64,000 nucleotides of DNA, taken from contig NZ_AP026867.1 of assembly GCF_026000115.1 (NCBI RefSeq), forward strand, positions 6,425,001 through 6,489,000, given 5' to 3'. The number at the start of each line of letters is the position of its first letter. Positions within the stretch are counted from its first letter, which is position 1. The position numbers and the translations under genes were made by a program. This DNA comes from Aureispira anguillae. Lineage in GTDB: Bacteria > Bacteroidota > Bacteroidia > Chitinophagales > Saprospiraceae. Of the stretch, positions 1 through 64,000 are shown piece by piece. Under the pieces are notes generated by a model, which worked only from the letters and a program-made list of their open reading frames with translations, was not told where the DNA came from and searched no databases.

Positions 1-38
1 GGTTTTACTGTTTTACATTTATTTATAAAATAACAAAG

Positions 39-692
39 ATGAAAACAACGACACAACTTTTAAAACTATCGATTATTTGCAGTACTTTTTTTCTATTATT
101 TTCCTGTAAACAAGAATGTGACTGTGATAAAAATCCAAAAATGTCTGATGCCACAACAAGAGCGGTTGATCTAGATATTAATAAGACATTTAGAGAACGA
201 TTAGTGAGCAGCGTTGGAACTCAAGTTAACAGTGTTGCCAATGTAACTCGATTTAAATTTTCGATGGATATGCTTCCTGAAGGAATTGAACCTCAGGATT
301 TAACACTTCTAACCAAACAGGCTAGTGAAGGTAAAAGCGAAGCTTCTGCCAATGTTGAAGCAACAGAGCTGGTGACGAGTATTTTTAATGCTTTGATCGC
401 AGCAGAAAGTTCTGCTAATCAGTTAGAAGTTGATTTTTCTATGTCAGAAAAACCAATTGATAATGGAAGTTTTATTTTTGGAATTACCGCCGTTGATCCA
501 CAGGATTTGACACTTATGATGTATGATGAAGAAGGATTTGGAATGGTTGCCAATAATCAATTTTCGGTATCAGAAGGCAGCAATTATAAGGCGTTAAATG
601 TATCTGGACTAAAAACTGGTAGCTACATCTTTAAACTTAGAAATGAAAAGGCTGGCAAAGAATTAGTTCGACGGGTAGAGATTGTACAATAA
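39..692 (+). CDS. Predicted lipoprotein of unknown function
   Basis: A 217-residue protein with a lipoprotein signal peptide: basic start, hydrophobic run and lipobox Leu-Phe-Ser-Cys, with Cys23 as the residue to be lipidated. It should sit in the outer membrane or periplasm. The mature N-terminus has further cysteines (CKQECDCDK). I recognise no family. The phrase PQDLTL occurs twice, at residues 85-90 and 154-159, each in a hydrophobic beta-like context, which suggests two related beta domains. It is followed by a strong terminator, so it ends its transcription unit. Anything upstream of position 1 is unseen. Confidence 0.75.
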   Translation: MKTTTQLLKLSIICSTFFLLFSCKQECDCDKNPKMSDATTRAVDLDINKTFRERLVSSVGTQVNSVANVTRFKFSMDMLPEGIEPQDLTLLTKQASEGKSEASANVEATELVTSIFNALIAAESSANQLEVDFSMSEKPIDNGSFIFGITAVDPQDLTLMMYDEEGFGMVANNQFSVSEGSNYKALNVSGLKTGSYIFKLRNEKAGKELVRRVEIVQ

Positions 693-714
693 ATCGATAA
701 GAATTGATTGAGGA

Positions 715-748
715 GGGTTGAGTTACATCTGTAACTCAACCCTTTTTT
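715..748 (+). terminator. Rho-independent terminator
   Basis: A perfect 12-bp stem (715-726 with 731-742, GGGTTGAGTTAC and its complement), a 4-nt loop and a six-T run. It lies 22 nt after the lipoprotein stop codon. Confidence 0.9.
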
Positions 749-749
749 A

Positions 750-1224
750 TTTAGGGGCTTAAATGTATTGCTCCAAGTGTTTTAGATGCTATTATTTGCA
801 ATAAAAAGTTTTGACATAAGTTTCTTTTGAATGTTTTTAGGAGTTTTTTTTGGTGGGCATATGACTGATTGGGAACAAAGTACGCCGCAGAAAGCTGCTA
901 TTTTTCTGTAGGAAAAATAAGGTTTTCAGGTGTCTGAGCGAAGCGAGTTTCTGAAAGCCTAAGCTTTCAAGAAGATACTTTGTCCAAGAAGTCATCCAGT
1001 CCTAGCGTTTTTGGTTCTTTTTGGGCAATGCAAAAAGAACAACAGGTATTGATTACCCCGCTTTTTGCTATTTTGCCTCTAAAATGAGGGCTAGATTAAA
1101 ATTTTCAATATTCACTTCATTAAAAAGAAACAATTGAATTTATTACTATAGATTAACAAACAACATTTTATAATTTAATGAAATTGCTAAAATATGTTTT
1201 TGTTTTACGATTGAATCACCCTAT
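750..1224. repeat. Gene-free region with a structured GC-richer repeat-like element (core 861-1040)
   Basis: I see no gene here. The core is a set of nested stems: ACAAAGTA (about 875-882) facing TACTTTGT (976-983); TATTTTTC (899-906) with GAAAAATA (912-919); AGGTTTTCAG (920-929) with CTGAAAGCCT (951-960, one mismatch); and a perfect 10-bp hairpin, GTTCTTTTTG (1014-1023) with CAAAAAGAAC (1031-1040). The stretch is richer in GC than its flanks and reads like the dispersed structured repeats often found between genes in Bacteroidota. Whether it is multi-copy cannot be seen from one window. Confidence 0.5.
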
Positions 1225-2229
1225 TTAGTCTACTATGTTGCTTCGGATGGGGATCAAACGACTTTTTAATAAGGCAATGATCTGTTGTTTGGATCGTTTA
1301 GGACGACCTGGGAGTTGAACATATTTTTGGGCTAATAAAGAATAGTTTTTAGTCATTAAATAAAACCAAAGGTGCGGATAATGAATATCTGTAAAGACAA
1401 TTGAATCTTCTTGTGCATAGGTTATAATATTATCGTTAAAGTCTTGCTCAAGTAGGCTAAAATGAAGCTTAGGTTTGAGGTGATGTCCAATGTGAAAGCC
1501 TACATTAAAGGAGGTTTTATTGTAATGCCCTAGTAAGTTAACGGTATTGGTATAGGTGTTTTCTGGATTAGCTGGATCAATAAAAGCATGTTCTCCCCAA
1601 TTGCCTACAATAAGGAAAGATCTAGTTATAATGGTTGGGATTATTATTATGGCAATAGCAGCAATAGGATGTATAAGCAATAGCAATAAAGTCGATAAGG
1701 TATATAACAATCCCGACAACATAAATTTATAGGCTTCCCTTGTCTTTTGTTTGTTCTTGCTTGTTTTGAGGTAATTGACTAACGGGAAAAAGCCAAACAT
1801 AAAACTAAAATAATAGTGACTAAAATCTTTGAGCGAATCCCGTTGGTAAGGGCGGGTACTGCTGGTGTCCTTTTCTCCATTTTCTTCAGGGTGGTGCATT
1901 ATAATATGATGACAAAAGTAACCATGGGGAGCTATTCCATTAATCAATCCAACCAAACTGATTAAAAGCTTATTCGCCATTTTATGCTTTAGTAAGGGAT
2001 GATGGTGAATATCATGAAACATAGTAATAAATGGTCCCAATAGCCATAGGTAAATCAATAGATGGATTGGAGCTAAATAAAGCGAATAAGTAGGAAAAAT
2101 TAAGATCAGTATAGCGGTCAATAAAATGCTCAGGGACTTTATTAAACAGATAAGAAATGGTCGGTCTATTGCTCGAATTAGATATTTCATAAGAGAATAT
2201 TTAGAATGACTTAATATTTTGTAGCTCAT
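1225..2229 (-). CDS. Membrane fatty acid desaturase-like protein
   Basis: A 334-residue integral membrane protein of the fatty acid desaturase/hydroxylase superfamily, expected to introduce a double bond or hydroxyl group into acyl chains with a di-iron centre. All three histidine clusters are visible: HDIHHH at residues 72-77, HHIIMHH at 107-113 and HIGHH at 246-250. They lie between hydrophobic segments at about 22-65, 92-104 and 172-206. A second Met at residue 14 could be the true start, since residues 1-13 add nothing typical of the family. It stands alone on the minus strand. The substrate (lipid, carotenoid or sphingolipid) cannot be decided from sequence. Confidence 0.8.
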   Translation of the reverse strand: MSYKILSHSKYSLMKYLIRAIDRPFLICLIKSLSILLTAILILIFPTYSLYLAPIHLLIYLWLLGPFITMFHDIHHHPLLKHKMANKLLISLVGLINGIAPHGYFCHHIIMHHPEENGEKDTSSTRPYQRDSLKDFSHYYFSFMFGFFPLVNYLKTSKNKQKTREAYKFMLSGLLYTLSTLLLLLIHPIAAIAIIIIPTIITRSFLIVGNWGEHAFIDPANPENTYTNTVNLLGHYNKTSFNVGFHIGHHLKPKLHFSLLEQDFNDNIITYAQEDSIVFTDIHYPHLWFYLMTKNYSLLAQKYVQLPGRPKRSKQQIIALLKSRLIPIRSNIVD

Positions 2230-2317
2230 AGCACTAACTTCAGTACAAATGAGCTACTCAATTTATGTTCGTACATAAATTAAGCCAATTAATTAACTAA
2301 ATATTCAATTAATAAAT

Positions 2318-2776
2318 TTAACGCATTAAATAGAGAGGAAACATAATTCTCGCATCATAAGAAAACTTATTGCGATAGGAGATTGGCAACTTATAATTCT
2401 TGATAAACGAGCGAAAAAAGGCTTCTAAATCTCTTAAGTCAATATTAATAGAAGTATCGGATAAAATATAGGTAAGGTGATCAATCGTACCATTTTCAGC
2501 CCAAAAAACTTTGATCCAAACTTTTACACCTTTGATGTTAAAGTCTATTTCTTCTGCATATTTTTCCATGGTCACCAAAAAACGCTTCCAGTTTTGCATT
2601 GTTTTAACCACATCACTATCCGATGCCAAAAATAAAGAACTTTTATAGTCTGCACTTAACTCTTCTAAAACAGTACTACTCTTCGAAACATTTAGAACCT
2701 TAGGGTAAGTATTCGTTTGAGCGGATAAATTGGCGTTTAATAAGCCGATAAAAAGGATTGTTAAGAGGTATTTCAT
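2318..2776 (-). CDS. Small exported protein of unknown function
   Basis: A 152-residue protein with a clear Sec signal peptide (residues 1-19, cut after Leu-Ser-Ala) and a mature part of about 133 residues. The C-terminal half has alternating hydrophobic strands (VKVWIKVFWAENG... then ...ISYRNKF). This loosely recalls the C-terminal fold of TonB-like or energy-transducer proteins, but key motifs are lacking, so I leave it unnamed. A -7-type element, TATCTTTG on the minus strand, lies at 2816-2823, about 40 nt upstream. It is divergent from the TonB receptor gene. Confidence 0.65.
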   Translation of the reverse strand: MKYLLTILFIGLLNANLSAQTNTYPKVLNVSKSSTVLEELSADYKSSLFLASDSDVVKTMQNWKRFLVTMEKYAEEIDFNIKGVKVWIKVFWAENGTIDHLTYILSDTSINIDLRDLEAFFRSFIKNYKLPISYRNKFSYDARIMFPLYLMR

Positions 2777-2885
2777 TTTATAAATATGTTGTTGATTTAT
2801 TTGTGTTTAGCGGAGCAAAGATAGTTGTTTTGAGTTGGCTAACCGATAACAAACGGTATTATTTGGTTGGGATAAAAAGCGCAAA

Positions 2886-2916
2886 TTGTTTATTTCCTAA
2901 GAAAAGTTTATTTTTG
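2886..2916 (+). promoter_or_regulatory. Bacteroidota-type promoter of the TonB receptor gene
   Basis: TTG at 2886-2888, a 20-nt spacer, then TATTTTTG at 2909-2916, which fits the Bacteroidota -33/-7 consensus (TTTG and TAnnTTTG). The start codon lies about 75 nt downstream. A small hairpin, CTTCGT/ACGAAG (2937-2942 with 2951-2956), lies in the leader. Confidence 0.5.
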
Positions 2917-2994
2917 AGACTATTTTATTGGTAATTCTTCGTGGTTTTTTACGAAGTAGTGAAAGGGACAATACTCCTGTTATAACGGAATTAT

Positions 2995-5328
2995 ATGAAA
3001 CAACTATTGGTTTTATCTTTAATTATCTTTCTTGCTCAAATTTCTTATGGACAAACTTTGTTATCGGGGCTTGTTACAGATCGTGAAACAGGAGAGCCTT
3101 TAATAGGGGTTACCATAAGCCAAAAAGGAACCACAGCGGGAACAACAACAGACATTAATGGTAATTATCAGTTAAAATTAGAAAAAGGAAAGCATCTGAT
3201 TGTCTTTCGTTATGTTGGATTCAAGCCACTTGAGCAAGAAATTGTATCGGATGGTGAAACTGAAATGGTGTTTGATATAGCCTTGTGGGAGGATGTTTTG
3301 GAGGGAGAAACAATTATTGTAACGGATGGGAAATACGAAAAAAAGCTAGAAGAGAGTACCGTTTCTATTGATGTCATTGGAAGTCAGCAATTGGAAAACA
3401 ATAATATAACAAGTCTAGATGAAATTGTACAAAAAACATCAGGAGTTCAAATAACAGATGGGCAAATTAGTATACGTGGTGGAGCAGGATATGCTTATGG
3501 TGTTGGGAGTCGAGTTATTTTTTTAGTAGATGGACAGGCTTTATTATCAGCAGAGTTAAGTGATGTCAAATGGAATTTCATGCCCGTAGAGAATACCGAA
3601 CAGATTGAAATTATTAAAGGGGCTGCCTCTGTTTTATACGGCTCTGCTGCTTTGAACGGTGTTGTTAATTTGAGAACGGCTTATCCTAAGGGCAACAAAC
3701 CCTATACGGCAATATCGATGTATGCAGGGATTTATGACCAACCTAGAATAGACTCCATGAGATGGTTCAAACCCAAAGATGGAATGGCAGAAATGCCAAT
3801 GTTTGCAGGGCTTTATTTTGCACATCGCCAAAAGCCCCACAAAAATGTAGATTTAGTGATCGGAGGAAACGTTCATCTAAAGAATGGTTATTACAAAGGA
3901 GCAGATGAGCGCCGTTTTCGTTTTAATTTTAATACTAGGATAAGAGTTCCTAAATCTGAAGGGCGATTATCGTATGGGCTAAATGGCAATTTGATGTATC
4001 ATGAAGATGGGCGTTTTTTTATGGCCGAAGACATGACCAATAATGCTTATATCAATCTAACAGAAATCAATCGAGATCGATATTATTCCATTACACTAGA
4101 TCCCTATTTTACGGCCTTTGATCAATCCGATAATAAGCATGATGTTCGAGCTCGATGGTTTAGAATATCCAAAGTGCAAACAGATGAAGATTCAGAGGCA
4201 GACCTAGTTAGTTTAGAATACCAGTTTCAAAGAAACTTTGCCAATCAATGGATTGTTACTGCTGGGGCAGTTGGGCAGTATATGCATGTGAATAGTATTT
4301 TATTTGCAGACATCAATACCCATTGGTCAGAAAGAGCTTTGTTTACAGCAAGTTCAGTAGGAGCTTATGCGCAAGTAGACAAAAAGTTTTGGAATCGTTT
4401 GTCTACTACCTTGGGATTGCGTTGGGAAGGCTTTTTAGTGGATAGTATTTTTACGCCAACACTACCTATTTTACGAGCAGGCGTAAACTTTGAAGCGAGC
4501 CCAAATGATTTTATTCGAGCTTCTTTTGGGCAAGGATTTCGATTTCCTTCTATGGCAGAACGCTATTTTAATGAAAAAATACCAGGAACTTTTTGGGGAA
4601 TTTATCCCAACCCTGATTTGTTACCAGAAGTAGGGTGGTCTACAGAAATCGCTTATCGCCATACTTTTGTAGGAAAAAACTTCAAAATTTATGCTGATCT
4701 TGCTTTCTTTTGGATGGAGTATGAAAATATGGTAGAGTTTGCTTTGGGAGTACATCCGCAAGGACCTGGATTTAGCTTTGTTAATATAAGTAAAGCTCGT
4801 TTGGCAGGTTGGGAATTGTCAACACAAGGAGTCTTTCAGTTGGGGAAAATTCCCTTGCGAATATGGGGAGGGTATACCTATAGTTTTCCAGGAGATTTGA
4901 GCTCTGATACGAGCCGATTAAGAAACCTTGGAACTTTTGTAGGGAAGGTGTTTACAACCTTTGTTGATGGCGTTCAAAGAAATGATTTGGATGACATCTT
5001 AAAGTATAGAAGGTTACATACGGTTCGTTTGGATCTCGAAACAGAATTGTGGGGCATAACACTTGGTACAGCATTAAATTATAATAGCTTTATGGATAAA
5101 ATTGATGCTTTGTTTGAGTTTAATTTAATCACAAAAGGCGTTTCGAGTTTTAGAGCAATACACAACAAAGGCTATTGGCTCTGGGATTTGCGAATTGGAT
5201 ATAAATTTAACGATAAGCAACGCATTAATCTGGTAGTGCAAAATGTACTAAACGAAGAATATGCCAATCGTCCTGCACAGATGGGAGCTCCTCGGAGTTT
5301 TTCTCTAAAATACAGTCAAGTGTTTTAA
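2995..5328 (+). CDS. TonB-dependent outer membrane receptor with CarboxypepD-reg-like domain
   Basis: A 777-residue outer-membrane active transporter. Residues 1-19 are a signal peptide. Residues 21-105 form the carboxypeptidase-regulatory-like beta sandwich typical of Bacteroidota receptors (SGLVTDRETGEPLIGVTI). The plug follows at about 115-230 with the hallmarks GVQITDGQISIRGG and VLYGSAALNGVVNL. The rest is a beta barrel that closes on a terminal aromatic strand (FSLKYSQVF). No SusD partner is adjacent, so it is more likely a vitamin, siderophore or metal receptor than a polysaccharide SusC; the ligand is not shown. recO starts 29 nt downstream and probably shares the transcript. Confidence 0.9.
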   Translation: MKQLLVLSLIIFLAQISYGQTLLSGLVTDRETGEPLIGVTISQKGTTAGTTTDINGNYQLKLEKGKHLIVFRYVGFKPLEQEIVSDGETEMVFDIALWEDVLEGETIIVTDGKYEKKLEESTVSIDVIGSQQLENNNITSLDEIVQKTSGVQITDGQISIRGGAGYAYGVGSRVIFLVDGQALLSAELSDVKWNFMPVENTEQIEIIKGAASVLYGSAALNGVVNLRTAYPKGNKPYTAISMYAGIYDQPRIDSMRWFKPKDGMAEMPMFAGLYFAHRQKPHKNVDLVIGGNVHLKNGYYKGADERRFRFNFNTRIRVPKSEGRLSYGLNGNLMYHEDGRFFMAEDMTNNAYINLTEINRDRYYSITLDPYFTAFDQSDNKHDVRARWFRISKVQTDEDSEADLVSLEYQFQRNFANQWIVTAGAVGQYMHVNSILFADINTHWSERALFTASSVGAYAQVDKKFWNRLSTTLGLRWEGFLVDSIFTPTLPILRAGVNFEASPNDFIRASFGQGFRFPSMAERYFNEKIPGTFWGIYPNPDLLPEVGWSTEIAYRHTFVGKNFKIYADLAFFWMEYENMVEFALGVHPQGPGFSFVNISKARLAGWELSTQGVFQLGKIPLRIWGGYTYSFPGDLSSDTSRLRNLGTFVGKVFTTFVDGVQRNDLDDILKYRRLHTVRLDLETELWGITLGTALNYNSFMDKIDALFEFNLITKGVSSFRAIHNKGYWLWDLRIGYKFNDKQRINLVVQNVLNEEYANRPAQMGAPRSFSLKYSQVF

Positions 5329-5357
5329 TTCTATTTCTTCAATAACAAAGATCTGAG

Positions 5358-6086
5358 ATGCTAAAAAAAATACAAGGAATTATTGTTAAGGCTGTAAAAT
5401 ATTCTGAAACAAGTGTTATTTGTGATGCCTACACCAATGAATTAGGCTTGAGAACTTATATTATTAATGGCGTTAGAAAGAAAAATTCAAAAATAAGTCC
5501 TGCTTTAGTACAACCCATGTCTTTGGTAGAAATGGTGGTTTATCACCATGAAGAAAAGGAAATTAATCGAATCAAAGAGATTAAGCCAAGTTATGTTTAT
5601 CAAAAGGTGCCCTTTGATGTTGCCCGTGGAGCAATTGGTTTGTTTATGACAGAGGTGGCTCAAAAAACAGTTCGAGAGCCTGAGGCTAATCCAATTTTAT
5701 TTGAGTTTTTGCAAAATTGTTATGAACTATTAGATCAAACCACAACCCCTATTGCTAATTTTCCGATTTGGTTTCTAGTACAATTTTCTACGCATTTAGG
5801 GCTGTATCCAGCAGTTACTAATCTAGACAAAGAAAGTGTTTTTGATTATTCAGAGGGGCGAATTTTACCTCAAGCACCAAGTCACCACCACTATTTCTTC
5901 TCGCCCCATCATACTCATTTGTTAGCGGCTTTTTTGCAACTAGATTTTGAGGCAAGTAGCCGTTTGGAATTAGAAGGAGGGGATAGACGGCACTTCTTGA
6001 ATAATATGTTACGATATTATCAATACCATATAGAAAATTTCGGAGAATTAAATTCTATTATGGTTTTACAGGCCGTATTTTCCTAA
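5358..6086 (+). CDS. recO: DNA repair protein RecO
   Basis: A 242-residue RecO, the mediator that helps load RecA onto SSB-coated single-stranded DNA in the RecFOR pathway. The N-terminal OB fold is recognisable (GIIVKAVKYSETSVICDAYT, then GLRTYIINGVRKKNSK), followed by the helical C-terminal domain. The Cys4 zinc finger of many Gram-positive RecO proteins is absent. The gene follows the TonB receptor gene by 29 nt and ends only 7 nt before the convergent regulator gene, with no evident terminator between. Confidence 0.92.
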   Translation: MLKKIQGIIVKAVKYSETSVICDAYTNELGLRTYIINGVRKKNSKISPALVQPMSLVEMVVYHHEEKEINRIKEIKPSYVYQKVPFDVARGAIGLFMTEVAQKTVREPEANPILFEFLQNCYELLDQTTTPIANFPIWFLVQFSTHLGLYPAVTNLDKESVFDYSEGRILPQAPSHHHYFFSPHHTHLLAAFLQLDFEASSRLELEGGDRRHFLNNMLRYYQYHIENFGELNSIMVLQAVFS

Positions 6087-6093
6087 GCAAGCC

Positions 6094-6591
6094 CTACATC
6101 ATTTTCATAAAGGTTTTCATCAACCAATTGGCATCAGAATGCACCAATTTATCTAATGTTCTATCCGCTTTGGAGGCGAATAACTGGATGTCTTTAATGA
6201 CATCTAAAAAGGCTTCTTTGTCCTCGCTTTCACCTTCTATCTTGCTAACATCGTCCAATACTTTGAGAACAGGTTCCAGCTCTTTTTTCTTTCTATGGAT
6301 GATGATTTGGCGCACAACATTCCACATATCCCTTTCGCTAATGAAATACTCTCTACGCTCTCCAGGTTTTAGTTCCTTGAAGACTAAGCCCCAATCAATG
6401 AGCGCTCGAATATTCATATTGGCATTCCCTCTGGAAATTTTTAATTTTTCCATGATGTCATCAGCGCACAGAGGTTCCGCAGATATTAATAATAGGGCAT
6501 GCACCTGAGCCATTGTTCGATTAATGCCCCAATTGGAGCCTAAAGTACCCCATGCTTGTATAAATTTTTGTTTTGCTTCATCTAATTCCAT
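6094..6591 (-). CDS. GbsR/MarR-family transcriptional regulator
   Basis: A 165-residue cytoplasmic DNA-binding protein. Residues about 20-95 form a winged helix (INRTMAQVHALLLIS, then DDIMEKLKISRGNANMNIRALIDWGLV) and match the GbsR branch of the MarR family (pattern ...ISRGNANMNLR...W.LV). The C-terminal part is helical and probably dimerises. GbsR proteins elsewhere repress choline and glycine-betaine genes; no such genes are in this window, so the target is unknown. It faces recO convergently. Confidence 0.85.
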   Translation of the reverse strand: MELDEAKQKFIQAWGTLGSNWGINRTMAQVHALLLISAEPLCADDIMEKLKISRGNANMNIRALIDWGLVFKELKPGERREYFISERDMWNVVRQIIIHRKKKELEPVLKVLDDVSKIEGESEDKEAFLDVIKDIQLFASKADRTLDKLVHSDANWLMKTFMKMM

Positions 6592-6697
6592 GCCTTAAAT
6601 ATACATCAAAAATTTAATTTTCAAAATTTTTTGAAAGTATAATAAATAGAGTCAGCTCCTTAAGATTAAGACAAAGGAGGTCACCCCAAACTTTATT

Positions 6698-7720
6698 TTA
6701 ACGGATCGGAACAAGACCAAAATGCTTTCCTTCTTGTTGACTTTTTTTGAAAGCAAGAGCAGTATCTTCAATAGTCTTTTCTATGGGGGTGAAGTCAAAA
6801 TTCAACTCATTTATAATTTTTTCATTATGGTAGTAATAGGTAGATTGGGAAGTTCGAGCTGTTTCTTTGGTTAAAATAGGGTGTGTGCGAAACAGTTTTG
6901 AGCGGAACCACTCTAAACGCCACAATAGATTAACCATCCAAGCCGCTGCTTTTTTCTGTGGAGGGGTTTGCCCCAAGGCCTGTGCTACTGCTTCAAAAAA
7001 TTGTTGATAAGACCAATTGGCGCCATTTAGAATATAACGTTCTCCTGAAATGGGGCTTTCCATAAGTTCAATTGCGGCACGTGCAACATCTCGGACATCA
7101 ACAAAGCCTGTTGCCCCTTGCGGATAATGCTTAAGCCCTTTGGCAACTCGTTGGATTAATCGGCAAGAGCCTTGTGCCCAATATCCACCGCCTATAATTA
7201 CAGAAGGATTCACAATGCCAATTTCTAAGCCTTCTTGCATCCCCCTCCAGACTTCACATTCTGCCTTAAACTTACTAATTGCATAGTTGGAGTTCTCCTT
7301 AGAGTTTTCCCATTGCGCTTTTTCGTCAATGTGAGGCTGATATTCTTTGCGCCCTAGTGCTGCAATAGAGCTAATATGAACCATTTTTTCAATTTTTTCA
7401 TAAAGTGCAGCATTAACGACGTTTGCGGTACCTTCTGCATTTATTTTTAACATTAGGGCAGCATCTTTCGGATGAAATGAAATCATCGCAGCAGCATGAT
7501 AGACCTGCTGAACACCTTTCATTGCTTGTTCTAAAAAAGGAGTATCTAGAATATCTCCTACCAACCACTCAACTTGATCTTGTATGTCTGCTACTAGATT
7601 CATGGGGCTCGTTTTTCGTTTTATTGCTTTTACTTTGTATCCTTTTTGCAATAAATAATGTAGAAGATAAGCGCCCACAAAACCTGTTCCGCCTGTAACC
7701 AGTACTTGTTTATTTGTCAT
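6698..7720 (-). CDS. NAD(P)-dependent epimerase/reductase, extended SDR family
   Basis: A 340-residue Rossmann-fold enzyme. The nucleotide-binding motif TGGTGFVG is at residues 9-16, and the catalytic YxxxK is Tyr146/Lys150 (YAISK), with SSIA at 118-121 supplying the usual serine. The overall pattern resembles dihydroflavonol-4-reductase-like or 3-beta-HSD-like extended SDRs. The substrate is not inferable. It is a single gene on the minus strand, about 100 nt from the regulator gene that follows it. Confidence 0.85.
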   Translation of the reverse strand: MTNKQVLVTGGTGFVGAYLLHYLLQKGYKVKAIKRKTSPMNLVADIQDQVEWLVGDILDTPFLEQAMKGVQQVYHAAAMISFHPKDAALMLKINAEGTANVVNAALYEKIEKMVHISSIAALGRKEYQPHIDEKAQWENSKENSNYAISKFKAECEVWRGMQEGLEIGIVNPSVIIGGGYWAQGSCRLIQRVAKGLKHYPQGATGFVDVRDVARAAIELMESPISGERYILNGANWSYQQFFEAVAQALGQTPPQKKAAAWMVNLLWRLEWFRSKLFRTHPILTKETARTSQSTYYYHNEKIINELNFDFTPIEKTIEDTALAFKKSQQEGKHFGLVPIR

Positions 7721-8258
7721 TGTCTGATATTGTTAAAGAACGACTAATGCTATTTATTTTCCTTGATAAACGATATGGCAAACAAAACAGCTCTTTTTAA
7801 AATTCCATATAATTTACCTGTGGTGACTATTCATTTCGTGTGCAGCCACATTCATTATATAGCTCTTTGATAACACAAAGAACCATGTTTATTATTTAAA
7901 TAAAAAAATAATACAGAAAGCTAACTGCTTTATTCAAAGAATTCTTATTTTATGACATTAGTTCATTAAAAAGAAAATAATCTGATTCTTTCTTACAACT
8001 TTATTGATGGGGAGAATCATGTTAAATTCTTTAGACCATTAAGCTCCTTCTTAAAAACAAGAACTAATGAGTTAAAGACATTACTCCATTGGTTTGATTA
8101 TCAGTTTTATGAAAAGTAATGGGATCTGCGAAATTTTAAAAACGCTACAATTATTAAAAACTTACATTTTGTAAGAGGGTTATAAATAAAGAGTCAATAA
8201 AGTTTATAGATCAATCTTTGTTTGAACCTAAAACTACTAAAAAAAACAAGCACCTAAT
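7721..8258. other. Gene-free AT-rich spacer between divergent genes
   Basis: A 538-base spacer between the SDR gene (minus) and pyk (plus). It must hold both promoters, but I find no convincing TTTG/TAnnTTTG pair. A short hairpin, TCTTTG-ATAACA-CAAAGA, lies at about 7864-7881. I see no gene, RNA or repeat. Confidence 0.5.
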
Positions 8259-9692
8259 ATGGAAATCAGCAACTTTCAAAAAACCAAAATTTTAGCAACT
8301 GTAGGACCTTCATCGAATAATTATAGTACGTTGTTGGGGTTGGTAAAAGCAGGAGTTGATGCTTTTAGACTTAATTTTTCTCATGGAACCCATGAAGCGC
8401 ATCTCAAAGTATTTGAATACATTCAGTACATCAATAAAAAATACAAAACCAACATTTCTATTTTGGCAGATTTGCAAGGCCCTAAATTGAGAGTTGGAGA
8501 AATAGAAAATGGTAGAATGGCCTTAAAGAAAGGCGATATTTTAACCTTTGTTAATGAGCCTTGTCTTGGTAATGCTGAGAAGATATATATGAGCTACAAA
8601 CAGTTTGCTCAAGATGTTAAAGTGGGCGAAAAGGTTTTGGTGGATGATGGGAATGTGCAATTGTTGGTCAAAGAAACAAACGGAACCAATGAAGTAAAAT
8701 TGGAAGTATTGTATGGTGAGTTTTTGTCTTCTCGAAAAGGGGTCAACTTGCCACAAACGAATGTTAGTTTGCCTTCTCTAACAGAAAAGGATCTAAGAGA
8801 TTTAGATTTTATCTTGCAACATGATTTTAACTGGATTGCCCTTTCTTTTGTGCGTTCTCCCAAAGATATTGAGGACTTAAGAAGTCGTATTCAAGCCAAA
8901 AAATCTCGAGCAAAAATTATTGCAAAAATAGAAAAACCAGAAGCAATTGATAACATTGATGAAATTATTGATATTACGGATGGTGTAATGGTTGCACGTG
9001 GAGATTTAGGAGTTGAGGTTCCTATGCAGCGTCTACCAATGCTTCAAAAAATGATTGTAGAAAAATGCATCAAAAAGGCAAAACCTGTTATCGTTGCAAC
9101 ACAGATGATGGACAGCATGATAAAAAATCCAACGCCTACTCGTGCCGAAATAATTGATGTAGCAAATGCTGTTATTGATGGGGCAGATGTGGTTATGCTA
9201 AGTGGTGAAACGGCGATGGGGATTCATCCTGTTAAGGTAGTGGAAGCAATGAACGATATTATTGGAGAAGCAGAAAAAATGGATAGTATTTATTACAGAC
9301 ATTTAACGCCTTCTGAAAAGTCAGACTCCTTTTTGTCCGATGCCATCTGTTATAATTCTTGTCGAATTGCTCGACAAGTAGATGCTAAGTGTATTATAGG
9401 AATGACCAAATCAGGATATACTGCTTTTATGGTTTCTAGTTATCGACCCAAACAGAGCATTTTTATCTTTTCATCGGATGAAAATATGCTAAATACCTTG
9501 AACTTGGTCTGGGGAATTCGTTGCTTTTATTATGATAAATATACTAGTACAGATGATACCATCAAGGATGTGCAGAATCTTTTAGCGGCTAGCGGGCACC
9601 TCAAAACAGGAGATATTGTTATCAATACTGGATCTATGCCCTTGCACGAACGCAAAAAGACCAATATGCTTAAAATTTCGGTCATTGAATAA
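8259..9692 (+). CDS. pyk: Pyruvate kinase
   Basis: A 477-residue glycolytic enzyme converting phosphoenolpyruvate and ADP to pyruvate and ATP in the cytoplasm. Diagnostic blocks are present in order: KILATVGPSS at the N-terminus, FRLNFSHGT, LADLQGPKLRVG, the B domain, then IIAKIEKPEAIDNIDEI and VARGDLGVEVP with the metal-binding acidic residues, and the PVIVATQMMDSM block. The C-terminal allosteric domain is complete. The length is normal for the family. A SWIM-finger gene starts 6 nt after the stop codon. Confidence 0.97.
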   Translation: MEISNFQKTKILATVGPSSNNYSTLLGLVKAGVDAFRLNFSHGTHEAHLKVFEYIQYINKKYKTNISILADLQGPKLRVGEIENGRMALKKGDILTFVNEPCLGNAEKIYMSYKQFAQDVKVGEKVLVDDGNVQLLVKETNGTNEVKLEVLYGEFLSSRKGVNLPQTNVSLPSLTEKDLRDLDFILQHDFNWIALSFVRSPKDIEDLRSRIQAKKSRAKIIAKIEKPEAIDNIDEIIDITDGVMVARGDLGVEVPMQRLPMLQKMIVEKCIKKAKPVIVATQMMDSMIKNPTPTRAEIIDVANAVIDGADVVMLSGETAMGIHPVKVVEAMNDIIGEAEKMDSIYYRHLTPSEKSDSFLSDAICYNSCRIARQVDAKCIIGMTKSGYTAFMVSSYRPKQSIFIFSSDENMLNTLNLVWGIRCFYYDKYTSTDDTIKDVQNLLAASGHLKTGDIVINTGSMPLHERKKTNMLKISVIE

Positions 9693-9698
9693 GATGAT

Positions 9699-10133
9699 AT
9701 GATGACCTTAGATAATTATCAATCATTAGTTGAGCCTAAAATTCTAGAACGTGGCTTAGAGTATTATAACTTAGGAGCTATCCTTGAATTTAATGCAATT
9801 TCTTCGAATTGTTTTGTCGCAATCGTTGAAAGTTTTTACTCTGATAGAACGTATAGAGTGGAGGTTGATTTATCAAAACGAGAAATTTGTAATTCTTCTT
9901 GTTCTTGCCCTTATGATTGGGGGAATATATGCAAGCATGAGGTTGCAGTATACCTAGAAATTAAGGATTATAAAGCAATAGAGAGCGAAGTCGAAATGCC
10001 TAAAAATGATCAAATCGCTTTGGCAAAAGAATTGCTTAGTAATGCTGATGATGTTGATGTTATAGCGTTTGTACGAGATTATCTAAGTATAAATGAAAAA
10101 TTTAGAGAAGCCTTTATTTTAGATTTTAAATAA
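9699..10133 (+). CDS. SWIM zinc-finger domain protein
   Basis: A 144-residue cytoplasmic protein. Residues 60-85 carry a SWIM-type zinc finger, Cys68-x-Cys70-x7-Cys78-x-His80 (SCSCPYDWGNICKH). The N-terminal part (LVEPKILERGLEYYNLGAI) matches the start of longer SWIM proteins that accompany SNF2 helicases, but no helicase follows here. It begins 6 nt after pyk and may be co-transcribed. Two adjacent ATG codons are possible starts. A DNA- or protein-binding role is inferred from the domain only. Confidence 0.8.
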   Translation: MMTLDNYQSLVEPKILERGLEYYNLGAILEFNAISSNCFVAIVESFYSDRTYRVEVDLSKREICNSSCSCPYDWGNICKHEVAVYLEIKDYKAIESEVEMPKNDQIALAKELLSNADDVDVIAFVRDYLSINEKFREAFILDFK

Positions 10134-10135
10134 GA

Positions 10136-10177
10136 CTGTTGCAGTAGAATTTTATCGGTATAATGCTGCTGCAACAG
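10136..10177. repeat. 9-bp perfect inverted repeat after the SWIM gene
   Basis: CTGTTGCAG (10136-10144) faces CTGCAACAG (10169-10177) across a 24-nt loop, directly after the stop codon. No T run follows, so this is at best a weak terminator or a processing signal. Confidence 0.4.
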
Positions 10178-10346
10178 CTTAAGTTTCATCGTTACAAGAT
10201 GCAGTAGTTTGTAAATCAAAGACAACCCTTAAAAAATGGTTTGGAATTTGTAACTCTATGATCTATTACGTCGTTGTATACTTATTGTGCGGTGCGTCTA
10301 AGTTATCCCAGTAGTCTAGCTAATTCACAACATAAAACCAACCATT

Positions 10347-11279
10347 ATGAAGAGAGGAGATAAAGGACCTGAAGTGAAAACCCTTCAGTACAAATTAAAA
10401 AAAGTATTGAACCGAAGTTTGTCCATTGATGGGGATTATGGCCCATCTACAGAGAAAGCGGTTCGGCTTTTTCAGTCCCTATATGGACTCTTTGTGGATG
10501 GTCATGCTGGACGGTTGACCAATGCAAAATTATCAAAGGTTTATGATGCAATGTTTAAGAAAAATTCTGAATTATTGCACTTTGGAAAACGGCGCTTTGT
10601 TGTTTTTGTAGATGCAGGACATGGAGGAATTGATGAAAAAGGACTCTACGTAACGCCTGGGAAACGAGCTTACCACAAAGGAGAAAAAATGCATGAGCGT
10701 GGGCATTATTATGAAGGCTTTGAAAATCGTTTGGTTGCAGAGGCTTTTATTGAGGCTTGTACGGATGTTGGGATTATGTGTGTAAGAACCTATCATCCTT
10801 ATAAAGATACACCACTTTCTACTCGTACAGAGATGATTCGAAGCTGGTTGCGTCGAGGGTATTATGGTTATTTGCATTCGTTTCATTCAAATGCAATTTC
10901 GAGCAGTAACTCTCCAGCTAAGTTGGATGCGACAAGAGGTTATATGGTCTTTAACACTCGTGGCAACAACTTTTCAGACAAAATTGCTGCGCAACATTTT
11001 AAGCATGTTAAAGAGATTATGGGGGAGGAGAACTGGACGTATCGGGAGCAATCGAAAAAAGATGGAGATGCCGATTTTGAGGTGAATTTTCAAATTCTCA
11101 GAGAAACAGACTTGCAAGAGTTTTATTGGTTTGGAGCGATCCTAGACGAATGGGGCTTTCATACTTCTAAGACAGATACAAAATTTATTATAGATCCTGA
11201 AAATCGAACTCGCCGAGTGATTGCTTGTCTCAAAACAGCTCAATGGGTAAAAAAGGGGTTGGATAATATTATTAACTAA
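10347..11279 (+). CDS. N-acetylmuramoyl-L-alanine amidase with peptidoglycan-binding domain
   Basis: A 310-residue cell-wall hydrolase that should cleave the amide bond between muramic acid and the stem peptide. Residues 3-62 are a PG_binding_1 domain (GDKGPEVKTLQYKL, then IDGDYGPSTEKAVRLFQ). Residues 83-305 are an Amidase_3-type zinc domain with VDAGHGG (His92), a candidate Glu ligand near 126 and LHSFHSNA (His180). No signal peptide precedes the binding domain, which is unusual for a housekeeping amidase. It may leave by a non-Sec route, act after lysis like an endolysin, or have another start. The last 52 nt of the gene are repeated twice more downstream. Confidence 0.85.
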   Translation: MKRGDKGPEVKTLQYKLKKVLNRSLSIDGDYGPSTEKAVRLFQSLYGLFVDGHAGRLTNAKLSKVYDAMFKKNSELLHFGKRRFVVFVDAGHGGIDEKGLYVTPGKRAYHKGEKMHERGHYYEGFENRLVAEAFIEACTDVGIMCVRTYHPYKDTPLSTRTEMIRSWLRRGYYGYLHSFHSNAISSSNSPAKLDATRGYMVFNTRGNNFSDKIAAQHFKHVKEIMGEENWTYREQSKKDGDADFEVNFQILRETDLQEFYWFGAILDEWGFHTSKTDTKFIIDPENRTRRVIACLKTAQWVKKGLDNIIN

Positions 11280-11578
11280 TTTTTAATTTGAAAATGGGGC
11301 AATTTGGAAATGATAGAAGCAGTCTTCAAAAGATACATTTCCAGTCTCAAAACAGCTCAATGGGTAAAAAAGGGGTTGGATAATATTATTAACTAATTTT
11401 TAATTTGAAAATGAGCCAATTTGGAAATGATAGAAGCAGTCTTCAAAAGATACATTCCCAATCTCAAAACAGCTTAATGGGTAAAAAAAGGGTTGGATAA
11501 TATTATTAACTAATTTCTAATTTGAAAATGAGCCAATTTGGAAATGATAGAAGAAGTCTTTAAAAGGTACATTTCCAA
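11228..11578 (+). repeat. Three tandem 117-bp repeats covering the amidase 3' end and its terminator
   Basis: Units start at 11228, 11345 and 11462, each 117 bp and nearly identical. Unit 1 contains the last 52 nt of the amidase gene with its stop codon; units 2 and 3 carry the same vestigial coding end. In each unit GGAAATG faces CATTTCC. In the last unit the stem is a perfect 14 bp (11533-11546 with 11570-11583), partly using sequence beyond the unit. The stem lies between the convergent amidase and apbE genes. Confidence 0.9.
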
Positions 11579-11589
11579 ATTGGTTTATT

Positions 11590-12657
11590 TTATTTGTTCT
11601 TTCCCAATTGCATCAAACTGGCAACACCAGAAGTATACTTCGTTTTTAAATCACCCGTAGGAGTACTGTAAATAAAATAAGCGTCAATACCAGGAATGGT
11701 ACTAGCTAGTTCAAATGCTTGGTCCAGCCCCATTGCCATAAATGAAGTAGCAAAAGCATCTGCAAGAGCACATTTTTTAGTAAAAACAGATGCACTTAAC
11801 AAGCGGTTTTTTTCAGGGTAGCCTGTGTGTGGATTGATGGTATGAGCATATTTCATCCCCGTATTTTTATCCAAATAATAATTGATATAATTGCCTGATG
11901 TTGCCAACGAAAGATTGGGCAATTCTATCGCAACCTGTAGCTCTTGAGCCGCAGTTCCTTCTTTGGGAGCTCGAATCCCTGTGCGCCAATTAAAGCCTGT
12001 TATCGTAGTGCCTCTAGCACGCACCTCACCACCGATTTCTACATAATAATTATGAATATTAAAACGCTCTAATAGCAACCCCACTTGATCTACAGCATCG
12101 CCTTTGGCAATGGCACTAAAATCCAATTCTAATCCTTTCTCTTTTTTGGTTAACAACAGTTGGTTCGGTAGAATTTCTGTTACTTGAATAGAATCAAACT
12201 GCACCAATCGAAGTAGATCTTTGATGGTTGAACTATCTGTGTTGGTGACCATTTTCTTTTCGGTATAACCAAAGCCCCAATAATTCACTAAAGGCATAAC
12301 ACTGGGGTTGAACCAACCTTTTGTTTGTTGATAAACATAGCGAGCATTGTTATAATTTCGAGCAAAATGCCCCTTTTTTTCAACGTAAATAGAATCTGCC
12401 TTTTTATTAAAAATAGATACTTCTGAATTTTCTTCATAGGTAGAAACAGCTTGATTGATATCGATCAATAAGTCATTTAATGCTGTAGAAAAATCAACTC
12501 CTGTACTATCTAAATAGGAGATTGAGAAAGTAGTACCCATGGTTTGACCGACAAATTGTTCTTTCTTTAGCGCTTTTTCCTTACTTGGTTTAGATTCAGA
12601 AGTGCAAGAAATAGTCAGTACTAAGATGGATAGAATAATAAATAAAATTGATTTCAT
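11590..12657 (-). CDS. apbE: FAD:protein FMN transferase ApbE (lipoprotein)
   Basis: A 355-residue periplasmic lipoprotein enzyme that attaches FMN from FAD to a Ser/Thr of target proteins such as NqrB/NqrC or Rnf subunits. Seen: lipoprotein signal ending in TISC; QTMGTTFSISY near the N-terminus; LDFSAIAKGDAVDQV, the conserved KGxAVD region; GGEVRARG; and the metal-binding segment CALADAFATSFMAMG near the C-terminus. I place the start at 12657, because the signal peptide begins there; an in-frame ATG five codons upstream is less typical. No flavinylation target is adjacent in this window. Confidence 0.93.
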   Translation of the reverse strand: MKSILFIILSILVLTISCTSESKPSKEKALKKEQFVGQTMGTTFSISYLDSTGVDFSTALNDLLIDINQAVSTYEENSEVSIFNKKADSIYVEKKGHFARNYNNARYVYQQTKGWFNPSVMPLVNYWGFGYTEKKMVTNTDSSTIKDLLRLVQFDSIQVTEILPNQLLLTKKEKGLELDFSAIAKGDAVDQVGLLLERFNIHNYYVEIGGEVRARGTTITGFNWRTGIRAPKEGTAAQELQVAIELPNLSLATSGNYINYYLDKNTGMKYAHTINPHTGYPEKNRLLSASVFTKKCALADAFATSFMAMGLDQAFELASTIPGIDAYFIYSTPTGDLKTKYTSGVASLMQLGKNK

Positions 12658-12711
12658 ACTGAATGTGTACATTAAAAAAATATGAATGAAGCAGTTGGTA
12701 ACTCCATTGCG

Positions 12712-13518
12712 TTAATAGGTAGAATAAGCCGTTGGGAAGTTTTGTAAAATCTTATTTTTAATGGTTGCTTGACTATCATTACTAAAAGAAACACCATTAA
12801 ATAAAGCTAAATAATCCAATCGGAGGCGAATCGGAACATTTTCACCATCTCTTACAGTCGCATTATAGGGCAATTCAATAGGAATATAATCAAAGAATGT
12901 AAAGGTAAATGTATTGCCAGTATGGGGTTGTTTGGCTACTATTTGGCAAGTCATATAACTCATAGAGGTAGAATCAAACATATAGGTAGTCGCAGTCGTA
13001 GATAATGGGTGTTGGTTCTCGCTTACCTTAATAGGGCTAGTTTGTCGAATTTTATCGGGGATACCAAGATGGAAGCGAATTCGATCAAATTCTCCCAACT
13101 CTGTCCAACTTGCTATATTATAATCGTATTTACCCAATTTGCTAATAAAGAAATTGTCTTCAACATGAATAGCCAAGCCATTGAAATCATAAAAGGGGGT
13201 CAATTCTGGCGATGTTACAACTTCATCTGTCCCTGCTTTAATCAGATGCATTTCACCGCCTAAAACTTTCATGGTCGTTAAATAAAAGGATTCATTATTG
13301 GCATCGGTCAGCCAGTTCCCCATAACGAGGGTATCGTTGGCCAATGAGTTGGCATAATGTTGAAATTCTAAGGTCAATTCATAATAGTCGCAGCCTTCAT
13401 CAACGTCTGCTTCTGGGTTAAAGTTGATGGCTCTAGGGTGAGTACAACCTTCTACTTTTTTGGTACAACTATAAAAGGAAAGAATTAGCAAAAAGAGACA
13501 ACAAAATATTAATTTCAT
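12712..13518 (-). CDS. MbnP-like lipoprotein
   Basis: A 268-residue lipoprotein (lipobox Phe-Tyr-Ser-Cys, Cys18). After a short Cys-containing segment common in Bacteroidota lipoproteins (GCTHPRAINFNPEADVDEGC), the core looks like the MbnP family: LTLEFQHYANS at the start, YDYNIASWTELGEFDRIRFHLGIP in the middle and an internal Thr/Phe-rich strand set. MbnP proteins are periplasmic and usually sit beside an MbnH di-haem peroxidase that oxidises a tryptophan. No such partner is adjacent here, so the assignment is moderate. It lies 54 nt upstream of apbE on the same strand. Confidence 0.55.
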   Translation of the reverse strand: MKLIFCCLFLLILSFYSCTKKVEGCTHPRAINFNPEADVDEGCDYYELTLEFQHYANSLANDTLVMGNWLTDANNESFYLTTMKVLGGEMHLIKAGTDEVVTSPELTPFYDFNGLAIHVEDNFFISKLGKYDYNIASWTELGEFDRIRFHLGIPDKIRQTSPIKVSENQHPLSTTATTYMFDSTSMSYMTCQIVAKQPHTGNTFTFTFFDYIPIELPYNATVRDGENVPIRLRLDYLALFNGVSFSNDSQATIKNKILQNFPTAYSTY

Positions 13519-13530
13519 AAGGACTAAATT

Positions 13531-14349
13531 TTAGGATTGACAAAGAGAAACGGATTGCCGTTCTGTACAGAAGTCAATAAAATCTACTATAATTTCTAGC
13601 GTTTCTGTCGTTGCTTCAAACATTCCCATATGACCAATTCCATCTAAAATATGCACACTAGAAACGCTAGGCAAACTCAATTGTTCTAAACTATGGTTGA
13701 TGGCAATAGCAGCATCTGCTGTGCCTACTATAAATAACGCAGGACAGGCAAGATTGGTCAAAACTTCTGCCTTATCTTGTCGATTAATCATAGCGTGAGA
13801 AGCTGCAATGACAGCATCAGAATGATGCATACTTGTTTTATGGATCAGTTCTTCAATAAAGGATTTATTGTTTTGGACAAAAGGGCTAGGAAATAAATTG
13901 CGAACAAACTGTCCCGCAAAAGGGGCAATTCCATGTCGTTCTACAAAACGGATGGTTTTAAGCCTATTGTTGATTTTTTCTTGAGAATCAGTATAAGGGT
14001 GTGAATGAAACAAACCTAGACCCAAAAGCATTTCTGGATACTGCTCTGCAAAGGAAAGCCCAACATAGCCCCCCATAGAATGACCAATCAAAACACAAGA
14101 TTTGATTTGTTCATGGGACAAAACAGCAAAAACAGCTTCTGCCATACAGGCTATACTAGGAGTATTTAGGAGGTCTGATTTACCAAAACCAGATAAGTCA
14201 ATCGTCAGAATAGTGTATTTTTTTGACAAAAGAGGTACAAAATCTGCCCACATCGTACTATCTTCGCAAAAACCGTGAAGTAAGATTAATGTTTGTCCTT
14301 CTCCTGTTTTTTGATAGGCAACCTTTGATTCTTTATAAAAAATATGCAT
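13531..14349 (-). CDS. Alpha/beta-fold hydrolase
   Basis: A 272-residue cytoplasmic serine hydrolase. Visible are the oxyanion segment LILLHGF (21-27), the nucleophile elbow GHSMGG with Ser91, a likely acid Asp212 (VGTADAA) and His240 (DGIGHMGMFE). The lid region is short. The pattern is that of MhpC/BioH-like esterases; the substrate is unknown. Its 3' end lies 12 nt from the MbnP-like gene that follows it, so the three minus-strand genes here probably form one operon. Confidence 0.88.
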   Translation of the reverse strand: MHIFYKESKVAYQKTGEGQTLILLHGFCEDSTMWADFVPLLSKKYTILTIDLSGFGKSDLLNTPSIACMAEAVFAVLSHEQIKSCVLIGHSMGGYVGLSFAEQYPEMLLGLGLFHSHPYTDSQEKINNRLKTIRFVERHGIAPFAGQFVRNLFPSPFVQNNKSFIEELIHKTSMHHSDAVIAASHAMINRQDKAEVLTNLACPALFIVGTADAAIAINHSLEQLSLPSVSSVHILDGIGHMGMFEATTETLEIIVDFIDFCTERQSVSLCQS

Positions 14350-15053
14350 GTATTATAATTTAAAGTACCCCGCTAATTTTTTATGTTTTTCATTAAAAAA
14401 CTAAAAAATCACCTTGTATTAATTTAATAATCAATGTCTTAATTAGTTAAGTTACATATTGTTGATTATCAATTTAATACTATTTTCAGGCGGAGTAATG
14501 ATAATTTAATAGTTCAGTATTTTTTAGGTTGACGGATAGGTGTTGATAAAAATAAACGCTTTTGGTTCATTAAGTGCCTATAAATCAACCTAGTATTTTT
14601 TTTGCCGAACTATTGGTAATAGAATTTTTGTACTAGAGTGGACCTTATCAGCGAATGGGGGCATAAATGTAGAAATTACTTTTAATAGAAAAAAAGATAA
14701 TTTTTTACGCCTTGCACCTATTATTTCATAAACCTCCTATTCTTAATAAGATCTACTTGTTATTAGACAAAAAAAAATGTTTTGGCAACTCGAACTTGCT
14801 TGCAAAATACGAACTTAGTTCGTTGATGAATAATAACTAAATTTATAGCAAATTGCTTAACTACTAAGTTAGCCGAATTTTGTAATTACGCTTTTGTAAT
14901 GAGTTGATTGTTAGGTGGTCAATGTCTTTTTGTTGACTGCCCCAATGGTCGTGATTTTATCATTCTATGAATGATTTTAATTACTGATGCAAAGAACGAC
15001 ATTATTCTTTCTTTTACGAAAAACTATGAACTAAATTAAAACAATAATAACAG
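14350..15053. other. Gene-free AT-rich intergenic region between divergent genes
   Basis: A 704-base spacer between the hydrolase operon (minus) and the amidohydrolase set (plus). The only structure I see is a 7-bp hairpin, ATCATTC-TAT-GAATGAT, at 14959-14975, about 80 nt before the amidohydrolase start; it could be an operator or leader element. No open frame or RNA is convincing. Confidence 0.45.
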
Positions 15054-18000
15054 ATGGGATTGCAAAAAATAGCAGTTGTATTTCTTTTGAGTTTTTGGTC
15101 ATTTTTGACATTGGCACAAGTTACCTTTCCTAAGAATGGGGTTTATGATGAACAGGAAGGTCATTATGCATTTACCAATGCAACCATTTATGTCTCTCCG
15201 CAACAGAAGTTGGAAAACGCAACGTTATTAATCAAAAAAGGAAAAGTAGTTGCGACAGGAACCGATATTTCTGTTCCTAAAGATGCCGTGACAATTGATT
15301 TGAAGGGAAAATATATTTACCCTTCTTTTATTGATTTGTCTAGTAATTATGGAATGCCCAAACCTGTAGGAACCAAAAGAAAATCTAGCGCTCCACAAAT
15401 GCTATCCAATAAGGATGGCGCCTATAGTTGGAATGAGGCACTAAAACCAGAACAGGATGCTACCACTCTTTTTAAGGTGGATGAAAAGGGAGCTTCTGAT
15501 TTGCGTAAATTAGGATTTGGAACGGTTCTAACACACCAAATGGACGGCATGGCTAGAGGGACTTCTGCTTTGGTCTTATTGGGGGCAGAAAAAGAGCACG
15601 ATATGATTATCAAAGCGCAAGCTAGTGCTCATTATTCTTTCTCAAAAGGAACTTCTAAACAAAATTATCCAAGTTCTAGAATGGGAGCGATTGCCTTGCT
15701 TCGTCAGACGTATTACGATGGACAATGGTATGCTCAAACTAGGACGGATGAAACCTACAATATTTCTTTAGAAAAGTGGAATGAAAATCAGAAACTTCCT
15801 CAGTTTTTTGAACTCAATAATCGATTGGATTTTCTTCGGGCAGATAAGCTTGGAGATGAATTTGGGGTACAGTATATTATTAGAGGTGGAGGAGATGAAT
15901 TTTTGAGATTGGATGCCATTAAAAAAACGAACGCTCCTGTGGTTCTGCCTTTACATTTCCCTAAGGCCTATGATGTTAGTGATCCTTATGATGCAGAAGA
16001 AGTAGGGCTTATGCAGATGAAATATTGGGAATTGGCACCGACCAACCCTGCACGAGTAGCAGAAGCTGGTATTCCTTTTACGTTTACAGCTCGTTTAACA
16101 AAGGATAAAAAAGATTTTTGGAAATTGGCTAGAAAGGCTTACCAATATGGTCTAAAGGAAGAAGATTTGTTAAAGGCATTGACAACTACACCTGCTCAAT
16201 TGATAAAAGCAGATGAATTGTTGGGAACTTTAGAGAAAGGAAAACTAGCCAATTTTATTATTACTTCTGATAATATTCTGAAAGAAAAAACGATCTTTTA
16301 TCACAATTGGATCAAAGGTAAACCTTATGTTTTAAAGGATTTAAATGCAATTGATATTCGTGGAAAATATGAATTGGCAATCGATCAACAACGCTTTGAA
16401 CTAAAGGTAACGGGAACGGCTATTGCGCCAGAATTGTATTTAATCAATCCAGAAGATACCAGCAAAAAGACCAAGTTAAAGCATAGTTTTGTTAATAATA
16501 CGCTTGCCTTTGTGTTTTCTCCAAAAAAGGATTCTGCAACAAAAGGTACAAACGTTTACCGTTTGTCAGGAGCGGTTAGCCCTAATCAATGGGCTGGGCA
16601 AGCGACCAAATTTGATGGCACTTGGATTTCTTGGACCGCCAAACGAACTGGCGATATTGAGTTAAAAGCATCTAAATTACCTAAATTAATAAAAATAGAG
16701 GATTTAGGGGAAGTCTTTTACCCTTGGTCTCCTTATGGTTATGCTAAAAAAGATATTCCTAAAAAGGAGACCGTTCTAATTAAAAATACAACGGTTTGGA
16801 CTGGCGAAAAGAAAGGGAAGTTAGAGGGTGTTGATGTTTTGGTGCAGGATGGCAAAATTGCAAAAATTGCAAAAAAGATAAGTGCTTCAGACGCAAAAGT
16901 TATAGAGGGCACAGGGAAGCATCTAACCGCAGGGATTATTGATGAACATTCGCATATTTGTATCAATTATGGTGTAAATGAAGGGACACAGGCTAGTTCG
17001 GCAGAGGTTCGAATTGGGGATGTTATCAACTCTGAAGATGTTAATATGTATCGCCAGTTGGCAGGTGGTGTAACAGGGGCTCAATTGCTTCATGGTTCTG
17101 CGAACCCGATTGGTGGACAATCGGCTATTATTAAGTTTCGTTGGGGGAGTTTGCCCGAAGCCATCAAATATGAAAATGCCGATGGTTTTATCAAATTTGC
17201 ACTTGGAGAGAATGTCAAACAATCAAATTGGGGACCCAATGCTAGAGTTCGCTTTCCGCAAACTAGAATGGGGGTAGAACAGGTCTACGAAGATCATTTT
17301 ACCAGAGCAGCAGAATATGGAGCTGCACTAAAGGCAGGCAAAAAAGTACGTAAAGACCTAGAATTGGATGCTTTATTAGAAATTATTAATCAGGAACGCT
17401 TTATTTCTTGTCATTCTTATGTACAAAGTGAAATTACAATGTTAATGCGCATTGCAGAGAAACATCAATTTACACTCAATACATTTACCCATATTTTAGA
17501 GGGCTATAAAATTGCAGATAAAATGAAAGCGCATGGTGCTGGTGCATCTACTTTTTCAGACTGGTGGGCTTACAAATATGAAGTGATTGATGCGATCCCC
17601 TATAATGCGAAAATTTTAGATGACATGGGAATTGTTGTTGCCATTAATTCTGATGATGCAGAAATGGGACGACGCTTAAATCAAGAAGCGGCAAAAGGGG
17701 TCAAATATGGTGGTATGTCAGAGGAGGCAGCTTGGAATATGGTCACGCATAATCCTGCAAAATTACTGCATTTGGATGACAAGGTTGGTTCCATCAAAGT
17801 TGGAAAATCGGCAGATCTTGTTTTGTGGTCTGATCACCCGCTTTCGGTATATGCCAAAGCAGAAAAGACCTTTGTAGATGGGGTTTGTTTGTTTGACCAC
17901 AAAAAAGACGAGGCAAAACGACAGCTTATTCAGCAAGAGCGCAATCGATTAATTCAAAAGATGTTAAAAGCGAAGAGTGAGGGGGCAAAGACGCAGCCTG

Positions 18001-18092
18001 CTATTTTTCAACCCAAACAACATTATCATTGCGGAAATACAGATTGCAATAAATTTATAGATTTTAATGTAGATGTTAATGGGATTGATTAA
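15054..18092 (+). CDS. Exported tandem amidohydrolase (imidazolonepropionase-like)
   Basis: A 1012-residue protein with a signal peptide (residues 1-21, ending LTLAQ) and two consecutive amidohydrolase units. The first, about 25-430, has the beta-sandwich start and the phrase YPSFIDLSSNYG where a metal HxH should be, so it looks catalytically dead. The second, about 565-985, keeps EHSHICINYG (HxH near residue 632), ISCHSYVQSE (near 785), FTHILEGYK (near 812) and INSDDAEMG (Asp near 866), the full metal and catalytic set. Likely a periplasmic dipeptidase or cyclic-amide hydrolase. It heads a three-gene unit with the esterase and a second amidohydrolase. Confidence 0.88.
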   Translation: MGLQKIAVVFLLSFWSFLTLAQVTFPKNGVYDEQEGHYAFTNATIYVSPQQKLENATLLIKKGKVVATGTDISVPKDAVTIDLKGKYIYPSFIDLSSNYGMPKPVGTKRKSSAPQMLSNKDGAYSWNEALKPEQDATTLFKVDEKGASDLRKLGFGTVLTHQMDGMARGTSALVLLGAEKEHDMIIKAQASAHYSFSKGTSKQNYPSSRMGAIALLRQTYYDGQWYAQTRTDETYNISLEKWNENQKLPQFFELNNRLDFLRADKLGDEFGVQYIIRGGGDEFLRLDAIKKTNAPVVLPLHFPKAYDVSDPYDAEEVGLMQMKYWELAPTNPARVAEAGIPFTFTARLTKDKKDFWKLARKAYQYGLKEEDLLKALTTTPAQLIKADELLGTLEKGKLANFIITSDNILKEKTIFYHNWIKGKPYVLKDLNAIDIRGKYELAIDQQRFELKVTGTAIAPELYLINPEDTSKKTKLKHSFVNNTLAFVFSPKKDSATKGTNVYRLSGAVSPNQWAGQATKFDGTWISWTAKRTGDIELKASKLPKLIKIEDLGEVFYPWSPYGYAKKDIPKKETVLIKNTTVWTGEKKGKLEGVDVLVQDGKIAKIAKKISASDAKVIEGTGKHLTAGIIDEHSHICINYGVNEGTQASSAEVRIGDVINSEDVNMYRQLAGGVTGAQLLHGSANPIGGQSAIIKFRWGSLPEAIKYENADGFIKFALGENVKQSNWGPNARVRFPQTRMGVEQVYEDHFTRAAEYGAALKAGKKVRKDLELDALLEIINQERFISCHSYVQSEITMLMRIAEKHQFTLNTFTHILEGYKIADKMKAHGAGASTFSDWWAYKYEVIDAIPYNAKILDDMGIVVAINSDDAEMGRRLNQEAAKGVKYGGMSEEAAWNMVTHNPAKLLHLDDKVGSIKVGKSADLVLWSDHPLSVYAKAEKTFVDGVCLFDHKKDEAKRQLIQQERNRLIQKMLKAKSEGAKTQPAIFQPKQHYHCGNTDCNKFIDFNVDVNGID

Positions 18093-18170
18093 TCTTACTA
18101 AAGTGCTTGTGGGAGATGAGTCAAATGTATTGCATTAGTATAGCCTGTTAAAAAACAAAAATAAAAACCA

Positions 18171-19313
18171 ATGAAATCAATAATTCTGATTGTAAGCTTA
18201 CTCCTAAGTTGCACTTTGAGTTTTGCTCAAAATGTAACAGGCAATTTTATGCACAATGGACTTAATCGAGCTTATACGCTTTATATTCCTGCCAACTACA
18301 ATGTAGCAAATACACATCCTATTGTATTTAATTTGCATGGATACACCTCTACTGGAACGCAACAAGCTGCCTTATCCAATATGAATGCCATTGCTGATAC
18401 GGCTGGTTTTATCGTTGCTTATCCAGAAGGAACACTAGATGCTTCTTCCAAAACCTATTGGAATTCGGGCTATGGAACAGGCGTAGATGATATTGGTTTT
18501 ATAGATGCTTTGATCGATACCATTGCAGCGAATTATACGGTAGATTTGCAAAGAGTTTATTCAACAGGTTTATCGAATGGAGCAATTATGAGCAATACAT
18601 TAGCTTGTGCATTGAATCATAGAATTGCAGCTATTGCAGGAGTAGCAGGAACCATGAGTATTTTACAGCAAACAACTTGCGCACCTGCCAATCCAATACC
18701 TGTCATGCAAATACATGGTACTTCAGATGTCGTTGTACCTTATTTGGGCAATACTGTATTGTTGGGGGTCGATGCCTTAGTGAATCATTGGAGAGGGCAT
18801 AATGGTTTAACCAATACGTTTTCAACAACTCCCATTGCCAATACTAATTTGTTAGATGGTTCAACAGCCGAATTAATCCAATACGAGACGGGAGCTTCTT
18901 TTCCTGTGCATCTGATTCGAGTAACGAATGGAGGACATAGTTGGCCAGGATCGGGAGTCATTATAAGTGGTACAACCAATATGGATTTTGATGCAAGTGT
19001 TGAAATATGGAAATTTTTCAGCCAATACAGCTTAGTAACTTCTACTTCAAAACTAGCCGACGTTTCTCCTGCCAACTGGGTTCGTTTAACAGGAAGTAAT
19101 CCTATTGTAGATAATTTATCATGGGAGTTGGATCAAGAAGAAGATTACGAATTAACAATCTATGATTTATTAGGAAAAGCAATTGAGCACCGTTCTTTTC
19201 AAAATAATAGAGGATGGGCAATAGATATAAGGAGATTGGAAGCAGGAACGTATTTTGCCGTTTATACAAGCCCAACTCAAAAAAAAGCTTTAAAATTTAT
19301 AAAAAATAAATAG
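18171..19313 (+). CDS. PHB depolymerase-like esterase with T9SS C-terminal domain
   Basis: A 380-residue secreted esterase. Residues 1-20 are a signal peptide. The catalytic domain follows (about 22-290), with YTLYIPANYN, FNLHGYTSTGTQ, the nucleophile elbow GLSNG (near residue 134), MQIHGTSDVVVPY for the acid and NGGHSWPG for the histidine; this is the poly(3-hydroxybutyrate) depolymerase / LpqC / feruloyl-esterase-like family. The last ~75 residues are a type A T9SS sorting domain (LTIYDLLGKAIEHRSF, then LEAGTYFAVYT and a basic end). It should be exported to the cell surface or medium. It sits between two amidohydrolase genes, 78 and 56 nt away. Confidence 0.88.
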   Translation: MKSIILIVSLLLSCTLSFAQNVTGNFMHNGLNRAYTLYIPANYNVANTHPIVFNLHGYTSTGTQQAALSNMNAIADTAGFIVAYPEGTLDASSKTYWNSGYGTGVDDIGFIDALIDTIAANYTVDLQRVYSTGLSNGAIMSNTLACALNHRIAAIAGVAGTMSILQQTTCAPANPIPVMQIHGTSDVVVPYLGNTVLLGVDALVNHWRGHNGLTNTFSTTPIANTNLLDGSTAELIQYETGASFPVHLIRVTNGGHSWPGSGVIISGTTNMDFDASVEIWKFFSQYSLVTSTSKLADVSPANWVRLTGSNPIVDNLSWELDQEEDYELTIYDLLGKAIEHRSFQNNRGWAIDIRRLEAGTYFAVYTSPTQKKALKFIKNK

Positions 19314-19369
19314 AGGATTATTAGTGTAGCGCACGAGTAATAATCCACGAAGTATTAAACTAGAATACA

Positions 19370-20653
19370 ATGAAGATAATTTCAAAACTATTGCCCTTTT
19401 TGCTCTTATTGGCGAATCTCACCATAGCACAAAAAAAGGCTCCTTCATTTTTATATGCCAATGTTACCATACATATTGGCAATGGGGAAGTAATTGAGAA
19501 TGGTATGATTGGCGTTTCCAATGGCAAAATTGATTTAGTAGAAACGATGGAAGCTAAAGTGGGAGCAAAATACGACGTAACAATAGATGGAAAAGGAAAA
19601 CATGTTTATCCTGGGTTTATTGCGCCAAATACTCGTTTGGGATTGGAAGAAATTCAGGCCGTTCGTTCGACCAAAGACTATAGAGAAGTTGGAAATTTTA
19701 ACCCTAATATCCGCTCTATTATCGCTTATAATACCGATTCGGATGTTGTCCCTACCGTGCGTTCTAATGGTGTACTATTAGCGCAAATTGTTCCAGAGGG
19801 AGGGCGAATTTCAGGACAATCTTCAATTGTTTATACAGAAGCCAATAACTGGGAAGATGCCGCCTTAGCGTTTGACAACTGTGTACATTTGCGTTGGCCC
19901 AATCGAGTGCGTTATACAGGATGGTGGGCTCAAAAAGGCAGGGCAGAAAGAAACAAACACTACAACAAAGGGCTAGAAGCCATACGGGTGTATTTTGATG
20001 CTGCTAAGGCTTACGCACAAAAAGAGCATGTCGAACAGAAAAATTTGAAGTTTGAAACCATGAAGACGCTTTTTGCCAAGCAGAAGAAATTAATCGTACA
20101 TGCAGAAGATGCCAAATCTATGATGGATGCCATTAATTTATTGCAACCTTATGGGGTAGAACTTGTTATCCAAGGAGGAACTGAAGCTTGGAGAATTGCG
20201 GATTTTCTCAAAGAGAAAGAAGTAGCTGTTATTTTGCACGATATACATCAATTGCCTCGCAGAGATGATTCAGATGTAGATCAGCCTTTTAAAACGCCTG
20301 CAATATTGCAAGCCAAGGGGATTAAGTTTGCGTTTTCTTTAAATAATCAAGGCAGTTGGAATGTGCGAAATTTAATGTTTCAGGCAGGGCAAGCTGTTGG
20401 GCATGGACTGGACAAAGAGGCAGCACTTAGCGCACTGACGTTAAATACAGCAGAAATTTTGGGAATCGAAGATAAAGTTGGCAGCTTAGAAATAGGAAAA
20501 GATGCAACGTTTATTATTGCTAAGGGAGATGTTTTGGATATGCGCACCTCTATTATAACGGATGCTTTTATGGCAGGTCGCAAAGTAGATCTGGGGGACA
20601 AGCAAAAGGAATTGTACGATAAATATATGGATCGATATAACCTAAAGGACTAA
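19370..20653 (+). CDS. Exported amidohydrolase-family protein, metal site incomplete
   Basis: A 427-residue protein with a signal peptide (1-20, TIAQ). It resembles the first, degenerate half of the 1012-residue protein two genes upstream: the strand pair of the beta sandwich, then KHVYPGFIAPNTRLG (near residue 77) where active members have HxH, and the C-terminal block LTLNTAEILGIEDKVGSLEIGKDATFII typical of the superfamily. Without the HxH it may be non-catalytic, perhaps a partner subunit of the neighbour. It is last in a plus-strand unit and is followed by a strong terminator. Confidence 0.82.
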   Translation: MKIISKLLPFLLLLANLTIAQKKAPSFLYANVTIHIGNGEVIENGMIGVSNGKIDLVETMEAKVGAKYDVTIDGKGKHVYPGFIAPNTRLGLEEIQAVRSTKDYREVGNFNPNIRSIIAYNTDSDVVPTVRSNGVLLAQIVPEGGRISGQSSIVYTEANNWEDAALAFDNCVHLRWPNRVRYTGWWAQKGRAERNKHYNKGLEAIRVYFDAAKAYAQKEHVEQKNLKFETMKTLFAKQKKLIVHAEDAKSMMDAINLLQPYGVELVIQGGTEAWRIADFLKEKEVAVILHDIHQLPRRDDSDVDQPFKTPAILQAKGIKFAFSLNNQGSWNVRNLMFQAGQAVGHGLDKEAALSALTLNTAEILGIEDKVGSLEIGKDATFIIAKGDVLDMRTSIITDAFMAGRKVDLGDKQKELYDKYMDRYNLKD

Positions 20654-20678
20654 GAAGTATTGTCCAATAAAATTAATG

Positions 20679-20719
20679 GCTCTGCTAGGATTATAAAGAC
20701 CTAGCAGGGCTATTTTTTT
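20679..20719 (+). terminator. Rho-independent terminator
   Basis: An 11-bp stem GCTCTGCTAGG (20679-20689) with CCTAGCAGGGC (20700-20710; one wobble), followed by a T-rich run. It ends the amidohydrolase/esterase transcript. Confidence 0.88.
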
Positions 20720-20741
20720 CTACGAGGAAGGTTTTTGGCGC

Positions 20742-21038
20742 TTAGAAAGAGTCCCTAAGGTGAACCAAAAACTGGCGAATATCTTGTAGTTTGTGGATTG
20801 TTTCCTCCTTTTTTTTATTCAATGGTACTTTGGATAATTCTTTTTTTGCCCCCGTAATAGTAAAACCTCGGTTTTTGATTAAGTGGTGGATGGTTAGCAC
20901 CAATTCTTTTTGTTCTGGCGAATAAACAAACTGACCATTAGCATTGGTCGTTGGGCTAATTTTGAAACTTTTATTCCAAGAGTGCAACGTTTTTTCGCTA
21001 ACGCTAAGCCCTATTGCCAGTTGGTGAAGTGTAGACAT
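20742..21038 (-). CDS. Small MerR-like HTH regulator
   Basis: A 98-residue protein with a MerR-type N-terminal helix-turn-helix and wing: LHQLAIGLSVSEKTLHSWNKSF, then FVYSPEQKELVLTIHHLIKNRGFTITGAKKEL, ending in a short helix. There is no effector domain. I take the start at 21038 (MSTLHQ). An ATG 15 codons upstream would place the N-terminus inside the terminator hairpin of the preceding M23 gene and adds a non-homologous, Leu/Phe-rich stretch. The target is unknown. It lies downstream of the M23 peptidase on the same strand but is separated by that terminator. Confidence 0.75.
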   Translation of the reverse strand: MSTLHQLAIGLSVSEKTLHSWNKSFKISPTTNANGQFVYSPEQKELVLTIHHLIKNRGFTITGAKKELSKVPLNKKKEETIHKLQDIRQFLVHLRDSF

Positions 21039-21062
21039 ATCTAATGCTTTATTCTTATGAAA

Positions 21063-21096
21063 TAAAAAAAGCCTCCCAAGCAAATACTTAGAAGGC
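21063..21096 (-). terminator. Rho-independent terminator after the M23 peptidase gene
   Basis: On the minus strand AGCCTTC pairs with GGGAGGCT around a short loop (21070-21096), and a run of seven T follows (21063-21069). It ends the 21127-22095 gene and decides the shorter start of the MerR-like gene. Confidence 0.8.
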
Positions 21097-21126
21097 TATC
21101 ATTTTATTTTATATAAACCTTTTATC

Positions 21127-22095
21127 CTATTCTATAGACATTGCTTGGTTTTCAGCTGTTGCATCACTTACGAATTGTTTGTATTCTTCTGTACTCAAAC
21201 CATCCAAGCAAAATGGAAGTGGGTTGATCTTTTTCCCTTTATAAACTACTTCGTAATGAACATGAGGTGAAGTAGATGTTCCTGTACTTCCTACCAAACC
21301 AATAACTTCTCCTCTTTTTACCTTTTGTCCAACTTTACACTCTACCTTAGACATGTGCCCATAAAGTGTTTGATAACCGAAGCCATGATCGATAACAACG
21401 TTTCTACCATAACCTGTTTTCTTATATTCAACTCGAACTATTTTCCCATCACCAGTTGCATAGATTGGAGTACCTTTACGAGCGCCAAAATCTATTCCCG
21501 TATGCATTTTACGAGTTTTGAAAACGGGATGGGTACGATAACCAAAACCAGAAAGGTGTTGAATCTTTTTCTTTAGATTGCGAATAGGGCGAATAGAAGG
21601 AATTGCTCCCAACATTTTTTCTTTATCTTGGGCTTGTTTTATGATCGCATCTTGTGATTCCGCAGAAACAGCTAATTGATGTCTTAGTTTTTCTAATTTT
21701 TTGCTAGTAGCAATCAATAATTCACTATCAGAAAGATTTCGCAAATCAGCATATTTATCACTTCCTCCACGTCCACCATTCCAAATACCTTGGTCGGTTG
21801 GTTCCATCTCAAGAACTTGGCGATAAATAGCATCATCTCTGTCGTGAATATTGTTTAAGGCACTACTCATTATATCGAGTTGATAATTCATGGCCTCATA
21901 CTTTTGCTTCATGTCAGCCAATTCCTTAGCTTGAGAAGAAGTACTTTTATTCGGGGACAAAGCGAAAATAAGCGCAGTGTAAGCTGCTATACATCCTACC
22001 ACTCCAGATATTCTAAGCAATTGTTGCTTGAATGACACGTTAGCTTTTTCATAGCGGAGAGTGTGCTTATTATAGATATACTTTTCTTTTCCCAT
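21127..22095 (-). CDS. M23-family peptidoglycan endopeptidase, membrane-anchored
   Basis: A 322-residue protein with a short cytoplasmic tail, one transmembrane helix (about 31-49), a coiled-coil segment (about 55-105) and a LytM/M23 domain at about 185-290. The zinc ligands are intact: HTGIDFG (His, Asp) and HVHYE (His-x-His), plus GYGRNVVIDHGFGYQTLYGHM. The layout matches DD-endopeptidases common next to alaS in Bacteroidota. It acts in the periplasm on peptide cross-links. It is divergent from alaS, with a 0.6-kb spacer. Confidence 0.9.
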   Translation of the reverse strand: MGKEKYIYNKHTLRYEKANVSFKQQLLRISGVVGCIAAYTALIFALSPNKSTSSQAKELADMKQKYEAMNYQLDIMSSALNNIHDRDDAIYRQVLEMEPTDQGIWNGGRGGSDKYADLRNLSDSELLIATSKKLEKLRHQLAVSAESQDAIIKQAQDKEKMLGAIPSIRPIRNLKKKIQHLSGFGYRTHPVFKTRKMHTGIDFGARKGTPIYATGDGKIVRVEYKKTGYGRNVVIDHGFGYQTLYGHMSKVECKVGQKVKRGEVIGLVGSTGTSTSPHVHYEVVYKGKKINPLPFCLDGLSTEEYKQFVSDATAENQAMSIE

Positions 22096-22706
22096 GAGGA
22101 TAATTAAGTTATTAAAAGGACTAATAATTGTAATTTCGAGAACATTGGATAGAAATCACAGGGCGAATTTACATAGAAATAGGTCAGTTTTCCAAATTTT
22201 TGATCAAATTGTTTCTTCTGTAAAACTTTTGGATGTTTGGCAAAATGGTTTTAAATCGTATTCAATTGTCTATTTTTTATAATGCAATAGAATTTAAAGT
22301 AAATGTAAGTAGTAAACGCAATTTTTTATTTGGTAAAAGTGGTTCGTTTGGATAAAAATTTTCTTACAGGAAAAATCTTAAGAATCAATTAAAAAGACTT
22401 CTACCAAAAGAAATTTGATTATTTAGGAACGAATAGAGTTATTTAAAACGAGTACTTATTATATTTGCATTATTGTACATACAATTTTGTATACAACATA
22501 TTGTTAAGGACACGTTCTTAATTAACTATTATTTTAGTACAGGACAAAAACATTGAAGAATATTTGTAGGTGCCATTTTATCTAACACCAATATTCAGAT
22601 CTGAGATAGACGGTTTTGTTTTTAGATTTTAGCCCCATTAAGTTGCTATTAATTCTAATTGTTTTGCCCTTTACTTAGAACTATTATTTATAACATTTTT
22701 GAAATC
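22096..22706. other. Gene-free spacer upstream of alaS
   Basis: About 610 AT-rich bases between the divergent M23 and alaS genes. A -7-type element, TATATTTG, lies at 22460-22467, some 240 nt before the alaS start, without a clear -33 partner. A long alaS leader is therefore possible. I do not see a T-box or another riboswitch. No gene is convincing. Confidence 0.45.
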
Positions 22707-25340
22707 ATGATGACGGTAAAAGAAATTCGCCAAAAGTTTTTGGACTTTTTTGAGAGCAAAGATCACAAGATTGTACCTTCTGCTCCAATTGTAAATCAGA
22801 ACGACCCCACACTGATGTTTATGAACTCAGGTATGGCTCAGTTCAAAGATTATTTCCTTGGAAACCAAATTCCTTCGGCGGCCCGTATTGCAGATACTCA
22901 AAAATGTTTGAGAGTGTCGGGCAAGCATAATGATTTGGAAGATGTAGGGAGAGATAGTTATCACCAAACCATGTTTGAAATGTTAGGAAACTGGTCTTTT
23001 GGGGATTACTTTAAAGAGGAAGCTATTGAATGGGCTTGGGAGTTGTTAACCGAAGTCTACAAAATGGACAAAGATCGCTTGTACGTAACGATTTTTGAAG
23101 GAGATGAAAAAGACAAAGTGGCAGCGGATGAAGAGGCTTTTGAGTTGTGGCAAAAATGGGTGCCTAAGGATAGAATTTTGAGAGCAGGTAAAAAAGATAA
23201 CTTTTGGGAAATGGGAGCACAGGGGCCTTGTGGTCCTTGTTCTGAAATTCACATTGATATTCGTTCGGACGAAGAACGTGCTAAGTTGGACGGCAAAGAA
23301 TTGGTGAATCAAGATCATCCTTTGGTGATTGAGATTTGGAATTTAGTATTTATGCAATTTAACCGCCTAGCAGATGGCTCTTTGGTGCCATTGGCTAAAA
23401 AATGCATTGATACTGGAATGGGATTGGAGCGTGTTTGTATGGCATTGCAAGGCAAGGAATCTAATTATGACACGGATGTATTTAGTCCCTTGATTCAATT
23501 GATCGAAAAAGAGTCGGGCAAAAAATATACAGGTTCTTATGAAAAGGATGCAGATGTAGATATTGCAATGCGGGTAATTGCCGATCATGTTCGTGCGGTT
23601 GCTTTGGTTATTGCAGATGGTTGTCAGCCCAACAATACAGGGGCGGGGTATGTTGTCCGTCGTGTATTGCGTCGTGCAGTACGTTATTATTATAGCTTTT
23701 TGGATATTAAAGCTCCTTTTATTTATAAATTAATCCCAACCTTGTCGGCTTCTTTTGCGGAGGTATTTCCTGAAGTAAAGGCGCAGGAAAAAATGTTGAT
23801 GGATACTATAAAAGGGGAGGAAGCTTCGTTTTTGAGAACCTTGGAGAGAGGCTTGAAATTATTTGCAGGTCTAGAGGTTAACAACAAAGAAGTAACAGGA
23901 AAAGATGCCTTTCTTTTATTTGATACTTTTGGTTTTCCTTTTGATTTGACTCGCTTGTTGGCAGAGGAAAAAGGTTGGACGGTTGACGAGAAAGGTTTTG
24001 AAGCTGCTTTGGTTGAGCAGAAAAAACGTTCTCAAAAAGACGCTCAAAAGGATGTAAGCGATTGGGTAGAAATTCTGGAAGATCCTACTGTTGAATTTGT
24101 GGGCTATACTGAACATAAAACGACTGCCAAAGTTATTAAATACCGCAAGGTAGTTGCAAAAGGAAAAGAGCAGTATCAAGTTGTGCTAAACAAAACGCCT
24201 TTTTATGCTGAGGCTGGTGGACAGGTTGGCGATACGGGGCTTTTGTGGTTTGGAGATGAAAAGATTCCAGTAATTGATACCAAGAAGGAGAACAATCTAA
24301 TTGTACATTGGGTGAAACAATTGCCTCAGCAAATAGAGGTAGAGGTCGTGGCTGAAATTAATCGCCAAAAACGTGCTTTGACCGAAAAGAATCATTCGGT
24401 GGCGCATTTGGCACATGCTGCTTTGCGTCAGGTTTTGGGGACGCATGTTCAGCAAAAAGGTTCTTTTGTGTCACCAGATAAAATGCGTTTTGACTTTTCT
24501 CACACGAGCAAGATGACAGAAGAGCAAATTCGTGAAGTAGAGGAAATTGTAAACGATAAAATTAGAGCCAATATTAGTTTGGTAGAACAGGCTAATGTGC
24601 CAATTGACGAAGCACGTGAGTCTGGTGCAATGATGTTATTTGGCGAAAAATATGGAGAGTCTGTTCGTATCATTACTTTTGAAGAGGGCTTTTCTAAAGA
24701 GTTGTGTGGCGGTTGTCATGTTAAATCAACAGGAGAAATTGGTTGGTTTAAGTTGGTAACGGAAACTTCTATTGCGTCAGGAATTCGTCGTATTGAAGCA
24801 TTAACAGGCGCTGCTGCGGTGGCTTATGTGCAGGACGAAATGGCTAAATTGTCAGAAATTCGTGCTTTGTTGAAAAATCCTAAAAACTTAGCAAAAGCAT
24901 TGCAAGATTTGTTGGATACCAACAAAAAACTAACCAAGGAATTGGATAAAATGGCAGTTTTAGAGGCGCAAATGGCAAAAGATCAGTTGAAGCAATCTGT
25001 GGTTAAAATTGGAGGGCTGCACTTTTTGGGAACAACAACATCTATTGTTTCTAAGGATGGTCTTAAACAATTGAGCAATGGTTTGAGTCAAGAGTTTGAT
25101 AATTTAGTCTTGGTCTTGGGTGGTGTTAATAAAGGTAAGGCTTTATTAACGGTAGCCGTAGATAAGAATGTAGTGGATAACTACAATCTTAAAGCTGGAG
25201 ATATTATCAAAGCAGTTGCCAAAGAAATCCAAGGTGGTGGTGGTGGACAGCCTGTTTATGCTACTGCTGGTGGTAAGAACCCTGAGGGGTTAAATCAAGC
25301 GATTGCTGCTGCTAAAGAATTGATAGAGGCTGCTGTATAG
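22707..25340 (+). CDS. alaS: Alanine-tRNA ligase
   Basis: An 877-residue class II aminoacyl-tRNA synthetase that charges tRNA-Ala. Order of parts: catalytic core (SAPIVNQNDPTLMFMNSGMAQFKDYFLG, then DTGMGLERVCM), tRNA-recognition region, editing domain with the zinc motif (HSVAHLAHAAL and CGGCHVKSTGEIG) and the C-terminal DHHA1 domain with a Gly-rich stretch (QGGGGGQPVYATAGG). I start at 22707 (MMTVKEIRQKF), which matches the family N-terminus; an upstream in-frame ATG at 22659 adds an unrelated 16-residue tail. Confidence 0.97.
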   Translation: MMTVKEIRQKFLDFFESKDHKIVPSAPIVNQNDPTLMFMNSGMAQFKDYFLGNQIPSAARIADTQKCLRVSGKHNDLEDVGRDSYHQTMFEMLGNWSFGDYFKEEAIEWAWELLTEVYKMDKDRLYVTIFEGDEKDKVAADEEAFELWQKWVPKDRILRAGKKDNFWEMGAQGPCGPCSEIHIDIRSDEERAKLDGKELVNQDHPLVIEIWNLVFMQFNRLADGSLVPLAKKCIDTGMGLERVCMALQGKESNYDTDVFSPLIQLIEKESGKKYTGSYEKDADVDIAMRVIADHVRAVALVIADGCQPNNTGAGYVVRRVLRRAVRYYYSFLDIKAPFIYKLIPTLSASFAEVFPEVKAQEKMLMDTIKGEEASFLRTLERGLKLFAGLEVNNKEVTGKDAFLLFDTFGFPFDLTRLLAEEKGWTVDEKGFEAALVEQKKRSQKDAQKDVSDWVEILEDPTVEFVGYTEHKTTAKVIKYRKVVAKGKEQYQVVLNKTPFYAEAGGQVGDTGLLWFGDEKIPVIDTKKENNLIVHWVKQLPQQIEVEVVAEINRQKRALTEKNHSVAHLAHAALRQVLGTHVQQKGSFVSPDKMRFDFSHTSKMTEEQIREVEEIVNDKIRANISLVEQANVPIDEARESGAMMLFGEKYGESVRIITFEEGFSKELCGGCHVKSTGEIGWFKLVTETSIASGIRRIEALTGAAAVAYVQDEMAKLSEIRALLKNPKNLAKALQDLLDTNKKLTKELDKMAVLEAQMAKDQLKQSVVKIGGLHFLGTTTSIVSKDGLKQLSNGLSQEFDNLVLVLGGVNKGKALLTVAVDKNVVDNYNLKAGDIIKAVAKEIQGGGGGQPVYATAGGKNPEGLNQAIAAAKELIEAAV

Positions 25341-25372
25341 GTTTGTTGTAATACAGTTAATAACATAAATTG

Positions 25373-25406
25373 AAGCATACTTTCATTAAGAGGGTATGCT
25401 TTTTTA
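25373..25406 (+). terminator. Rho-independent terminator of alaS
   Basis: Stem AAGCATAC (25373-25380) with GTATGCTT (25394-25401), followed by a T run. Confidence 0.85.
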
Positions 25407-25440
25407 TGTATCCCTAAAAAATTGTTAGCTACCAAGTCTA

Positions 25441-25475
25441 AAAAAAATCCCATACTAATAATCATTAGCATGGGA
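25441..25475 (-). terminator. Terminator of the 1765-residue T9SS cargo gene
   Basis: An inverted repeat TCCCATACTAAT (25448-25459) with ATTAGCATGGGA (25464-25475), one mismatch, then seven A on the plus strand (a T run on the minus strand). It lies 26 nt after the stop codon of the minus-strand gene. Confidence 0.8.
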
Positions 25476-25501
25476 CTTTATAACTTTATTTAGTTACCTA
25501 C

Positions 25502-28500
25502 TTAAGGTTTGGTGATGGTAAATTTGAGATTTTTATTGGTCGTTGTACTGTTCAATTTTATAACGTAATTACCACTTGGCAAGTGTTCTAAATTTAACTC
25601 AACGAGTGTCGAATGCTTAGCCGTTTGGGCATGCACTTTTTGTCCAATACTATTAAACACTTTAATGTTAAGATCTTCAATCAAGATACCTCCAAAATCA
25701 ACCCACACCGTTCCCTTAGATGGGTTAGGGTACAATGAGATGATATAATCATTGGGTTTTACCGTCAATGCTTTTATTTGGCTATAAGAAATGGACCCAT
25801 CTATATCAATGGTTTTGATTCTGAAATAATGCGTTCCACCAGTCAAGTAAGGCTCCGTGTGGGAATATTTTTTTAATGGACTTCCATGCACTGTTGCTAT
25901 CTTTTCATAGGTCAAACTATTATTTTTATACGAGATAGCACGTTCTATTTCAAAAATAGTATGCTCGCTAGGCGTTTCTGTTGTCCATGTTAACAATCCT
26001 TTGCGTTCGTCTATTAATTTTGCCTCAAAGGATGTAATGTTAATGCCTAATAAAATGCTAGAAAAGCTAGTTTGTGTTCTCAAGCAGATACATTGTGAAT
26101 TACTAGGGCTAATAACAGCTGCTAAACTATTTGTGTTGGAACCACAAGGCAAAGGGCTTCCTGCTACAAAAGTTCCTGTATCTTGTAGGGTTTGTCCACT
26201 AGCAATTGGTACAGGAACGGTATGACTTCCAATTGGCGAACCAATCGGATTCCCTGTTCCATCAATACAATAATAATCAATAAGAATACCACTTGGAGCA
26301 TCGAGTCCATTGTTAGTAATCTGTTGAGAAACGGCATAGGCTTGATTGGTACCACTGTTAAACGATCGACCATTAAGGTTGCTAATGACTAAATCTGGTT
26401 TTTCAATAATTGCCAGTTCATTAGCTTCTCCTGTTATTATTTTGACAGGACCACAGGGCGTTCCTAAACAATTGATATTTCCTGCAATAACATAACTATT
26501 TACCTCTAACTCTTCGTTGTTGGAGCAAAAACCAGCCGAACCACTAATTGCAAAGGAGTAATCCAAGGTTGTTCCTGAGGTAATCCCAGAAGGGTATGGA
26601 AATACAAGTCTTGGTCTTCCATTTGTTGTATCCAAGGACACTCCTGTAGGACAAGAGCTACTTGCACAAGTATAAGATCCAGGAGCATAAGTTGTTCCTA
26701 AGGGCAAAAATACTTCTGTTGTATCATTGGCAGTAGTCGTATCCCCAATAATGGTCGTTTGAACTCTAATCGTAGTCAATCCAGAACAATGCTGAACCCG
26801 AATTGGACTAGGAGTAACTGTCGTTCCCGTATAGGCATTGTATGGGGCTACGGCTCCATCTATTTCAATTTGATTGGTTTTTGTCCTAACCCCGCTACCT
26901 GTTGCTGGATTTCCACAAGGTTGATTACCATGAACCGCAAAAGACATGGATGAATTGGAAGAAAAGCCACAGGTAAATTGCAAATCTAGAGAAACCGTAA
27001 CAAATCGCTCATCATTGGTTTGCGCATTAGCGGTTCCTTTTATGCCATCATTAATTGCAGCTATTTGTGAATGCCCCGAAAGGTTAACGTTAGCTAGATT
27101 GGTTGCGATGGTAGGTGTTAAAACTTCTATATTTCCAGAATTTCGTGGATATTCTACTCGGATACTAGAAAAAGATACTCCTGTCGTTCCTCTAATTTCT
27201 AAAACAGGATCTCTTAAATCGGCTAATTGGGCACTACTGATTTCCACTACATAAGTAGTATCTGTGCACAAAAGCTGAGGAGTTGTTGGTTGTCTAAGAA
27301 TTGTGACTTGAACCTCTGAAGCCCGTGGCTCTAACAATAAATTGAGGCTTCGATAACAAGCTGAAGTAATTGCTGAATAGTTGGTGGGGTAAGCACTACA
27401 ATCCCAGCCATGATTAACCGTTAGTACTTGATTAGAACAACTATTATAAGTTGCATAAAATCTTAATCTTCTACAAGCGTTGCTATTCATCGCTCCTAAT
27501 TCTATAAAAATAGAGTCATTCGAAACAACATAAGGTATCGCCACTTCTGTCCCTGATGTAATATTAAAGATACTTTCTACATCAATATTAGCCTGAGGAG
27601 GGATAAACAACCAGTTGTAATCAATATCTGCCCCACTTGTTGTATTACACAATTCTATGTCCCAAAATACCGTGTCTTGTACTCCATCCACAACTGGTGT
27701 CAAAGCTTGAAAAGACCAAGATGGAGGGGTAAATTCTAAACGAGCGGTTGCGACAGAACTTCTACTTTGATGAATGGTAGAATCAGGGTGATAGGCAAAC
27801 TCCTTATAGTAATTCCATGCACGCATGGTCTGAACAGGAGGTGTTTCGCAATTCCCCATAATCTCAGCTTGAAAGGAGGGATAATAAGTAGATATTTTAT
27901 CTCTGTCATTATACCCTGTTGTAGGTCTATAGATTGTCACGGTATCTCCACTAATAGTATGTGGTAGAACCGTAAAACCAGCCGCATTATAAAAAGAAAA
28001 ACGATTGCCTGTATATGCATAATTAGGAATCACCATTTTTGTAGAATCCCAATGGCTAGGTGGTCGATACTCGCCAGGGTGATCATCCCCTGTGCTTGCT
28101 CTGTGCGTAAAATAGAGGTAAACATTTCCTGGGCTACAATTGGAAAAAGGATAGGCACGACTTGGTCCCCATCCAAAGCCAACTTTCTCATATTGCGCTT
28201 TGTCTCCTAGGCTATCACAAGCAATGGTTACATTACCAGTAGCTAAAGTTGAGAAATTCGCTCTAAAAGGATCTATTTGAAAAAGCGTTTGATGGGCGAA
28301 ATTACTGCCAAATGTGAATTTAGCTTGGAGGCAAATCGTATCTGCACTATAAGCATTAGAGCCATCTACTCCTCCATATAGGTAAGTGCTATTCACAGAA
28401 TCTACATACCTAGATAAGTCCATGGTATACGTATAATTCTGCCCCCCTAAATGCGTTAGGTTGGCAGGCATTCCATCCAAAACAAAGCTTTGATAACCGC

Positions 28501-30799
28501 TTCCAGAGGAAACATCATTGATTAATAATTCGCCTCCTACAAAAGTCAATAGATCCGTTCCTCCATTTGGAATTGTTAAATTGATATTGAATAAGAGATT
28601 TCCAACAGCAGTATCACTCATATATGCCTTGGCTTCAATCAACATCGTATCAAAAGGATAATAAAACTTTGTTTTGTGAACCGTAGGATTTAATGTAACC
28701 AATGCTGTTTGGGTATTGTCTGTATATCCAGGAGTTGTTCGGCTTGCATCAAAAGAATAGATAATGGGACCGTTGCAATTGGTATTACAATGGGTCAATA
28801 TATTAGACAGTTCCCCACAATGAATTTGTCGGTAAAAACAAGTATCCCCAGGACTCCCACAGAAATAGTTGGTGGTATAAGGGATGCTAGTAATTGCAGA
28901 CCCTGTGAATGTTGCACAGTCAAATGTCAATGGAAAGTGCAAGGTGTCGTAAATATATCTGTCCAATGTATAGGTAACGATATTTCCTACTTTAGTAATG
29001 GTAGGATTGTACGGTGCCAACTCCGTATCCAAATTAGAAATAGCAGAGGTTGCTGTATCTATTCCCGCAGGCAATTCTAAACTAATACTCCATTTAACAT
29101 TGCTACCTGTTGTCATGCTTTCTCCTCGACAGAGATAACCATTGTTATAAAAATGAGGTCTAATTCCTACGGTGAAATTCTGCCCATCAAACACATCTGT
29201 AGGAGAGCTAGTAAGCGTATTAATCAGATAATCTCTAATGATATTTCGGTATCCTAAGTCTCTTCGAATTGCTGGACGATCTAATAAACATTGATCTTTA
29301 AACGATACATCAAAGTATTTGTGTTCCCAGCCCATGTAACTATAATAATGACTATCACCACAATTGGTTCGAGGGGAAGCCCAATAGTCAAAAGAAACAG
29401 AAAAAGTTTCTCCAGGAGCCAAATCATCAAAGAAGCCATCTCCGTCTAAATCTTCTAAACCACCAGGACCATCTGGGTTGGTCGTTAATAAATTTTGAAT
29501 CAAGAAAGAGGCTGTTCCATAAGTGCTATTATTACCAGCATTGTTAGCGTAAGCCAATGCAGAATCATTAACGGGGGTAGAGCCGATGATAAAATTATTC
29601 CAATATCTCGTATCTTGTCGATTACTTCCCCAAAGAGAATTACTAGCAGGAGTTGCAATAGCAGAACCATTATGCCCTAATCCAAAAACAACGGCTACAT
29701 CGTAGGCAATTGCGCCCCCTAGAGGGCTTGTAGCGGTAGCCGTATTGGTAATTTGTAAGGTATGGTTGATGGTATCACACAGCTCAGGAGCTGTTGTTCC
29801 CCCTACTTCCGAAATGGTGAGTGTGGGGGCTCCATTCACAAAGGAAATAGAACCATTTTGAGGCACTGCTTCTTGGCAAATTTGATTGCCATTGCAGCTC
29901 CATCTAGCATGATGTTTCATGCTTAAATTGATACAAGTATTGGCGGAAAAAGATTCTGTTAGGATCAAATCTTCTCCATTTTCAAAACAATTGTTACCAT
30001 TGCCAACGGCACCTGAAAATGGGGCAGCATTCAAATCAATGGTATAAAATAGAGTATCGGCTGTATTGCTACCATTGGCAACAGTACTCGTAGGAGTTAA
30101 ATTAGTGGCACCAAAACGAAGTTGGTAGTTGTTAATGTCTCTTCCTACCACAACAAAATGTTGAAATTGCTGAATGCAACTATTGCCTCCTTGTCGAATG
30201 GTGATGTTTCTAGATTCAGGAGTCGTTAATGTTGTATTTACATTATTAATTGTTAATATACTCAACGAAACGAAGTCAGCATTGTAAATACCATAAGTGG
30301 TATCGTTGTCAACTCCATTCTCAGCGATGCTATTGTTTTCATAATTAATGGTTATGCTATCTTTAAAGGCTCTACCAGCCAACGCATGAGCAACCGCAGG
30401 ACAAGAGGCTACCCGTGCGATTGTAAAAACAACTTGATCTCCTACTCCCCACAAATTTGCAGGAAGACCATTATTACTAATGGCCAAAACAGGGGCTCGT
30501 AAGTCGCTAATATTTACTTCTGAAATGGTATAAGTTGCCCCTCCTGAAGTTATTGAAGCAGAGCCAGCAACATAACTAATACCAGGGGGCATTGTTAAAG
30601 TAATTTGAAAATTATTAAGAGATGATGTTTTTGCCGTAACGGTATACGTTCCATTTGCCGAACCTTGGCAAATTTCTACATCATTATTAGATTGGTCAAC
30701 ACGATATCCTGAGGTGTTGAGCTGAGCTTGAATGTTGATTGCATTAAATAGCAATAGGATAACAACTAAAACGGTAAGTTTTAAATCTGTTTGTATCAC
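25502..30799 (-). CDS. Giant T9SS-secreted surface protein
   Basis: A 1765-residue exported protein. Residues 1-25 are a signal peptide. The body is a long series of Thr/Ser/Asn-rich beta-sandwich units with paired cysteines and the recurring style of DUF11-like repeats (for example LTMPPGISYVAGSASI and LELPAGIDTATSAISNLD). A calcium-binding-type acidic loop, DLDGDGFFDDLAPGE, is near residue 455. From about residue 1600 an Ig-like segment leads to a type A T9SS sorting domain (YPNPSKGTVWVDFG, then HLPSGNYVIKL). It is likely a surface adhesin or filament component; no enzymatic motif is visible. It stands alone, with its own terminator. Confidence 0.85.
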   Translation of the reverse strand: MIQTDLKLTVLVVILLLFNAINIQAQLNTSGYRVDQSNNDVEICQGSANGTYTVTAKTSSLNNFQITLTMPPGISYVAGSASITSGGATYTISEVNISDLRAPVLAISNNGLPANLWGVGDQVVFTIARVASCPAVAHALAGRAFKDSITINYENNSIAENGVDNDTTYGIYNADFVSLSILTINNVNTTLTTPESRNITIRQGGNSCIQQFQHFVVVGRDINNYQLRFGATNLTPTSTVANGSNTADTLFYTIDLNAAPFSGAVGNGNNCFENGEDLILTESFSANTCINLSMKHHARWSCNGNQICQEAVPQNGSISFVNGAPTLTISEVGGTTAPELCDTINHTLQITNTATATSPLGGAIAYDVAVVFGLGHNGSAIATPASNSLWGSNRQDTRYWNNFIIGSTPVNDSALAYANNAGNNSTYGTASFLIQNLLTTNPDGPGGLEDLDGDGFFDDLAPGETFSVSFDYWASPRTNCGDSHYYSYMGWEHKYFDVSFKDQCLLDRPAIRRDLGYRNIIRDYLINTLTSSPTDVFDGQNFTVGIRPHFYNNGYLCRGESMTTGSNVKWSISLELPAGIDTATSAISNLDTELAPYNPTITKVGNIVTYTLDRYIYDTLHFPLTFDCATFTGSAITSIPYTTNYFCGSPGDTCFYRQIHCGELSNILTHCNTNCNGPIIYSFDASRTTPGYTDNTQTALVTLNPTVHKTKFYYPFDTMLIEAKAYMSDTAVGNLLFNINLTIPNGGTDLLTFVGGELLINDVSSGSGYQSFVLDGMPANLTHLGGQNYTYTMDLSRYVDSVNSTYLYGGVDGSNAYSADTICLQAKFTFGSNFAHQTLFQIDPFRANFSTLATGNVTIACDSLGDKAQYEKVGFGWGPSRAYPFSNCSPGNVYLYFTHRASTGDDHPGEYRPPSHWDSTKMVIPNYAYTGNRFSFYNAAGFTVLPHTISGDTVTIYRPTTGYNDRDKISTYYPSFQAEIMGNCETPPVQTMRAWNYYKEFAYHPDSTIHQSRSSVATARLEFTPPSWSFQALTPVVDGVQDTVFWDIELCNTTSGADIDYNWLFIPPQANIDVESIFNITSGTEVAIPYVVSNDSIFIELGAMNSNACRRLRFYATYNSCSNQVLTVNHGWDCSAYPTNYSAITSACYRSLNLLLEPRASEVQVTILRQPTTPQLLCTDTTYVVEISSAQLADLRDPVLEIRGTTGVSFSSIRVEYPRNSGNIEVLTPTIATNLANVNLSGHSQIAAINDGIKGTANAQTNDERFVTVSLDLQFTCGFSSNSSMSFAVHGNQPCGNPATGSGVRTKTNQIEIDGAVAPYNAYTGTTVTPSPIRVQHCSGLTTIRVQTTIIGDTTTANDTTEVFLPLGTTYAPGSYTCASSSCPTGVSLDTTNGRPRLVFPYPSGITSGTTLDYSFAISGSAGFCSNNEELEVNSYVIAGNINCLGTPCGPVKIITGEANELAIIEKPDLVISNLNGRSFNSGTNQAYAVSQQITNNGLDAPSGILIDYYCIDGTGNPIGSPIGSHTVPVPIASGQTLQDTGTFVAGSPLPCGSNTNSLAAVISPSNSQCICLRTQTSFSSILLGINITSFEAKLIDERKGLLTWTTETPSEHTIFEIERAISYKNNSLTYEKIATVHGSPLKKYSHTEPYLTGGTHYFRIKTIDIDGSISYSQIKALTVKPNDYIISLYPNPSKGTVWVDFGGILIEDLNIKVFNSIGQKVHAQTAKHSTLVELNLEHLPSGNYVIKLNSTTTNKNLKFTITKP

Positions 30800-31345
30800 T
30801 GGGAGTTTTTTTAATGAAAAGTATCTCTTTATAGATAAAAGCAGCTAATATAGGATAATTGTAATATTAATTACAAATCAAGTTTATTAAATATTCCTAC
30901 GAAGCAGTAATGAAGCCAATTGTATATTGATTTTCCTGTAAAGTGAGGATTGAATTTTGAGGGAGTAGAAAAATTTAGGCAGGCTGAATGCTTTTATAAT
31001 AAAAAATTGAAAAACTTAAATAGTGGATGTGCTTATTTAAGATTGAGCAATTTTAAATGGACTATATGACCAATAAAATAGATTGATTGTTTAAAAAATA
31101 GGGCTGTAGGAGTGATGTTTAAATAATGGAAAAAATCTACTTTATGGAAGGTTGGGCGTAAACTGGAATTCTATGTATATATGAAAATGATTTGATTTAA
31201 TTTATTGTTAATCAGTGTTTTGTTGTTGGTGATTTATAATCGTTATATACCTATGGCACTTCTGTTGTATTATCATAGATATTCTTCCACCATTAGCACG
31301 AGTTAGAATTATTACTATCTAATTGCTATTTTAAATACAACCGAT
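30800..31345. other. Gene-free AT-rich spacer between divergent genes
   Basis: About 546 bases between the giant surface-protein gene (minus) and a small exported-protein gene (plus). I find no promoter pair, RNA or repeat that I can defend. Confidence 0.4.
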
Positions 31346-31903
31346 ATGAAAAACTATTACGCTCTTTTGTTGTTGGTCATAATAGCAAGTCAAAATTATT
31401 CTACAACAGCTCTTTATGCACAAAGTATATTTTCTTTGCAGTCCAGTGGACTAATGCTAACAGATTGGGACATTCAATCTAGTGATTTTATGCCTAATCG
31501 AACTGCTATGAGGGAGATGGATTTTCTGAGCCATCATTTTTTAACCCTGTCTAACCAACGGCATTTTTCTTATATTAATCCAATGTCTTCAGAAATTACT
31601 AAAAACCTCTATAGCCAGAACATACCGTTGGTCTTATTTGCGACAGCAACAAGAGGAAATACTCAGCCAATTTCATTCGAAAAAACAAACCTAGCTCCTT
31701 ATGCTCCTACCTATATTCCAAGTAGTTCTACGCATTGGTATGTAGGCGATCGATTGTTTGCTGTAGATAATAGTGCATTTTTCGGTATTGAATTTGATTC
31801 ATCTTTTGCTTATAAGAATGGTGTTATTCGTATTGGAGACAGTTCAGAAAAAGCATTGGTGATTTTGGTGAGTTTAAATTTGCCTAAGAAAAAGCTCTTT
31901 TAG
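31346..31903 (+). CDS. Exported protein of unknown function
   Basis: A 185-residue protein with a signal peptide of about 26 residues (ending LYAQ). The mature part is rich in Ser, Asn and aromatic residues, ending in a beta-like segment (NGVIRIGDSSEKALVILVSLNL) and a basic tail. It has no family motif or T9SS domain that I can recognise. It is monocistronic: the next gene starts 209 nt downstream. Confidence 0.55.
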   Translation: MKNYYALLLLVIIASQNYSTTALYAQSIFSLQSSGLMLTDWDIQSSDFMPNRTAMREMDFLSHHFLTLSNQRHFSYINPMSSEITKNLYSQNIPLVLFATATRGNTQPISFEKTNLAPYAPTYIPSSSTHWYVGDRLFAVDNSAFFGIEFDSSFAYKNGVIRIGDSSEKALVILVSLNLPKKKLF

Positions 31904-32112
31904 TTTGATTAATAGTGTTTTGTGTCTGGTGAAGGATAGGAAAAGGGGCTTTGGGGGAGAGAAATATGGAAAATTGCCGATAATTATAATTTAAAATACA
32001 GAACCTAACGAACAGTACGAGTTTAACGTTTATCTTTGTAAATACTACTAACAAATAATATGAATGGTTTGTTATAAGGAAAAATTAATAATTATATAAA
32101 TAGAATAAGAGC

Positions 32113-32784
32113 ATGAAGGTGATTGGATGGATCTTATTGTGTTGTTGCACGTTGCTCCTCGTGCCAGCCCAAGCACAGAAAAAGATAAAAAAGGGCTATA
32201 ATTTTATCGATGGTGTTTATACCAGCCATTTAGATTTTAAATCTAATAAGCCCAGTTTTCCATTGTATAGAATTCCTGCCTTTGATTACCAATTGGATGG
32301 AGAAAGAAATTTGTTATTTTTGTCTGAAGAATCTATGGCTAAATTATCGACCTCAGAGATAAAGTCTTTGGATAATATTTGGGGGCTTTGTATCAAAGGG
32401 AAACCTTATATGAAAGTGAGCCCCAAAGGAAAATCAGGCGTTGTCTATTTTGTTAGTTATCATATTTTAGGACGAATTTGCTATTTGTACTATCCCTCTA
32501 TAGAAGATAAGGAAGTAGAAATGCTGATTTATAATCCTTACTCAGGAAATCGAGTAGGACGAAAAACGGTCGTGAATAGAGAGCGAACTTTAGTAAAAAA
32601 AATCATGCTATTTGAAACTGGTGCCTTAGAAGATTACAATGCTGAAAATTTCAAAAAATGGGCTAAAGACGATGAACGTTTAATGAAAACATTAGACAGT
32701 ATGTCTAAGGATGAAATAGAAGAAAAACTATTTAAGACCATAAAAATTTACAACGATAGACATCCTATCTTTGAAGAATCATAA
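32113..32784 (+). CDS. Exported protein of unknown function
   Basis: A 223-residue protein with a signal peptide (1-21, PAQAQ) followed by a mixed alpha/beta domain. The sequence style (YNFIDGVYTSHLDFKSNKPSF, then WGLCIKGKPYMKVS) recurs in uncharacterised Bacteroidota exported proteins that start with a DGVY phrase. The C-terminal 60 residues are helical and charged. A -7-type element, TATCTTTG, lies at 32031-32038, about 75 nt upstream. No function can be assigned. Confidence 0.65.
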   Translation: MKVIGWILLCCCTLLLVPAQAQKKIKKGYNFIDGVYTSHLDFKSNKPSFPLYRIPAFDYQLDGERNLLFLSEESMAKLSTSEIKSLDNIWGLCIKGKPYMKVSPKGKSGVVYFVSYHILGRICYLYYPSIEDKEVEMLIYNPYSGNRVGRKTVVNRERTLVKKIMLFETGALEDYNAENFKKWAKDDERLMKTLDSMSKDEIEEKLFKTIKIYNDRHPIFEES

Positions 32785-33121
32785 CCTATTTGCCCCAACT
32801 ATTAGGTTGTGTAATGTTTGTAAGGGAGTCTTAAAAACTCAATAAACTCTTAAAGTATTCTTAATATAGAATTTCTTTCTTATGCTCAGATAAGGAAAGG
32901 AATAGATTCTACGTTTTAGAATGCAAAAAATGCTACATTTCTGTACATTTGCCTTTAGGGCATCTAGATTTTTTATTTTTTAAAAATCTATTGATCAATC
33001 GTAGGTCAAAGAATCTCTCAAAACTGTATTTTTGTTCTCCCCAATAGATTGCTTGTTGTTGAATGGATGCGATTGGTAGTCTGGGGATCAAAAATTATTA
33101 CTCTAATTATATCAGAACAGT
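32785..33121. other. Gene-free spacer upstream of gldF
   Basis: 337 AT-rich bases. A -7-type element, TATTTTTG, at 33027-33034 lies about 90 nt before gldF and may be its promoter; no good -33 partner is visible. Otherwise nothing. Confidence 0.4.
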
Positions 33122-33853
33122 ATGCTTAGTATTTTTAAGAAAGAAGTCAACTTGTTTTTGAGCTCTTTAATTGGCTATATTGCCATTGGTGTTTTTTTGT
33201 TGGCAACAGGATTATTTTTGTGGGTCTTTCCAGATTATAGTGTTATTAATTATGGGTTTTCAGACTTGGGGTCCTTTTTTAGGATGGCTCCCTATGTATT
33301 TTTGTTTTTGATTCCAGCAATTACCATGCGTACCTTTGCAGAGGAAACCCAAACAGGAACAATGGAACTCTTGGCCACTCGTCCTATTAGTGATTGGGAA
33401 ATTATTTTAGGCAAATACCTAGCATCTGTTTTTCTCGTATTACTTTCTATTCTTCCGACCTTTATTTATTACTATTCTATTACTCAATTGGGGATGCCCA
33501 AAGGGAATATTGATGTGGGGGCAACAATGGGCTCCTATTTGGGACTTTTTGCCTTAGGAGCGGTGTTTGTTTCTATTGGTGTTTTTTGTTCCTCTTTGAC
33601 CAGCAATCAAATTATAGCATTTATGTTAGGTTTGTTTTTGTGTGGTTTCTTTTACGATGCCTTTGCCAGTTTATCAAGATTGCCTATTTTTTATGGAACC
33701 AGTGATGCTTTGGTAGAAGCCTTGGGAATTAATTATCATTATGCCTCTGTCAGCCGAGGATTAATTGATTCAAGAGATGTGATTTATTTTATCAGTATGA
33801 TTGTTGCATTTCTCGCATTCACCAAATTTGCGCTCGAAAAAAGAAAATGGTAA
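33122..33853 (+). CDS. gldF: Gliding motility ABC transporter permease GldF
   Basis: A 243-residue inner-membrane permease with six hydrophobic segments (about 15-35, 55-72, 100-120, 138-160, 165-185 and 220-237). It matches ABC-2-type GldF, including MRTFAEETQTGTMELLATRPISDWEIILGKYLAS after the second helix. GldF and GldG act with the ATPase GldA, and this set is tied to gliding and surface-protein export in Bacteroidota. GldA is not in the window, so it must be encoded elsewhere. gldG starts 70 nt downstream. Confidence 0.93.
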   Translation: MLSIFKKEVNLFLSSLIGYIAIGVFLLATGLFLWVFPDYSVINYGFSDLGSFFRMAPYVFLFLIPAITMRTFAEETQTGTMELLATRPISDWEIILGKYLASVFLVLLSILPTFIYYYSITQLGMPKGNIDVGATMGSYLGLFALGAVFVSIGVFCSSLTSNQIIAFMLGLFLCGFFYDAFASLSRLPIFYGTSDALVEALGINYHYASVSRGLIDSRDVIYFISMIVAFLAFTKFALEKRKW

Positions 33854-33923
33854 ACAGGGATTGTGTTACCAGTTGGTCTAAAGTACATTCAAATCTATAA
33901 CTCTTCAAACGGAAGAACCAAAC

Positions 33924-35684
33924 ATGCAAAATTCACGCTTTATACAATCGCTAGTTAGTTTACTATTGGTACTAGGGATTTTAATTTTTCTAAATATTAT
34001 ATCCAGTTTTTATTATTCTGATATTGACTTAACAGAAGACAAACGCTTTACATTAAATGACGCTACCTACCAATTGGTAGAAGAGTTGGACGAAGTCTTA
34101 ACGATAGAAGTGCTATTAGAGGGCGATTTTCCCTCCTCTTTTAAGCGTTTACAGAATGCTACCGCTGATTTGTTGAGCAAGTTAAGAAGTCACAATTCTT
34201 CGATTCAAATTCGTTGGATTGATCCTATGAGTGGCACAGAAGAAGAAAATATTGAGAATGGAAAAAAACTACAGAAAGATGGTATTTTGCCCATCAATTT
34301 GACCAAATCGGCAAGAGGAGGCAATGTACGCAAGGCAATGTTGGCTTTCCCTTATGCAATTGTACGTTACAAACAACAAATGCGTATCATTCCCTTATTA
34401 GAAACAACGGGAGGTTATAATAAGGATTATACAAGGATGGAAGCGATTAACCCATCTATTAATTTATTGGAATATAAGTTTGCCAATGCCATTCAAAAAC
34501 TTCAGATGAAAAGCCGCCCTCGTATGGTTTTGTTAACAGGACACGGTGAGTTGCAACGCCCTTGGACAGAATCATTGGAAGCTGCTATGTTTGAATATTA
34601 TGACATTGCTCGACTAAATTTGAATGACGTAACGCATATAGATACCAATATCCATGTTGTTATAGTACCAAAACCAACTCGAAGATTTCCCGAAAAGCAT
34701 CTTTTTATGATGGATCAGTACCTTATGAATGGAGGGAAAATCATTTGGTTGATTGATGCACTTAATATGGAAGCCGATAGTTTGAAACAAGCAGGGGTAT
34801 TTATGCCCAATGAGCATAAGTTAGACATTAATAACTTTTTATTTAATTTTGGTGTTCGAGTTAATCCCAATTTGGTTTTAGATTGGGAGTCTAGTGTCAT
34901 TCCTGTTAATGTAAGCCCTACACCTGATAATCCACAGATCGAATCTCGCAAATGGTTTTACCACCCTAAGGTGTATCCTTATATGACTCCTCTAGATGCT
35001 CAGGCAACTGGAGACAATACCATACAACACCCTATTGTTCAAAACTTGGATTTTGTGGATACCCGTTACCCTGCAAGTATTGATACCATAAAAACAAGAA
35101 CCTATATCAAAAAAACGCCTTTGTTGCGTAGTTCTCAATATACCAAAGTACAATTTCCTCCAGTGAGAGTGAGCATTGATATTATAGACAAAGGAATAGA
35201 GCAGGCTGCTTTTAACAAAGGAAATCAAAATATTGCTGTTTTGTTGGAGGGTGCCTTTACCTCTTATTATAAAAATCGAGTATCTGCGGAGATGCTAGAA
35301 GGGCTAAAACAATTAGGGCAACCGTTTAAAGAACAAGGAGTTCCCAGTAAAATGATTGTTATTTCAGACGGAGATATTGCTAAGAATGCTTTGGACCCAA
35401 CCAATCGACGAAAAGCTACTCCATTGCCCTTAGGAGTCAACCCTTTTGATGGGTACAATTATGGCAATAAGGATTTTTTGATGAATTGTATGGAATATAT
35501 GATTGACAACAAAGGGATTATTGCTGCTCGAAACAAAGAAATTAAATTGCGTCCATTGGATCAAGAGCGAGCATTTATAGAAGAGACAAAATGGCAAATG
35601 ATTAATATGGTCTTTCCTATATTAGTATTAACCATTTTTGGATTTTTATACACTTTTGCAAGAAGAAAGCGGTTTACCCAATAA
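33924..35684 (+). CDS. gldG: Gliding motility-associated protein GldG
   Basis: A 586-residue protein anchored at both ends: an N-terminal transmembrane helix (about 8-28) and a C-terminal one (about 558-577), with a large periplasmic GldG/IFT52-like domain between. Signature segments are DIDLTEDKRFTLNDAT right after the first helix, the glutamine-amidotransferase-like core (MVLLTGHGELQRPW and KIIWLIDALNME) and GTEEENIENGKKLQ. It is the partner of GldF in the putative transporter and is encoded directly downstream of it. The length and architecture are those of the family. Confidence 0.93.
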   Translation: MQNSRFIQSLVSLLLVLGILIFLNIISSFYYSDIDLTEDKRFTLNDATYQLVEELDEVLTIEVLLEGDFPSSFKRLQNATADLLSKLRSHNSSIQIRWIDPMSGTEEENIENGKKLQKDGILPINLTKSARGGNVRKAMLAFPYAIVRYKQQMRIIPLLETTGGYNKDYTRMEAINPSINLLEYKFANAIQKLQMKSRPRMVLLTGHGELQRPWTESLEAAMFEYYDIARLNLNDVTHIDTNIHVVIVPKPTRRFPEKHLFMMDQYLMNGGKIIWLIDALNMEADSLKQAGVFMPNEHKLDINNFLFNFGVRVNPNLVLDWESSVIPVNVSPTPDNPQIESRKWFYHPKVYPYMTPLDAQATGDNTIQHPIVQNLDFVDTRYPASIDTIKTRTYIKKTPLLRSSQYTKVQFPPVRVSIDIIDKGIEQAAFNKGNQNIAVLLEGAFTSYYKNRVSAEMLEGLKQLGQPFKEQGVPSKMIVISDGDIAKNALDPTNRRKATPLPLGVNPFDGYNYGNKDFLMNCMEYMIDNKGIIAARNKEIKLRPLDQERAFIEETKWQMINMVFPILVLTIFGFLYTFARRKRFTQ

Positions 35685-36221
35685 TATTGGACTAATATTA
35701 TCCATCCTATTTCGTGGAAAACCCAAACCCAGTTATGCTGGCTCATAAGCGATAGCGCATATCACCACGCAGAACCCAGCTTGCTGGCTCACGAGTGATA
35801 ATGAACCGACCTCAGGGAGCTCATAAGCGCTAGCGCACTAGCTAACCTAGCAGCGCAGCTAATCACATCAGATTGATTATTAGTATAGTATATTCTTGTT
35901 TTGCTACTGAAGTGCTGGTAATCAATCTTATGTAAGATGCTTTTTTGTAAAAAAGGCAAAAAAAATCACGAAGTATTACTCCAAATAGGGAACTTTATAT
36001 GCATTCCTGTCCTTATTCATATAAAGGGAATGTTATTTTCTATTAATAATTGTCTTTTTTTAATTGAAATAGGAATAAAAAAACTAGAAATTTAGCAATA
36101 GATTGCTTTCCTTTGTATAGTAATCACATAGGTGGTTACGAATTAAATTTATGTTTTTGGTGTTTTGATTATAATTAAAACATCATGGTAATGTGTATAA
36201 TTACACACAAAATTTTTTATT
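35685..36221. other. Intergenic region with GC-richer dispersed-type repeats and csp leader
   Basis: The first part, 35726-35870, contains repeated phrases: AACCCAG-TGCTGGCTCA at 35726 and again at 35773, and GCTCATAAGCG-TAGCGCA at 35741 and 35819, much richer in GC than the flanks. Related sequence appears in reverse orientation at 46860-46960. The second part is the AT-rich leader of the cold-shock gene; it ends in a hairpin, TGTGTA-TAAT-TACACA, at 36192-36207. No gene is visible. Confidence 0.5.
36192..36207 (+). promoter_or_regulatory. Hairpin in the cold-shock gene leader
   Basis: TGTGTA (36192-36197), loop TAAT, TACACA (36202-36207), ending 14 nt before the csp start codon and followed by an A/T run. 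The position suggests an effect on ribosome access or leader stability at low temperature; this is inference from position only. Confidence 0.35.
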
Positions 36222-36419
36222 ATGGGTACCAATACTGGAACTGTAAAGTTCTTTAATGAAGAAAAAGGTTATGGGTTTATTAAAGATGATAACGATAACG
36301 CTGATTACTTCGTTCATGCAAAAGGTTTAGTAGACCAAATTACAAAAGATGACCGTGTGTCATACAATCTTGAAGATGGAAGAAAAGGAGTGAATGCAGT
36401 AGGAGTACAATTGATTTAA
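36222..36419 (+). CDS. Cold shock protein (CspA family)
   Basis: A 65-residue single OB-fold nucleic-acid-binding protein. Both RNA-binding motifs are seen: KGYGFI (RNP1, residues 16-21) and YFVHA (RNP2, 31-35), after the standard start TGTVKFFNEEKGYGFI. It should bind single-stranded RNA or DNA as a chaperone. The long AT-rich leader is typical of cold-shock genes. It is monocistronic and ends in a strong bidirectional terminator shared with the isc operon. Confidence 0.95.
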   Translation: MGTNTGTVKFFNEEKGYGFIKDDNDNADYFVHAKGLVDQITKDDRVSYNLEDGRKGVNAVGVQLI

Positions 36420-36441
36420 TTAATTCCTATTGAATAGAAAT

Positions 36442-36477
36442 AAAAAAGAGCCTTGCATTTTGCAAGGCTCTTTTTTT
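36442..36477. terminator. Bidirectional terminator between csp and the isc operon
   Basis: Stem GAGCCTTGCA (36448-36457) with TGCAAGGCTC (36461-36470), with A run before and T run after, so it works for both convergent transcripts. Confidence 0.9.
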
Positions 36478-36507
36478 ATGAAAAAGATTCTTTGCTCGAA
36501 TCTTTAA

Positions 36508-36837
36508 TTAAACTGCAAAGCTTTCACCGCAACCACAAGTTCTAGATGCATTAGGATTGGTAAAATGGAATCCTTTTCCATCTAATCCACCTGAAAATTC
36601 TAGCGTAGAATCAAAGAGGTACAAAAAGCTTTTGAGGTCTGTAACAACCTTGACCCCATTGTCTTCAAATACCTGATCTTCCGCTTGTGATTCATTGTCA
36701 AAATCCATATTATAAGACAAACCAGAACAGCCACCACTTGTTACGCTAACACGAACAAAATAGTTTTCGTCAAGATTTTCATTATTCGCACGAATATATT
36801 GGATTTGTTTTTTTGCGCTCTCTGCTACAAATATCAT
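36508..36837 (-). CDS. iscA: Iron-sulfur cluster assembly protein, IscA/HesB type
   Basis: A 109-residue A-type carrier that accepts clusters from the IscU scaffold and passes them to client proteins. The three conserved cysteines are Cys37 (TSGGCSGLSY), Cys101 and Cys103 (CGCGESF). SufA and ErpA have the same signature, so the name rests on its position directly after iscU. It is the last gene of the iscS-iscU-iscA unit, 29 nt after iscU. Confidence 0.9.
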   Translation of the reverse strand: MIFVAESAKKQIQYIRANNENLDENYFVRVSVTSGGCSGLSYNMDFDNESQAEDQVFEDNGVKVVTDLKSFLYLFDSTLEFSGGLDGKGFHFTNPNASRTCGCGESFAV

Positions 36838-36866
36838 AACAAATGATTTGAAAATTTCTCAAATAA

Positions 36867-37253
36867 TTATTCAGCATTTTTGCTTTGGTAATCCTTAATG
36901 GCAGACTTAATCGCATCTTCTGCCAAAACAGAACAGTGAATCTTTACTGGAGGCAACTCTAGTTCTTCAACAATGTCCATATTGTCAATAGAAGAGGCCT
37001 CATCCAATGTTTTGCCTTTTAACCATTCGGTAGCCAAAGAAGAAGAAGCAATGGCAGATCCACAGCCAAATGTTTTAAATTTTGCGTCTTTAATCACGCC
37101 AGAATCTTCATCCACCTCAATTTGTAGGCGCATAACATCGCCACACTCTGGAGCCCCAACTAAGCCTGTTCCGACATTTTTTTGATTTTTGTCTAAAGTA
37201 CCTACGTTTTTAGGCTTTTTAAAATGGTCTAATAGTTTATCTGAATAAGCCAT
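36867..37253 (-). CDS. iscU: Fe-S cluster scaffold protein IscU
   Basis: A 128-residue scaffold on which [2Fe-2S] and [4Fe-4S] clusters are built. The ligands are in place: Cys37 with Asp39 (APECGDVM), Cys64 (KTFGCGSAIASSS) and Cys107 (VKIHCSVLAEDA). The HscA-binding motif appears as LPPVK at 100-104. It lies 50 nt downstream of iscS and 29 nt upstream of iscA on the minus strand. No hscA, hscB, fdx or iscR is nearby. Confidence 0.96.
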   Translation of the reverse strand: MAYSDKLLDHFKKPKNVGTLDKNQKNVGTGLVGAPECGDVMRLQIEVDEDSGVIKDAKFKTFGCGSAIASSSLATEWLKGKTLDEASSIDNMDIVEELELPPVKIHCSVLAEDAIKSAIKDYQSKNAE

Positions 37254-37303
37254 GATTTTATTTATTTAAATGCTATAAAAATAGCGAGTTATCAAAAATA
37301 GAA

Positions 37304-38524
37304 TTAATGTTCGCTCCACTCTACAGAGTCTAGGTCGATACCTTCTTTGTACATTTCCCAGATAGGAGAGAGGTCACGCATATGATTTACACCATCTCTA
37401 ATGGCTGCTATTGCATAGTCAATATCTTCATCTTTTGTAAAACGCCCCAAACTGATGCGAAGCGAAGAATGCGCCAAGTCATCCCCTAGTCCCAATGCCT
37501 TTAAGACATAAGAAGGCTCTAATGAAGCAGAGGTACAAGCAGATCCTGAAGAAAGCGCAATGTTTTGATTAAAGGTCATCATAAGCCCTTCCCCTTCTAC
37601 ATGTTTGAACGATAAGTTCGTCATGTGCGGCATTCTATATTCTGGATGACCATTAAAGACCACTTCTTCTATTTTCATCAACTCTGTTTCTAATTTATCT
37701 CTCAATTGAGATAAGCGAGCTGCATCGGCCTCCATTTCATGCTGGCAGAGTTCACAGGCTTTGCCCATTCCAACAATACCAGGAACATTAAGTGTACCAG
37801 AACGCATACCACGCTCATGTCCACCACCGTCTATTTGAGCTGTTACTTTAACCCTTGGGGCTTTTCTTGAGACGTACAATACACCAACGCCTTTAGGACC
37901 ATACATTTTGTGGGCACTAAAAGCCATTAGATGTATTCCTAGTTCTTTGACATCAACAGGAATCTTTCCTACCGCTTGTGTCGCATCAGACATAAACAAT
38001 ACTTTGTGTTTGACACAAAGATCGCTAATTGCCTTAATGGGTTGAACAACCCCAATTTCATTATTGGCAAACATGATAGATACCAAAACTGTTGTTGGAC
38101 GAATGGCAGCTTCTAATTCTGCTAAATCAACCAAGCCTTGACGGTTTACTTTTAAGTAAGTAACTTCGTAACCTTCTTTTTCTAGCTTTTTGCAAGTATC
38201 TAAAACAGCTTTATGCTCTGTTTCTAGCGTTATAATATGATTTCCTTTTCGTTTGTACATTTCTGCCACCCCTTTGATCGCTAGATTGTCTGCTTCTGTC
38301 GCACCAGATGTGAAAATAATTTCACGAGGATCTGCTCCAATTAGATCTGCAATTTGTTGTCTAGCCTTATCTATTGCGCCTTCGGCAGCCCAGCCGAAAG
38401 GATGGTTTCTACTAGCTGCATTACCAAAATGTTCGGTAAAATAAGGTAACATAGCTTCTACGACTCTAGGGTCAACAGGAGTTGTAGCATTATTATCTAA
38501 GTAAATAAGTTTTTTGTCAGACAT
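37304..38524 (-). CDS. iscS: Cysteine desulfurase IscS
   Basis: A 406-residue PLP enzyme that takes sulfur from L-cysteine for Fe-S cluster and tRNA thiolation pathways. Seen: [14 protein letters not shown] at the N-terminus, the cofactor lysine Lys206 ([10 protein letters not shown]) and the catalytic Cys330 on the mobile loop ([17 protein letters not shown]). The loop length is that of group I desulfurases. It heads the isc operon. A perfect 15-nt palindrome lies 23-37 nt upstream of the start. Confidence 0.96.
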
Positions 38525-38546
38525 TGTTTGTTATTTGTTATTGTAT

Positions 38547-38577
38547 TTAGATTAAATCTAATCTAAGTACAAAAGTA
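38547..38577 (-). promoter_or_regulatory. isc promoter element with adjacent palindrome
   Basis: On the minus strand TACTTTTG (38577-38570) fits the TAnnTTTG -7 box. Right after it, near the expected start of transcription, is the perfect palindrome TTAGATT-A-AATCTAA (38547-38561), with a further half-site, ATCTAA, at 38561-38566. This position fits a repressor operator. The -33 box is not clear. Confidence 0.45.
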
Positions 38578-38760
38578 ACACTTTTTAGAATTAAAGTGTT
38601 CGATAAAACGTCAATTTTTTGTTTTCTTTTGCGAAAAAAGGCAAGATAAGCCTAAAAGCTTGTGGGTGATGGAATAACTTGGTTAAATTTATACACAATT
38701 ATGGAGCTTTAATTGCTAGTAAGGAGATCTTTTTGCAGGTAAAAAAAGAAGTTTTTTAAG

Positions 38761-39339
38761 TTAGAAAATAGCTTTTTCACTAATTCTAAACCATTTGCAA
38801 AATAGGCGTTCTGTTAGGTTAATTTTATTGATTCTTCCATAGTCATCTTCTAATCCTTTTGAAGCAAAAAAACAATGCTTTTTGGAAGCACCAATTACCC
38901 CTTTATATTGCCAAATATGTTTTCTACCAATGCTTCTAATATGATGCCTAAGCCCTATCCAATGAGGCCCCTCTAGATAATATTCTCCTGTGTTTAAAGA
39001 GCGGATAGCTTCGCTAAATGACATGTTTTCATTGCCATCATTATCTTCCATTTGCGCTCTTTTAGCCATTGCAGCAAAACATAGATTGGCATAATTGAAG
39101 ACGGACTTATCTTTTAAAAGAATAAATTTTGATTTTTTAGTGGCTTTGTTCAACTCACTCTTACTAAAGGATAATTCTTTGCCATCTCTCATTATAACAT
39201 AGCAATTGTCGTCTTTCCAATAATGATTAAAGATATTATTAAGACCAAAAATTTCTATGCCTGCTTTTATAATGGCGATAGATACGCAATTTCCTGTACC
39301 ACCTTGCTTAAAGGCTTTTATTAGTTTTCGATTTGTCAT
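38761..39339 (-). CDS. Uncharacterised protein with a papain/calpain-like N-terminal motif
   Basis: A 192-residue cytoplasmic-looking protein with no signal peptide. Residues 11-25 read KQGGTGNCVSIAIIK, with Gln12 and Cys18 spaced as in papain-fold peptidases (calpain: Q-G-x-x-G-D-C, then a helix). A later His155 follows a hydrophobic strand (YKGVIGASKKHCFFAS), where the catalytic histidine would be expected, and Asn171 follows. This is suggestive, not proof. It is a lone gene between the isc operon and a T9SS cargo gene. It could be a peptidase or an inactive relative. Confidence 0.6.
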   Translation of the reverse strand: MTNRKLIKAFKQGGTGNCVSIAIIKAGIEIFGLNNIFNHYWKDDNCYVIMRDGKELSFSKSELNKATKKSKFILLKDKSVFNYANLCFAAMAKRAQMEDNDGNENMSFSEAIRSLNTGEYYLEGPHWIGLRHHIRSIGRKHIWQYKGVIGASKKHCFFASKGLEDDYGRINKINLTERLFCKWFRISEKAIF

Positions 39340-39414
39340 AGATTGTATATTTTTTATAACAAATAATATACTTAATATTTTGATTTTTATGAAAAAAAAT
39401 CAACTAAAAATAAG

Positions 39415-39470
39415 AGCAACCACATTTCAATCTCTTGTTTATAAATAAAATAGATCAAAATGTGGTTGCT
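39415..39470 (-). terminator. Terminator after the T9SS cargo gene
   Basis: A perfect 13-bp stem AGCAACCACATTT (39415-39427) with AAATGTGGTTGCT (39458-39470) and a 30-nt loop; a T-rich stretch follows on the minus strand. It lies 20 nt after the stop codon of the 39491-40501 gene. Confidence 0.65.
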
Positions 39471-39490
39471 AAAGAGTACTTGAGTATGAT

Positions 39491-40501
39491 TTATTGTTTT
39501 TGTATTTTTCGAACTGAGTTTTTAGTTTTTAGAAAATAAATACCCGTTTTTAATGCAGCGACATTTAAGCTACTGTAACTGGGGTGTTGATCGATGATAA
39601 CAGCATTGCTTACCTCTTTTCCCATTGCGTTGAACACTCGAATTGACGAACGTTCAGAAAATGGCCCCGTTAGTTTTAGTTGGTGATCCACAGGATTGGG
39701 AGATACGGTTATTTTGGGATAATTATAAGCGGATTTAAATTCAGCTACAATGACATTAGAATAAGTAAATTTCCCATCAAAGTCAACTTGCTTTAAACGG
39801 TAATAATTATAACCAACAACAGGATTAAAATGGGTTAATGCATAATCCAGTTCAAGGCTAGAATTTCCAGCCCCGTCTACTTTGTCTAGTAGGTTCCAAT
39901 CTAGTCCATTGGTCGAATGTTCTAGGGCAAAAAATGCATTGTTAATTTCAGTTACTGTAGACCAATTGATTTGAGCGGTTTGGTTGACGATGGCTACTTC
40001 AAAACGTTCTACTATAATAGGTAGAGTATTGGGAGCGCTAGCCAAAGAGACATCATTGATAATTAGACCACAAGTTGAGGTACTTGTTCCATCAAATGTT
40101 ATGGTATGTGTTGTAGCCGTTGCAGTAAAGCTAAAGCTTTCATTGACCCAAGCAAAGGCTGTCCCATTTCTAGAAACGCTAGTAGACAAAGCTCCTCCAT
40201 TGATGTTAATGTCCATAGATTGTAAGGTGGGACCACAGTTAGTTCTTCTAGAACAATCAAAAGAAAGAGTGTAAGTATTGCCTATTGTAAAACCTGTAAT
40301 CGTTTGGCATAATCCAGCAGCAGCGTCTACCTCTGCTACTCTGTTGGAAGGATCAAATCCTCCATAAACCGTTTCGTTATTTCCTGCTTCTGGTGCGCAA
40401 CTCCAATTACTGGAGCCACTGTCAAAACTTCCATTAATAATTGTTTGGGCGTTAGCAGAGCTAACCATTAAAAGTGAGAATAGGAGTAAAAGTGTTTTCA
40501 T
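39491..40501 (-). CDS. T9SS-secreted protein with carbohydrate-binding-module-like domain
   Basis: A 336-residue exported protein. Residues 1-18 are a signal peptide. Residues 20-155 look like a CBM4/CBM9-type jelly roll (IINGSFDSGSSNWSC start, GLCQTITGFTIGNTYTLSF, ending GLIINDVSLAS). A fibronectin/Ig-like segment follows (FEVAIVNQTAQINWSTVTEINN). The last ~75 residues are a type A T9SS sorting domain (ISPNP-like VSPNPVDHQLKLTGPF, then LKTGIYFLKT). No catalytic motif is visible, so it is a binding or surface protein. It is monocistronic, with a hairpin terminator. Confidence 0.82.
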   Translation of the reverse strand: MKTLLLLFSLLMVSSANAQTIINGSFDSGSSNWSCAPEAGNNETVYGGFDPSNRVAEVDAAAGLCQTITGFTIGNTYTLSFDCSRRTNCGPTLQSMDININGGALSTSVSRNGTAFAWVNESFSFTATATTHTITFDGTSTSTCGLIINDVSLASAPNTLPIIVERFEVAIVNQTAQINWSTVTEINNAFFALEHSTNGLDWNLLDKVDGAGNSSLELDYALTHFNPVVGYNYYRLKQVDFDGKFTYSNVIVAEFKSAYNYPKITVSPNPVDHQLKLTGPFSERSSIRVFNAMGKEVSNAVIIDQHPSYSSLNVAALKTGIYFLKTKNSVRKIQKQ

Positions 40502-40848
40502 TTAAATCGTTTTTTTTAATATAGAATTATTGTAAAATACTGAAAAAGAACGAATTGTAGTGTGGTGCATTAACGGGAATAAAACTAAAATTACCAAATG
40601 TTGAAAAATATTTTTTTTGAAAAAATACGTTTAATTTTGAATTTGATGCTTCTTGTTCTAAGTCTTTAAGTTCCTAGATTTTATCAATTCTTATTTGCTA
40701 ATAAAGTTTGAGAAAAGTAGAAGTAAATTCTATATAAATAAATATTTATTTGGTTTTTTATATTGAGAAATAGAGAAGAATGTTTTTTAATTTTAACGAC
40801 CTAATAATTATTATAGATGATAAAGAAATTTTATAAAAATCAAAATCA
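40502..40848. other. Gene-free AT-rich spacer between divergent T9SS cargo genes
   Basis: 347 bases of very AT-rich sequence. I see no promoter pair, repeat or RNA that stands out. Confidence 0.4.
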
Positions 40849-42474
40849 ATGATATTGTCTAGATTACTTACTTTTATTTTAACCTGTGTGCTATCTTGTG
40901 CGGGATTGGCTCAGCATCAAGTCTATCTTGCTACTTGGGATTCCTTGTATTTGGCGGATGTGTCTACTTGTAGTGTTCAGTTGATTGGGGCTACAGGGAG
41001 GTTATTATATGATATTGCCCTAAATCCTGTAGATAATCGATTATATGGGATAGATGGAAGTGGGGATTTATGTACTATTAATAAAAACACAGGGGCAACA
41101 AATGTAATTGGGCAAGCAGGAGTGATGACTTCTCTAACCTTTACCAAAGATGGAACGTTATATGGAGTTTATGGGAACAGGCTTTGTACGATTGATCTTC
41201 TAACAGGCGCTAGGACAGTAGTGTCTATAATGTTAGACGCTGCTAGTGGTGATTTAGCACTTTGGAATGGTAAATTATATTATCCTGGGCATCGGTCTCA
41301 ACTTCATTTGATAGAAATTGATCTTAATAACCAATATAGCGTTAAATCGATTGGATATTTTCCGTCATGGGTGCCTTTTCTGTATGGCTTAGGGTCGCTT
41401 GGTTGTGATTCTAAATTATATGGGTTTCATGAGGGGCATGTTTATACCATTACGCCCTCAGATCTTTATGCGAACCCATCTACCAATCCAGTTTTTGTTG
41501 GCATTCACTGTTGGAACATTATTCCAGATTATATACTAGGAGCTGCTTCTTTGGCAGAGGATATAAATTTAGAGGAATTAAATTTAGGAGATGATCTTAC
41601 TTTGTGTGAAGGAGAAACCATAACGTTAAATCAATCAATTCCTAATGCCAATTATTTGTGGCAAGACAACTCTATCAATAATGCTTATACCGTTACGAGT
41701 GCTGGTACTTATACGCTAACGGTGTCTATTGATACCTGCACAGCAACGGATAGCATAATCGTTGATTATATCCATAAGCCTGCGCTCGATCTGGGAAACG
41801 ATACCATTATATGCGAGGGGAATCTATTAGAATTAGATGCAACAACTGCTAATGCAAGCTACCTCTGGCAAGATGGGTCGGTCAATTCGACTTATCTTGT
41901 GAATCAAGGTGGAGCTTATGTTTCAAGCGTTACAGTTGATAATTGTACCAGTATTGATACCATCAATGTAACGTACCAGTCTCCTCCTTTGCTCTCGTGG
42001 GATAGAGAGGCAACCATTTGTGAAGGAACGACCATTGTTTTAAATGCTGAAAATCCTACGGCAAGCTATTTATGGCAAGATTATTCTACGAATTCTAGTT
42101 TAAATGTTAACCGTACAGGAGATTATTCGGTTACTGTAACTAATTATTGTGGTCAGGTAGAACAGGAAATCAGAGTAGAAACAAAAGAATGTAATTGTTT
42201 TAAGGGAATTCCAGATGTGTTTACTCCTAATGAGGATGGTATTAACGATACTTTTCAACCTCTTAAGAAATGTGATTTAGAATTGGTTGCTTTTGAAATT
42301 TTTAATCGCTGGGGACAGGTGGTTTATAAGATGGACGATGCAATGGAAGCGGTTTGGGATGGTACATTTAGAGGGAGTGATTGTCCAACAGAAGTATATG
42401 TTTATCTATTGCAATATTATAATGATGATGGTGATGTAGAAACGAGAAAGGGAACAGTGACATTGATTCGGTAA
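40849..42474 (+). CDS. T9SS type B cargo: propeller-like head, PKD-like repeats and CHU_C domain
   Basis: A 541-residue exported protein. After a signal peptide (1-22, GLAQ), residues 24-235 form a WD/YVTN-like propeller segment (IALNPVDNRLYGIDGSGDLCTINKNTG). Three ~70-residue units then begin at about 244, 313 and 385, each with the phrase C-E-G-x-x-x-x-L followed by YLWQD, the PKD-like repeats of Bacteroidota surface proteins. The end, from about 455, is a gliding-motility-associated C-terminal (type B) domain (PDVFTPNEDGINDTF, then FNRWGQVVY). It is likely anchored or shed at the cell surface; its binding target is unknown. Confidence 0.87.
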   Translation: MILSRLLTFILTCVLSCAGLAQHQVYLATWDSLYLADVSTCSVQLIGATGRLLYDIALNPVDNRLYGIDGSGDLCTINKNTGATNVIGQAGVMTSLTFTKDGTLYGVYGNRLCTIDLLTGARTVVSIMLDAASGDLALWNGKLYYPGHRSQLHLIEIDLNNQYSVKSIGYFPSWVPFLYGLGSLGCDSKLYGFHEGHVYTITPSDLYANPSTNPVFVGIHCWNIIPDYILGAASLAEDINLEELNLGDDLTLCEGETITLNQSIPNANYLWQDNSINNAYTVTSAGTYTLTVSIDTCTATDSIIVDYIHKPALDLGNDTIICEGNLLELDATTANASYLWQDGSVNSTYLVNQGGAYVSSVTVDNCTSIDTINVTYQSPPLLSWDREATICEGTTIVLNAENPTASYLWQDYSTNSSLNVNRTGDYSVTVTNYCGQVEQEIRVETKECNCFKGIPDVFTPNEDGINDTFQPLKKCDLELVAFEIFNRWGQVVYKMDDAMEAVWDGTFRGSDCPTEVYVYLLQYYNDDGDVETRKGTVTLIR

Positions 42475-42610
42475 TCATTTGATAGGCTTGTTGTAAATGG
42501 AGCAGGCTTAATTTTTTGCGTATTGTTTTGTCATAGTCTGATAAACAGCTTTTTTTTTATAAATTAGGAGTTGATCAATTCGTAAAAAAAGCTTTAAATA
42601 ACATTCAATA

Positions 42611-43924
42611 ATGGCAGAAAATAATCGCATTGAATACAAGGAAAAATTGACACTTGGATTAGAAAAAGAGGTGGTTGCCTTTTTGAATAAAGATGGGGGA
42701 GTGCTATACATTGGCGTAAACGATAATGGTCAGGGAGTTGGAGTCGATAATTTGGATGGTGATATGCTTAAAATTAAAGATCGCCTTAAATATAACATTT
42801 CGCCTTCTTGCATGGGGCTATTTGATCTTGTTCGTGAGCAGTTGGATGGAAAAGAGGTGATCAAAATTATACTAGCAAGTGGGGTGGAAAAACCTTATTA
42901 TATCCAAAAAAAAGGCATGTCTGAAAAAGGTTGTTTTATCCGTATTGGTACAGCTGCTGAACCGATGGCTAGAAAGATGATAGACGAATTATATGCCAAA
43001 CGAACACGAAATTCTATTCGAAAAATTAAATCCAATAAACAGACCCTTAATTTTGAACAACTTAAAATATATTATCAAGAATCTGGAAAAGAGTTGAATG
43101 AGAGTTTTGCTACAAACTTAGAACTGCTGAATGAAGATGGCTTTTTTAATTATGTAGCTTATCTACTGGCTGATAGCAATAATATTTCCATCAAAGTTGC
43201 TAAGTATGCAGGAACCAATAGAGTAGCTTTAATAGAAAACAATGAATATGGGAATTGTTCGTTGATGAAGGCAACAAAATTAGTGTTGGATAAAATAAAT
43301 TTGGAGAACAAAACCATTACTCAAATAACAGCTCAAGAACGAGGTGAAGTTCGCTTATGGAATCCTATTGCTTTGCGTGAGGCTATTGTTAATGCGCTGG
43401 TTCACAACGATTATACAACTGAAATTCCTCCTAAGTTTGAACTGTTTGAAGATAGAATAGAAATTACTTCAACAGGAGGTTTGCCTAGAGGCTTGAGTCA
43501 AGTAGAGTTTTTTGAAGGGTATTCTGTGCCTAGAAATAAGGAAATTATGCGGGTGTTTAAGGATATTCGTTTGGTGGAGCAGTTAGGCTCTGGAGTGCCT
43601 AGAATTCTTAGGAGTTATGGAAAAGAATGTTTTAAGTTTTCTGATAATTTTCTTCGCATGGCTTTCCCTAAAATCATAGGTGGTACAGTGGGTGGTACAA
43701 TAGGTGGTACAATAGGTGGTACAATGGACGATTTGACCAGTAAACAAAAAGAGGTACTAGAAGCTATTTGTAAGAATAACAGACTTTCTTATAGAAAACT
43801 TGCGGAACAAATGGGGATTAATTTTTCGGCTGTTCAAAAACATATTGAAGTACTAAAAGAAAAAAAATATATAGAACGTGTAGGAGGGACAAGGGGGTAT
43901 TGGAAGGTGAATTTAGGAGCGTGA
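42611..43924 (+). CDS. AlbA_2 (Schlafen-like) / HATPase / winged-helix protein
   Basis: A 437-residue cytoplasmic protein of the widespread ATP-binding family with a putative DNA-binding domain. The N-terminal AlbA_2 domain (about 5-110) has EYKEKLTLGLEKEVVAFLNKDGG and LYIGVNDNGQGVGV. The middle holds a GHKL-type ATPase helix (ALREAIVNALVHNDY, near 255). The C-terminus is a winged helix (LSYRKLAEQMGINFSAVQKHIEVLKEKKYIERVG). Between ATPase and winged helix lies a Gly-Gly-Thr-Ile/Val linker repeated four times, encoded by four 12-bp repeats (43676-43723). Such proteins often act as regulators or in phage-related functions; the role here is unknown. Confidence 0.85.
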   Translation: MAENNRIEYKEKLTLGLEKEVVAFLNKDGGVLYIGVNDNGQGVGVDNLDGDMLKIKDRLKYNISPSCMGLFDLVREQLDGKEVIKIILASGVEKPYYIQKKGMSEKGCFIRIGTAAEPMARKMIDELYAKRTRNSIRKIKSNKQTLNFEQLKIYYQESGKELNESFATNLELLNEDGFFNYVAYLLADSNNISIKVAKYAGTNRVALIENNEYGNCSLMKATKLVLDKINLENKTITQITAQERGEVRLWNPIALREAIVNALVHNDYTTEIPPKFELFEDRIEITSTGGLPRGLSQVEFFEGYSVPRNKEIMRVFKDIRLVEQLGSGVPRILRSYGKECFKFSDNFLRMAFPKIIGGTVGGTIGGTIGGTMDDLTSKQKEVLEAICKNNRLSYRKLAEQMGINFSAVQKHIEVLKEKKYIERVGGTRGYWKVNLGA

Positions 43925-43968
43925 TTTGGCGAAAAAACTTTTCCTTGTAGGATTTATTATTTTTTAAC

Positions 43969-44214
43969 TTATGGGTACATTTTTAATTTTCTTGCAATAG
44001 AAAGTCCTAAAGGCCCAACACTACTACAAAGTATGATGGAAAAAAAAGTATTAAAATTTAATATGGAACAGATAGTTAATGCTCCTCCTAAAAATACAAG
44101 AAGAAAAATACTAGTTAAAAAGTTTTGTAATGGTGTTGCTGACCAAGTAGGAGAAAATTGATCAAGAGCATTTTCGTCTTTGTTTTCAACTATATCTTCG
44201 TCTAAGATTGGCAT
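43969..44214 (-). CDS. Small membrane protein of unknown function
   Basis: An 81-residue protein with an acidic N-terminus (residues 1-20) and two hydrophobic helices, about 30-50 and 54-70, ending in a basic tail (ARKLKMYP). The first helix contains SIFLLVFLGGALTICSIL. No family is recognised. The composition and start context fit a real small gene, but there is no conserved motif to confirm it. Confidence 0.45.
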   Translation of the reverse strand: MPILDEDIVENKDENALDQFSPTWSATPLQNFLTSIFLLVFLGGALTICSILNFNTFFSIILCSSVGPLGLSIARKLKMYP

Positions 44215-44332
44215 TTTCTTACTTTTTATAAAAAATATAATGTGTTTATAGTTTATAAACTACGTATACAGATGTTTAGTTCCTAGACCAACTGAGTACT
44301 ATACTTAAGAACAACCCAAACAAGATTTAAAC

Positions 44333-44369
44333 AACACACCATTTTAGCCCTTGTTAAGGGTGGTGTGTT
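44333..44369 (-). terminator. Hairpin after the DJ-1/PfpI gene
   Basis: AACACACCA (44333-44341) pairs with TGGTGTGTT (44361-44369), with an inner CCC/GGG stem. It lies 10 nt after the stop of the minus-strand gene. The T tract on that strand is weak. Confidence 0.55.
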
Positions 44370-44379
44370 GTGTTCGTTG

Positions 44380-45108
44380 TTATTTTTTCCAATTTTGGAG
44401 TTGGTCGATGTATAAATATTCTTGAATAAACTCCTTATGCTCAGTACTGGTCATTTTTTCTAATAGATTCAGAGCAGAAATATAGCTCGTCAAGTTTCCA
44501 TTCGATGAACTAAACTTCCCATCCTCGACAAAGGTGACCAAACTGTCATTTTGAACTTTTAAATTGGGGTACTGCTTCTGCAACTGTTTTCCTCCACCAA
44601 TGTAAGTAACAATTTTATGTCCATCAGCAATTCCTGCTTCACCAATAAGCTGTGCACCAGCACAATTACTTACGATATATGTCGTTTCCTCATTTTTTCT
44701 TTTAATAAAATCTACCATTTTTTTATTGTGAACTTGTGCATACATATCGTAGCCACTTGGAACAAATAAAGCGGTTAATTGGGGGCAATTTTCAAAGGTG
44801 TAATCAGGAACAAAATGCATCCCTTCTTCGGTTGTGATTGGGCTTAGGGTTTCCGCTATGGTTATTACATTAAAGAGTTGTTCTAAGTTTTTATTGGGTT
44901 TTCCAAAAACATCTGAGGTTGCAATAACTTCTCCCTGCAACACACCATTAAAAATAAGAAGCCCTATTGTTGGCAATTCGGATTTGAACGGTTTTAAATG
45001 CTTCGAGAGCGTATCGATGTTTGTTTCATTGTCTGTTGCTGGTTTTGGATGGTTAGCGTTACAACTAAATAAAGCAGCAATGATTGTGAGCATTATTAGT
45101 GGTTTCAT
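44380..45108 (-). CDS. DJ-1/PfpI-family lipoprotein
   Basis: A 242-residue protein with a lipoprotein signal (MLTIIAALFSCNAN, Cys16) followed by a class I glutamine-amidotransferase-like DJ-1/PfpI domain. The nucleophile elbow is IVSNCAGAQLIGEAG, with Cys near residue 149; LIFNGVLQGEVIATSDVFG is the usual start and LFVPSGYDMY the strand before the elbow. Family members are chaperones, glyoxalases or hydratases, and often cytoplasmic; a lipid-anchored form acting in the periplasm is less common. It lies near a quinone reductase and a Crp/Fnr-family regulator, which would fit a stress role (inference). Confidence 0.85.
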   Translation of the reverse strand: MKPLIMLTIIAALFSCNANHPKPATDNETNIDTLSKHLKPFKSELPTIGLLIFNGVLQGEVIATSDVFGKPNKNLEQLFNVITIAETLSPITTEEGMHFVPDYTFENCPQLTALFVPSGYDMYAQVHNKKMVDFIKRKNEETTYIVSNCAGAQLIGEAGIADGHKIVTYIGGGKQLQKQYPNLKVQNDSLVTFVEDGKFSSSNGNLTSYISALNLLEKMTSTEHKEFIQEYLYIDQLQNWKK

Positions 45109-45435
45109 TTTTATATTTATTGTTAGTATTATGCTAATTACTTTTGTTATAAAAACGTAGCGCCCAGCTAGTGGCGAGTTGGCTTTAGATGGTTGCCAAT
45201 GTTGTGTCTATCGATCGTAATCGTAAATCATTACGGTTCTTTGATAAATCGTGTGAGAAGCACTAACAAAGGGTAAGCTTTCTGCTACTACGTGGTTTAG
45301 AAGAAAGTTTATAGGTAGTAAGTCGTAAGTCCTGTATTAGCAGAGACTAAGCATACGACTTACTACCTATAACTTATAACAAAAGTAGTAATCTGGGGTG
45401 TTTAATATTCCACACGATATGTCAAAGAACGATCA
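45109..45435. other. Gene-free spacer with a long imperfect inverted repeat
   Basis: The spacer lies between two minus-strand genes. A long hairpin is formed by 45308-45326 and 45353-45372: 19 of 20 positions pair, with one bulged base (core TAGGTAGTAA-GTCGTA). It probably marks the end of the quinone-reductase transcript, although the T run is poor. The rest shows nothing clear. Confidence 0.5.
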
Positions 45436-46014
45436 TTACTTTAGATTTCTACCCATTGTCTCAACTTTTTTTATCCATTTGTTACGCCATTCTTGCGTGG
45501 AATCTTTCAGAGGACCAATGGAAGTTATTTTGACTGGTTTAATTCCTGTAAAATTTAAAATAGATTTTTTTATCGCATTATGGCTTGGCTTGCCAAACAT
45601 GAGCCAGTAACTCCACCCAGGTTGGTCTAAGGTGCAAATAACTCTAGCACTTCTTCCACTTAACATCTTATCCCACCAAAGGGAATTTTCTCTCTTTTTG
45701 TATGAAAATGGAGCTAAAAATGTTCTATCAAAAAAGCCTTTCATAATTGCAGGAAAACCACCCCACCAAACAGGGTAGACAATAACAATGTGTTCACTCC
45801 ATATTATTTTTTCTTGAGCGTCAATTAGATCTGGTTCTAATTCCATTCTCTTTCGATAGCCAAACTCAAGATTAGGGTTAAAATTTAATGCCCGAATAAT
45901 AATTTCCTTAACTTCGGCACCTGATTCCCTTGCGCCCTTTTTATAGGCATCACTGATGCCAAAATTAAAGCTCTCCTTGTCGGGGTGTCCGTTTATGATT
46001 AGTATTTTTTTCAT
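45436..46014 (-). CDS. NAD(P)H-quinone oxidoreductase, flavodoxin_2 family
   Basis: A 192-residue cytoplasmic flavoprotein of the KefF/MdaB/NQO-like family that reduces quinones by two electrons with NAD(P)H. Seen: KKILIINGHPDKESFN at the start (phosphate-binding loop), then VIVYPVWWGGFPAIMKGFFDRTF, the diagnostic FMN/dimer motif, and the C-terminal GWSYWLMFGKPS region. Its promoter region closely copies that of the Crp/Fnr gene next door and contains a TTGAC-N4-ATCAA box, so it is probably a target of that regulator. Confidence 0.9.
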   Translation of the reverse strand: MKKILIINGHPDKESFNFGISDAYKKGARESGAEVKEIIIRALNFNPNLEFGYRKRMELEPDLIDAQEKIIWSEHIVIVYPVWWGGFPAIMKGFFDRTFLAPFSYKKRENSLWWDKMLSGRSARVICTLDQPGWSYWLMFGKPSHNAIKKSILNFTGIKPVKITSIGPLKDSTQEWRNKWIKKVETMGRNLK

Positions 46015-46086
46015 CCTATTAATGACTTCTTGCTTACGTTATTTATGATTTTGTTACAAAGAAAGACATAATAGAGGATAATTCAT

Positions 46087-46100
46087 TTGACGCAAATCAA
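46087..46100 (-). promoter_or_regulatory. FNR/CRP-type operator upstream of the quinone-reductase gene
   Basis: TTGAC-GCAA-ATCAA at 46087-46100, one base off the perfect TTGAT-N4-ATCAA dyad. Its centre is 33 nt from a CAAAGAAA (TTTCTTTG on the minus strand) -7-like box at 46057-46064. The same spacing is found at the regulator's own gene. The site overlaps the last codons of the regulator gene. Confidence 0.6.
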
Positions 46101-46672
46101 ATTCGCTTTTTAGGGCTTCTTATTCTGCTTAATGTCTCTAGTGTAATTCCTAAATAAGAAGCAATGTGCATTAGGGGAACTCTGTTTGTTATATCAGGTC
46201 GAATTTTTAATAACTGTCGGTATCTTTCTTCGGCTTTATTGAATAATATGGAGGATATTCTTTCTCGTAGCCCTAACATGGTTTTAGTCACAACTTTACT
46301 AATGAGGCGTTCAAAGTCATGGTATTGATTAGAGAGCTTATTAATGGTATCCCTCGAAATTTCAATAACGATTGATTCCTCAACAAATTCAACATAATGA
46401 GGGCTTGGTTCTTCGCTAAAAAAGCTAACAATAGAACACATAAACTCATTTTCAAAAGCAAACCAATCTGAAATGTCTTTACCCTTTTTTAGATAATATG
46501 CCCTTGAACAGCCTTGTATAATTAGATAAGCCCTATCAGAAAATTGCCCTTCACGAACAACAATCTCGCCCTTTTTGATGGTGCGAACGGTAACGTTGGC
46601 AATGAATTCTTGTTGGCATTCAATAGAGAGTGGAGCGTAAATTTCGCCAATTTTATGTAGTGTTTTTTTCAT
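46097..46672 (-). CDS. Crp/Fnr-family transcriptional regulator
   Basis: A 191-residue regulator with an N-terminal cyclic-nucleotide-binding-fold domain (VRTIKKGEIVVREGQFSDRAYLIIQG, then DWFAFENEFMCSIVSFF) and a C-terminal helix-turn-helix (VPLMHIASYLGITLETLSRIR). It lacks the N-terminal cysteine cluster of oxygen-sensing FNR and the full cAMP contact set, so the signal is unknown. I start at 46672 (MKKTLHKIGE). The 14 extra codons of a longer frame coincide with a promoter sequence that also occurs before the next gene. It is probably autoregulated through the box at 46722-46735. Confidence 0.88.
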   Translation of the reverse strand: MKKTLHKIGEIYAPLSIECQQEFIANVTVRTIKKGEIVVREGQFSDRAYLIIQGCSRAYYLKKGKDISDWFAFENEFMCSIVSFFSEEPSPHYVEFVEESIVIEISRDTINKLSNQYHDFERLISKVVTKTMLGLRERISSILFNKAEERYRQLLKIRPDITNRVPLMHIASYLGITLETLSRIRSPKKRI

Positions 46673-46721
46673 CCTATTTATGGTTTCATTACAAAGAACG
46701 GCATAATAAGGCATAGTTCAT

Positions 46722-46735
46722 TTGATATAGATCAA
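46722..46735 (-). promoter_or_regulatory. FNR/CRP-type operator upstream of the regulator gene
   Basis: A perfect dyad TTGAT-ATAG-ATCAA at 46722-46735. Its centre is 33 nt from the -7-like box at 46692-46699 (GTTCTTTG on the minus strand), which puts it near -41 of the expected start of transcription, the class II activator position. Confidence 0.65.
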
Positions 46736-47310
46736 ATTCATTTTCTAGGTGAGACTTATTCTTGTTACTTAATCATATAGGATTGTAATACTAATAGGGA
46801 CATGACTCTAGTCGTGAACCATAAAATTAACTTGGATGCTTTTGTTAACATTAATACTCCGCTGATTAGTTAGTGCGCGTTGCTTATGATCGCTTCACTC
46901 ATTGTTCCCTGTGGTCATGAGCGCTGCGCTTAGTTATTCCCTACAGTCATGAGATAGTTAACAAAAAATATAAAAAAGCAGTGCCTTCGCTTTTACCTAC
47001 GGTGCTAGGCATTCCAGTTGGTACACAGTACCAAGCTGCTCGTGCACTATGTTTATGTGGTATAGCTTTAGCTACAAGCATGCCCAGTTAGTACGCTAAC
47101 GGCAGGGTTCGGTTTACTTTGTTTATGTATTGGTTTGATAATCAGTGTTTTAATATTTTGATTAACAAAAGGCTATTTTGCTGATTATTAATTTGATACG
47201 ATTTTATAGCTGCGTAATGTAAAATAGGGCCATACTAAAAATAAAGCTGGGGCTGATCGAAGAAAACTAGCTGGAGCGATTTGGCGATCTGGAGGTATGA
47301 GCATAAAGAG

Positions 47311-47346
47311 AAAAGGTACAAGCCCCATTTTAGTAGGGCTTGTACC
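47311..47346 (-). terminator. Rho-independent terminator
   Basis: A perfect 11-bp stem GGTACAAGCCC (47315-47325) with GGGCTTGTACC (47336-47346); a T-rich run follows on the minus strand. It ends the 47367-47819 gene. Confidence 0.85.
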
Positions 47347-47366
47347 ATATTGTGAGCAGTATTTAT

Positions 47367-47819
47367 TTAAAATGGGATACAATATCCTCCTTTATTAATT
47401 CCACATCTAAGTGAAATTGGATATGGTTGATGTGGCAAACAAGCACCTGAGTATCTATAATAACAGTACCTGCTACTAGCATTTTGAGTCGTTTTTTCCA
47501 ATACTGGAAACGTTTGGTTCAGTGCATACTCCTCAGAAACTTTGAATAGCTGTACAGTTGCTTCTTTATCCTTGGTTCCATAAACAGCATAATAATAAAA
47601 GCCTTCATCTGGATTCAAATGAACATCCACTTTATGGATATGATCAAAAAGATCAGTAAAGTTGTTGGTTAAAACTTGTTGTAACTCTTTAGAATTAGAG
47701 CTTTCTATGTATTCTTTCTTAAAATTGGAAGGCAACACAATATCAGATGCTGCATCTTTAAATCCAAAAGAGGCAAAGATGGTCATACAGAAAATGCAAA
47801 ACAAAAATTTAAATTTCAT
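47367..47819 (-). CDS. Small exported cysteine-containing protein
   Basis: A 150-residue protein with a signal peptide of about 20-25 residues. The mature part has a short alpha/beta region (DIVLPSNFKKEYIESSNSKELQ) and a cysteine-bearing tail with four Cys in the last 33 residues (RYCYYRYSGACLPHQPY, then LRCGINKGGYCIPF). The Cys spacing suggests two disulfide bonds, as in small secreted peptides. No family is recognised. It has a good promoter upstream (47980-48011) and its own terminator, so it is very likely expressed alone. Confidence 0.7.
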   Translation of the reverse strand: MKFKFLFCIFCMTIFASFGFKDAASDIVLPSNFKKEYIESSNSKELQQVLTNNFTDLFDHIHKVDVHLNPDEGFYYYAVYGTKDKEATVQLFKVSEEYALNQTFPVLEKTTQNASSRYCYYRYSGACLPHQPYPISLRCGINKGGYCIPF

Positions 47820-48376
47820 AAAATTTGAGATTTTAAAAGTTAATACCTACTCTTTTGTGGGTTTTCGGCTTCCCCCAATTGCTCACAGCATTAGTGATGT
47901 TAAGGGTAAAAGATCTTAACACCCAAGGATTATCTGAAAACGCAAAATATATTATATGATTATGCTAGTTTGATGTCTTCAAATATAGAGGGAAGGCAAA
48001 TAGGACGCAAACCATATTTACGTTAAAAAATATAGATTCAAATAAAATAAGAGGCTTTAGGTTATTGATTATTAGTGTTTTATTGAAAAAGTTTGATGCT
48101 TGTTTTTTATCTAGTTTGATTAGACAAGGAAAAGTTTAGATAGGATGCATGAAAGGGGAAAAGAGGAGGAAAGATAGAATGGAATGGGAGGTAAGTAACT
48201 AAGCAGAATTGATTATGCGCTAAATTTACAATCCTTAGTTTTGCTTAGTTACTTAAGTAGTGAATGACTATGGAATCATAGGGATTTAATTGGGAAGTTT
48301 AGCCTCCCAAGGGTATTAAAAAATGAGTGTATATCTTTGAGTTCGATTGATTTTTTGTCTTAGAAAAAAACAAAAC
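47820..48376. other. Intergenic region with a promoter and a 14-bp perfect inverted repeat
   Basis: It contains the promoter of the Cys-rich protein gene and, at 48192-48205 and 48242-48255, the perfect inverted repeat TAAGTAACTAAGCA / TGCTTAGTTACTTA with a 36-nt loop. The repeat lies beyond the end of the propeller gene (minus strand, 48377) and may be its terminator, though without a T run, or a remnant of a small element. Confidence 0.5.
47980..48011 (-). promoter_or_regulatory. Bacteroidota-type promoter
   Basis: On the minus strand TTTG (48011-48008), a 20-nt spacer and TATATTTG (47987-47980), an exact fit to the TTTG/TAnnTTTG consensus. It drives the small Cys-rich exported protein gene, leaving a leader of about 150 nt. 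Confidence 0.65.
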
Positions 48377-49387
48377 TTATACTGTTGCTAGTGTATAAAC
48401 TTGCATTCCTAGTAAACCAGATAGGTATATGTTATCATTGATATGGGTTATATATTCAGGCTCAATATCAGTATCTACCTTGTCTATTAGGCTGCCATTC
48501 ATCGCATCAATAATAGATATTTGGAGGTCGGCTTCTAGTGTCTCAGCAACAACAAAAACTTGATTTTGGGTTATGGTATAAGAATTTATTGTCATTTTGT
48601 CCTTTCCAAATTGCCAACGTAACTTACCAGTAGTTAAATCATAGCAATTCATACCACCACCATCACCCAAAGTGATGTACATTTTATCCTCAAATACCTG
48701 AATATTGGAAAAAGTGGATTTTTGTAGCGCTTCATTTTCAAAGGAAAATATTAAATCGTTTGTTTGATTCCATTTCTTTATGCCAAACATTGAAGAATCC
48801 TCTAGCGCTTCTACGATCCATGTTTGATCTTCAAAATGGACAACATGAAGAATATTTTTGTCATATACTTTTTCGATACTGTCTTGTCGAACTAAAAATA
48901 CACCATCACTCCCTCCAAACAATAGATTTTCGTTTTCAAAAAATGGGAACTCTACTGTATTTTCTATTTTTTTGATTTCATTAATAGCACCCGATTGCGG
49001 ATTAAAAACACAATAATACCTTGTATTATGTTCTGTATGTAACGATACAAAACTTAGCGTTTGTTCTTCCTTATTGTTTATGCCTTTATTGTAAATTCTA
49101 TGAGGTGTTTTAATAACCTTTAATTCTTCCCCATTTTTATTGAGTAGCCCAAATACTTGATGACCAGTTGAACGATCAATAGCACCATAAACAATACATT
49201 CATCAAATACCCAAATAAGATGTGTTCCGACGGGGCTAGCGTATTCAATGGCATATTCCCACAATAATTTTCCTGATGCACTTTCAATAGCAATAATACT
49301 ACTATCCATCCTAAAATAAACGTTATCCTCATCATAAGCTTTATTAAAGGCAATATCCATCAAATCAATTGTATTCAAAAGTTTCAT
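48377..49387 (-). CDS. PQQ-like beta-propeller protein
   Basis: A 336-residue protein without a signal peptide. It consists of repeated four-strand blades with PQQ-type motifs: SASGKLLWEYAIEY, YDLTTGKLRWQFGKD and IDAMNGSLIDKVDTD, and blade starts such as VYFRMDSSIIAIES. No enzymatic residues for PQQ binding are evident, so it is probably a scaffold or binding propeller in the cytoplasm. It is not in an evident operon: the next minus-strand gene ends 158 nt upstream. Confidence 0.7.
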   Translation of the reverse strand: MKLLNTIDLMDIAFNKAYDEDNVYFRMDSSIIAIESASGKLLWEYAIEYASPVGTHLIWVFDECIVYGAIDRSTGHQVFGLLNKNGEELKVIKTPHRIYNKGINNKEEQTLSFVSLHTEHNTRYYCVFNPQSGAINEIKKIENTVEFPFFENENLLFGGSDGVFLVRQDSIEKVYDKNILHVVHFEDQTWIVEALEDSSMFGIKKWNQTNDLIFSFENEALQKSTFSNIQVFEDKMYITLGDGGGMNCYDLTTGKLRWQFGKDKMTINSYTITQNQVFVVAETLEADLQISIIDAMNGSLIDKVDTDIEPEYITHINDNIYLSGLLGMQVYTLATV

Positions 49388-49544
49388 TTGCTATAATTTT
49401 TAGTGTTAAGCTTGATTCTTTGCTGCTTAAAAAAAATGTTTAGAAGTCGATAAGACTATATTATTTAGATTCGTTACTTAGAAAGCATTTTTACAACTTC
49501 AATGATAAATAAGGTATTGGAAATACTCCAACACCTTATGTTTT

Positions 49545-51215
49545 TTAGTTTAATTCAGGAGTTTTTCTAGTGTAGCTGAGCAAGTCGTTTTCAGGAAGAT
49601 GTTCTATTATATTGATAGATTTATTCTCACAGTTAATGCTTGGAATATTACTAAAAATCCAGAATAAATTCGTCAAGTTTGGAAAGACTTCTTGTTTTAT
49701 ATTAATTTCATAACCATTGTTGTAGGTTGTTCGGTAAAAGTAATACATAAACTCTTGCAAGCGTTCGGCTTCATTGAATGCAGTTGCCGCCTCGTTGCTC
49801 AATTCAAAATTGATGAAGTCTAAATTATGGAACATACGATTATGATCCGTAGATTTTAATTTGTACAAAATCTCTGTAAACCAACCTTTGGGTTTTTGGT
49901 ATTGATTATACCTTGCCAATTCATACTGACGATCTAAATGAATATAAACGGCCCTTCCGTATCCATATTCAGCATCATCCCATTCTTTCCAGAGCAGGTT
50001 ATTGAGCTCGGCAACTTCCTTGGTTTCTTTTGCTTTATTAATATACTCATTGACGTTCATCGAACCTGCAATAACACTACCGATTAGGTTGACAAAAGTT
50101 TTGGTTTCCTCAGCCGTAAGCCCTTTAAGGTTCAATTTATATTTTTCAACATCAAAATATTTTTTGTTGGTAATTAATTTGACTTCTGCTTTACTAGGCG
50201 TAGCAGCGGCTATGTCAGCCAAAGTAGCATCAGGATTATTTAAGCGGGTTTTTATCCAAGGCAAGTAACGTTGTTTAACAATTTCTATCAACTCATAATC
50301 ATCTTCTAATTTTGTCAACGTTTTTTGAATTTTCTTTTCATTACCAGATTCTAAGTCCACAAATATTTTAGCCAATTCAGTAGATCTTGGAATATAAAAA
50401 GGAGCCTCTAAAAAAGAACTTATATGATGTGACTCATGTCTGAATATATTTGCCTTATCAAATGTTAGGTTGGCATAAGGAGAAGTAGGAATCATTCCGT
50501 AAGGATAATTATCCGTTTTAATGGTAAATTTGGTATTATAAATCATTAACCAAACGGTATCCGTTAAAAAGGGATAAGTAGATTGAGCCAAATCAAGAAC
50601 GATTGCTGGCGTCCAAGTATCCAAATCATCTTTGTGCTTTTTTTCAAACAAAAAGAATATAAATTCTTTTAGTACCAATGATTGATTGGCGTCCTCAAAG
50701 TTGGTGTGATCGAAATATAAGTGATAACATCGTTTAGCTGATCGGATCTTTTGAGCAATTTTAGCAAACCATTTGCCTCCAGATGATAAATCCAATTGTT
50801 CTTTCAGGCTATTTTTTACAATTTGATATTGTTCGCCAGAAATTGTTTTTAATTGCTCCCCTGTAGTAATATTTTTAACTTCATTACTGTATGCTTCTAA
50901 ATCAAAGCAACTAGCGATTATCCCACCAATTAAATCTACAACAGCTTTGGATTGAGTCTCGTCAAAATATTCAAAATTATAAAGATTGCCACCAGATAAT
51001 AACGTTCTAGTAAATTCGACCTCCTCCTTGCTAGGAGCTGCCGCTTCTATATCAGCCAAAGTTGCATTAGGGTTATTTAATCGTGCTTGGATCAATTTTA
51101 AATAACGCTTTTCTGCTTGTTCTTTTAAGGCAGCATCGTTTTCTAATTGTTCAAGTGCAGTTTGAATTTTTTTCTCATTTCGAGACTCTAAGTCACTAAA
51201 AATCTTTTTTATCAT
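49545..51215 (-). CDS. Large protein with two tandem copies of one domain, function unknown
   Basis: A 556-residue protein lacking a signal peptide, made of two copies of a ~275-residue unit. Residues 1-70 (IFSDLESRNEKKIQTALEQL, then RLNNPNATLADIEAAAPSKEEVE) recur at 281-350 (IFVDLESGNEKKIQKTLTKL, then RLNNPDATLADIAAATPSKAEVK). Later parts also correspond, each with a helical segment ending in a Trp/Phe-rich region (EFIFFLFEKKH / EFMYYFYRTTY). The helical repeats at the start of each unit may be a protein-interaction module. No known family is recognised. It lies next to the left repeat of the tRNA-Val cassette. Confidence 0.65.
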   Translation of the reverse strand: MIKKIFSDLESRNEKKIQTALEQLENDAALKEQAEKRYLKLIQARLNNPNATLADIEAAAPSKEEVEFTRTLLSGGNLYNFEYFDETQSKAVVDLIGGIIASCFDLEAYSNEVKNITTGEQLKTISGEQYQIVKNSLKEQLDLSSGGKWFAKIAQKIRSAKRCYHLYFDHTNFEDANQSLVLKEFIFFLFEKKHKDDLDTWTPAIVLDLAQSTYPFLTDTVWLMIYNTKFTIKTDNYPYGMIPTSPYANLTFDKANIFRHESHHISSFLEAPFYIPRSTELAKIFVDLESGNEKKIQKTLTKLEDDYELIEIVKQRYLPWIKTRLNNPDATLADIAAATPSKAEVKLITNKKYFDVEKYKLNLKGLTAEETKTFVNLIGSVIAGSMNVNEYINKAKETKEVAELNNLLWKEWDDAEYGYGRAVYIHLDRQYELARYNQYQKPKGWFTEILYKLKSTDHNRMFHNLDFINFELSNEAATAFNEAERLQEFMYYFYRTTYNNGYEINIKQEVFPNLTNLFWIFSNIPSINCENKSINIIEHLPENDLLSYTRKTPELN

Positions 51216-51524
51216 ACCTGTTTCTTGTTATTTGATTATGAATAGGAGGGAAGTTGAAATAAAGAAAGCAATTTTTGACCAGAATAGCAATCCCTATTTT
51301 AGCTGCTTTTAATAGGTTCAACTAGATCTTTTGTGATTTAATAGGTTGGTTACTATTGTTTTGTAACGGAAAATATACAGGTGTTTAAAGCGGTGTATAT
51401 CGAGACACGACAGTAAAAGGAGAAAAGAGGGAAACTATCACACACTTTTACAATCGATACACTTCTTTTTTTATTTTCTGTACGCTTGTAAGTGTTGTGT
51501 TTGTCAGTTAATTACAAGGGCTCG

Positions 51525-51713
51525 TCACAGATTCACACATTTATTTGATTTTTTTGGAAAAGATTTTTAATTGTTTTTGCTTAAAAAAAATTCACGGAGA
51601 TCGTGAAGTAAAATCAATAATTAAGATTCGATAGGGACAAAAAAATAACGGATGTAGTCCGTTTATTATCAAGACTTTGCATCCGTTTTTTTGTGGTCGG
51701 AACGATTGGATTC
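51525..51713. repeat. Left ~190-bp direct repeat with truncated tRNA-Val 3' end (attL-like)
   Basis: Nearly identical (four substitutions and one indel by eye) to 54437-54626. It includes two terminator hairpins, TTCACG-GAGAT-CGTGAA and AACGGA-TGTAG-TCCGTT (the latter at 51647-51663). Its right end, 51694-51713, is the 3'-terminal 20 nt of tRNA-Val (CCA, discriminator, acceptor 3' strand and half of the T arm, read on the minus strand). Identity stops inside the T loop. Confidence 0.9.
51694..51713 (-). pseudogene. tRNA-Val 3' fragment
   Basis: 20 nt identical to the end of the intact tRNA-Val at 54607-54626, including the encoded CCA; the other 5' three-quarters are missing and replaced by unrelated sequence. 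This is the usual scar where an element has integrated in a tRNA 3' end. Confidence 0.85.
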
Positions 51714-52148
51714 TACTCTTAATCCTTTTTGTAGCTGAATCCCAGTTTAATACATATATTTTTAGGCAACCTCTGTCTATTTTGGCTTTTGTAGGAGAGT
51801 TTACTTGTAAATGAACTCATTATTTTATATAGATTTTATGGTAAGAGTGATATAATATTTTTAAGATTCAAAAGATTCATCATTTAGTATTACATAAATA
51901 ACTATATTGTAAATCAAAAGAACAAGGTTCAAAATATATATGGCAAAAGCCTTATTCTTTAAACAGAGGCACTATTAATCAAGACGATGATCTATTTAAT
52001 GTTTTTCATGATAGTCAGATCCTTGAAAGATATTAAATAAGCATAAATAATATTCTTTAACTTTAATAGATACTAATAGTGTAAATTAAAATCATAGATA
52101 TTTCATCACTTGAAGTTTATAATGAAATAGTAAAAAATACATATTAAT

Positions 52149-52949
52149 ATGCAAAACTCACATATTTTAGTAGATGAGATTATAACAAAAAAGAAAGAGT
52201 TACTTGACCTCCCTGATAAAATAGCTCTATATAAAATGAGAGTTCAACTTTTAGAAAAAGATAAACTCTCATTTGGGACTAGGTTATCTCCAGAAGAACA
52301 GAAGCAAAAAGCAGAGCTTTTAGAACTAATTAAAACACTTGATTTAATGGAAACTCGTCTTTCAAAGCAAAAAATACAAGCAACAAATCTTATTAATCAG
52401 CATAATGGATCTCTTAACAACGGTGAAATTGAAAAATTAAAAGAGGTCCATGAGGGGCTAACTAAAATAGGTCATGATTTAGAATTTGCACTAAAAAAAG
52501 GATTTTCTAAAATAAATGGTTTTTATAATAATGTGTTAAAAAATCCTGATCAAAATTCTATATTAGATTCTATATCCCGAAGATACACTGAATTAGAAAA
52601 ACTATACACATTCCATTTTAGATTATTGAATGATTCAATGGATGTTTCACAAAGAGAAAATGTAGTTAACAGGTTATTGGAGCTTTCAAAGGAGATGTCT
52701 AAGTTAGATAATGAAATATTGGCACTAAGAGATAGAGATCAGGTTTTTATTAAAAAACAATTTTCCAATGGGAGATATATAGTTTCAACAATGTTTGCTG
52801 CTGTGGTTTTAACTGTAGGTTTATTCTTAACATTAAGTCATAATTCTAATGAACCCAATATAGGAAGTGTACTAGTGGGATATGGATTAATAGGCTTGGG
52901 CATTAACTTAAGGATGGAAAATACTAATGATTCTAAAAATGATAATTAA
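52149..52949 (+). CDS. Coiled-coil protein with C-terminal transmembrane hairpin
   Basis: A 266-residue protein. Residues 8-115 and 145-200 are strongly charged amphipathic helices with heptad-like Leu spacing (KMRVQLLEKDKLSF, LLELIKTLDLMETRLSKQK, NVVNRLLELSKEMSKLDNEIL). Two hydrophobic helices follow at about 210-230 and 238-255, ending GLGINLRMEN. It should be inner-membrane with a large cytoplasmic coiled coil. No family is recognised. Codon use is more AT-rich than in neighbouring genes. The stop is one base before the ATG of the pentapeptide-repeat gene, so translation is coupled. It lies in the tRNA-Val cassette. Confidence 0.75.
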   Translation: MQNSHILVDEIITKKKELLDLPDKIALYKMRVQLLEKDKLSFGTRLSPEEQKQKAELLELIKTLDLMETRLSKQKIQATNLINQHNGSLNNGEIEKLKEVHEGLTKIGHDLEFALKKGFSKINGFYNNVLKNPDQNSILDSISRRYTELEKLYTFHFRLLNDSMDVSQRENVVNRLLELSKEMSKLDNEILALRDRDQVFIKKQFSNGRYIVSTMFAAVVLTVGLFLTLSHNSNEPNIGSVLVGYGLIGLGINLRMENTNDSKNDN

Positions 52950-52950
52950 G

Positions 52951-53949
52951 ATGACAAATAATCAAATTTTAAAATGGGGAATAAGCTTGTTTGTTATCTC
53001 TTTATTAACAATTATAACATTTGTTTGTTCTTATAATAATATTGAAGGATTTTCTAAGATTTTACCTTTTGCTTTTTTAGGGATGTCTCTTAGAATAATT
53101 GGAGAGATAATTGGATTATCAAGAGATAGAAAGACTATAAGTAATAGTATGTCTTTTAGTGAGTTTATATTTTCAATTTGGATTATTATAGGTATAGCAA
53201 CTGTAATAATTTTTTCATCAATTAACGCCCCCTTTTCTTCTAAAGTATTAGGTCATCCTGAATTTAGTAATATAGATTGGAGCGGAAAAAAGCTAAATCA
53301 GACTAGTTTAAAATCTGCAAGGCTAGATAATGCATTATTAGTTAATGTACTATTGGACTCAAGTGATTTAAGCTATTCCTTTTTTTCTAATACTAATTTG
53401 AGTTTTTCTAATTTAAGACATTCTAACTTAAGTTATATTACTTGGGATTCTATAAATCTTATTTTTTCGAAAATGCAAGGTGCAAATTTGTATGGTGCAA
53501 ATTTAAACTTTTCGGAAATGTATGGTGCAAATTTAGACAATGCAAATTTAAAAAATGCAAATTTAAGCTTTTCAAGAATGCAAGGTACAAATTTGTATTA
53601 TGCAAATTTAAGCTTTTCGAAAATGCAAGGTACAAATTTGAATGGTGCAAATTTAAGCTTTTCGAGAATGCAAAGTGCAGATTTAGAAAATGCAGATTTG
53701 CATGATGCAGATTTACGAGGTGCAAATTTACGAGGTGCAAATTTAAAGGGAGCTCACTTGAGTAGAATAAAAGTTAATAATACAAATTTCATCAAACAAT
53801 TAGAACAATGGGACTGCAAAGGTATACAAGAAATAAAAGACAAATACTACGTAGATTTACAAATACACTATTTTGAATGGGATAAAGAAAAAAAACACCC
53901 ATACTACCTAATAAAAGAAAAACTAACCAAGTCACAAAACAAAGAATAA
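52951..53949 (+). CDS. Transmembrane pentapeptide-repeat protein
   Basis: A 332-residue protein. Hydrophobic segments lie at about 10-28, 37-56 and 70-92. From about 116 to 275 a Leu, Met, Phe or Trp falls at nearly every fifth position (120 to 270), giving roughly 31 pentapeptides, about eight coils of a right-handed quadrilateral beta helix. The central part consists of five 15-residue units of the type SFSRMQGTNLYYANL (45-bp DNA repeats, 53461-53700). The charged tail is about 55 residues. I start at 52951; frames from 52927 would overlap the upstream gene. The end of its second hydrophobic segment (LGMSLR) resembles the end of the neighbour's hairpin (LGINLR). Function unknown. Confidence 0.8.
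   Translation: MTNNQILKWGISLFVISLLTIITFVCSYNNIEGFSKILPFAFLGMSLRIIGEIIGLSRDRKTISNSMSFSEFIFSIWIIIGIATVIIFSSINAPFSSKVLGHPEFSNIDWSGKKLNQTSLKSARLDNALLVNVLLDSSDLSYSFFSNTNLSFSNLRHSNLSYITWDSINLIFSKMQGANLYGANLNFSEMYGANLDNANLKNANLSFSRMQGTNLYYANLSFSKMQGTNLNGANLSFSRMQSADLENADLHDADLRGANLRGANLKGAHLSRIKVNNTNFIKQLEQWDCKGIQEIKDKYYVDLQIHYFEWDKEKKHPYYLIKEKLTKSQNKE
53461..53700 (+). repeat. 45-bp coding minisatellite (five units)
   Basis: Five in-frame 45-bp units encode residues 171-250 of the pentapeptide protein: 53461-53505, 53506-53550, then a 15-bp insert (KNANL) and 53566-53610, 53611-53655 and 53656-53700. Adjacent units share long identical stretches at the DNA level, which points to recent expansion by slippage or unequal recombination. 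Confidence 0.85.
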
Positions 53950-54606
53950 AAACCAAAAACAAACCACAAAAACACCAACTACCGCAAAAAACAAAATTCC
54001 TAGAGAAAAAACCACTTTATTTTTCCAACACTCCAACAAGGAACAAAAAGCCCCCTCACGAATACAGGAGATAGCTCTATAAGTATCTAATAATGAATAA
54101 ATAATATAAAACTATAACTAAACACACTATCAAAAACACTGTTGGAGTCCATTTTTAAGTGTTGGAAAGAGCATTGTTTTCTCCTACAACAATTTTTTTA
54201 TTCTTTTGATTTTAACTCTAAGGCGAGTTTGAGTGCTTTGATTAACTTTATGGTTTAATTTTTAATTAAAAATGTACTGCGTGAGAACTAACAACAGGAA
54301 TGCAATAAAAATTCTATAGATGTAAAAGAAGGAGGGGGTGTGGGGGATTCGTCACACGGCACACAAGCGACATAGATAAAGTAAGCCACTTTTGTGTCTT
54401 TTTGTTGCTTGATAATCAATTGAATAAGTGAAAGTATCACAGATTCACACATTTGTTTGATTTTTTTGGAAAAGATTTTTAATTGTTTTTGCTTTAAAAA
54501 AAATTCACGGAGATCGTGAAGCAAAATCAATAATTAAGATTAGATAGGGACAAAAAAATAACGGATGTAGTCCGTTTATTATCAAGACTTTGCACCCGTT
54601 TTTTTG
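53950..54606. other. Gene-free region ending in the right tRNA-Val repeat
   Basis: 53941-54060 is strikingly poor in G on the plus strand (about 8 G against more than 30 C in 120 nt). Around 54015-54165, CCAACACT and ACTCCAACA reappear as AGTGTTGG and TGTTGGAGT, a split inverted repeat that may end the cassette transcript. 54437-54606 belongs to the right direct repeat and holds the terminators of the tRNA gene. No gene is convincing. Confidence 0.5.
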
Positions 54607-54626
54607 TGGTCGGAACGATTGGATTC
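54437..54626. repeat. Right ~190-bp direct repeat overlapping the tRNA-Val gene (attR-like)
   Basis: Counterpart of 51525-51713. Here it continues into a complete tRNA gene. Within it lie two minus-strand terminators for the tRNA: AACGGA (54560-54565) with TCCGTT (54571-54576) and seven T, then TTCACG (54504-54509) with CGTGAA (54515-54520) and eight T. Confidence 0.9.
54504..54576 (-). terminator. Double terminator of the tRNA-Val transcript
   Basis: Two hairpins, each followed by a T run on the minus strand: 54560-54576 (T run 54552-54558) and 54504-54520 (T run 54496-54503). Both are also present in the left repeat. Confidence 0.75.
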
Positions 54627-54684
54627 GAACCAACGACCCCTACCCTGTCAAGGTAATGCTCTAAACCAACTGAGCTACGTTCCG
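54607..54684 (-). tRNA. tRNA-Val(GAC)
   Basis: Read on the minus strand from 54684. The acceptor stem is CGGAACG with CGTTCCG (54678-54684 with 54611-54617). The D arm is GCTC...GAGC, the anticodon stem TTACC/GGTAG (one wobble) with loop TTGACAG, hence anticodon GAC (valine). The T arm is GTTGG-TTCGAAT-CCAAT, the discriminator is A and CCA is encoded (54607-54609). All invariant positions appear intact. Its last 20 nt are also found at 51694-51713, marking it as the likely insertion target of the neighbouring cassette. Confidence 0.95.
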
Positions 54685-54928
54685 TATTTCTGTGGAGCAC
54701 AATATAACAACTATTTTTTCTTCAACAAAATTCTATGAAACTGCTTTTAATAAAAAAGCAAATAATAAGGCAATGCGTTATAAAAAAATGAAGCATACAA
54801 CGTAAAAAGGGCATATTTAGATTCAAGTAGAATCATTCAAAGTCATAAAAAAAATTTTAAGTAAAAGGTTACCCTTTCCTTACAAAATCCATACTACTGA
54901 CATTTCAAAAACTTAAAAATAGGCGACT

Positions 54929-56206
54929 ATGATGAACAAAATTACGTTTACCTTTCTTTTTCTAGTTTACAGTTGTGCTTTTTTATTTGGACAAGAAACC
55001 AAACGAGCATTTTTTATAGGAAATAGTTATACCTATTACAACACCTTACCAGCTCTGATTAATAGTTTAGCGAACGCCAATGGAGATACCTTAATTCATG
55101 CGTCTAGCACTCCTGGTGGTGCCCAACTCATTCAGCATATTAACAATACAAATACGCTAAATGGAATTCGTCAAGGGAATTGGGATTATGTTGTGATACA
55201 AGAGCAGAGTCAAAAACCTTCTTTTTCTCCGAGTCAGGTTGCGGTAGAAGTGTTGCCTTATGCAGCACAATTAGACGACAGCATCAATTTTTACAACCCC
55301 TGTGCAGAAACAGTTTTTTTTATGACTTGGGGCAGAAAGAATGGAGATCAGAGCAATTGTCAATTTTATCCTCCAATATGTACCTATGATGGCATGCAAA
55401 ATCGTTTAAGAAGTAGCTATTTGTTGATGGCAGATCAGAATGAGGGAATCTGTTCGCCAGTAGGAGCAGCTTGGAAAGTAGCACGAGATAGTTTCCCCGG
55501 AATAGAGCTTTATGCCCCAGATGGTAGCCATCCTTCTTATGCTGGATCTTATTTAGCGGCTTGTACTTTTTATGCGACCATTTTTCAAAAAAGTCCTGTG
55601 GGATTGGCTTTTTATGGAAGCTTAACAGCAGGAGATGCACAAATTTTGCAAAATATTGCTGCTTCGGTAGTCTTGGATAGTTTACCCAGTTGGAATATAG
55701 GTGATTATGATGTTGTGGCAAGTTTTGATACCACGATTCATTTAGATAGCGTACAATTTTATAACAATAGCACTTATTCTAATAATTATTATTGGAACTT
55801 TGGCGATTCATCAGCTGCTTCTATGGCTGCCAATCCATCCCATATATATGATAGTGCAGGAACTTATCTCGTCACTTTGATTGCTTCGGACAGTTGTGGA
55901 AATAGAGATACGACGATGCAAAGCGTTGTTATTAATATTATTACAAATGTGAAAAAAATAAAAGAAAATAAAAAAAATATTTTTTTATACCCAAATCCTG
56001 CAAGTGACTGTGTTACTGTAGCTTCGCTAAAAAAGATAGAATCGATTCGAATTGTAAATTCATTTGGAGGGGAAGTTTTTTATCAAAAAAATATGAAAAG
56101 CAAAAAAAATGTTTTATATTTGAAAACATACGCTAGAGGGGTTTATTATGTGTATATTAAACTCCAAAATAGCAAATGGATTTTGAAAAAACTTGTATTA
56201 CAATAG
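54929..56206 (+). CDS. T9SS-secreted SGNH-hydrolase-like protein with PKD domain
   Basis: A 425-residue exported protein. Residues 1-21 are a signal peptide. The first domain (about 24-245) resembles SGNH hydrolases: FIGNSYTYYNTLPALI (block I, Ser33), VIQEQSQKP and the terminal DGSHPSYAGSYL with the Asp-x-x-His pair near 198-201. A PKD domain follows (about 262-335; YYWNFGDSSAASMAANPSHIYDSAGTYLVTL). The type A T9SS sorting domain is at about 350-425 (FLYPNPASDCVTV). It may deacetylate or de-esterify surface polysaccharides; the substrate is unknown. Monocistronic. Confidence 0.85.
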   Translation: MMNKITFTFLFLVYSCAFLFGQETKRAFFIGNSYTYYNTLPALINSLANANGDTLIHASSTPGGAQLIQHINNTNTLNGIRQGNWDYVVIQEQSQKPSFSPSQVAVEVLPYAAQLDDSINFYNPCAETVFFMTWGRKNGDQSNCQFYPPICTYDGMQNRLRSSYLLMADQNEGICSPVGAAWKVARDSFPGIELYAPDGSHPSYAGSYLAACTFYATIFQKSPVGLAFYGSLTAGDAQILQNIAASVVLDSLPSWNIGDYDVVASFDTTIHLDSVQFYNNSTYSNNYYWNFGDSSAASMAANPSHIYDSAGTYLVTLIASDSCGNRDTTMQSVVINIITNVKKIKENKKNIFLYPNPASDCVTVASLKKIESIRIVNSFGGEVFYQKNMKSKKNVLYLKTYARGVYYVYIKLQNSKWILKKLVLQ

Positions 56207-56282
56207 GGGTTCATTTAGGGTAGAATGTGGGCAATGGGGAGCCTACCGCTTCTACCCATTTTTTTTGCCCCAAATAGAAAAA

Positions 56283-56323
56283 AAACTCGTTTCAAGTATC
56301 AATTGAAACGAGTTTTTTTTTGA
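56283..56323. terminator. Bidirectional terminator between convergent genes
   Basis: A perfect 13-bp stem AAACTCGTTTCAA (56283-56295) with TTGAAACGAGTTT (56303-56315), an A run before and a long T run after. It serves the SGNH gene (plus) and the EnvC-like gene (minus). Confidence 0.92.
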
Positions 56324-56333
56324 AAGTAGCCTT

Positions 56334-57566
56334 TTATCTTTTTATCCAATTGGCTGGATTCTCTTTGGATTTATTATGCCAAACCTCAAAATGCAAAACA
56401 TGTCCTCCTGCATTGGTATCACGCCCAATTGTTCCAATTTGTCCTCCTGTTTTTAAGCGTTGCCCCTTTTTTACATAAACCTTAGCAATATTAGAGTAGG
56501 TCGTGTAATAATTGCCATGTTTAACCATAACAGCATTATTAAAACCAGGAATTGTAAAAATACTAACAACTTCTCCTTTATAGACATTTCGGACAACAGA
56601 GTTGTATTGCCCCTTGATGTCAATTCCATTGTTATTAACAATCACATCTTGAAATAAAGGGTGATTTCGCCTCCCATAATACCCTACAATAACGCCATGA
56701 TAAATAGGAGACATTAGTTGTCCTCGTTGTTGGGCAAATTGCCTACTGGCTTCATCTTCTAAAAGGATAGAGGGAGCGGGCTGTTGCTGTCGCCTAGGTT
56801 TCTTGGTTTGTTGTTGTTGGTATTTTCGAGCGGCTTCTTTGGCGGAGGCAATTTGCTCTAATATTGCTCTTTCTATTTTTTTGTTAAGTTGTATTTTATA
56901 ACGTTTCTTTCGTTTTAAATCAGAGCGAAGACGTGCTTCTTTTTTCTTGAGTTGCTCAATTAGTTGCGCTTTGTTCTTCTTTTCATCTGCCAATAATTGT
57001 TTTTGTTCAATTTCTTGTTGGAGCAAAAGGTCTTGTTCTGATTTTTGTTGTTCAAGCTGGTTGATGCGCTGTGTTAAATCTTTTTGGGTTTGTTGAATGA
57101 ATTTAGCTTGCATATTTCTGTATCCCTCAAGATGCTGAATGTAAATCCAACGTTGATAGGCTTGATTAAAACTATTGGAAGACAACAAAAACGAGATGAC
57201 ATTACGACTAATTTTGTAACGATATAGCTGGCGAATTAATTTTTTATAATTAGATCGAAGGACAACTAAGTCGCTCTCCAGCACTTCTACAACCGTCATT
57301 TTACGATCAATCATGGTATCTATTTGGTCAACATGATGCATGGCAACTTCTATTGATTCTTCTCTTGAATCAATTTGCTGTTTGAGAAGGTTCAATTTTT
57401 GAAAGGTTGCTTTTTTGTTATTCGTTGTTTTGCGAATAAGCAGATTGGTTTTATTGATCTCGTGATTGATCGAACGCCTTTTTTTCTCTAAATCAGAACG
57501 AGATTGAGCTAGGCATGTTGTACAACCAATAAGTATAAGTAAAAATGTAAAGGTGTAGTGTTTCAT
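56334..57566 (-). CDS. EnvC-like murein hydrolase activator (degenerate M23 domain)
   Basis: A 410-residue exported protein. It has a signal peptide (first ~20 residues, lipobox-like IGCTTCLAQ) and a long coiled coil (about 25-270, many Lys, Gln and Glu). The C-terminal LytM/M23 domain follows (VGYYGRRNHPLFQDV, then KHGNYYTTYSNIAKVYVKKGQRLKTGGQIGTIG). The HxH pair is kept (GHVLHFE), but the first zinc ligand is replaced: NNGIDI instead of HxGID. The layout is that of EnvC, which activates amidases at the division site rather than cutting itself. The start at 57566 overlaps the stop of the Nramp-like gene by one base (TAATG), so translation is coupled. Confidence 0.85.
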   Translation of the reverse strand: MKHYTFTFLLILIGCTTCLAQSRSDLEKKRRSINHEINKTNLLIRKTTNNKKATFQKLNLLKQQIDSREESIEVAMHHVDQIDTMIDRKMTVVEVLESDLVVLRSNYKKLIRQLYRYKISRNVISFLLSSNSFNQAYQRWIYIQHLEGYRNMQAKFIQQTQKDLTQRINQLEQQKSEQDLLLQQEIEQKQLLADEKKNKAQLIEQLKKKEARLRSDLKRKKRYKIQLNKKIERAILEQIASAKEAARKYQQQQTKKPRRQQQPAPSILLEDEASRQFAQQRGQLMSPIYHGVIVGYYGRRNHPLFQDVIVNNNGIDIKGQYNSVVRNVYKGEVVSIFTIPGFNNAVMVKHGNYYTTYSNIAKVYVKKGQRLKTGGQIGTIGRDTNAGGHVLHFEVWHNKSKENPANWIKR

Positions 57567-58825
57567 TATAATAGACTCCAAATATAGATGCCGCAAAATA
57601 CAAATAAATATACAATTCCTAAACCACTTAAGGCTTTAATAATCATTGAGGGTTGTTGTTCTTTAGGCAAGTAGCGAGTTACTAGAATATAATTGACAAT
57701 AGCGAAAAAAGGGGTGGTTAGGAAAGATAGAATGGTTGCAACCATTAAGAAGGATGCCATATTGGTCAAAAATAAGTTGAGTATAACCAATGATCCAATG
57801 ACTAAGGTGCCCAGCCAACCAAAATAATAAACTCTTGATGAATCTGCTTGTGTGTTTGTTGAATGAGTTGCAGTGTTTTTTTTCATCAATAGAACATGGG
57901 CTTTTGCCATAGAGCGAGGTAGAGCATCTAGGCAAGTTACTGTCGTACTAAACATGGTTATAAAGGCTGCTAAACCAATAAAAAGCCCCATGCTATTACC
58001 AAGTGTAGTGGTATACAATTCAATCAACTGTTTAGCAAAAACGGCTCCTTTGGGGGAAAACGCTGTTCCTGAGTTGTACATAACTAAGGCACCTAAAGCA
58101 ACAAAAAATAGGGCTAAGATGGTTGTTCCTATGTAGCCAACGTTAAAATCAAAGAGCGATTTTTTGAGATTAAAGTCATCCTGCGTTTGTTTTTGTTTTT
58201 CTAGTGCCCAAAGCGAATGCCATACCGATAGATCTAGTGGGGCAGGCATCCAACCCATGAAGGCAATTACGAAGGTTAAACCTATTCCTTCCATCGGAAA
58301 TTCTTGTGCCCAACGAATTGGGCTAGTGGTTTGCTTGAACGCAATAATTACAGTGATAAACGTAATAAGTGTTAATGTAATAATAATAAATTTCATTAAG
58401 TTATCTAGCAATTTGTAACGCCCAATGGTCAATATTCCAGCACATACAAGAAGTAAAATTGCTGCCCAAAACATTAGGCTGATTCCATTGCCAAACAAAT
58501 GAACGGCTAGGCTAGCTGTTACAATGGTTACCGCTGCTTGTATTGTAAACATAGTGCAGAGGGTGATGATGCTAAATAAGCCCAATACCCAATTGCCTAA
58601 GCGTTGATAGCCTCTTAACAAACTTTCTCCTGTTGCCGCTGCATAGCGTGGCCCGAATTCAAAAAATGGATATTTAAAAATATTGGCCATAAAGACCAAC
58701 CATATTAATCCAAATCCATAAATGGCGCCTGCTTTTGTGGAATAGACCAAATGGGAAACGCCTACTGCTGCACCAGCAAACAATAAGCCTGGACCTAATG
58801 ATTGAAGTATATTTTTTTTTGTCAT
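57566..58825 (-). CDS. Nramp-family transporter, atypical
   Basis: A 419-residue inner-membrane protein with about eleven hydrophobic segments and the Nramp-family pattern (GPGLLFAGAAVGVSHLVYSTKAGAIYGFG, then FFEFGPRYAAATGESLL). The canonical metal ligands are not there: the first helix has GVSHLVYSTKAG instead of DPGN, and helix 6 has FMGWMPAPLDLS instead of a Met-Pro-His motif. It therefore belongs to the Nramp-like branch with altered substrate, perhaps another metal or an organic ion. I start at 58825 (MTKKNILQ); an ATG at 58849 would overlap the upstream gene. It lies between the oxidoreductase and EnvC-like genes in one operon. Confidence 0.85.
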   Translation of the reverse strand: MTKKNILQSLGPGLLFAGAAVGVSHLVYSTKAGAIYGFGLIWLVFMANIFKYPFFEFGPRYAAATGESLLRGYQRLGNWVLGLFSIITLCTMFTIQAAVTIVTASLAVHLFGNGISLMFWAAILLLVCAGILTIGRYKLLDNLMKFIIITLTLITFITVIIAFKQTTSPIRWAQEFPMEGIGLTFVIAFMGWMPAPLDLSVWHSLWALEKQKQTQDDFNLKKSLFDFNVGYIGTTILALFFVALGALVMYNSGTAFSPKGAVFAKQLIELYTTTLGNSMGLFIGLAAFITMFSTTVTCLDALPRSMAKAHVLLMKKNTATHSTNTQADSSRVYYFGWLGTLVIGSLVILNLFLTNMASFLMVATILSFLTTPFFAIVNYILVTRYLPKEQQPSMIIKALSGLGIVYLFVFCGIYIWSLL

Positions 58826-58835
58826 AGTTTTAGTG

Positions 58836-60032
58836 TCAAATAGTTTCACAACTTATCTGTAAATCGGCTGCAATCAATCGTTCAAATAGAATACTGCCCA
58901 AAGCAATGGTTGGCGTTAAAAAGCCAGTATAGTTGGGAAGTTGTTTATGGTCTAGGGACAAAGCTAATGCGCATTCGCAAATAAAACAAGTTGTGGCCTT
59001 ATTTCCAGCATCTCCTTGGTAGTTCATGGTCATAATGGCTCGATTTCCTTTGTTGTCATTACCAATGATTCGCAGCTTAAAAAATCCATTTTCTATTGCT
59101 TCCTGATTCGGTCCTTCTCCTGATTGAGGGCCTAGTTTTTGAGCGGCTTTTCGGAACCAGTTAAATTGCCCTAAAACTCCAAATGAAAGCATTCCAACTG
59201 AGGCTAGGAGAGCGGGAATCCGCTTACCAATAGCATGGTATTCTTGATAGACAAATTCTTTGGGATGTGGCAATTCATACTCCGCAGCTAGACCAATACT
59301 CCTATAGACTACTTTGGTGTTAATATCTGCCATAAAAAATGGATAAACCCAGCCTTGTATATCTTCTGCATAATGGTTTTTCCAGACTCGTTTTGTTGGG
59401 GGGATAAAATTGTGGTATTTTAAATCTTGAATTAGCAATTGAGGATTTGCTAAACGTTTGGTTTCTTTTTGTTGAAGCATATTTAGGGCAGAAAGCAGGG
59501 TGCCACCATTAAGCCCTACTTGGGCTAGGGTATAATAACCATCTGCTTTTACCAACTCTGATTGCCAGCTTTCTCGCATGTATTTTTGTAAAAACCATAC
59601 CCCTAAATCGGCAGGAATACTATCGAATCCGCAAAATGGGATAATTTTAGCGCCTGTTTTTTGGGCGAGAGAGCCATATTGATCCAACATATCACGTACC
59701 CAAGGAGATTCACCTGTAATGTCTACATAATGAACGCCATACTTTGCGCAGTTGGCTACAATGTTGTTTCCATATAGGGCATAAGGACCTACTGTTGTTA
59801 AAAAAACTTGTGTCTGTTGGACTAAAATATCAATCTCTTCATTATTTAAGGCATCGGCAACAAGAGCATCAGCAAATAAATTTAATTCTTGTTTTAGTGC
59901 TAATAATTTTTCTTCATTTCTTCCTGCAATAGCCCAACGAACAGAGATGGGGGCATGTTCTTGAAAATAGGCTACTGCTTGTCTACCTGTAAAACCTGTT
60001 GCGCCATAAAGTATAATGTCATATCTTACCAT
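58836..60032 (-). CDS. Saccharopine dehydrogenase-like NAD(P)-binding oxidoreductase
   Basis: A 398-residue Rossmann-fold protein of the SCCPDH / trans-acting enoyl reductase family. The start DIILYGATGFTGRQAVAYF is the nucleotide-binding loop; GVHYVDITGESPWVRDMLD and IIPFCGFDSIPADLGVWFL are further family hallmarks. Eukaryotic SCCPDH and mycobacterial enoyl reductases share them; the substrate is unknown, probably a lipid or polyketide. It is followed within 11 nt by the Nramp-like gene, so the two are co-transcribed. Confidence 0.88.
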   Translation of the reverse strand: MVRYDIILYGATGFTGRQAVAYFQEHAPISVRWAIAGRNEEKLLALKQELNLFADALVADALNNEEIDILVQQTQVFLTTVGPYALYGNNIVANCAKYGVHYVDITGESPWVRDMLDQYGSLAQKTGAKIIPFCGFDSIPADLGVWFLQKYMRESWQSELVKADGYYTLAQVGLNGGTLLSALNMLQQKETKRLANPQLLIQDLKYHNFIPPTKRVWKNHYAEDIQGWVYPFFMADINTKVVYRSIGLAAEYELPHPKEFVYQEYHAIGKRIPALLASVGMLSFGVLGQFNWFRKAAQKLGPQSGEGPNQEAIENGFFKLRIIGNDNKGNRAIMTMNYQGDAGNKATTCFICECALALSLDHKQLPNYTGFLTPTIALGSILFERLIAADLQISCETI

Positions 60033-60163
60033 AAATTTGTATTTCTAGTGAGCTCGTTGTCTAATATAGCAAAACTCTTTAAACTGTAAAGCTTAAAGAG
60101 TTAGATTATTAGCTGTGATAATAGAAACTTTTGGGCAGGACATAGAGGGGGAATCAATGCTTA

Positions 60164-60613
60164 TTACATCATATCGTCCAATATGTCTTCTTGAAAAATA
60201 GAGCGTTCATTATTGTTAGAGGAAGGTAAAGTCGGTGCTTTTTGATATAGCAGCCAGGTTAGGCGATAATACCAAGTTGCGATTAATGCAGGAATGATAA
60301 TCAATAAGGGTAAAAATAGAAAATCTACTCCTCCTTCTATTAGCATTTCTAAGCTAGGAAAAAAAACAAATAGAGACAGAAGGTAAGCTATCGCAGCCAT
60401 AAAATAGCGTTTGTGTTGAACATTTGCATATTGTACGCTATGAAATGCACCACTCATTAATTGTGCTAAACCAAGAAGGAATTGAAATAATAGGGCTAAA
60501 ATAAAAAATCCATTTTCTACAAAATAGAGCAGATAGCAGATTATCATGGGCAAATAGCCCAGACTTTGTATCACTAAATCTATTTGGTAAGTCTTTTTGG
60601 GAGCTTGTTTCAT
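60164..60613 (-). CDS. Four-helix membrane protein of unknown function
   Basis: A 149-residue protein with four hydrophobic helices, about 12-30, 33-52, 70-92 and 96-117, and a polar C-terminal tail (NNNERSIFQEDILDDMM). No family motif is seen. Its start lies 36 nt after the SRPBCC gene stop, and the oxidoreductase gene begins 131 nt further on, so it may belong to the same transcript. Confidence 0.65.
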   Translation of the reverse strand: MKQAPKKTYQIDLVIQSLGYLPMIICYLLYFVENGFFILALLFQFLLGLAQLMSGAFHSVQYANVQHKRYFMAAIAYLLSLFVFFPSLEMLIEGGVDFLFLPLLIIIPALIATWYYRLTWLLYQKAPTLPSSNNNERSIFQEDILDDMM

Positions 60614-60649
60614 AACTGTTCTTGTTTCGTGAGGAGAAATAGGAGGGAT

Positions 60650-61126
60650 TTATAATGCTTTGCGAAGCAACCGAACCCATAGATTCCAGCTTGTTTTTTT
60701 GGGCGTTTCCAAAAACTGGTTTTCTACCTTGTCAAAAGCGTCTTCAATTAGAGCATCATGAAGCCAGCGGATTCCTATGGACCAAGTTAATATGCCAATT
60801 CCTGTTACCTTCATATCTAGGCTGTGTTGTATGATGGTCTGATTAGGAGCTAATTCAATCAACTCAAATTTATGGGTGCCCTTAAATGCTTTGGGAGCTA
60901 TAAATTTAAATTCAACGAGTTGATTAGGGAGATACGTTTGTACACGGTAGTGAATTGGACCATGCCCCCCTGTAGAATCTACGTTTAAGCCATTGTTTAA
61001 TTTCATTCTAGGCCATTGCTCAGTGGGCCAAATTTGGTCATTAGGGCTTGCTAGAGTTTTTAGTAAGGCAGCAATTGGAGCAATAGGTTGTTGGATAATC
61101 CTTTTGTGAATATTGAGAACCTTCAT
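60650..61126 (-). CDS. SRPBCC-fold protein
   Basis: A 158-residue cytoplasmic protein with the START/SRPBCC (polyketide cyclase-like) pattern: an N-terminal strand and helix (KVLNIHKRIIQQPIAPIAALL), a beta sheet (VQTYLPNQLVEFKFIAP, then THKFELIELAPNQTIIQHSLDM) and a long C-terminal helix ending in a basic Trp-rich tail. Such folds bind hydrophobic ligands. It begins a minus-strand series with the four-helix protein, the oxidoreductase, the transporter and EnvC-like genes. Confidence 0.7.
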   Translation of the reverse strand: MKVLNIHKRIIQQPIAPIAALLKTLASPNDQIWPTEQWPRMKLNNGLNVDSTGGHGPIHYRVQTYLPNQLVEFKFIAPKAFKGTHKFELIELAPNQTIIQHSLDMKVTGIGILTWSIGIRWLHDALIEDAFDKVENQFLETPKKTSWNLWVRLLRKAL

Positions 61127-61324
61127 GTTTTATCGTTTAAAATAATAGAATATGTATTCTATAGTGTTAAACTTGTTTTAATTTATAAAAGTTTCAGAAA
61201 ATATTGAAAGTTTAAAAAGTTATACAAAATTGTTCACAACAGGGCATAAAAAAGCACTATTGATATTTTATGAAAACCAATAGTGGAGCTAGAAGTAAAG
61301 TATTTAGAGTTTGTCCATCAAATT

Positions 61325-61639
61325 TTAAAACAACTGATTAATATCAGCTAAAATTTGATTTTTAGCTTTTTTAAATAATGCTTTAAACTCGTCGATATCA
61401 TCATTTTCTATTTCCTCTTTAGCCCATTCAACTTCTTTGGTAAGTGTGTTTAGGACGTCTGTAATCACAATATCAATTGCTTGTTTTAAACGGACAGGAA
61501 TTTCTTTTTTTTGATACTGACTAAGACAGTAGATAGCATTATTAGCTAATGCCTCCAAAAACTGAATATCAGCTTTGAAGGCACTTAAATCGAGTATTTC
61601 GTTACGAATTTGTTCTAGTTCAGGTGTCATTTTATTCAA
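61325..61639 (-). CDS. Small helical protein of unknown function
   Basis: A 104-residue, almost entirely helical, acidic protein with no signal peptide (TPELEQIRNEILDLSAFKADIQFLEAL, then DVLNTLTKEVEWAKEEIENDD). No motif or family is recognised. It starts 36 nt after the asd stop and is probably co-transcribed. Confidence 0.55.
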   Translation of the reverse strand: MNKMTPELEQIRNEILDLSAFKADIQFLEALANNAIYCLSQYQKKEIPVRLKQAIDIVITDVLNTLTKEVEWAKEEIENDDIDEFKALFKKAKNQILADINQLF

Positions 61640-61675
61640 TTAAAGGGGCGAAGAATAAAACTTACACTAATAAAA

Positions 61676-62698
61676 TTAATCAACTAACGCAGTTTTTATT
61701 TCATTAGTTAACCAGCCTTTTTGCAATAAATATTCTGCTATTTGAATAGCATTGGTCGCAGCACCTTTCCGAAGATTGTCAGCAACAACCCACATATTAA
61801 GTGTTTTTTCATTCGATTCATCTCTACGGATTCTACCCACAAAAACATCATCCTTATGATGAGCATTTAGAGGCATTGGATATGTATTGTTAGTAGGATC
61901 ATCTAAGACAATAATACCTTCCGTATCTTCTAATATAGTTTTTAATTCTGTAATTTCAAAATCTTTAAGAAAGCTAACATTAACGCTTTCTGAATGCCCT
62001 CCTTGTACAGGAACACGAACAGCCGTTGCAGTAATTCTTAAATTGTTGTTTTCTAATATTTTACGAGTTTCGTGAACTAGCTTTAGCTCTTCTCGAGTAT
62101 ACCCATTGTCGAAAAAAACATCGCAGTGAGGCAAGCAATTTTGAAAAATAGGGTGTGGGTAAGCTGGATTTGTGGCATGACCAGTTTCCATTTCTTCCTT
62201 GTATTGTTGTACCGCCTGCACTCCCGTACCCGTCATCGATTGATAGGTAGAAATGACTAATCGATCCACTCCATAAGCATCGTGTAGAGGTTTCAAAGCA
62301 ACTACCAATTGGATGGTCGAACAGTTTGGGTTGGCAATGATTTTATCGCTTTCTTTTAAGCAGTGAAGATTTACCTCAGGTACAATCAGTGGTTTGTCCT
62401 CGTCCATTCTAAAGGCAGAAGAATTGTCAACCACCGTGGTGCCAACAGCTGCAAACAAAGGTGCAAATTGTTTGGCAATACTACCTCCTGCCGAAAAAAT
62501 TGCCAAATTAGGTGCTTGTTCTATCGCATCCTTAATACTAATTACCTTATGTTGCTTGCCTTTAAATGTGATTTCTTGCCCTACCGAACGCTCAGAAGCG
62601 ACAGGTAAGAATTCAGTAATAGGGAAGTTGCGTTCTTCCAATACTTTGCACATAACTTGGCCCACCATCCCAGTGACGCCAACAACAGCTACTTTCAT
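61676..62698 (-). CDS. asd: Aspartate-semialdehyde dehydrogenase
   Basis: A 340-residue NADPH enzyme that makes aspartate semialdehyde from aspartyl phosphate for lysine, diaminopimelate, threonine and methionine synthesis. Seen: KVAVVGVTGMVGQVM (NADP loop), SAGGSIAKQFAP, DNSSAFRMD and the catalytic Cys126 (IANPNCSTIQ); RVPVQGGHSES carries the active-site His. A -7-type element, TACCTTTG on the minus strand (62768-62775), lies 70 nt upstream. Full length for the family. Confidence 0.96.
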   Translation of the reverse strand: MKVAVVGVTGMVGQVMCKVLEERNFPITEFLPVASERSVGQEITFKGKQHKVISIKDAIEQAPNLAIFSAGGSIAKQFAPLFAAVGTTVVDNSSAFRMDEDKPLIVPEVNLHCLKESDKIIANPNCSTIQLVVALKPLHDAYGVDRLVISTYQSMTGTGVQAVQQYKEEMETGHATNPAYPHPIFQNCLPHCDVFFDNGYTREELKLVHETRKILENNNLRITATAVRVPVQGGHSESVNVSFLKDFEITELKTILEDTEGIIVLDDPTNNTYPMPLNAHHKDDVFVGRIRRDESNEKTLNMWVVADNLRKGAATNAIQIAEYLLQKGWLTNEIKTALVD

Positions 62699-63079
62699 GA
62701 TTAAAGTTTTTAAAAAAAGTGGTAATAAATATGTTTTACAATTTTAGTTAGAAAGAGTATCTGCAAACAAAGGTAAGTATAATACTTTTGAGAAGTAACA
62801 CTTAATGCATTAGAATTATTAATAGGTGGGAGAAAAAAATAAAATGGTCTATTCCTAAATTAAATGGAATTCTAGATTTGTTCTTAAAGTTTTAACCTTC
62901 AATTAATCTTAGAGTGTTTATTTTTACTTAAATTCACTACTATTTGAAGACTACCCTCTAATACCATTTCAATACAATCCCCAAGATCTTAGTGATAATC
63001 ATTATTACTTCCTTTAAATTCAATTTGTTTTTAGAGTTGGAAATCCATAGACAACAAAGTACATAGATAACGATAACAG
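62699..63079. other. Gene-free spacer between asd and the last gene
   Basis: 381 AT-rich bases between divergent genes. Apart from the possible asd -7 box (62768-62775) I see no promoter, repeat or RNA. Confidence 0.4.
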
Positions 63080-64000
63080 ATGAGATACCTAATAATACTC
63101 CTTTTGGTCACTGGTGTAATTCAAGCCTCTTTTGCACAAATCCTACAAGATGATTTTAGTGATGGAAACTTTACCACTAATCCTGTTTGGACAGGAACAA
63201 CAGCCGATTTTATTGTAAATGGAGCGAATGAGCTGCAAACGGATAATTTGGGCGTTTCTGCTACTTCAGAGCTAAGTACTGCTGCGGCTATACAGGACTC
63301 TACTTTTTGGGAGTTTTATGTTCGAATGGGCTTCAATCCATCGACTTCTAATTACACTAGGGTTTATCTTCAAGCAGATAATGCGACGCTTAGTAATACT
63401 GCTAATGGCTATTATCTCCAGATAGGCGCAAGTGGTTCAACGGATTCTATAGAAATCTATCGAGTAGATGCTGGTGTTTCTACTAAAATTTTTGGCGGAA
63501 CGAATGCTGCGGTGGCAAATAATCCCGTATTAAGTATGCGTATTATTCGGAATCAACTTGGCGGATGGGAAGTTTTTGCGGATTATACAGGAGGAACCAC
63601 TTACCTTTCTGAAGGTACGTTTACGGATGCTACTTATACGACAGGGACTCATTTTGGGTTTTTAGCAACTTACACAACAACGAGAGGAGACAAGTTTTTC
63701 TTTGACAACGTTTACCTTTCGCCTTTGATGGTGGATGTAACAGCTCCTAGTATAGATTCTATTGTAGCTATTGGCGCCAATCAAGTAGACGTTTATTTTG
63801 ATGAGGTAGTAGAGTTGGCTTCTGCGAATACCAGTTCTAATTATAGCATTAATAATGGCGTTACGGTTACCAATGCAGTAAGGGACGCTTCAAATTTGAT
63901 GTTGGTTCATTTGACAACGAGTACATTGACAAGTGCCTTGACGAATACAATTACGATAAATGGGGTAGAGGATTTGAATAATAATTCGATTACCAATGGA
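63080..64000 (+). CDS. Exported Ig-like surface protein, cut by the window end
   Basis: An open frame from the ATG at 63080 runs without a stop to the last base (307 codons seen). Residues 1-20 are a signal peptide (MRYLIILLLVTGVIQASFAQ). Residues 22-215 form a concanavalin/jelly-roll-like beta domain (DDFSDGNFTTNPVWTG, then FFFDNVYLSP). From about 218 an SbsA-type Ig-like domain begins (VTAPSIDSIVAIGANQVDVYF, then ELASANTSSNYSINN), a common arrangement in Bacteroidota T9SS cargos with later lamin-tail and sorting domains. The 3' part is unseen, so the sorting domain is only inferred. Confidence 0.8.
   Translation, partial: MRYLIILLLVTGVIQASFAQILQDDFSDGNFTTNPVWTGTTADFIVNGANELQTDNLGVSATSELSTAAAIQDSTFWEFYVRMGFNPSTSNYTRVYLQADNATLSNTANGYYLQIGASGSTDSIEIYRVDAGVSTKIFGGTNAAVANNPVLSMRIIRNQLGGWEVFADYTGGTTYLSEGTFTDATYTTGTHFGFLATYTTTRGDKFFFDNVYLSPLMVDVTAPSIDSIVAIGANQVDVYFDEVVELASANTSSNYSINNGVTVTNAVRDASNLMLVHLTTSTLTSALTNTITINGVEDLNNNSITNG

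Follow-up and report, generated by a model that had tools for sequence, protein, structure and literature searches.

The tRNA-Val(GAC) locus of the marine bacterium Aureispira anguillae raises the question of how a 2.9-kb stretch with two genes came to lie between direct repeats of about 190 bp, a length that is unusual for the att sites of site-specific integration. The tRNA gene (54607–54684, minus strand) is the sole tRNA detected within the window, that is, the whole 64-kb stretch of DNA that was analyzed; besides it, an Rfam scan gave three matches, all under the gathering score. We propose that the window very probably preserves what is left of an array of tandem tyrosine-recombinase elements of two kinds, here called A and P, that was inserted at this tRNA gene and collapsed by deletion. 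Sequence comparison suggests that the long repeats correspond to the left ends of a pair of stacked A elements.

The repeats (copy 1, 54437–54626, and copy 2, 51525–51713, both on the minus strand) are identical in 185 of 190 alignment columns, with four substitutions and one indel between them, which bears out the initial annotation of an intact tRNA-Val gene and two direct repeats differing at about five positions, one of them including the tRNA 3′ end. Copy 1 comprises an att core (54596–54626), a terminator-like hairpin read by eye, a stretch resembling native chromosomal DNA, and the arm motif GTGTGAATCTGTGA at 54437–54450, and is of the A left-end type. Copy 2 holds the distal core, present as a 20-nt tRNA 3′ fragment, together with a left end that belongs to a second element of the A type; both copies terminate in one and the same arm motif, a feature missed initially. 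At the crossover end, both copies share an identical run of 31 bases; the six bases preceding it are TGGTTC in the tRNA and AGAGTA in the other copy. Allowing up to three mismatches, the 19-base core occurs at only two places in the 64 kb (chance expectation 0.01). The genome holds two exact copies and two unrelated places with two mismatches, and no third att core was found in it. A BLAST search of 54437–54684 against the 7.79-Mb genome identified six places, namely the query, the 97% copy, and four matches covering only the tRNA part (query positions 178–245 or less); the proposed check for further copies of the repeat therefore yields only these two. A long shared att region has a precedent in phage HP1, which we do not count as evidence.

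Comparison of the locus with related genomes, also proposed earlier, identified both an empty site and other cargo. In G008, which is another species of the genus, the tRNA is followed by a helicase-like gene (C31:128598–128777). In G003 this tRNA holds a 26.6-kb element of kind A, bounded by 26-bp direct att repeats and with an integrase of the tyrosine recombinase type 375 bp beyond the tRNA end; on either side of this element, G003 and the empty G008 site are 99.2–99.6% identical. The initial annotation had named, as evidence against an integrated cassette, close relatives all carrying the same two genes and both repeats in the same place, and this was not observed because the site is empty in G008 and holds other cargo in G003. 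The crossover point is shared as well: the displaced copies read TAGAATCC in both G003 and the window, and the tRNA reads TCGAATCC. The cassette thus retains attL and attR, with 31 identical core bases at each end, the tRNA 3′ end is restored by the integrated element, and the point at which repeat identity to the tRNA stops, suspected from the outset to be a crossover zone, is the boundary of the site-specific crossover in G003.

This boundary bears on two other explanations of the long repeats. The first, raised in the initial annotation, is that the region downstream of the tRNA was duplicated in tandem and foreign DNA then entered, and it would account for the resemblance of 54504–54600 within copy 1 to the native downstream DNA of G008. 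However, the repeat begins at the very base used by the G003 element, and both interior sides match the ends of other elements, so that two sister left ends explain the repeats better and a duplication is extremely improbable. The second is homologous capture, in which homologous recombination would have brought in a circular molecule bearing some 190 bp of the DNA downstream of the tRNA. The integrase of the cassette is dead, and 190 bp at 97% identity, as found between the repeats, could serve homologous recombination; against this, the T-loop boundary coincides with the site-specific crossover of a relative, and we consider capture very unlikely as the origin of the cassette. Homologous recombination could have acted at another stage: homologous events may have taken place between the repeat copies, and gene conversion may be the source of their 97% identity.

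The stretch 54504–54600 deserves separate mention. It is 77% identical to the DNA downstream of tRNA-Val in both G008 and G003 and does not resemble the left end of the G003 element. Its presence at both A ends runs against a stacked array.

The A and P kinds were delineated from elements elsewhere; elements of both kinds occupy the terminal bases of a tRNA or tmRNA gene. A elements measure approximately 26–28 kb and carry a conserved gene block; P elements measure approximately 14–19 kb and have a few genes in common with A elements, and one of them, P1, encodes a DnaG-type primase and an HTH regulator. At ssrA in the window's genome the two kinds alternate in the order P-A-P-A-P, and arrays made of these two kinds are found in this genome at ssrA and tRNA-Ala, as well as at tRNA-Ala of G003. 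The arm motif GTGTGNNTCTGTGA lies, with 0–2 differences, 175–221 bp from the core in all seven A-type left ends examined, including both window repeat copies. At least two matches with two or fewer mismatches were found in 4 of 100 window shuffles, and both window motifs are exact. An iteron-like cluster distinguishes P elements (five of five examined) from A elements (none of G003val, A1, and A2). The cargo of P elements lies between the iterons and the right att and is read toward the iterons in P2, P3, both tRNA-Ala P elements, and the window cassette; in each of the two tRNA-Ala P elements an 83-aa ORF has the opposite orientation, and the cargo slot of P1 is empty. No description of these elements was found in the part of the literature on Aureispira prophages, Aureispira genomes, and Saprospiraceae considered here.

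Read from the tRNA, the cassette consists of an A-type left end, 17 integrase codons, P-type iterons, a two-gene cargo slot, and a P-type right end. The remainder of the A-type left arm and the integrase leader (54252–54436, minus strand) is weakly alignable and is placed mainly by its position between the arm motif and the integrase start. The integrase remnant (54198–54251, minus strand) begins with ATA and runs for 17 codons to a stop. It matches the A-type integrase start at G000 4114098 in 14 of 17 residues, with a peptide score of 50, where 60 shuffles per query, for two queries, reached at most 45 and 41, and BLAST detected the same integrase start at 86% over 64 bp. The adjoining P-type module (53988–54180, minus strand), 72% and 71% identical to P2 and P3 at ssrA, contains part of an iteron-like cluster, with four copies of TCCAACA/TGTTGGA at 54024–54160; this is the single such cluster in the window, and none of 100 Markov sequences contains one. 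Beyond the cargo, the right end (51744–51816, minus strand) matches two P right ends, at 83% the one at tRNA-Ala of G003 and at 77% that of the window's genome, and no A right end matched it at an E-value of 0.01.

The claim of two cargo genes without an intact integrase therefore stands, although the integrase remnant and the iterons had both been overlooked; no recombinase other than the 17-codon stub is present among the cassette ORFs, and the integration and excision genes are lost. The cassette carries no regulation or replication genes of its own, only the two cargo genes. Its AT-richness was confirmed at 28.2% G + C for the interior. The cargo stretch has 28.3%, a value as low being found in 5 of 311 segments of 1801 bp across the window (mean, 35.6%). 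Cargo 1 (52149–52949, plus strand) encodes a 266-aa protein without known relatives and with one strong hydrophobic segment near its C end; among 40 genomes it was found only in its own, and genome_contigs gave no relative. Cargo 2 (52927–53949, plus strand) encodes a 340-aa membrane protein with a pentapeptide-repeat domain. A PADLOC search with both genes gave no match at 0.1. Both products probably work at the membrane, in the service of either the cell or the parent element, the role itself being a guess.

The junction between the two kinds of sequence is sharp, as A homology stops at 54200 and P homology starts at 54180, a switch within 19 bp. A single hybrid element with an A left end and a P right end, formed elsewhere, integrated at tRNA-Val, and then shrunk, would look the same. 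Mixed elements do exist: a 49-kb stretch at tRNA-Ala (4064376–4113702) combines a P-type integrase, a P-like primase, and iterons with A-type block genes. However, the fusion point lies inside both the integrase gene and the iteron cluster, as a deletion predicts, and an A element directly adjoining a P element is an order that ssrA shows four times and that recurs once in G003. We therefore consider a hybrid origin possible, although somewhat unlikely.

Further support for a collapsed array comes from the far side of copy 2, which runs on into an A-type arm region (51424–51556, minus strand) that aligns with the A-type left end at G000 4113.9 kb at 84% identity in 135 columns (E-value 1e-35); the portion below 51525 lies outside the repeat. 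The repeats are read as two A left ends because the second copy continues into this other A-type left arm. A second A-type left end, of which only a stub remains, thus stands directly past the distal core, in tandem with a related element. Past the arm motif, the two left ends diverge abruptly. A candidate second integrase stub past copy 2, whose offset of 392 agrees with G003, was rejected as its scores of 32 and 30 are at the level of the shuffle means (34 and 33). The second A element is therefore represented by the approximately 100 bp outside the repeat, there being neither a significant integrase remnant nor a third core. Between it and collinear DNA further left lies a stretch of chromosomal-looking genes (38620–51290) that matches nothing in the 100 kb of G008 used for comparison and includes one gene with relatives elsewhere in G008 and G003. 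The array remains sit at one edge of a chromosomal inversion.

These features suggest the following course of events. In the cases read here, each A or P element supplies a replacement 3′ end and an apparent terminator, which leaves the RNA gene whole and a core available for the next element, as the arrays show. Arrays such as those at ssrA and tRNA-Ala would have grown by repeated insertion. At tRNA-Val, an A left end adjoins the tRNA, and a P right end and then the second A left end come after it. Nearly everything would have been lost through a deletion that began at integrase codon 17 of the first A element and ended within the P iteron cluster, leaving 2.9 kb with the A left end, the integrase stub, four iterons, two cargo genes, and the P right end, and the second A element would also have lost its body, at the inversion edge. 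The cassette is thus an integrase-less integrated element, as first suggested, in that its integration was site-specific and it has no working integrase; it is not a purpose-built minimal element, and looks like a chimeric deletion relic of two kinds of element.

As the att cores are identical, the cassette could still be excised, or could serve as a landing site, with a related integrase from another element. A minimal satellite that A or P elements within the cell still mobilize in trans would be consistent with the 31 shared core bases, the retained arm motif, and the four iterons. The genome also encodes relatives of the G003 integrase (three intact at 48–57%, one broken at 64%, and one distant P-type at 30%), and an A-type ATPase search gave nine matches in it. 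However, the three intact close integrases are located at ssrA (two) and tRNA-Ser and none at tRNA-Val, the iteron cluster is down to 4 of 9–11 copies, and cargo 1 is restricted to this genome among the 40. Ongoing mobilization as a satellite is accordingly quite unlikely.

The relation between A and P as helper and satellite is a conjecture. A elements might be temperate, tail-less virus-like elements of Aureispira and its near kin, with P elements as their satellites and the cassette as a third-level mini-satellite riding both, which we rate as unlikely. That interpretation draws on the common RNA-gene sites, the alternate stacking, and the few common genes, and it supposes replication from the iteron cluster; the mini-satellite would have kept, besides two cargo genes, cis sites only (two att cores, the arm, and some of the iterons). 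Among the proteins of the G003 A element that were compared with PHROGs, named phage functions were only of the integration, lysis, and DNA metabolism types, and a PHROGs search with the A-type ATPase gave a match for 0 of 8 members. Scans of viral_contigs with this ATPase and a 225-aa A protein gave no confirmed relative, and phage records gave none for two A proteins. Comparison of two A proteins with solved structures returned weak matches only (E-values 0.14–0.81), and further searches gave none up to an E-value of 1.

Among known systems, the cassette works like a cis-mobilizable element (CIME), being att-flanked and recombinase-less, although its parent elements were scanned without finding conjugation genes. 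As described in part of the literature on Streptococcus (PMC5704250, PMC7563491), CIMEs keep their att sites, have lost recombination genes, lie in tandem with a related element, and carry cargo, with sizes of 1.2–13 kb in S. salivarius. The cassette shares each of these properties, and its 2.9 kb falls within that range. CIMEs can also be mobilized once a functional element has entered their att site, as the cassette might be. However, CIMEs are defined there as derived from ICEs or IMEs, whereas no relaxase, VirB4, or coupling families were found in Pfam (thresholds 0.01–0.05) for all 35 ORFs of at least 60 aa of the G003 A element and for 10 of 11 P1 ORFs, a 67-aa ORF being left out. This test of ancestry used A and P elements elsewhere; the elements once at tRNA-Val are gone, and types not yet described are possible. 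The relic also adjoins the target gene, whereas in the parts of these accounts dealing with S. salivarius the most decayed elements lie furthest from it (PMC5704250, PMC7563491).

Islander-type islands, which use tyrosine integrases and insert in tRNA and tmRNA genes, likewise restore the target gene and leave a displaced 3′ fragment marking the far end, according to the portion of their description considered here (PMC4383910), but the cassette differs from them in lacking its own integrase. Its direct repeat extends to 190 bp, unlike theirs, because a sister left end follows. Judged as a tRNA-integrated island, the locus has an empty site in a relative (G008) and no integrase of its own. Pairs of helper phage and satellite, such as PICI-like elements and AH14a/AH14b, also place a large and a small element with few common genes in one cell, as excerpted from PMC4936722. 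Phage satellites rely on a helper for packaging, a dependence that is conjectural for P elements, and they have regulation and replication genes of their own, which the cassette lacks; the phage functions named in the G003 A element are limited as above.

An att repeat that appears too long can thus be read as a pair of sister left ends from an array that has collapsed. This reading exposes two kinds of element, A and P, whose alternating stacks occupy tRNA and tmRNA genes, and their loci offer a place to study tandem accretion, decay, and cargo trapping in Bacteroidota.

The two direct repeats claimed in the initial annotation at tRNA-Val(GAC) (54607-54684, minus strand) are real, with copy 1 (54437-54626) and copy 2 (51525-51713) identical at 185 of 190 columns and a 2.9-kb cassette between them. 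The window corresponds to positions 6425001-6489000 of contig 1 in genome G000. BLAST of this genome found no third copy, the four other matches covering the tRNA part only. The att core comprises 31 bases identical in both copies, counted from the crossover side. The proposed comparison with relatives, looking for an empty or alternative site, returned both. In G008 the site is empty, tRNA-Val being followed about 250 bp on by the gene for a 1088-aa protein labeled helicase-like from reading its sequence. G003 and G008 share 99.2-99.6% identity on both sides of the site, but G003 holds 26.6 kb between the two halves (L027:5227 to L028:11871; G003 C1 695226-721870), bounded by a 26-bp direct repeat consisting of the tRNA end. 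A 301-aa tyrosine recombinase in this insert adjoins the tRNA (Pfam Phage_integrase, 1.7e-16). At the positions where the tRNA has TCGAATCC, the displaced copies of G003 and of the window both show TAGAATCC, and the crossover point is therefore identical in two insertions from different species. A DUF4886 gene upstream of the tRNA is common to G000, G008, G003, G006, G001 and G004; of 10 loci tested, each 2.0-3.2 kb long, only that of G008 has the helicase-like gene beside the tRNA, and in G003 this gene is found on the far side of the insert.

The G003 insert belongs to the larger (A) of two kinds of tyrosine-recombinase element that integrate at tRNA and tmRNA gene ends, and the left end of the cassette resembles this kind. 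On the minus strand, 375 bp from the core, the cassette encodes IKLIKALKLALELKSKE followed by a stop; the corresponding distance is 392 bp in G003 and 355-356 bp at ssrA. Fourteen of these 17 residues match the start of a truncated A-type integrase at G000 4114098, and three other A-type integrase starts share 9 to 11. The peptide scored 50 against shuffle maxima of 45 and 41 (two queries, 60 shuffles each), and the integrase-start DNA is 86% identical over 64 bp. Additionally, all seven A-type left ends examined, including both repeat copies, carry the arm motif GTGTGNNTCTGTGA with 0 to 2 differences at 175 to 221 bp from the core; two or more matches at 2 mismatches occurred in 4 of 100 shuffled windows. 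On the basis of these similarities, the left end of the cassette is assigned to the A type.

The right part of the cassette is classed by homology with the smaller (P) kind. A homology stops at 54200 and P homology begins at 54180. The stretch 53988-54180 matches the ssrA P elements P2 (72%), P3 (71%) and P1 (76% over 63 bp) and the tRNA-Ala P elements of G000 (71%) and G003 (69%), with weak matches also in G005 and G006 (E 1e-4 to 7e-3; genus search, 9 genomes). It forms part of a TCCAACA/TGTTGGA cluster with four copies in the cassette; five P elements hold 9, 11, 11, 11 and 9 copies, a further cluster of 11 lies in a 49-kb mixed stretch, and no such cluster occurs in the G003 A element or the ssrA A elements A1 and A2. 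The last 100 bp of the cassette match P right ends at tRNA-Ala (83% in G003, 77% in G000), with two further weak matches in G004 and at G000 2972806. Both cassette genes are oriented against the element direction, like the cargo slots of P2, P3 and both tRNA-Ala P elements; P1 has no gene in this slot, and both tRNA-Ala P elements contain an 83-aa ORF with the opposite orientation to the slot genes.

Past 51525 the sequence resembles an A-type left end at G000 4113.9 kb. Identity is 84% over 135 columns, of which about 32 fall within the repeat; the portion outside the repeat, 94 columns, is 89% identical. The repeat copies would therefore represent the left ends of two A-type elements. As no integrase start could be demonstrated after copy 2 and a search of G000 found no further core, the second element amounts to a stub. 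The stretch 54504-54600, present in both copies, is 77% identical to native downstream DNA of G008 and G003. The A elements may have acquired a host terminator, the G008 stretch may itself derive from an old element end, or gene conversion may have spread the sequence. That identity breaks off so sharply at the arm motif points to recombination among left ends.

Collinearity between G000 and G008 runs to G000 6463619 and resumes at 6493312. In between, the first 16 kb or so found no counterpart in the 100 kb of G008 used for comparison, and G000 6479504-6493109 (13.6 kb) is inverted relative to G008 128777-107976 (20.8 kb). As the inverted segment, window 54504-64000 and on to G000 6493109, starts at 6479504, one inversion edge lies at the tRNA-Val array. 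To the left, a repeat at 46840-47101 is 84% identical to G000 4313719-4313988, near the tmRNA locus, with 51 bp also matching at about 4118030; a 556-aa gene (49545-51215) has two neighboring relatives elsewhere in G008 and in G003 (59% and 52%).

The first cargo gene (52149-52949, plus strand; 266 aa) had no above-threshold match in Pfam, and searches of 39 other genomes and of genome_contigs found it no relative. The second (52927-53949, plus strand; 340 aa) carries a pentapeptide-repeat domain (Pfam, 3.4e-37), and a simple hydropathy scan shows three hydrophobic stretches near the N end. Neither matched PADLOC, and a defence role for them is only a guess. Defence-like genes of A and P elements occupy a different slot, adjoining the integrase. 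The G003 A element encodes a type IIG restriction enzyme there, and P1 a 1303-aa protein that contains a SMEK_N domain and shows weak STAND/NB-ARC matches as well as a partial PADLOC match. A 1005-aa gene just before the right att of the 49-kb mixed stretch encodes a protein matching the pentapeptide cargo.

The G003 A element encodes the integrase, a VapE-like helicase, two amidases, a P-loop ATPase and many small, partly membrane-type proteins; with no tail or terminase family among its 35 ORFs (Pfam), it may be a tail-less prophage. P1 has another integrase, a DnaG-type primase, an HTH regulator and a few genes in common with A. The G003 integrase is matched at five places in G000. The two at ssrA are identical to each other (57% to the query), that at tRNA-Ser is 48% identical, a broken integrase reaches 64%, and the fifth is a distant P-type integrase at 30%. 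A related integrase adjoins tRNA-Ser(TGA) in both G000 and G003 (L082, L085; 48% and 47% identical to the integrase at tRNA-Val of G003).

The ssrA array has five core copies beyond the tmRNA's own (4331891, 4360276, 4376661, 4403889 and 4418555), delimiting elements of 14.2, 28.4, 16.4, 27.2 and 14.7 kb, ordered P-A-P-A-P by gene comparison. It spans about 101 kb (L089, L078-L081, L110; G000 C1 4317302-4418568), and its two A integrases are identical proteins. P elements measure 14-16 kb at ssrA and 18-19 kb at tRNA-Ala, and A elements 27-28 kb. At tRNA-Ala, both G000 and G003 have a P element in the first position, followed by an A-type integrase in G003 and the 49-kb mixed stretch in G000 (L107-L109, C1 4064376-4113702), which combines a P-type integrase, primase and iterons with A-type block genes. 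Each of seven further 18-19-kb stretches contains relatives of 12 to 20 of the 35 G003 A ORFs; in L129, the one traced by coordinates, the A block order is kept except for one gene. Among 298 genomes of the order, the A ATPase profile had nine matches in G000 and a single one in G381; G003 carries this ATPase yet is absent from the matches, and so is not in the sample. In genome_contigs the ATPase occurs in Aureispira sp. CCB-QB1 and in a single Saprospiraceae MAG, and on this basis the genus is taken to be Aureispira. Two A proteins searched against phage records gave no match, two searched against viral contigs gave no confirmed relative, and the ATPase did not match PHROGs.

Among known kinds, the cassette was compared with cis-mobilizable elements (CIMEs; att-flanked and recombinase-less), as treated in PMC7563491, and it appears to work like one. 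It is not filed as a CIME proper because no conjugation family was found in the ORFs scanned of the G003 A element (35 of 35) or P1 (10 of 11).
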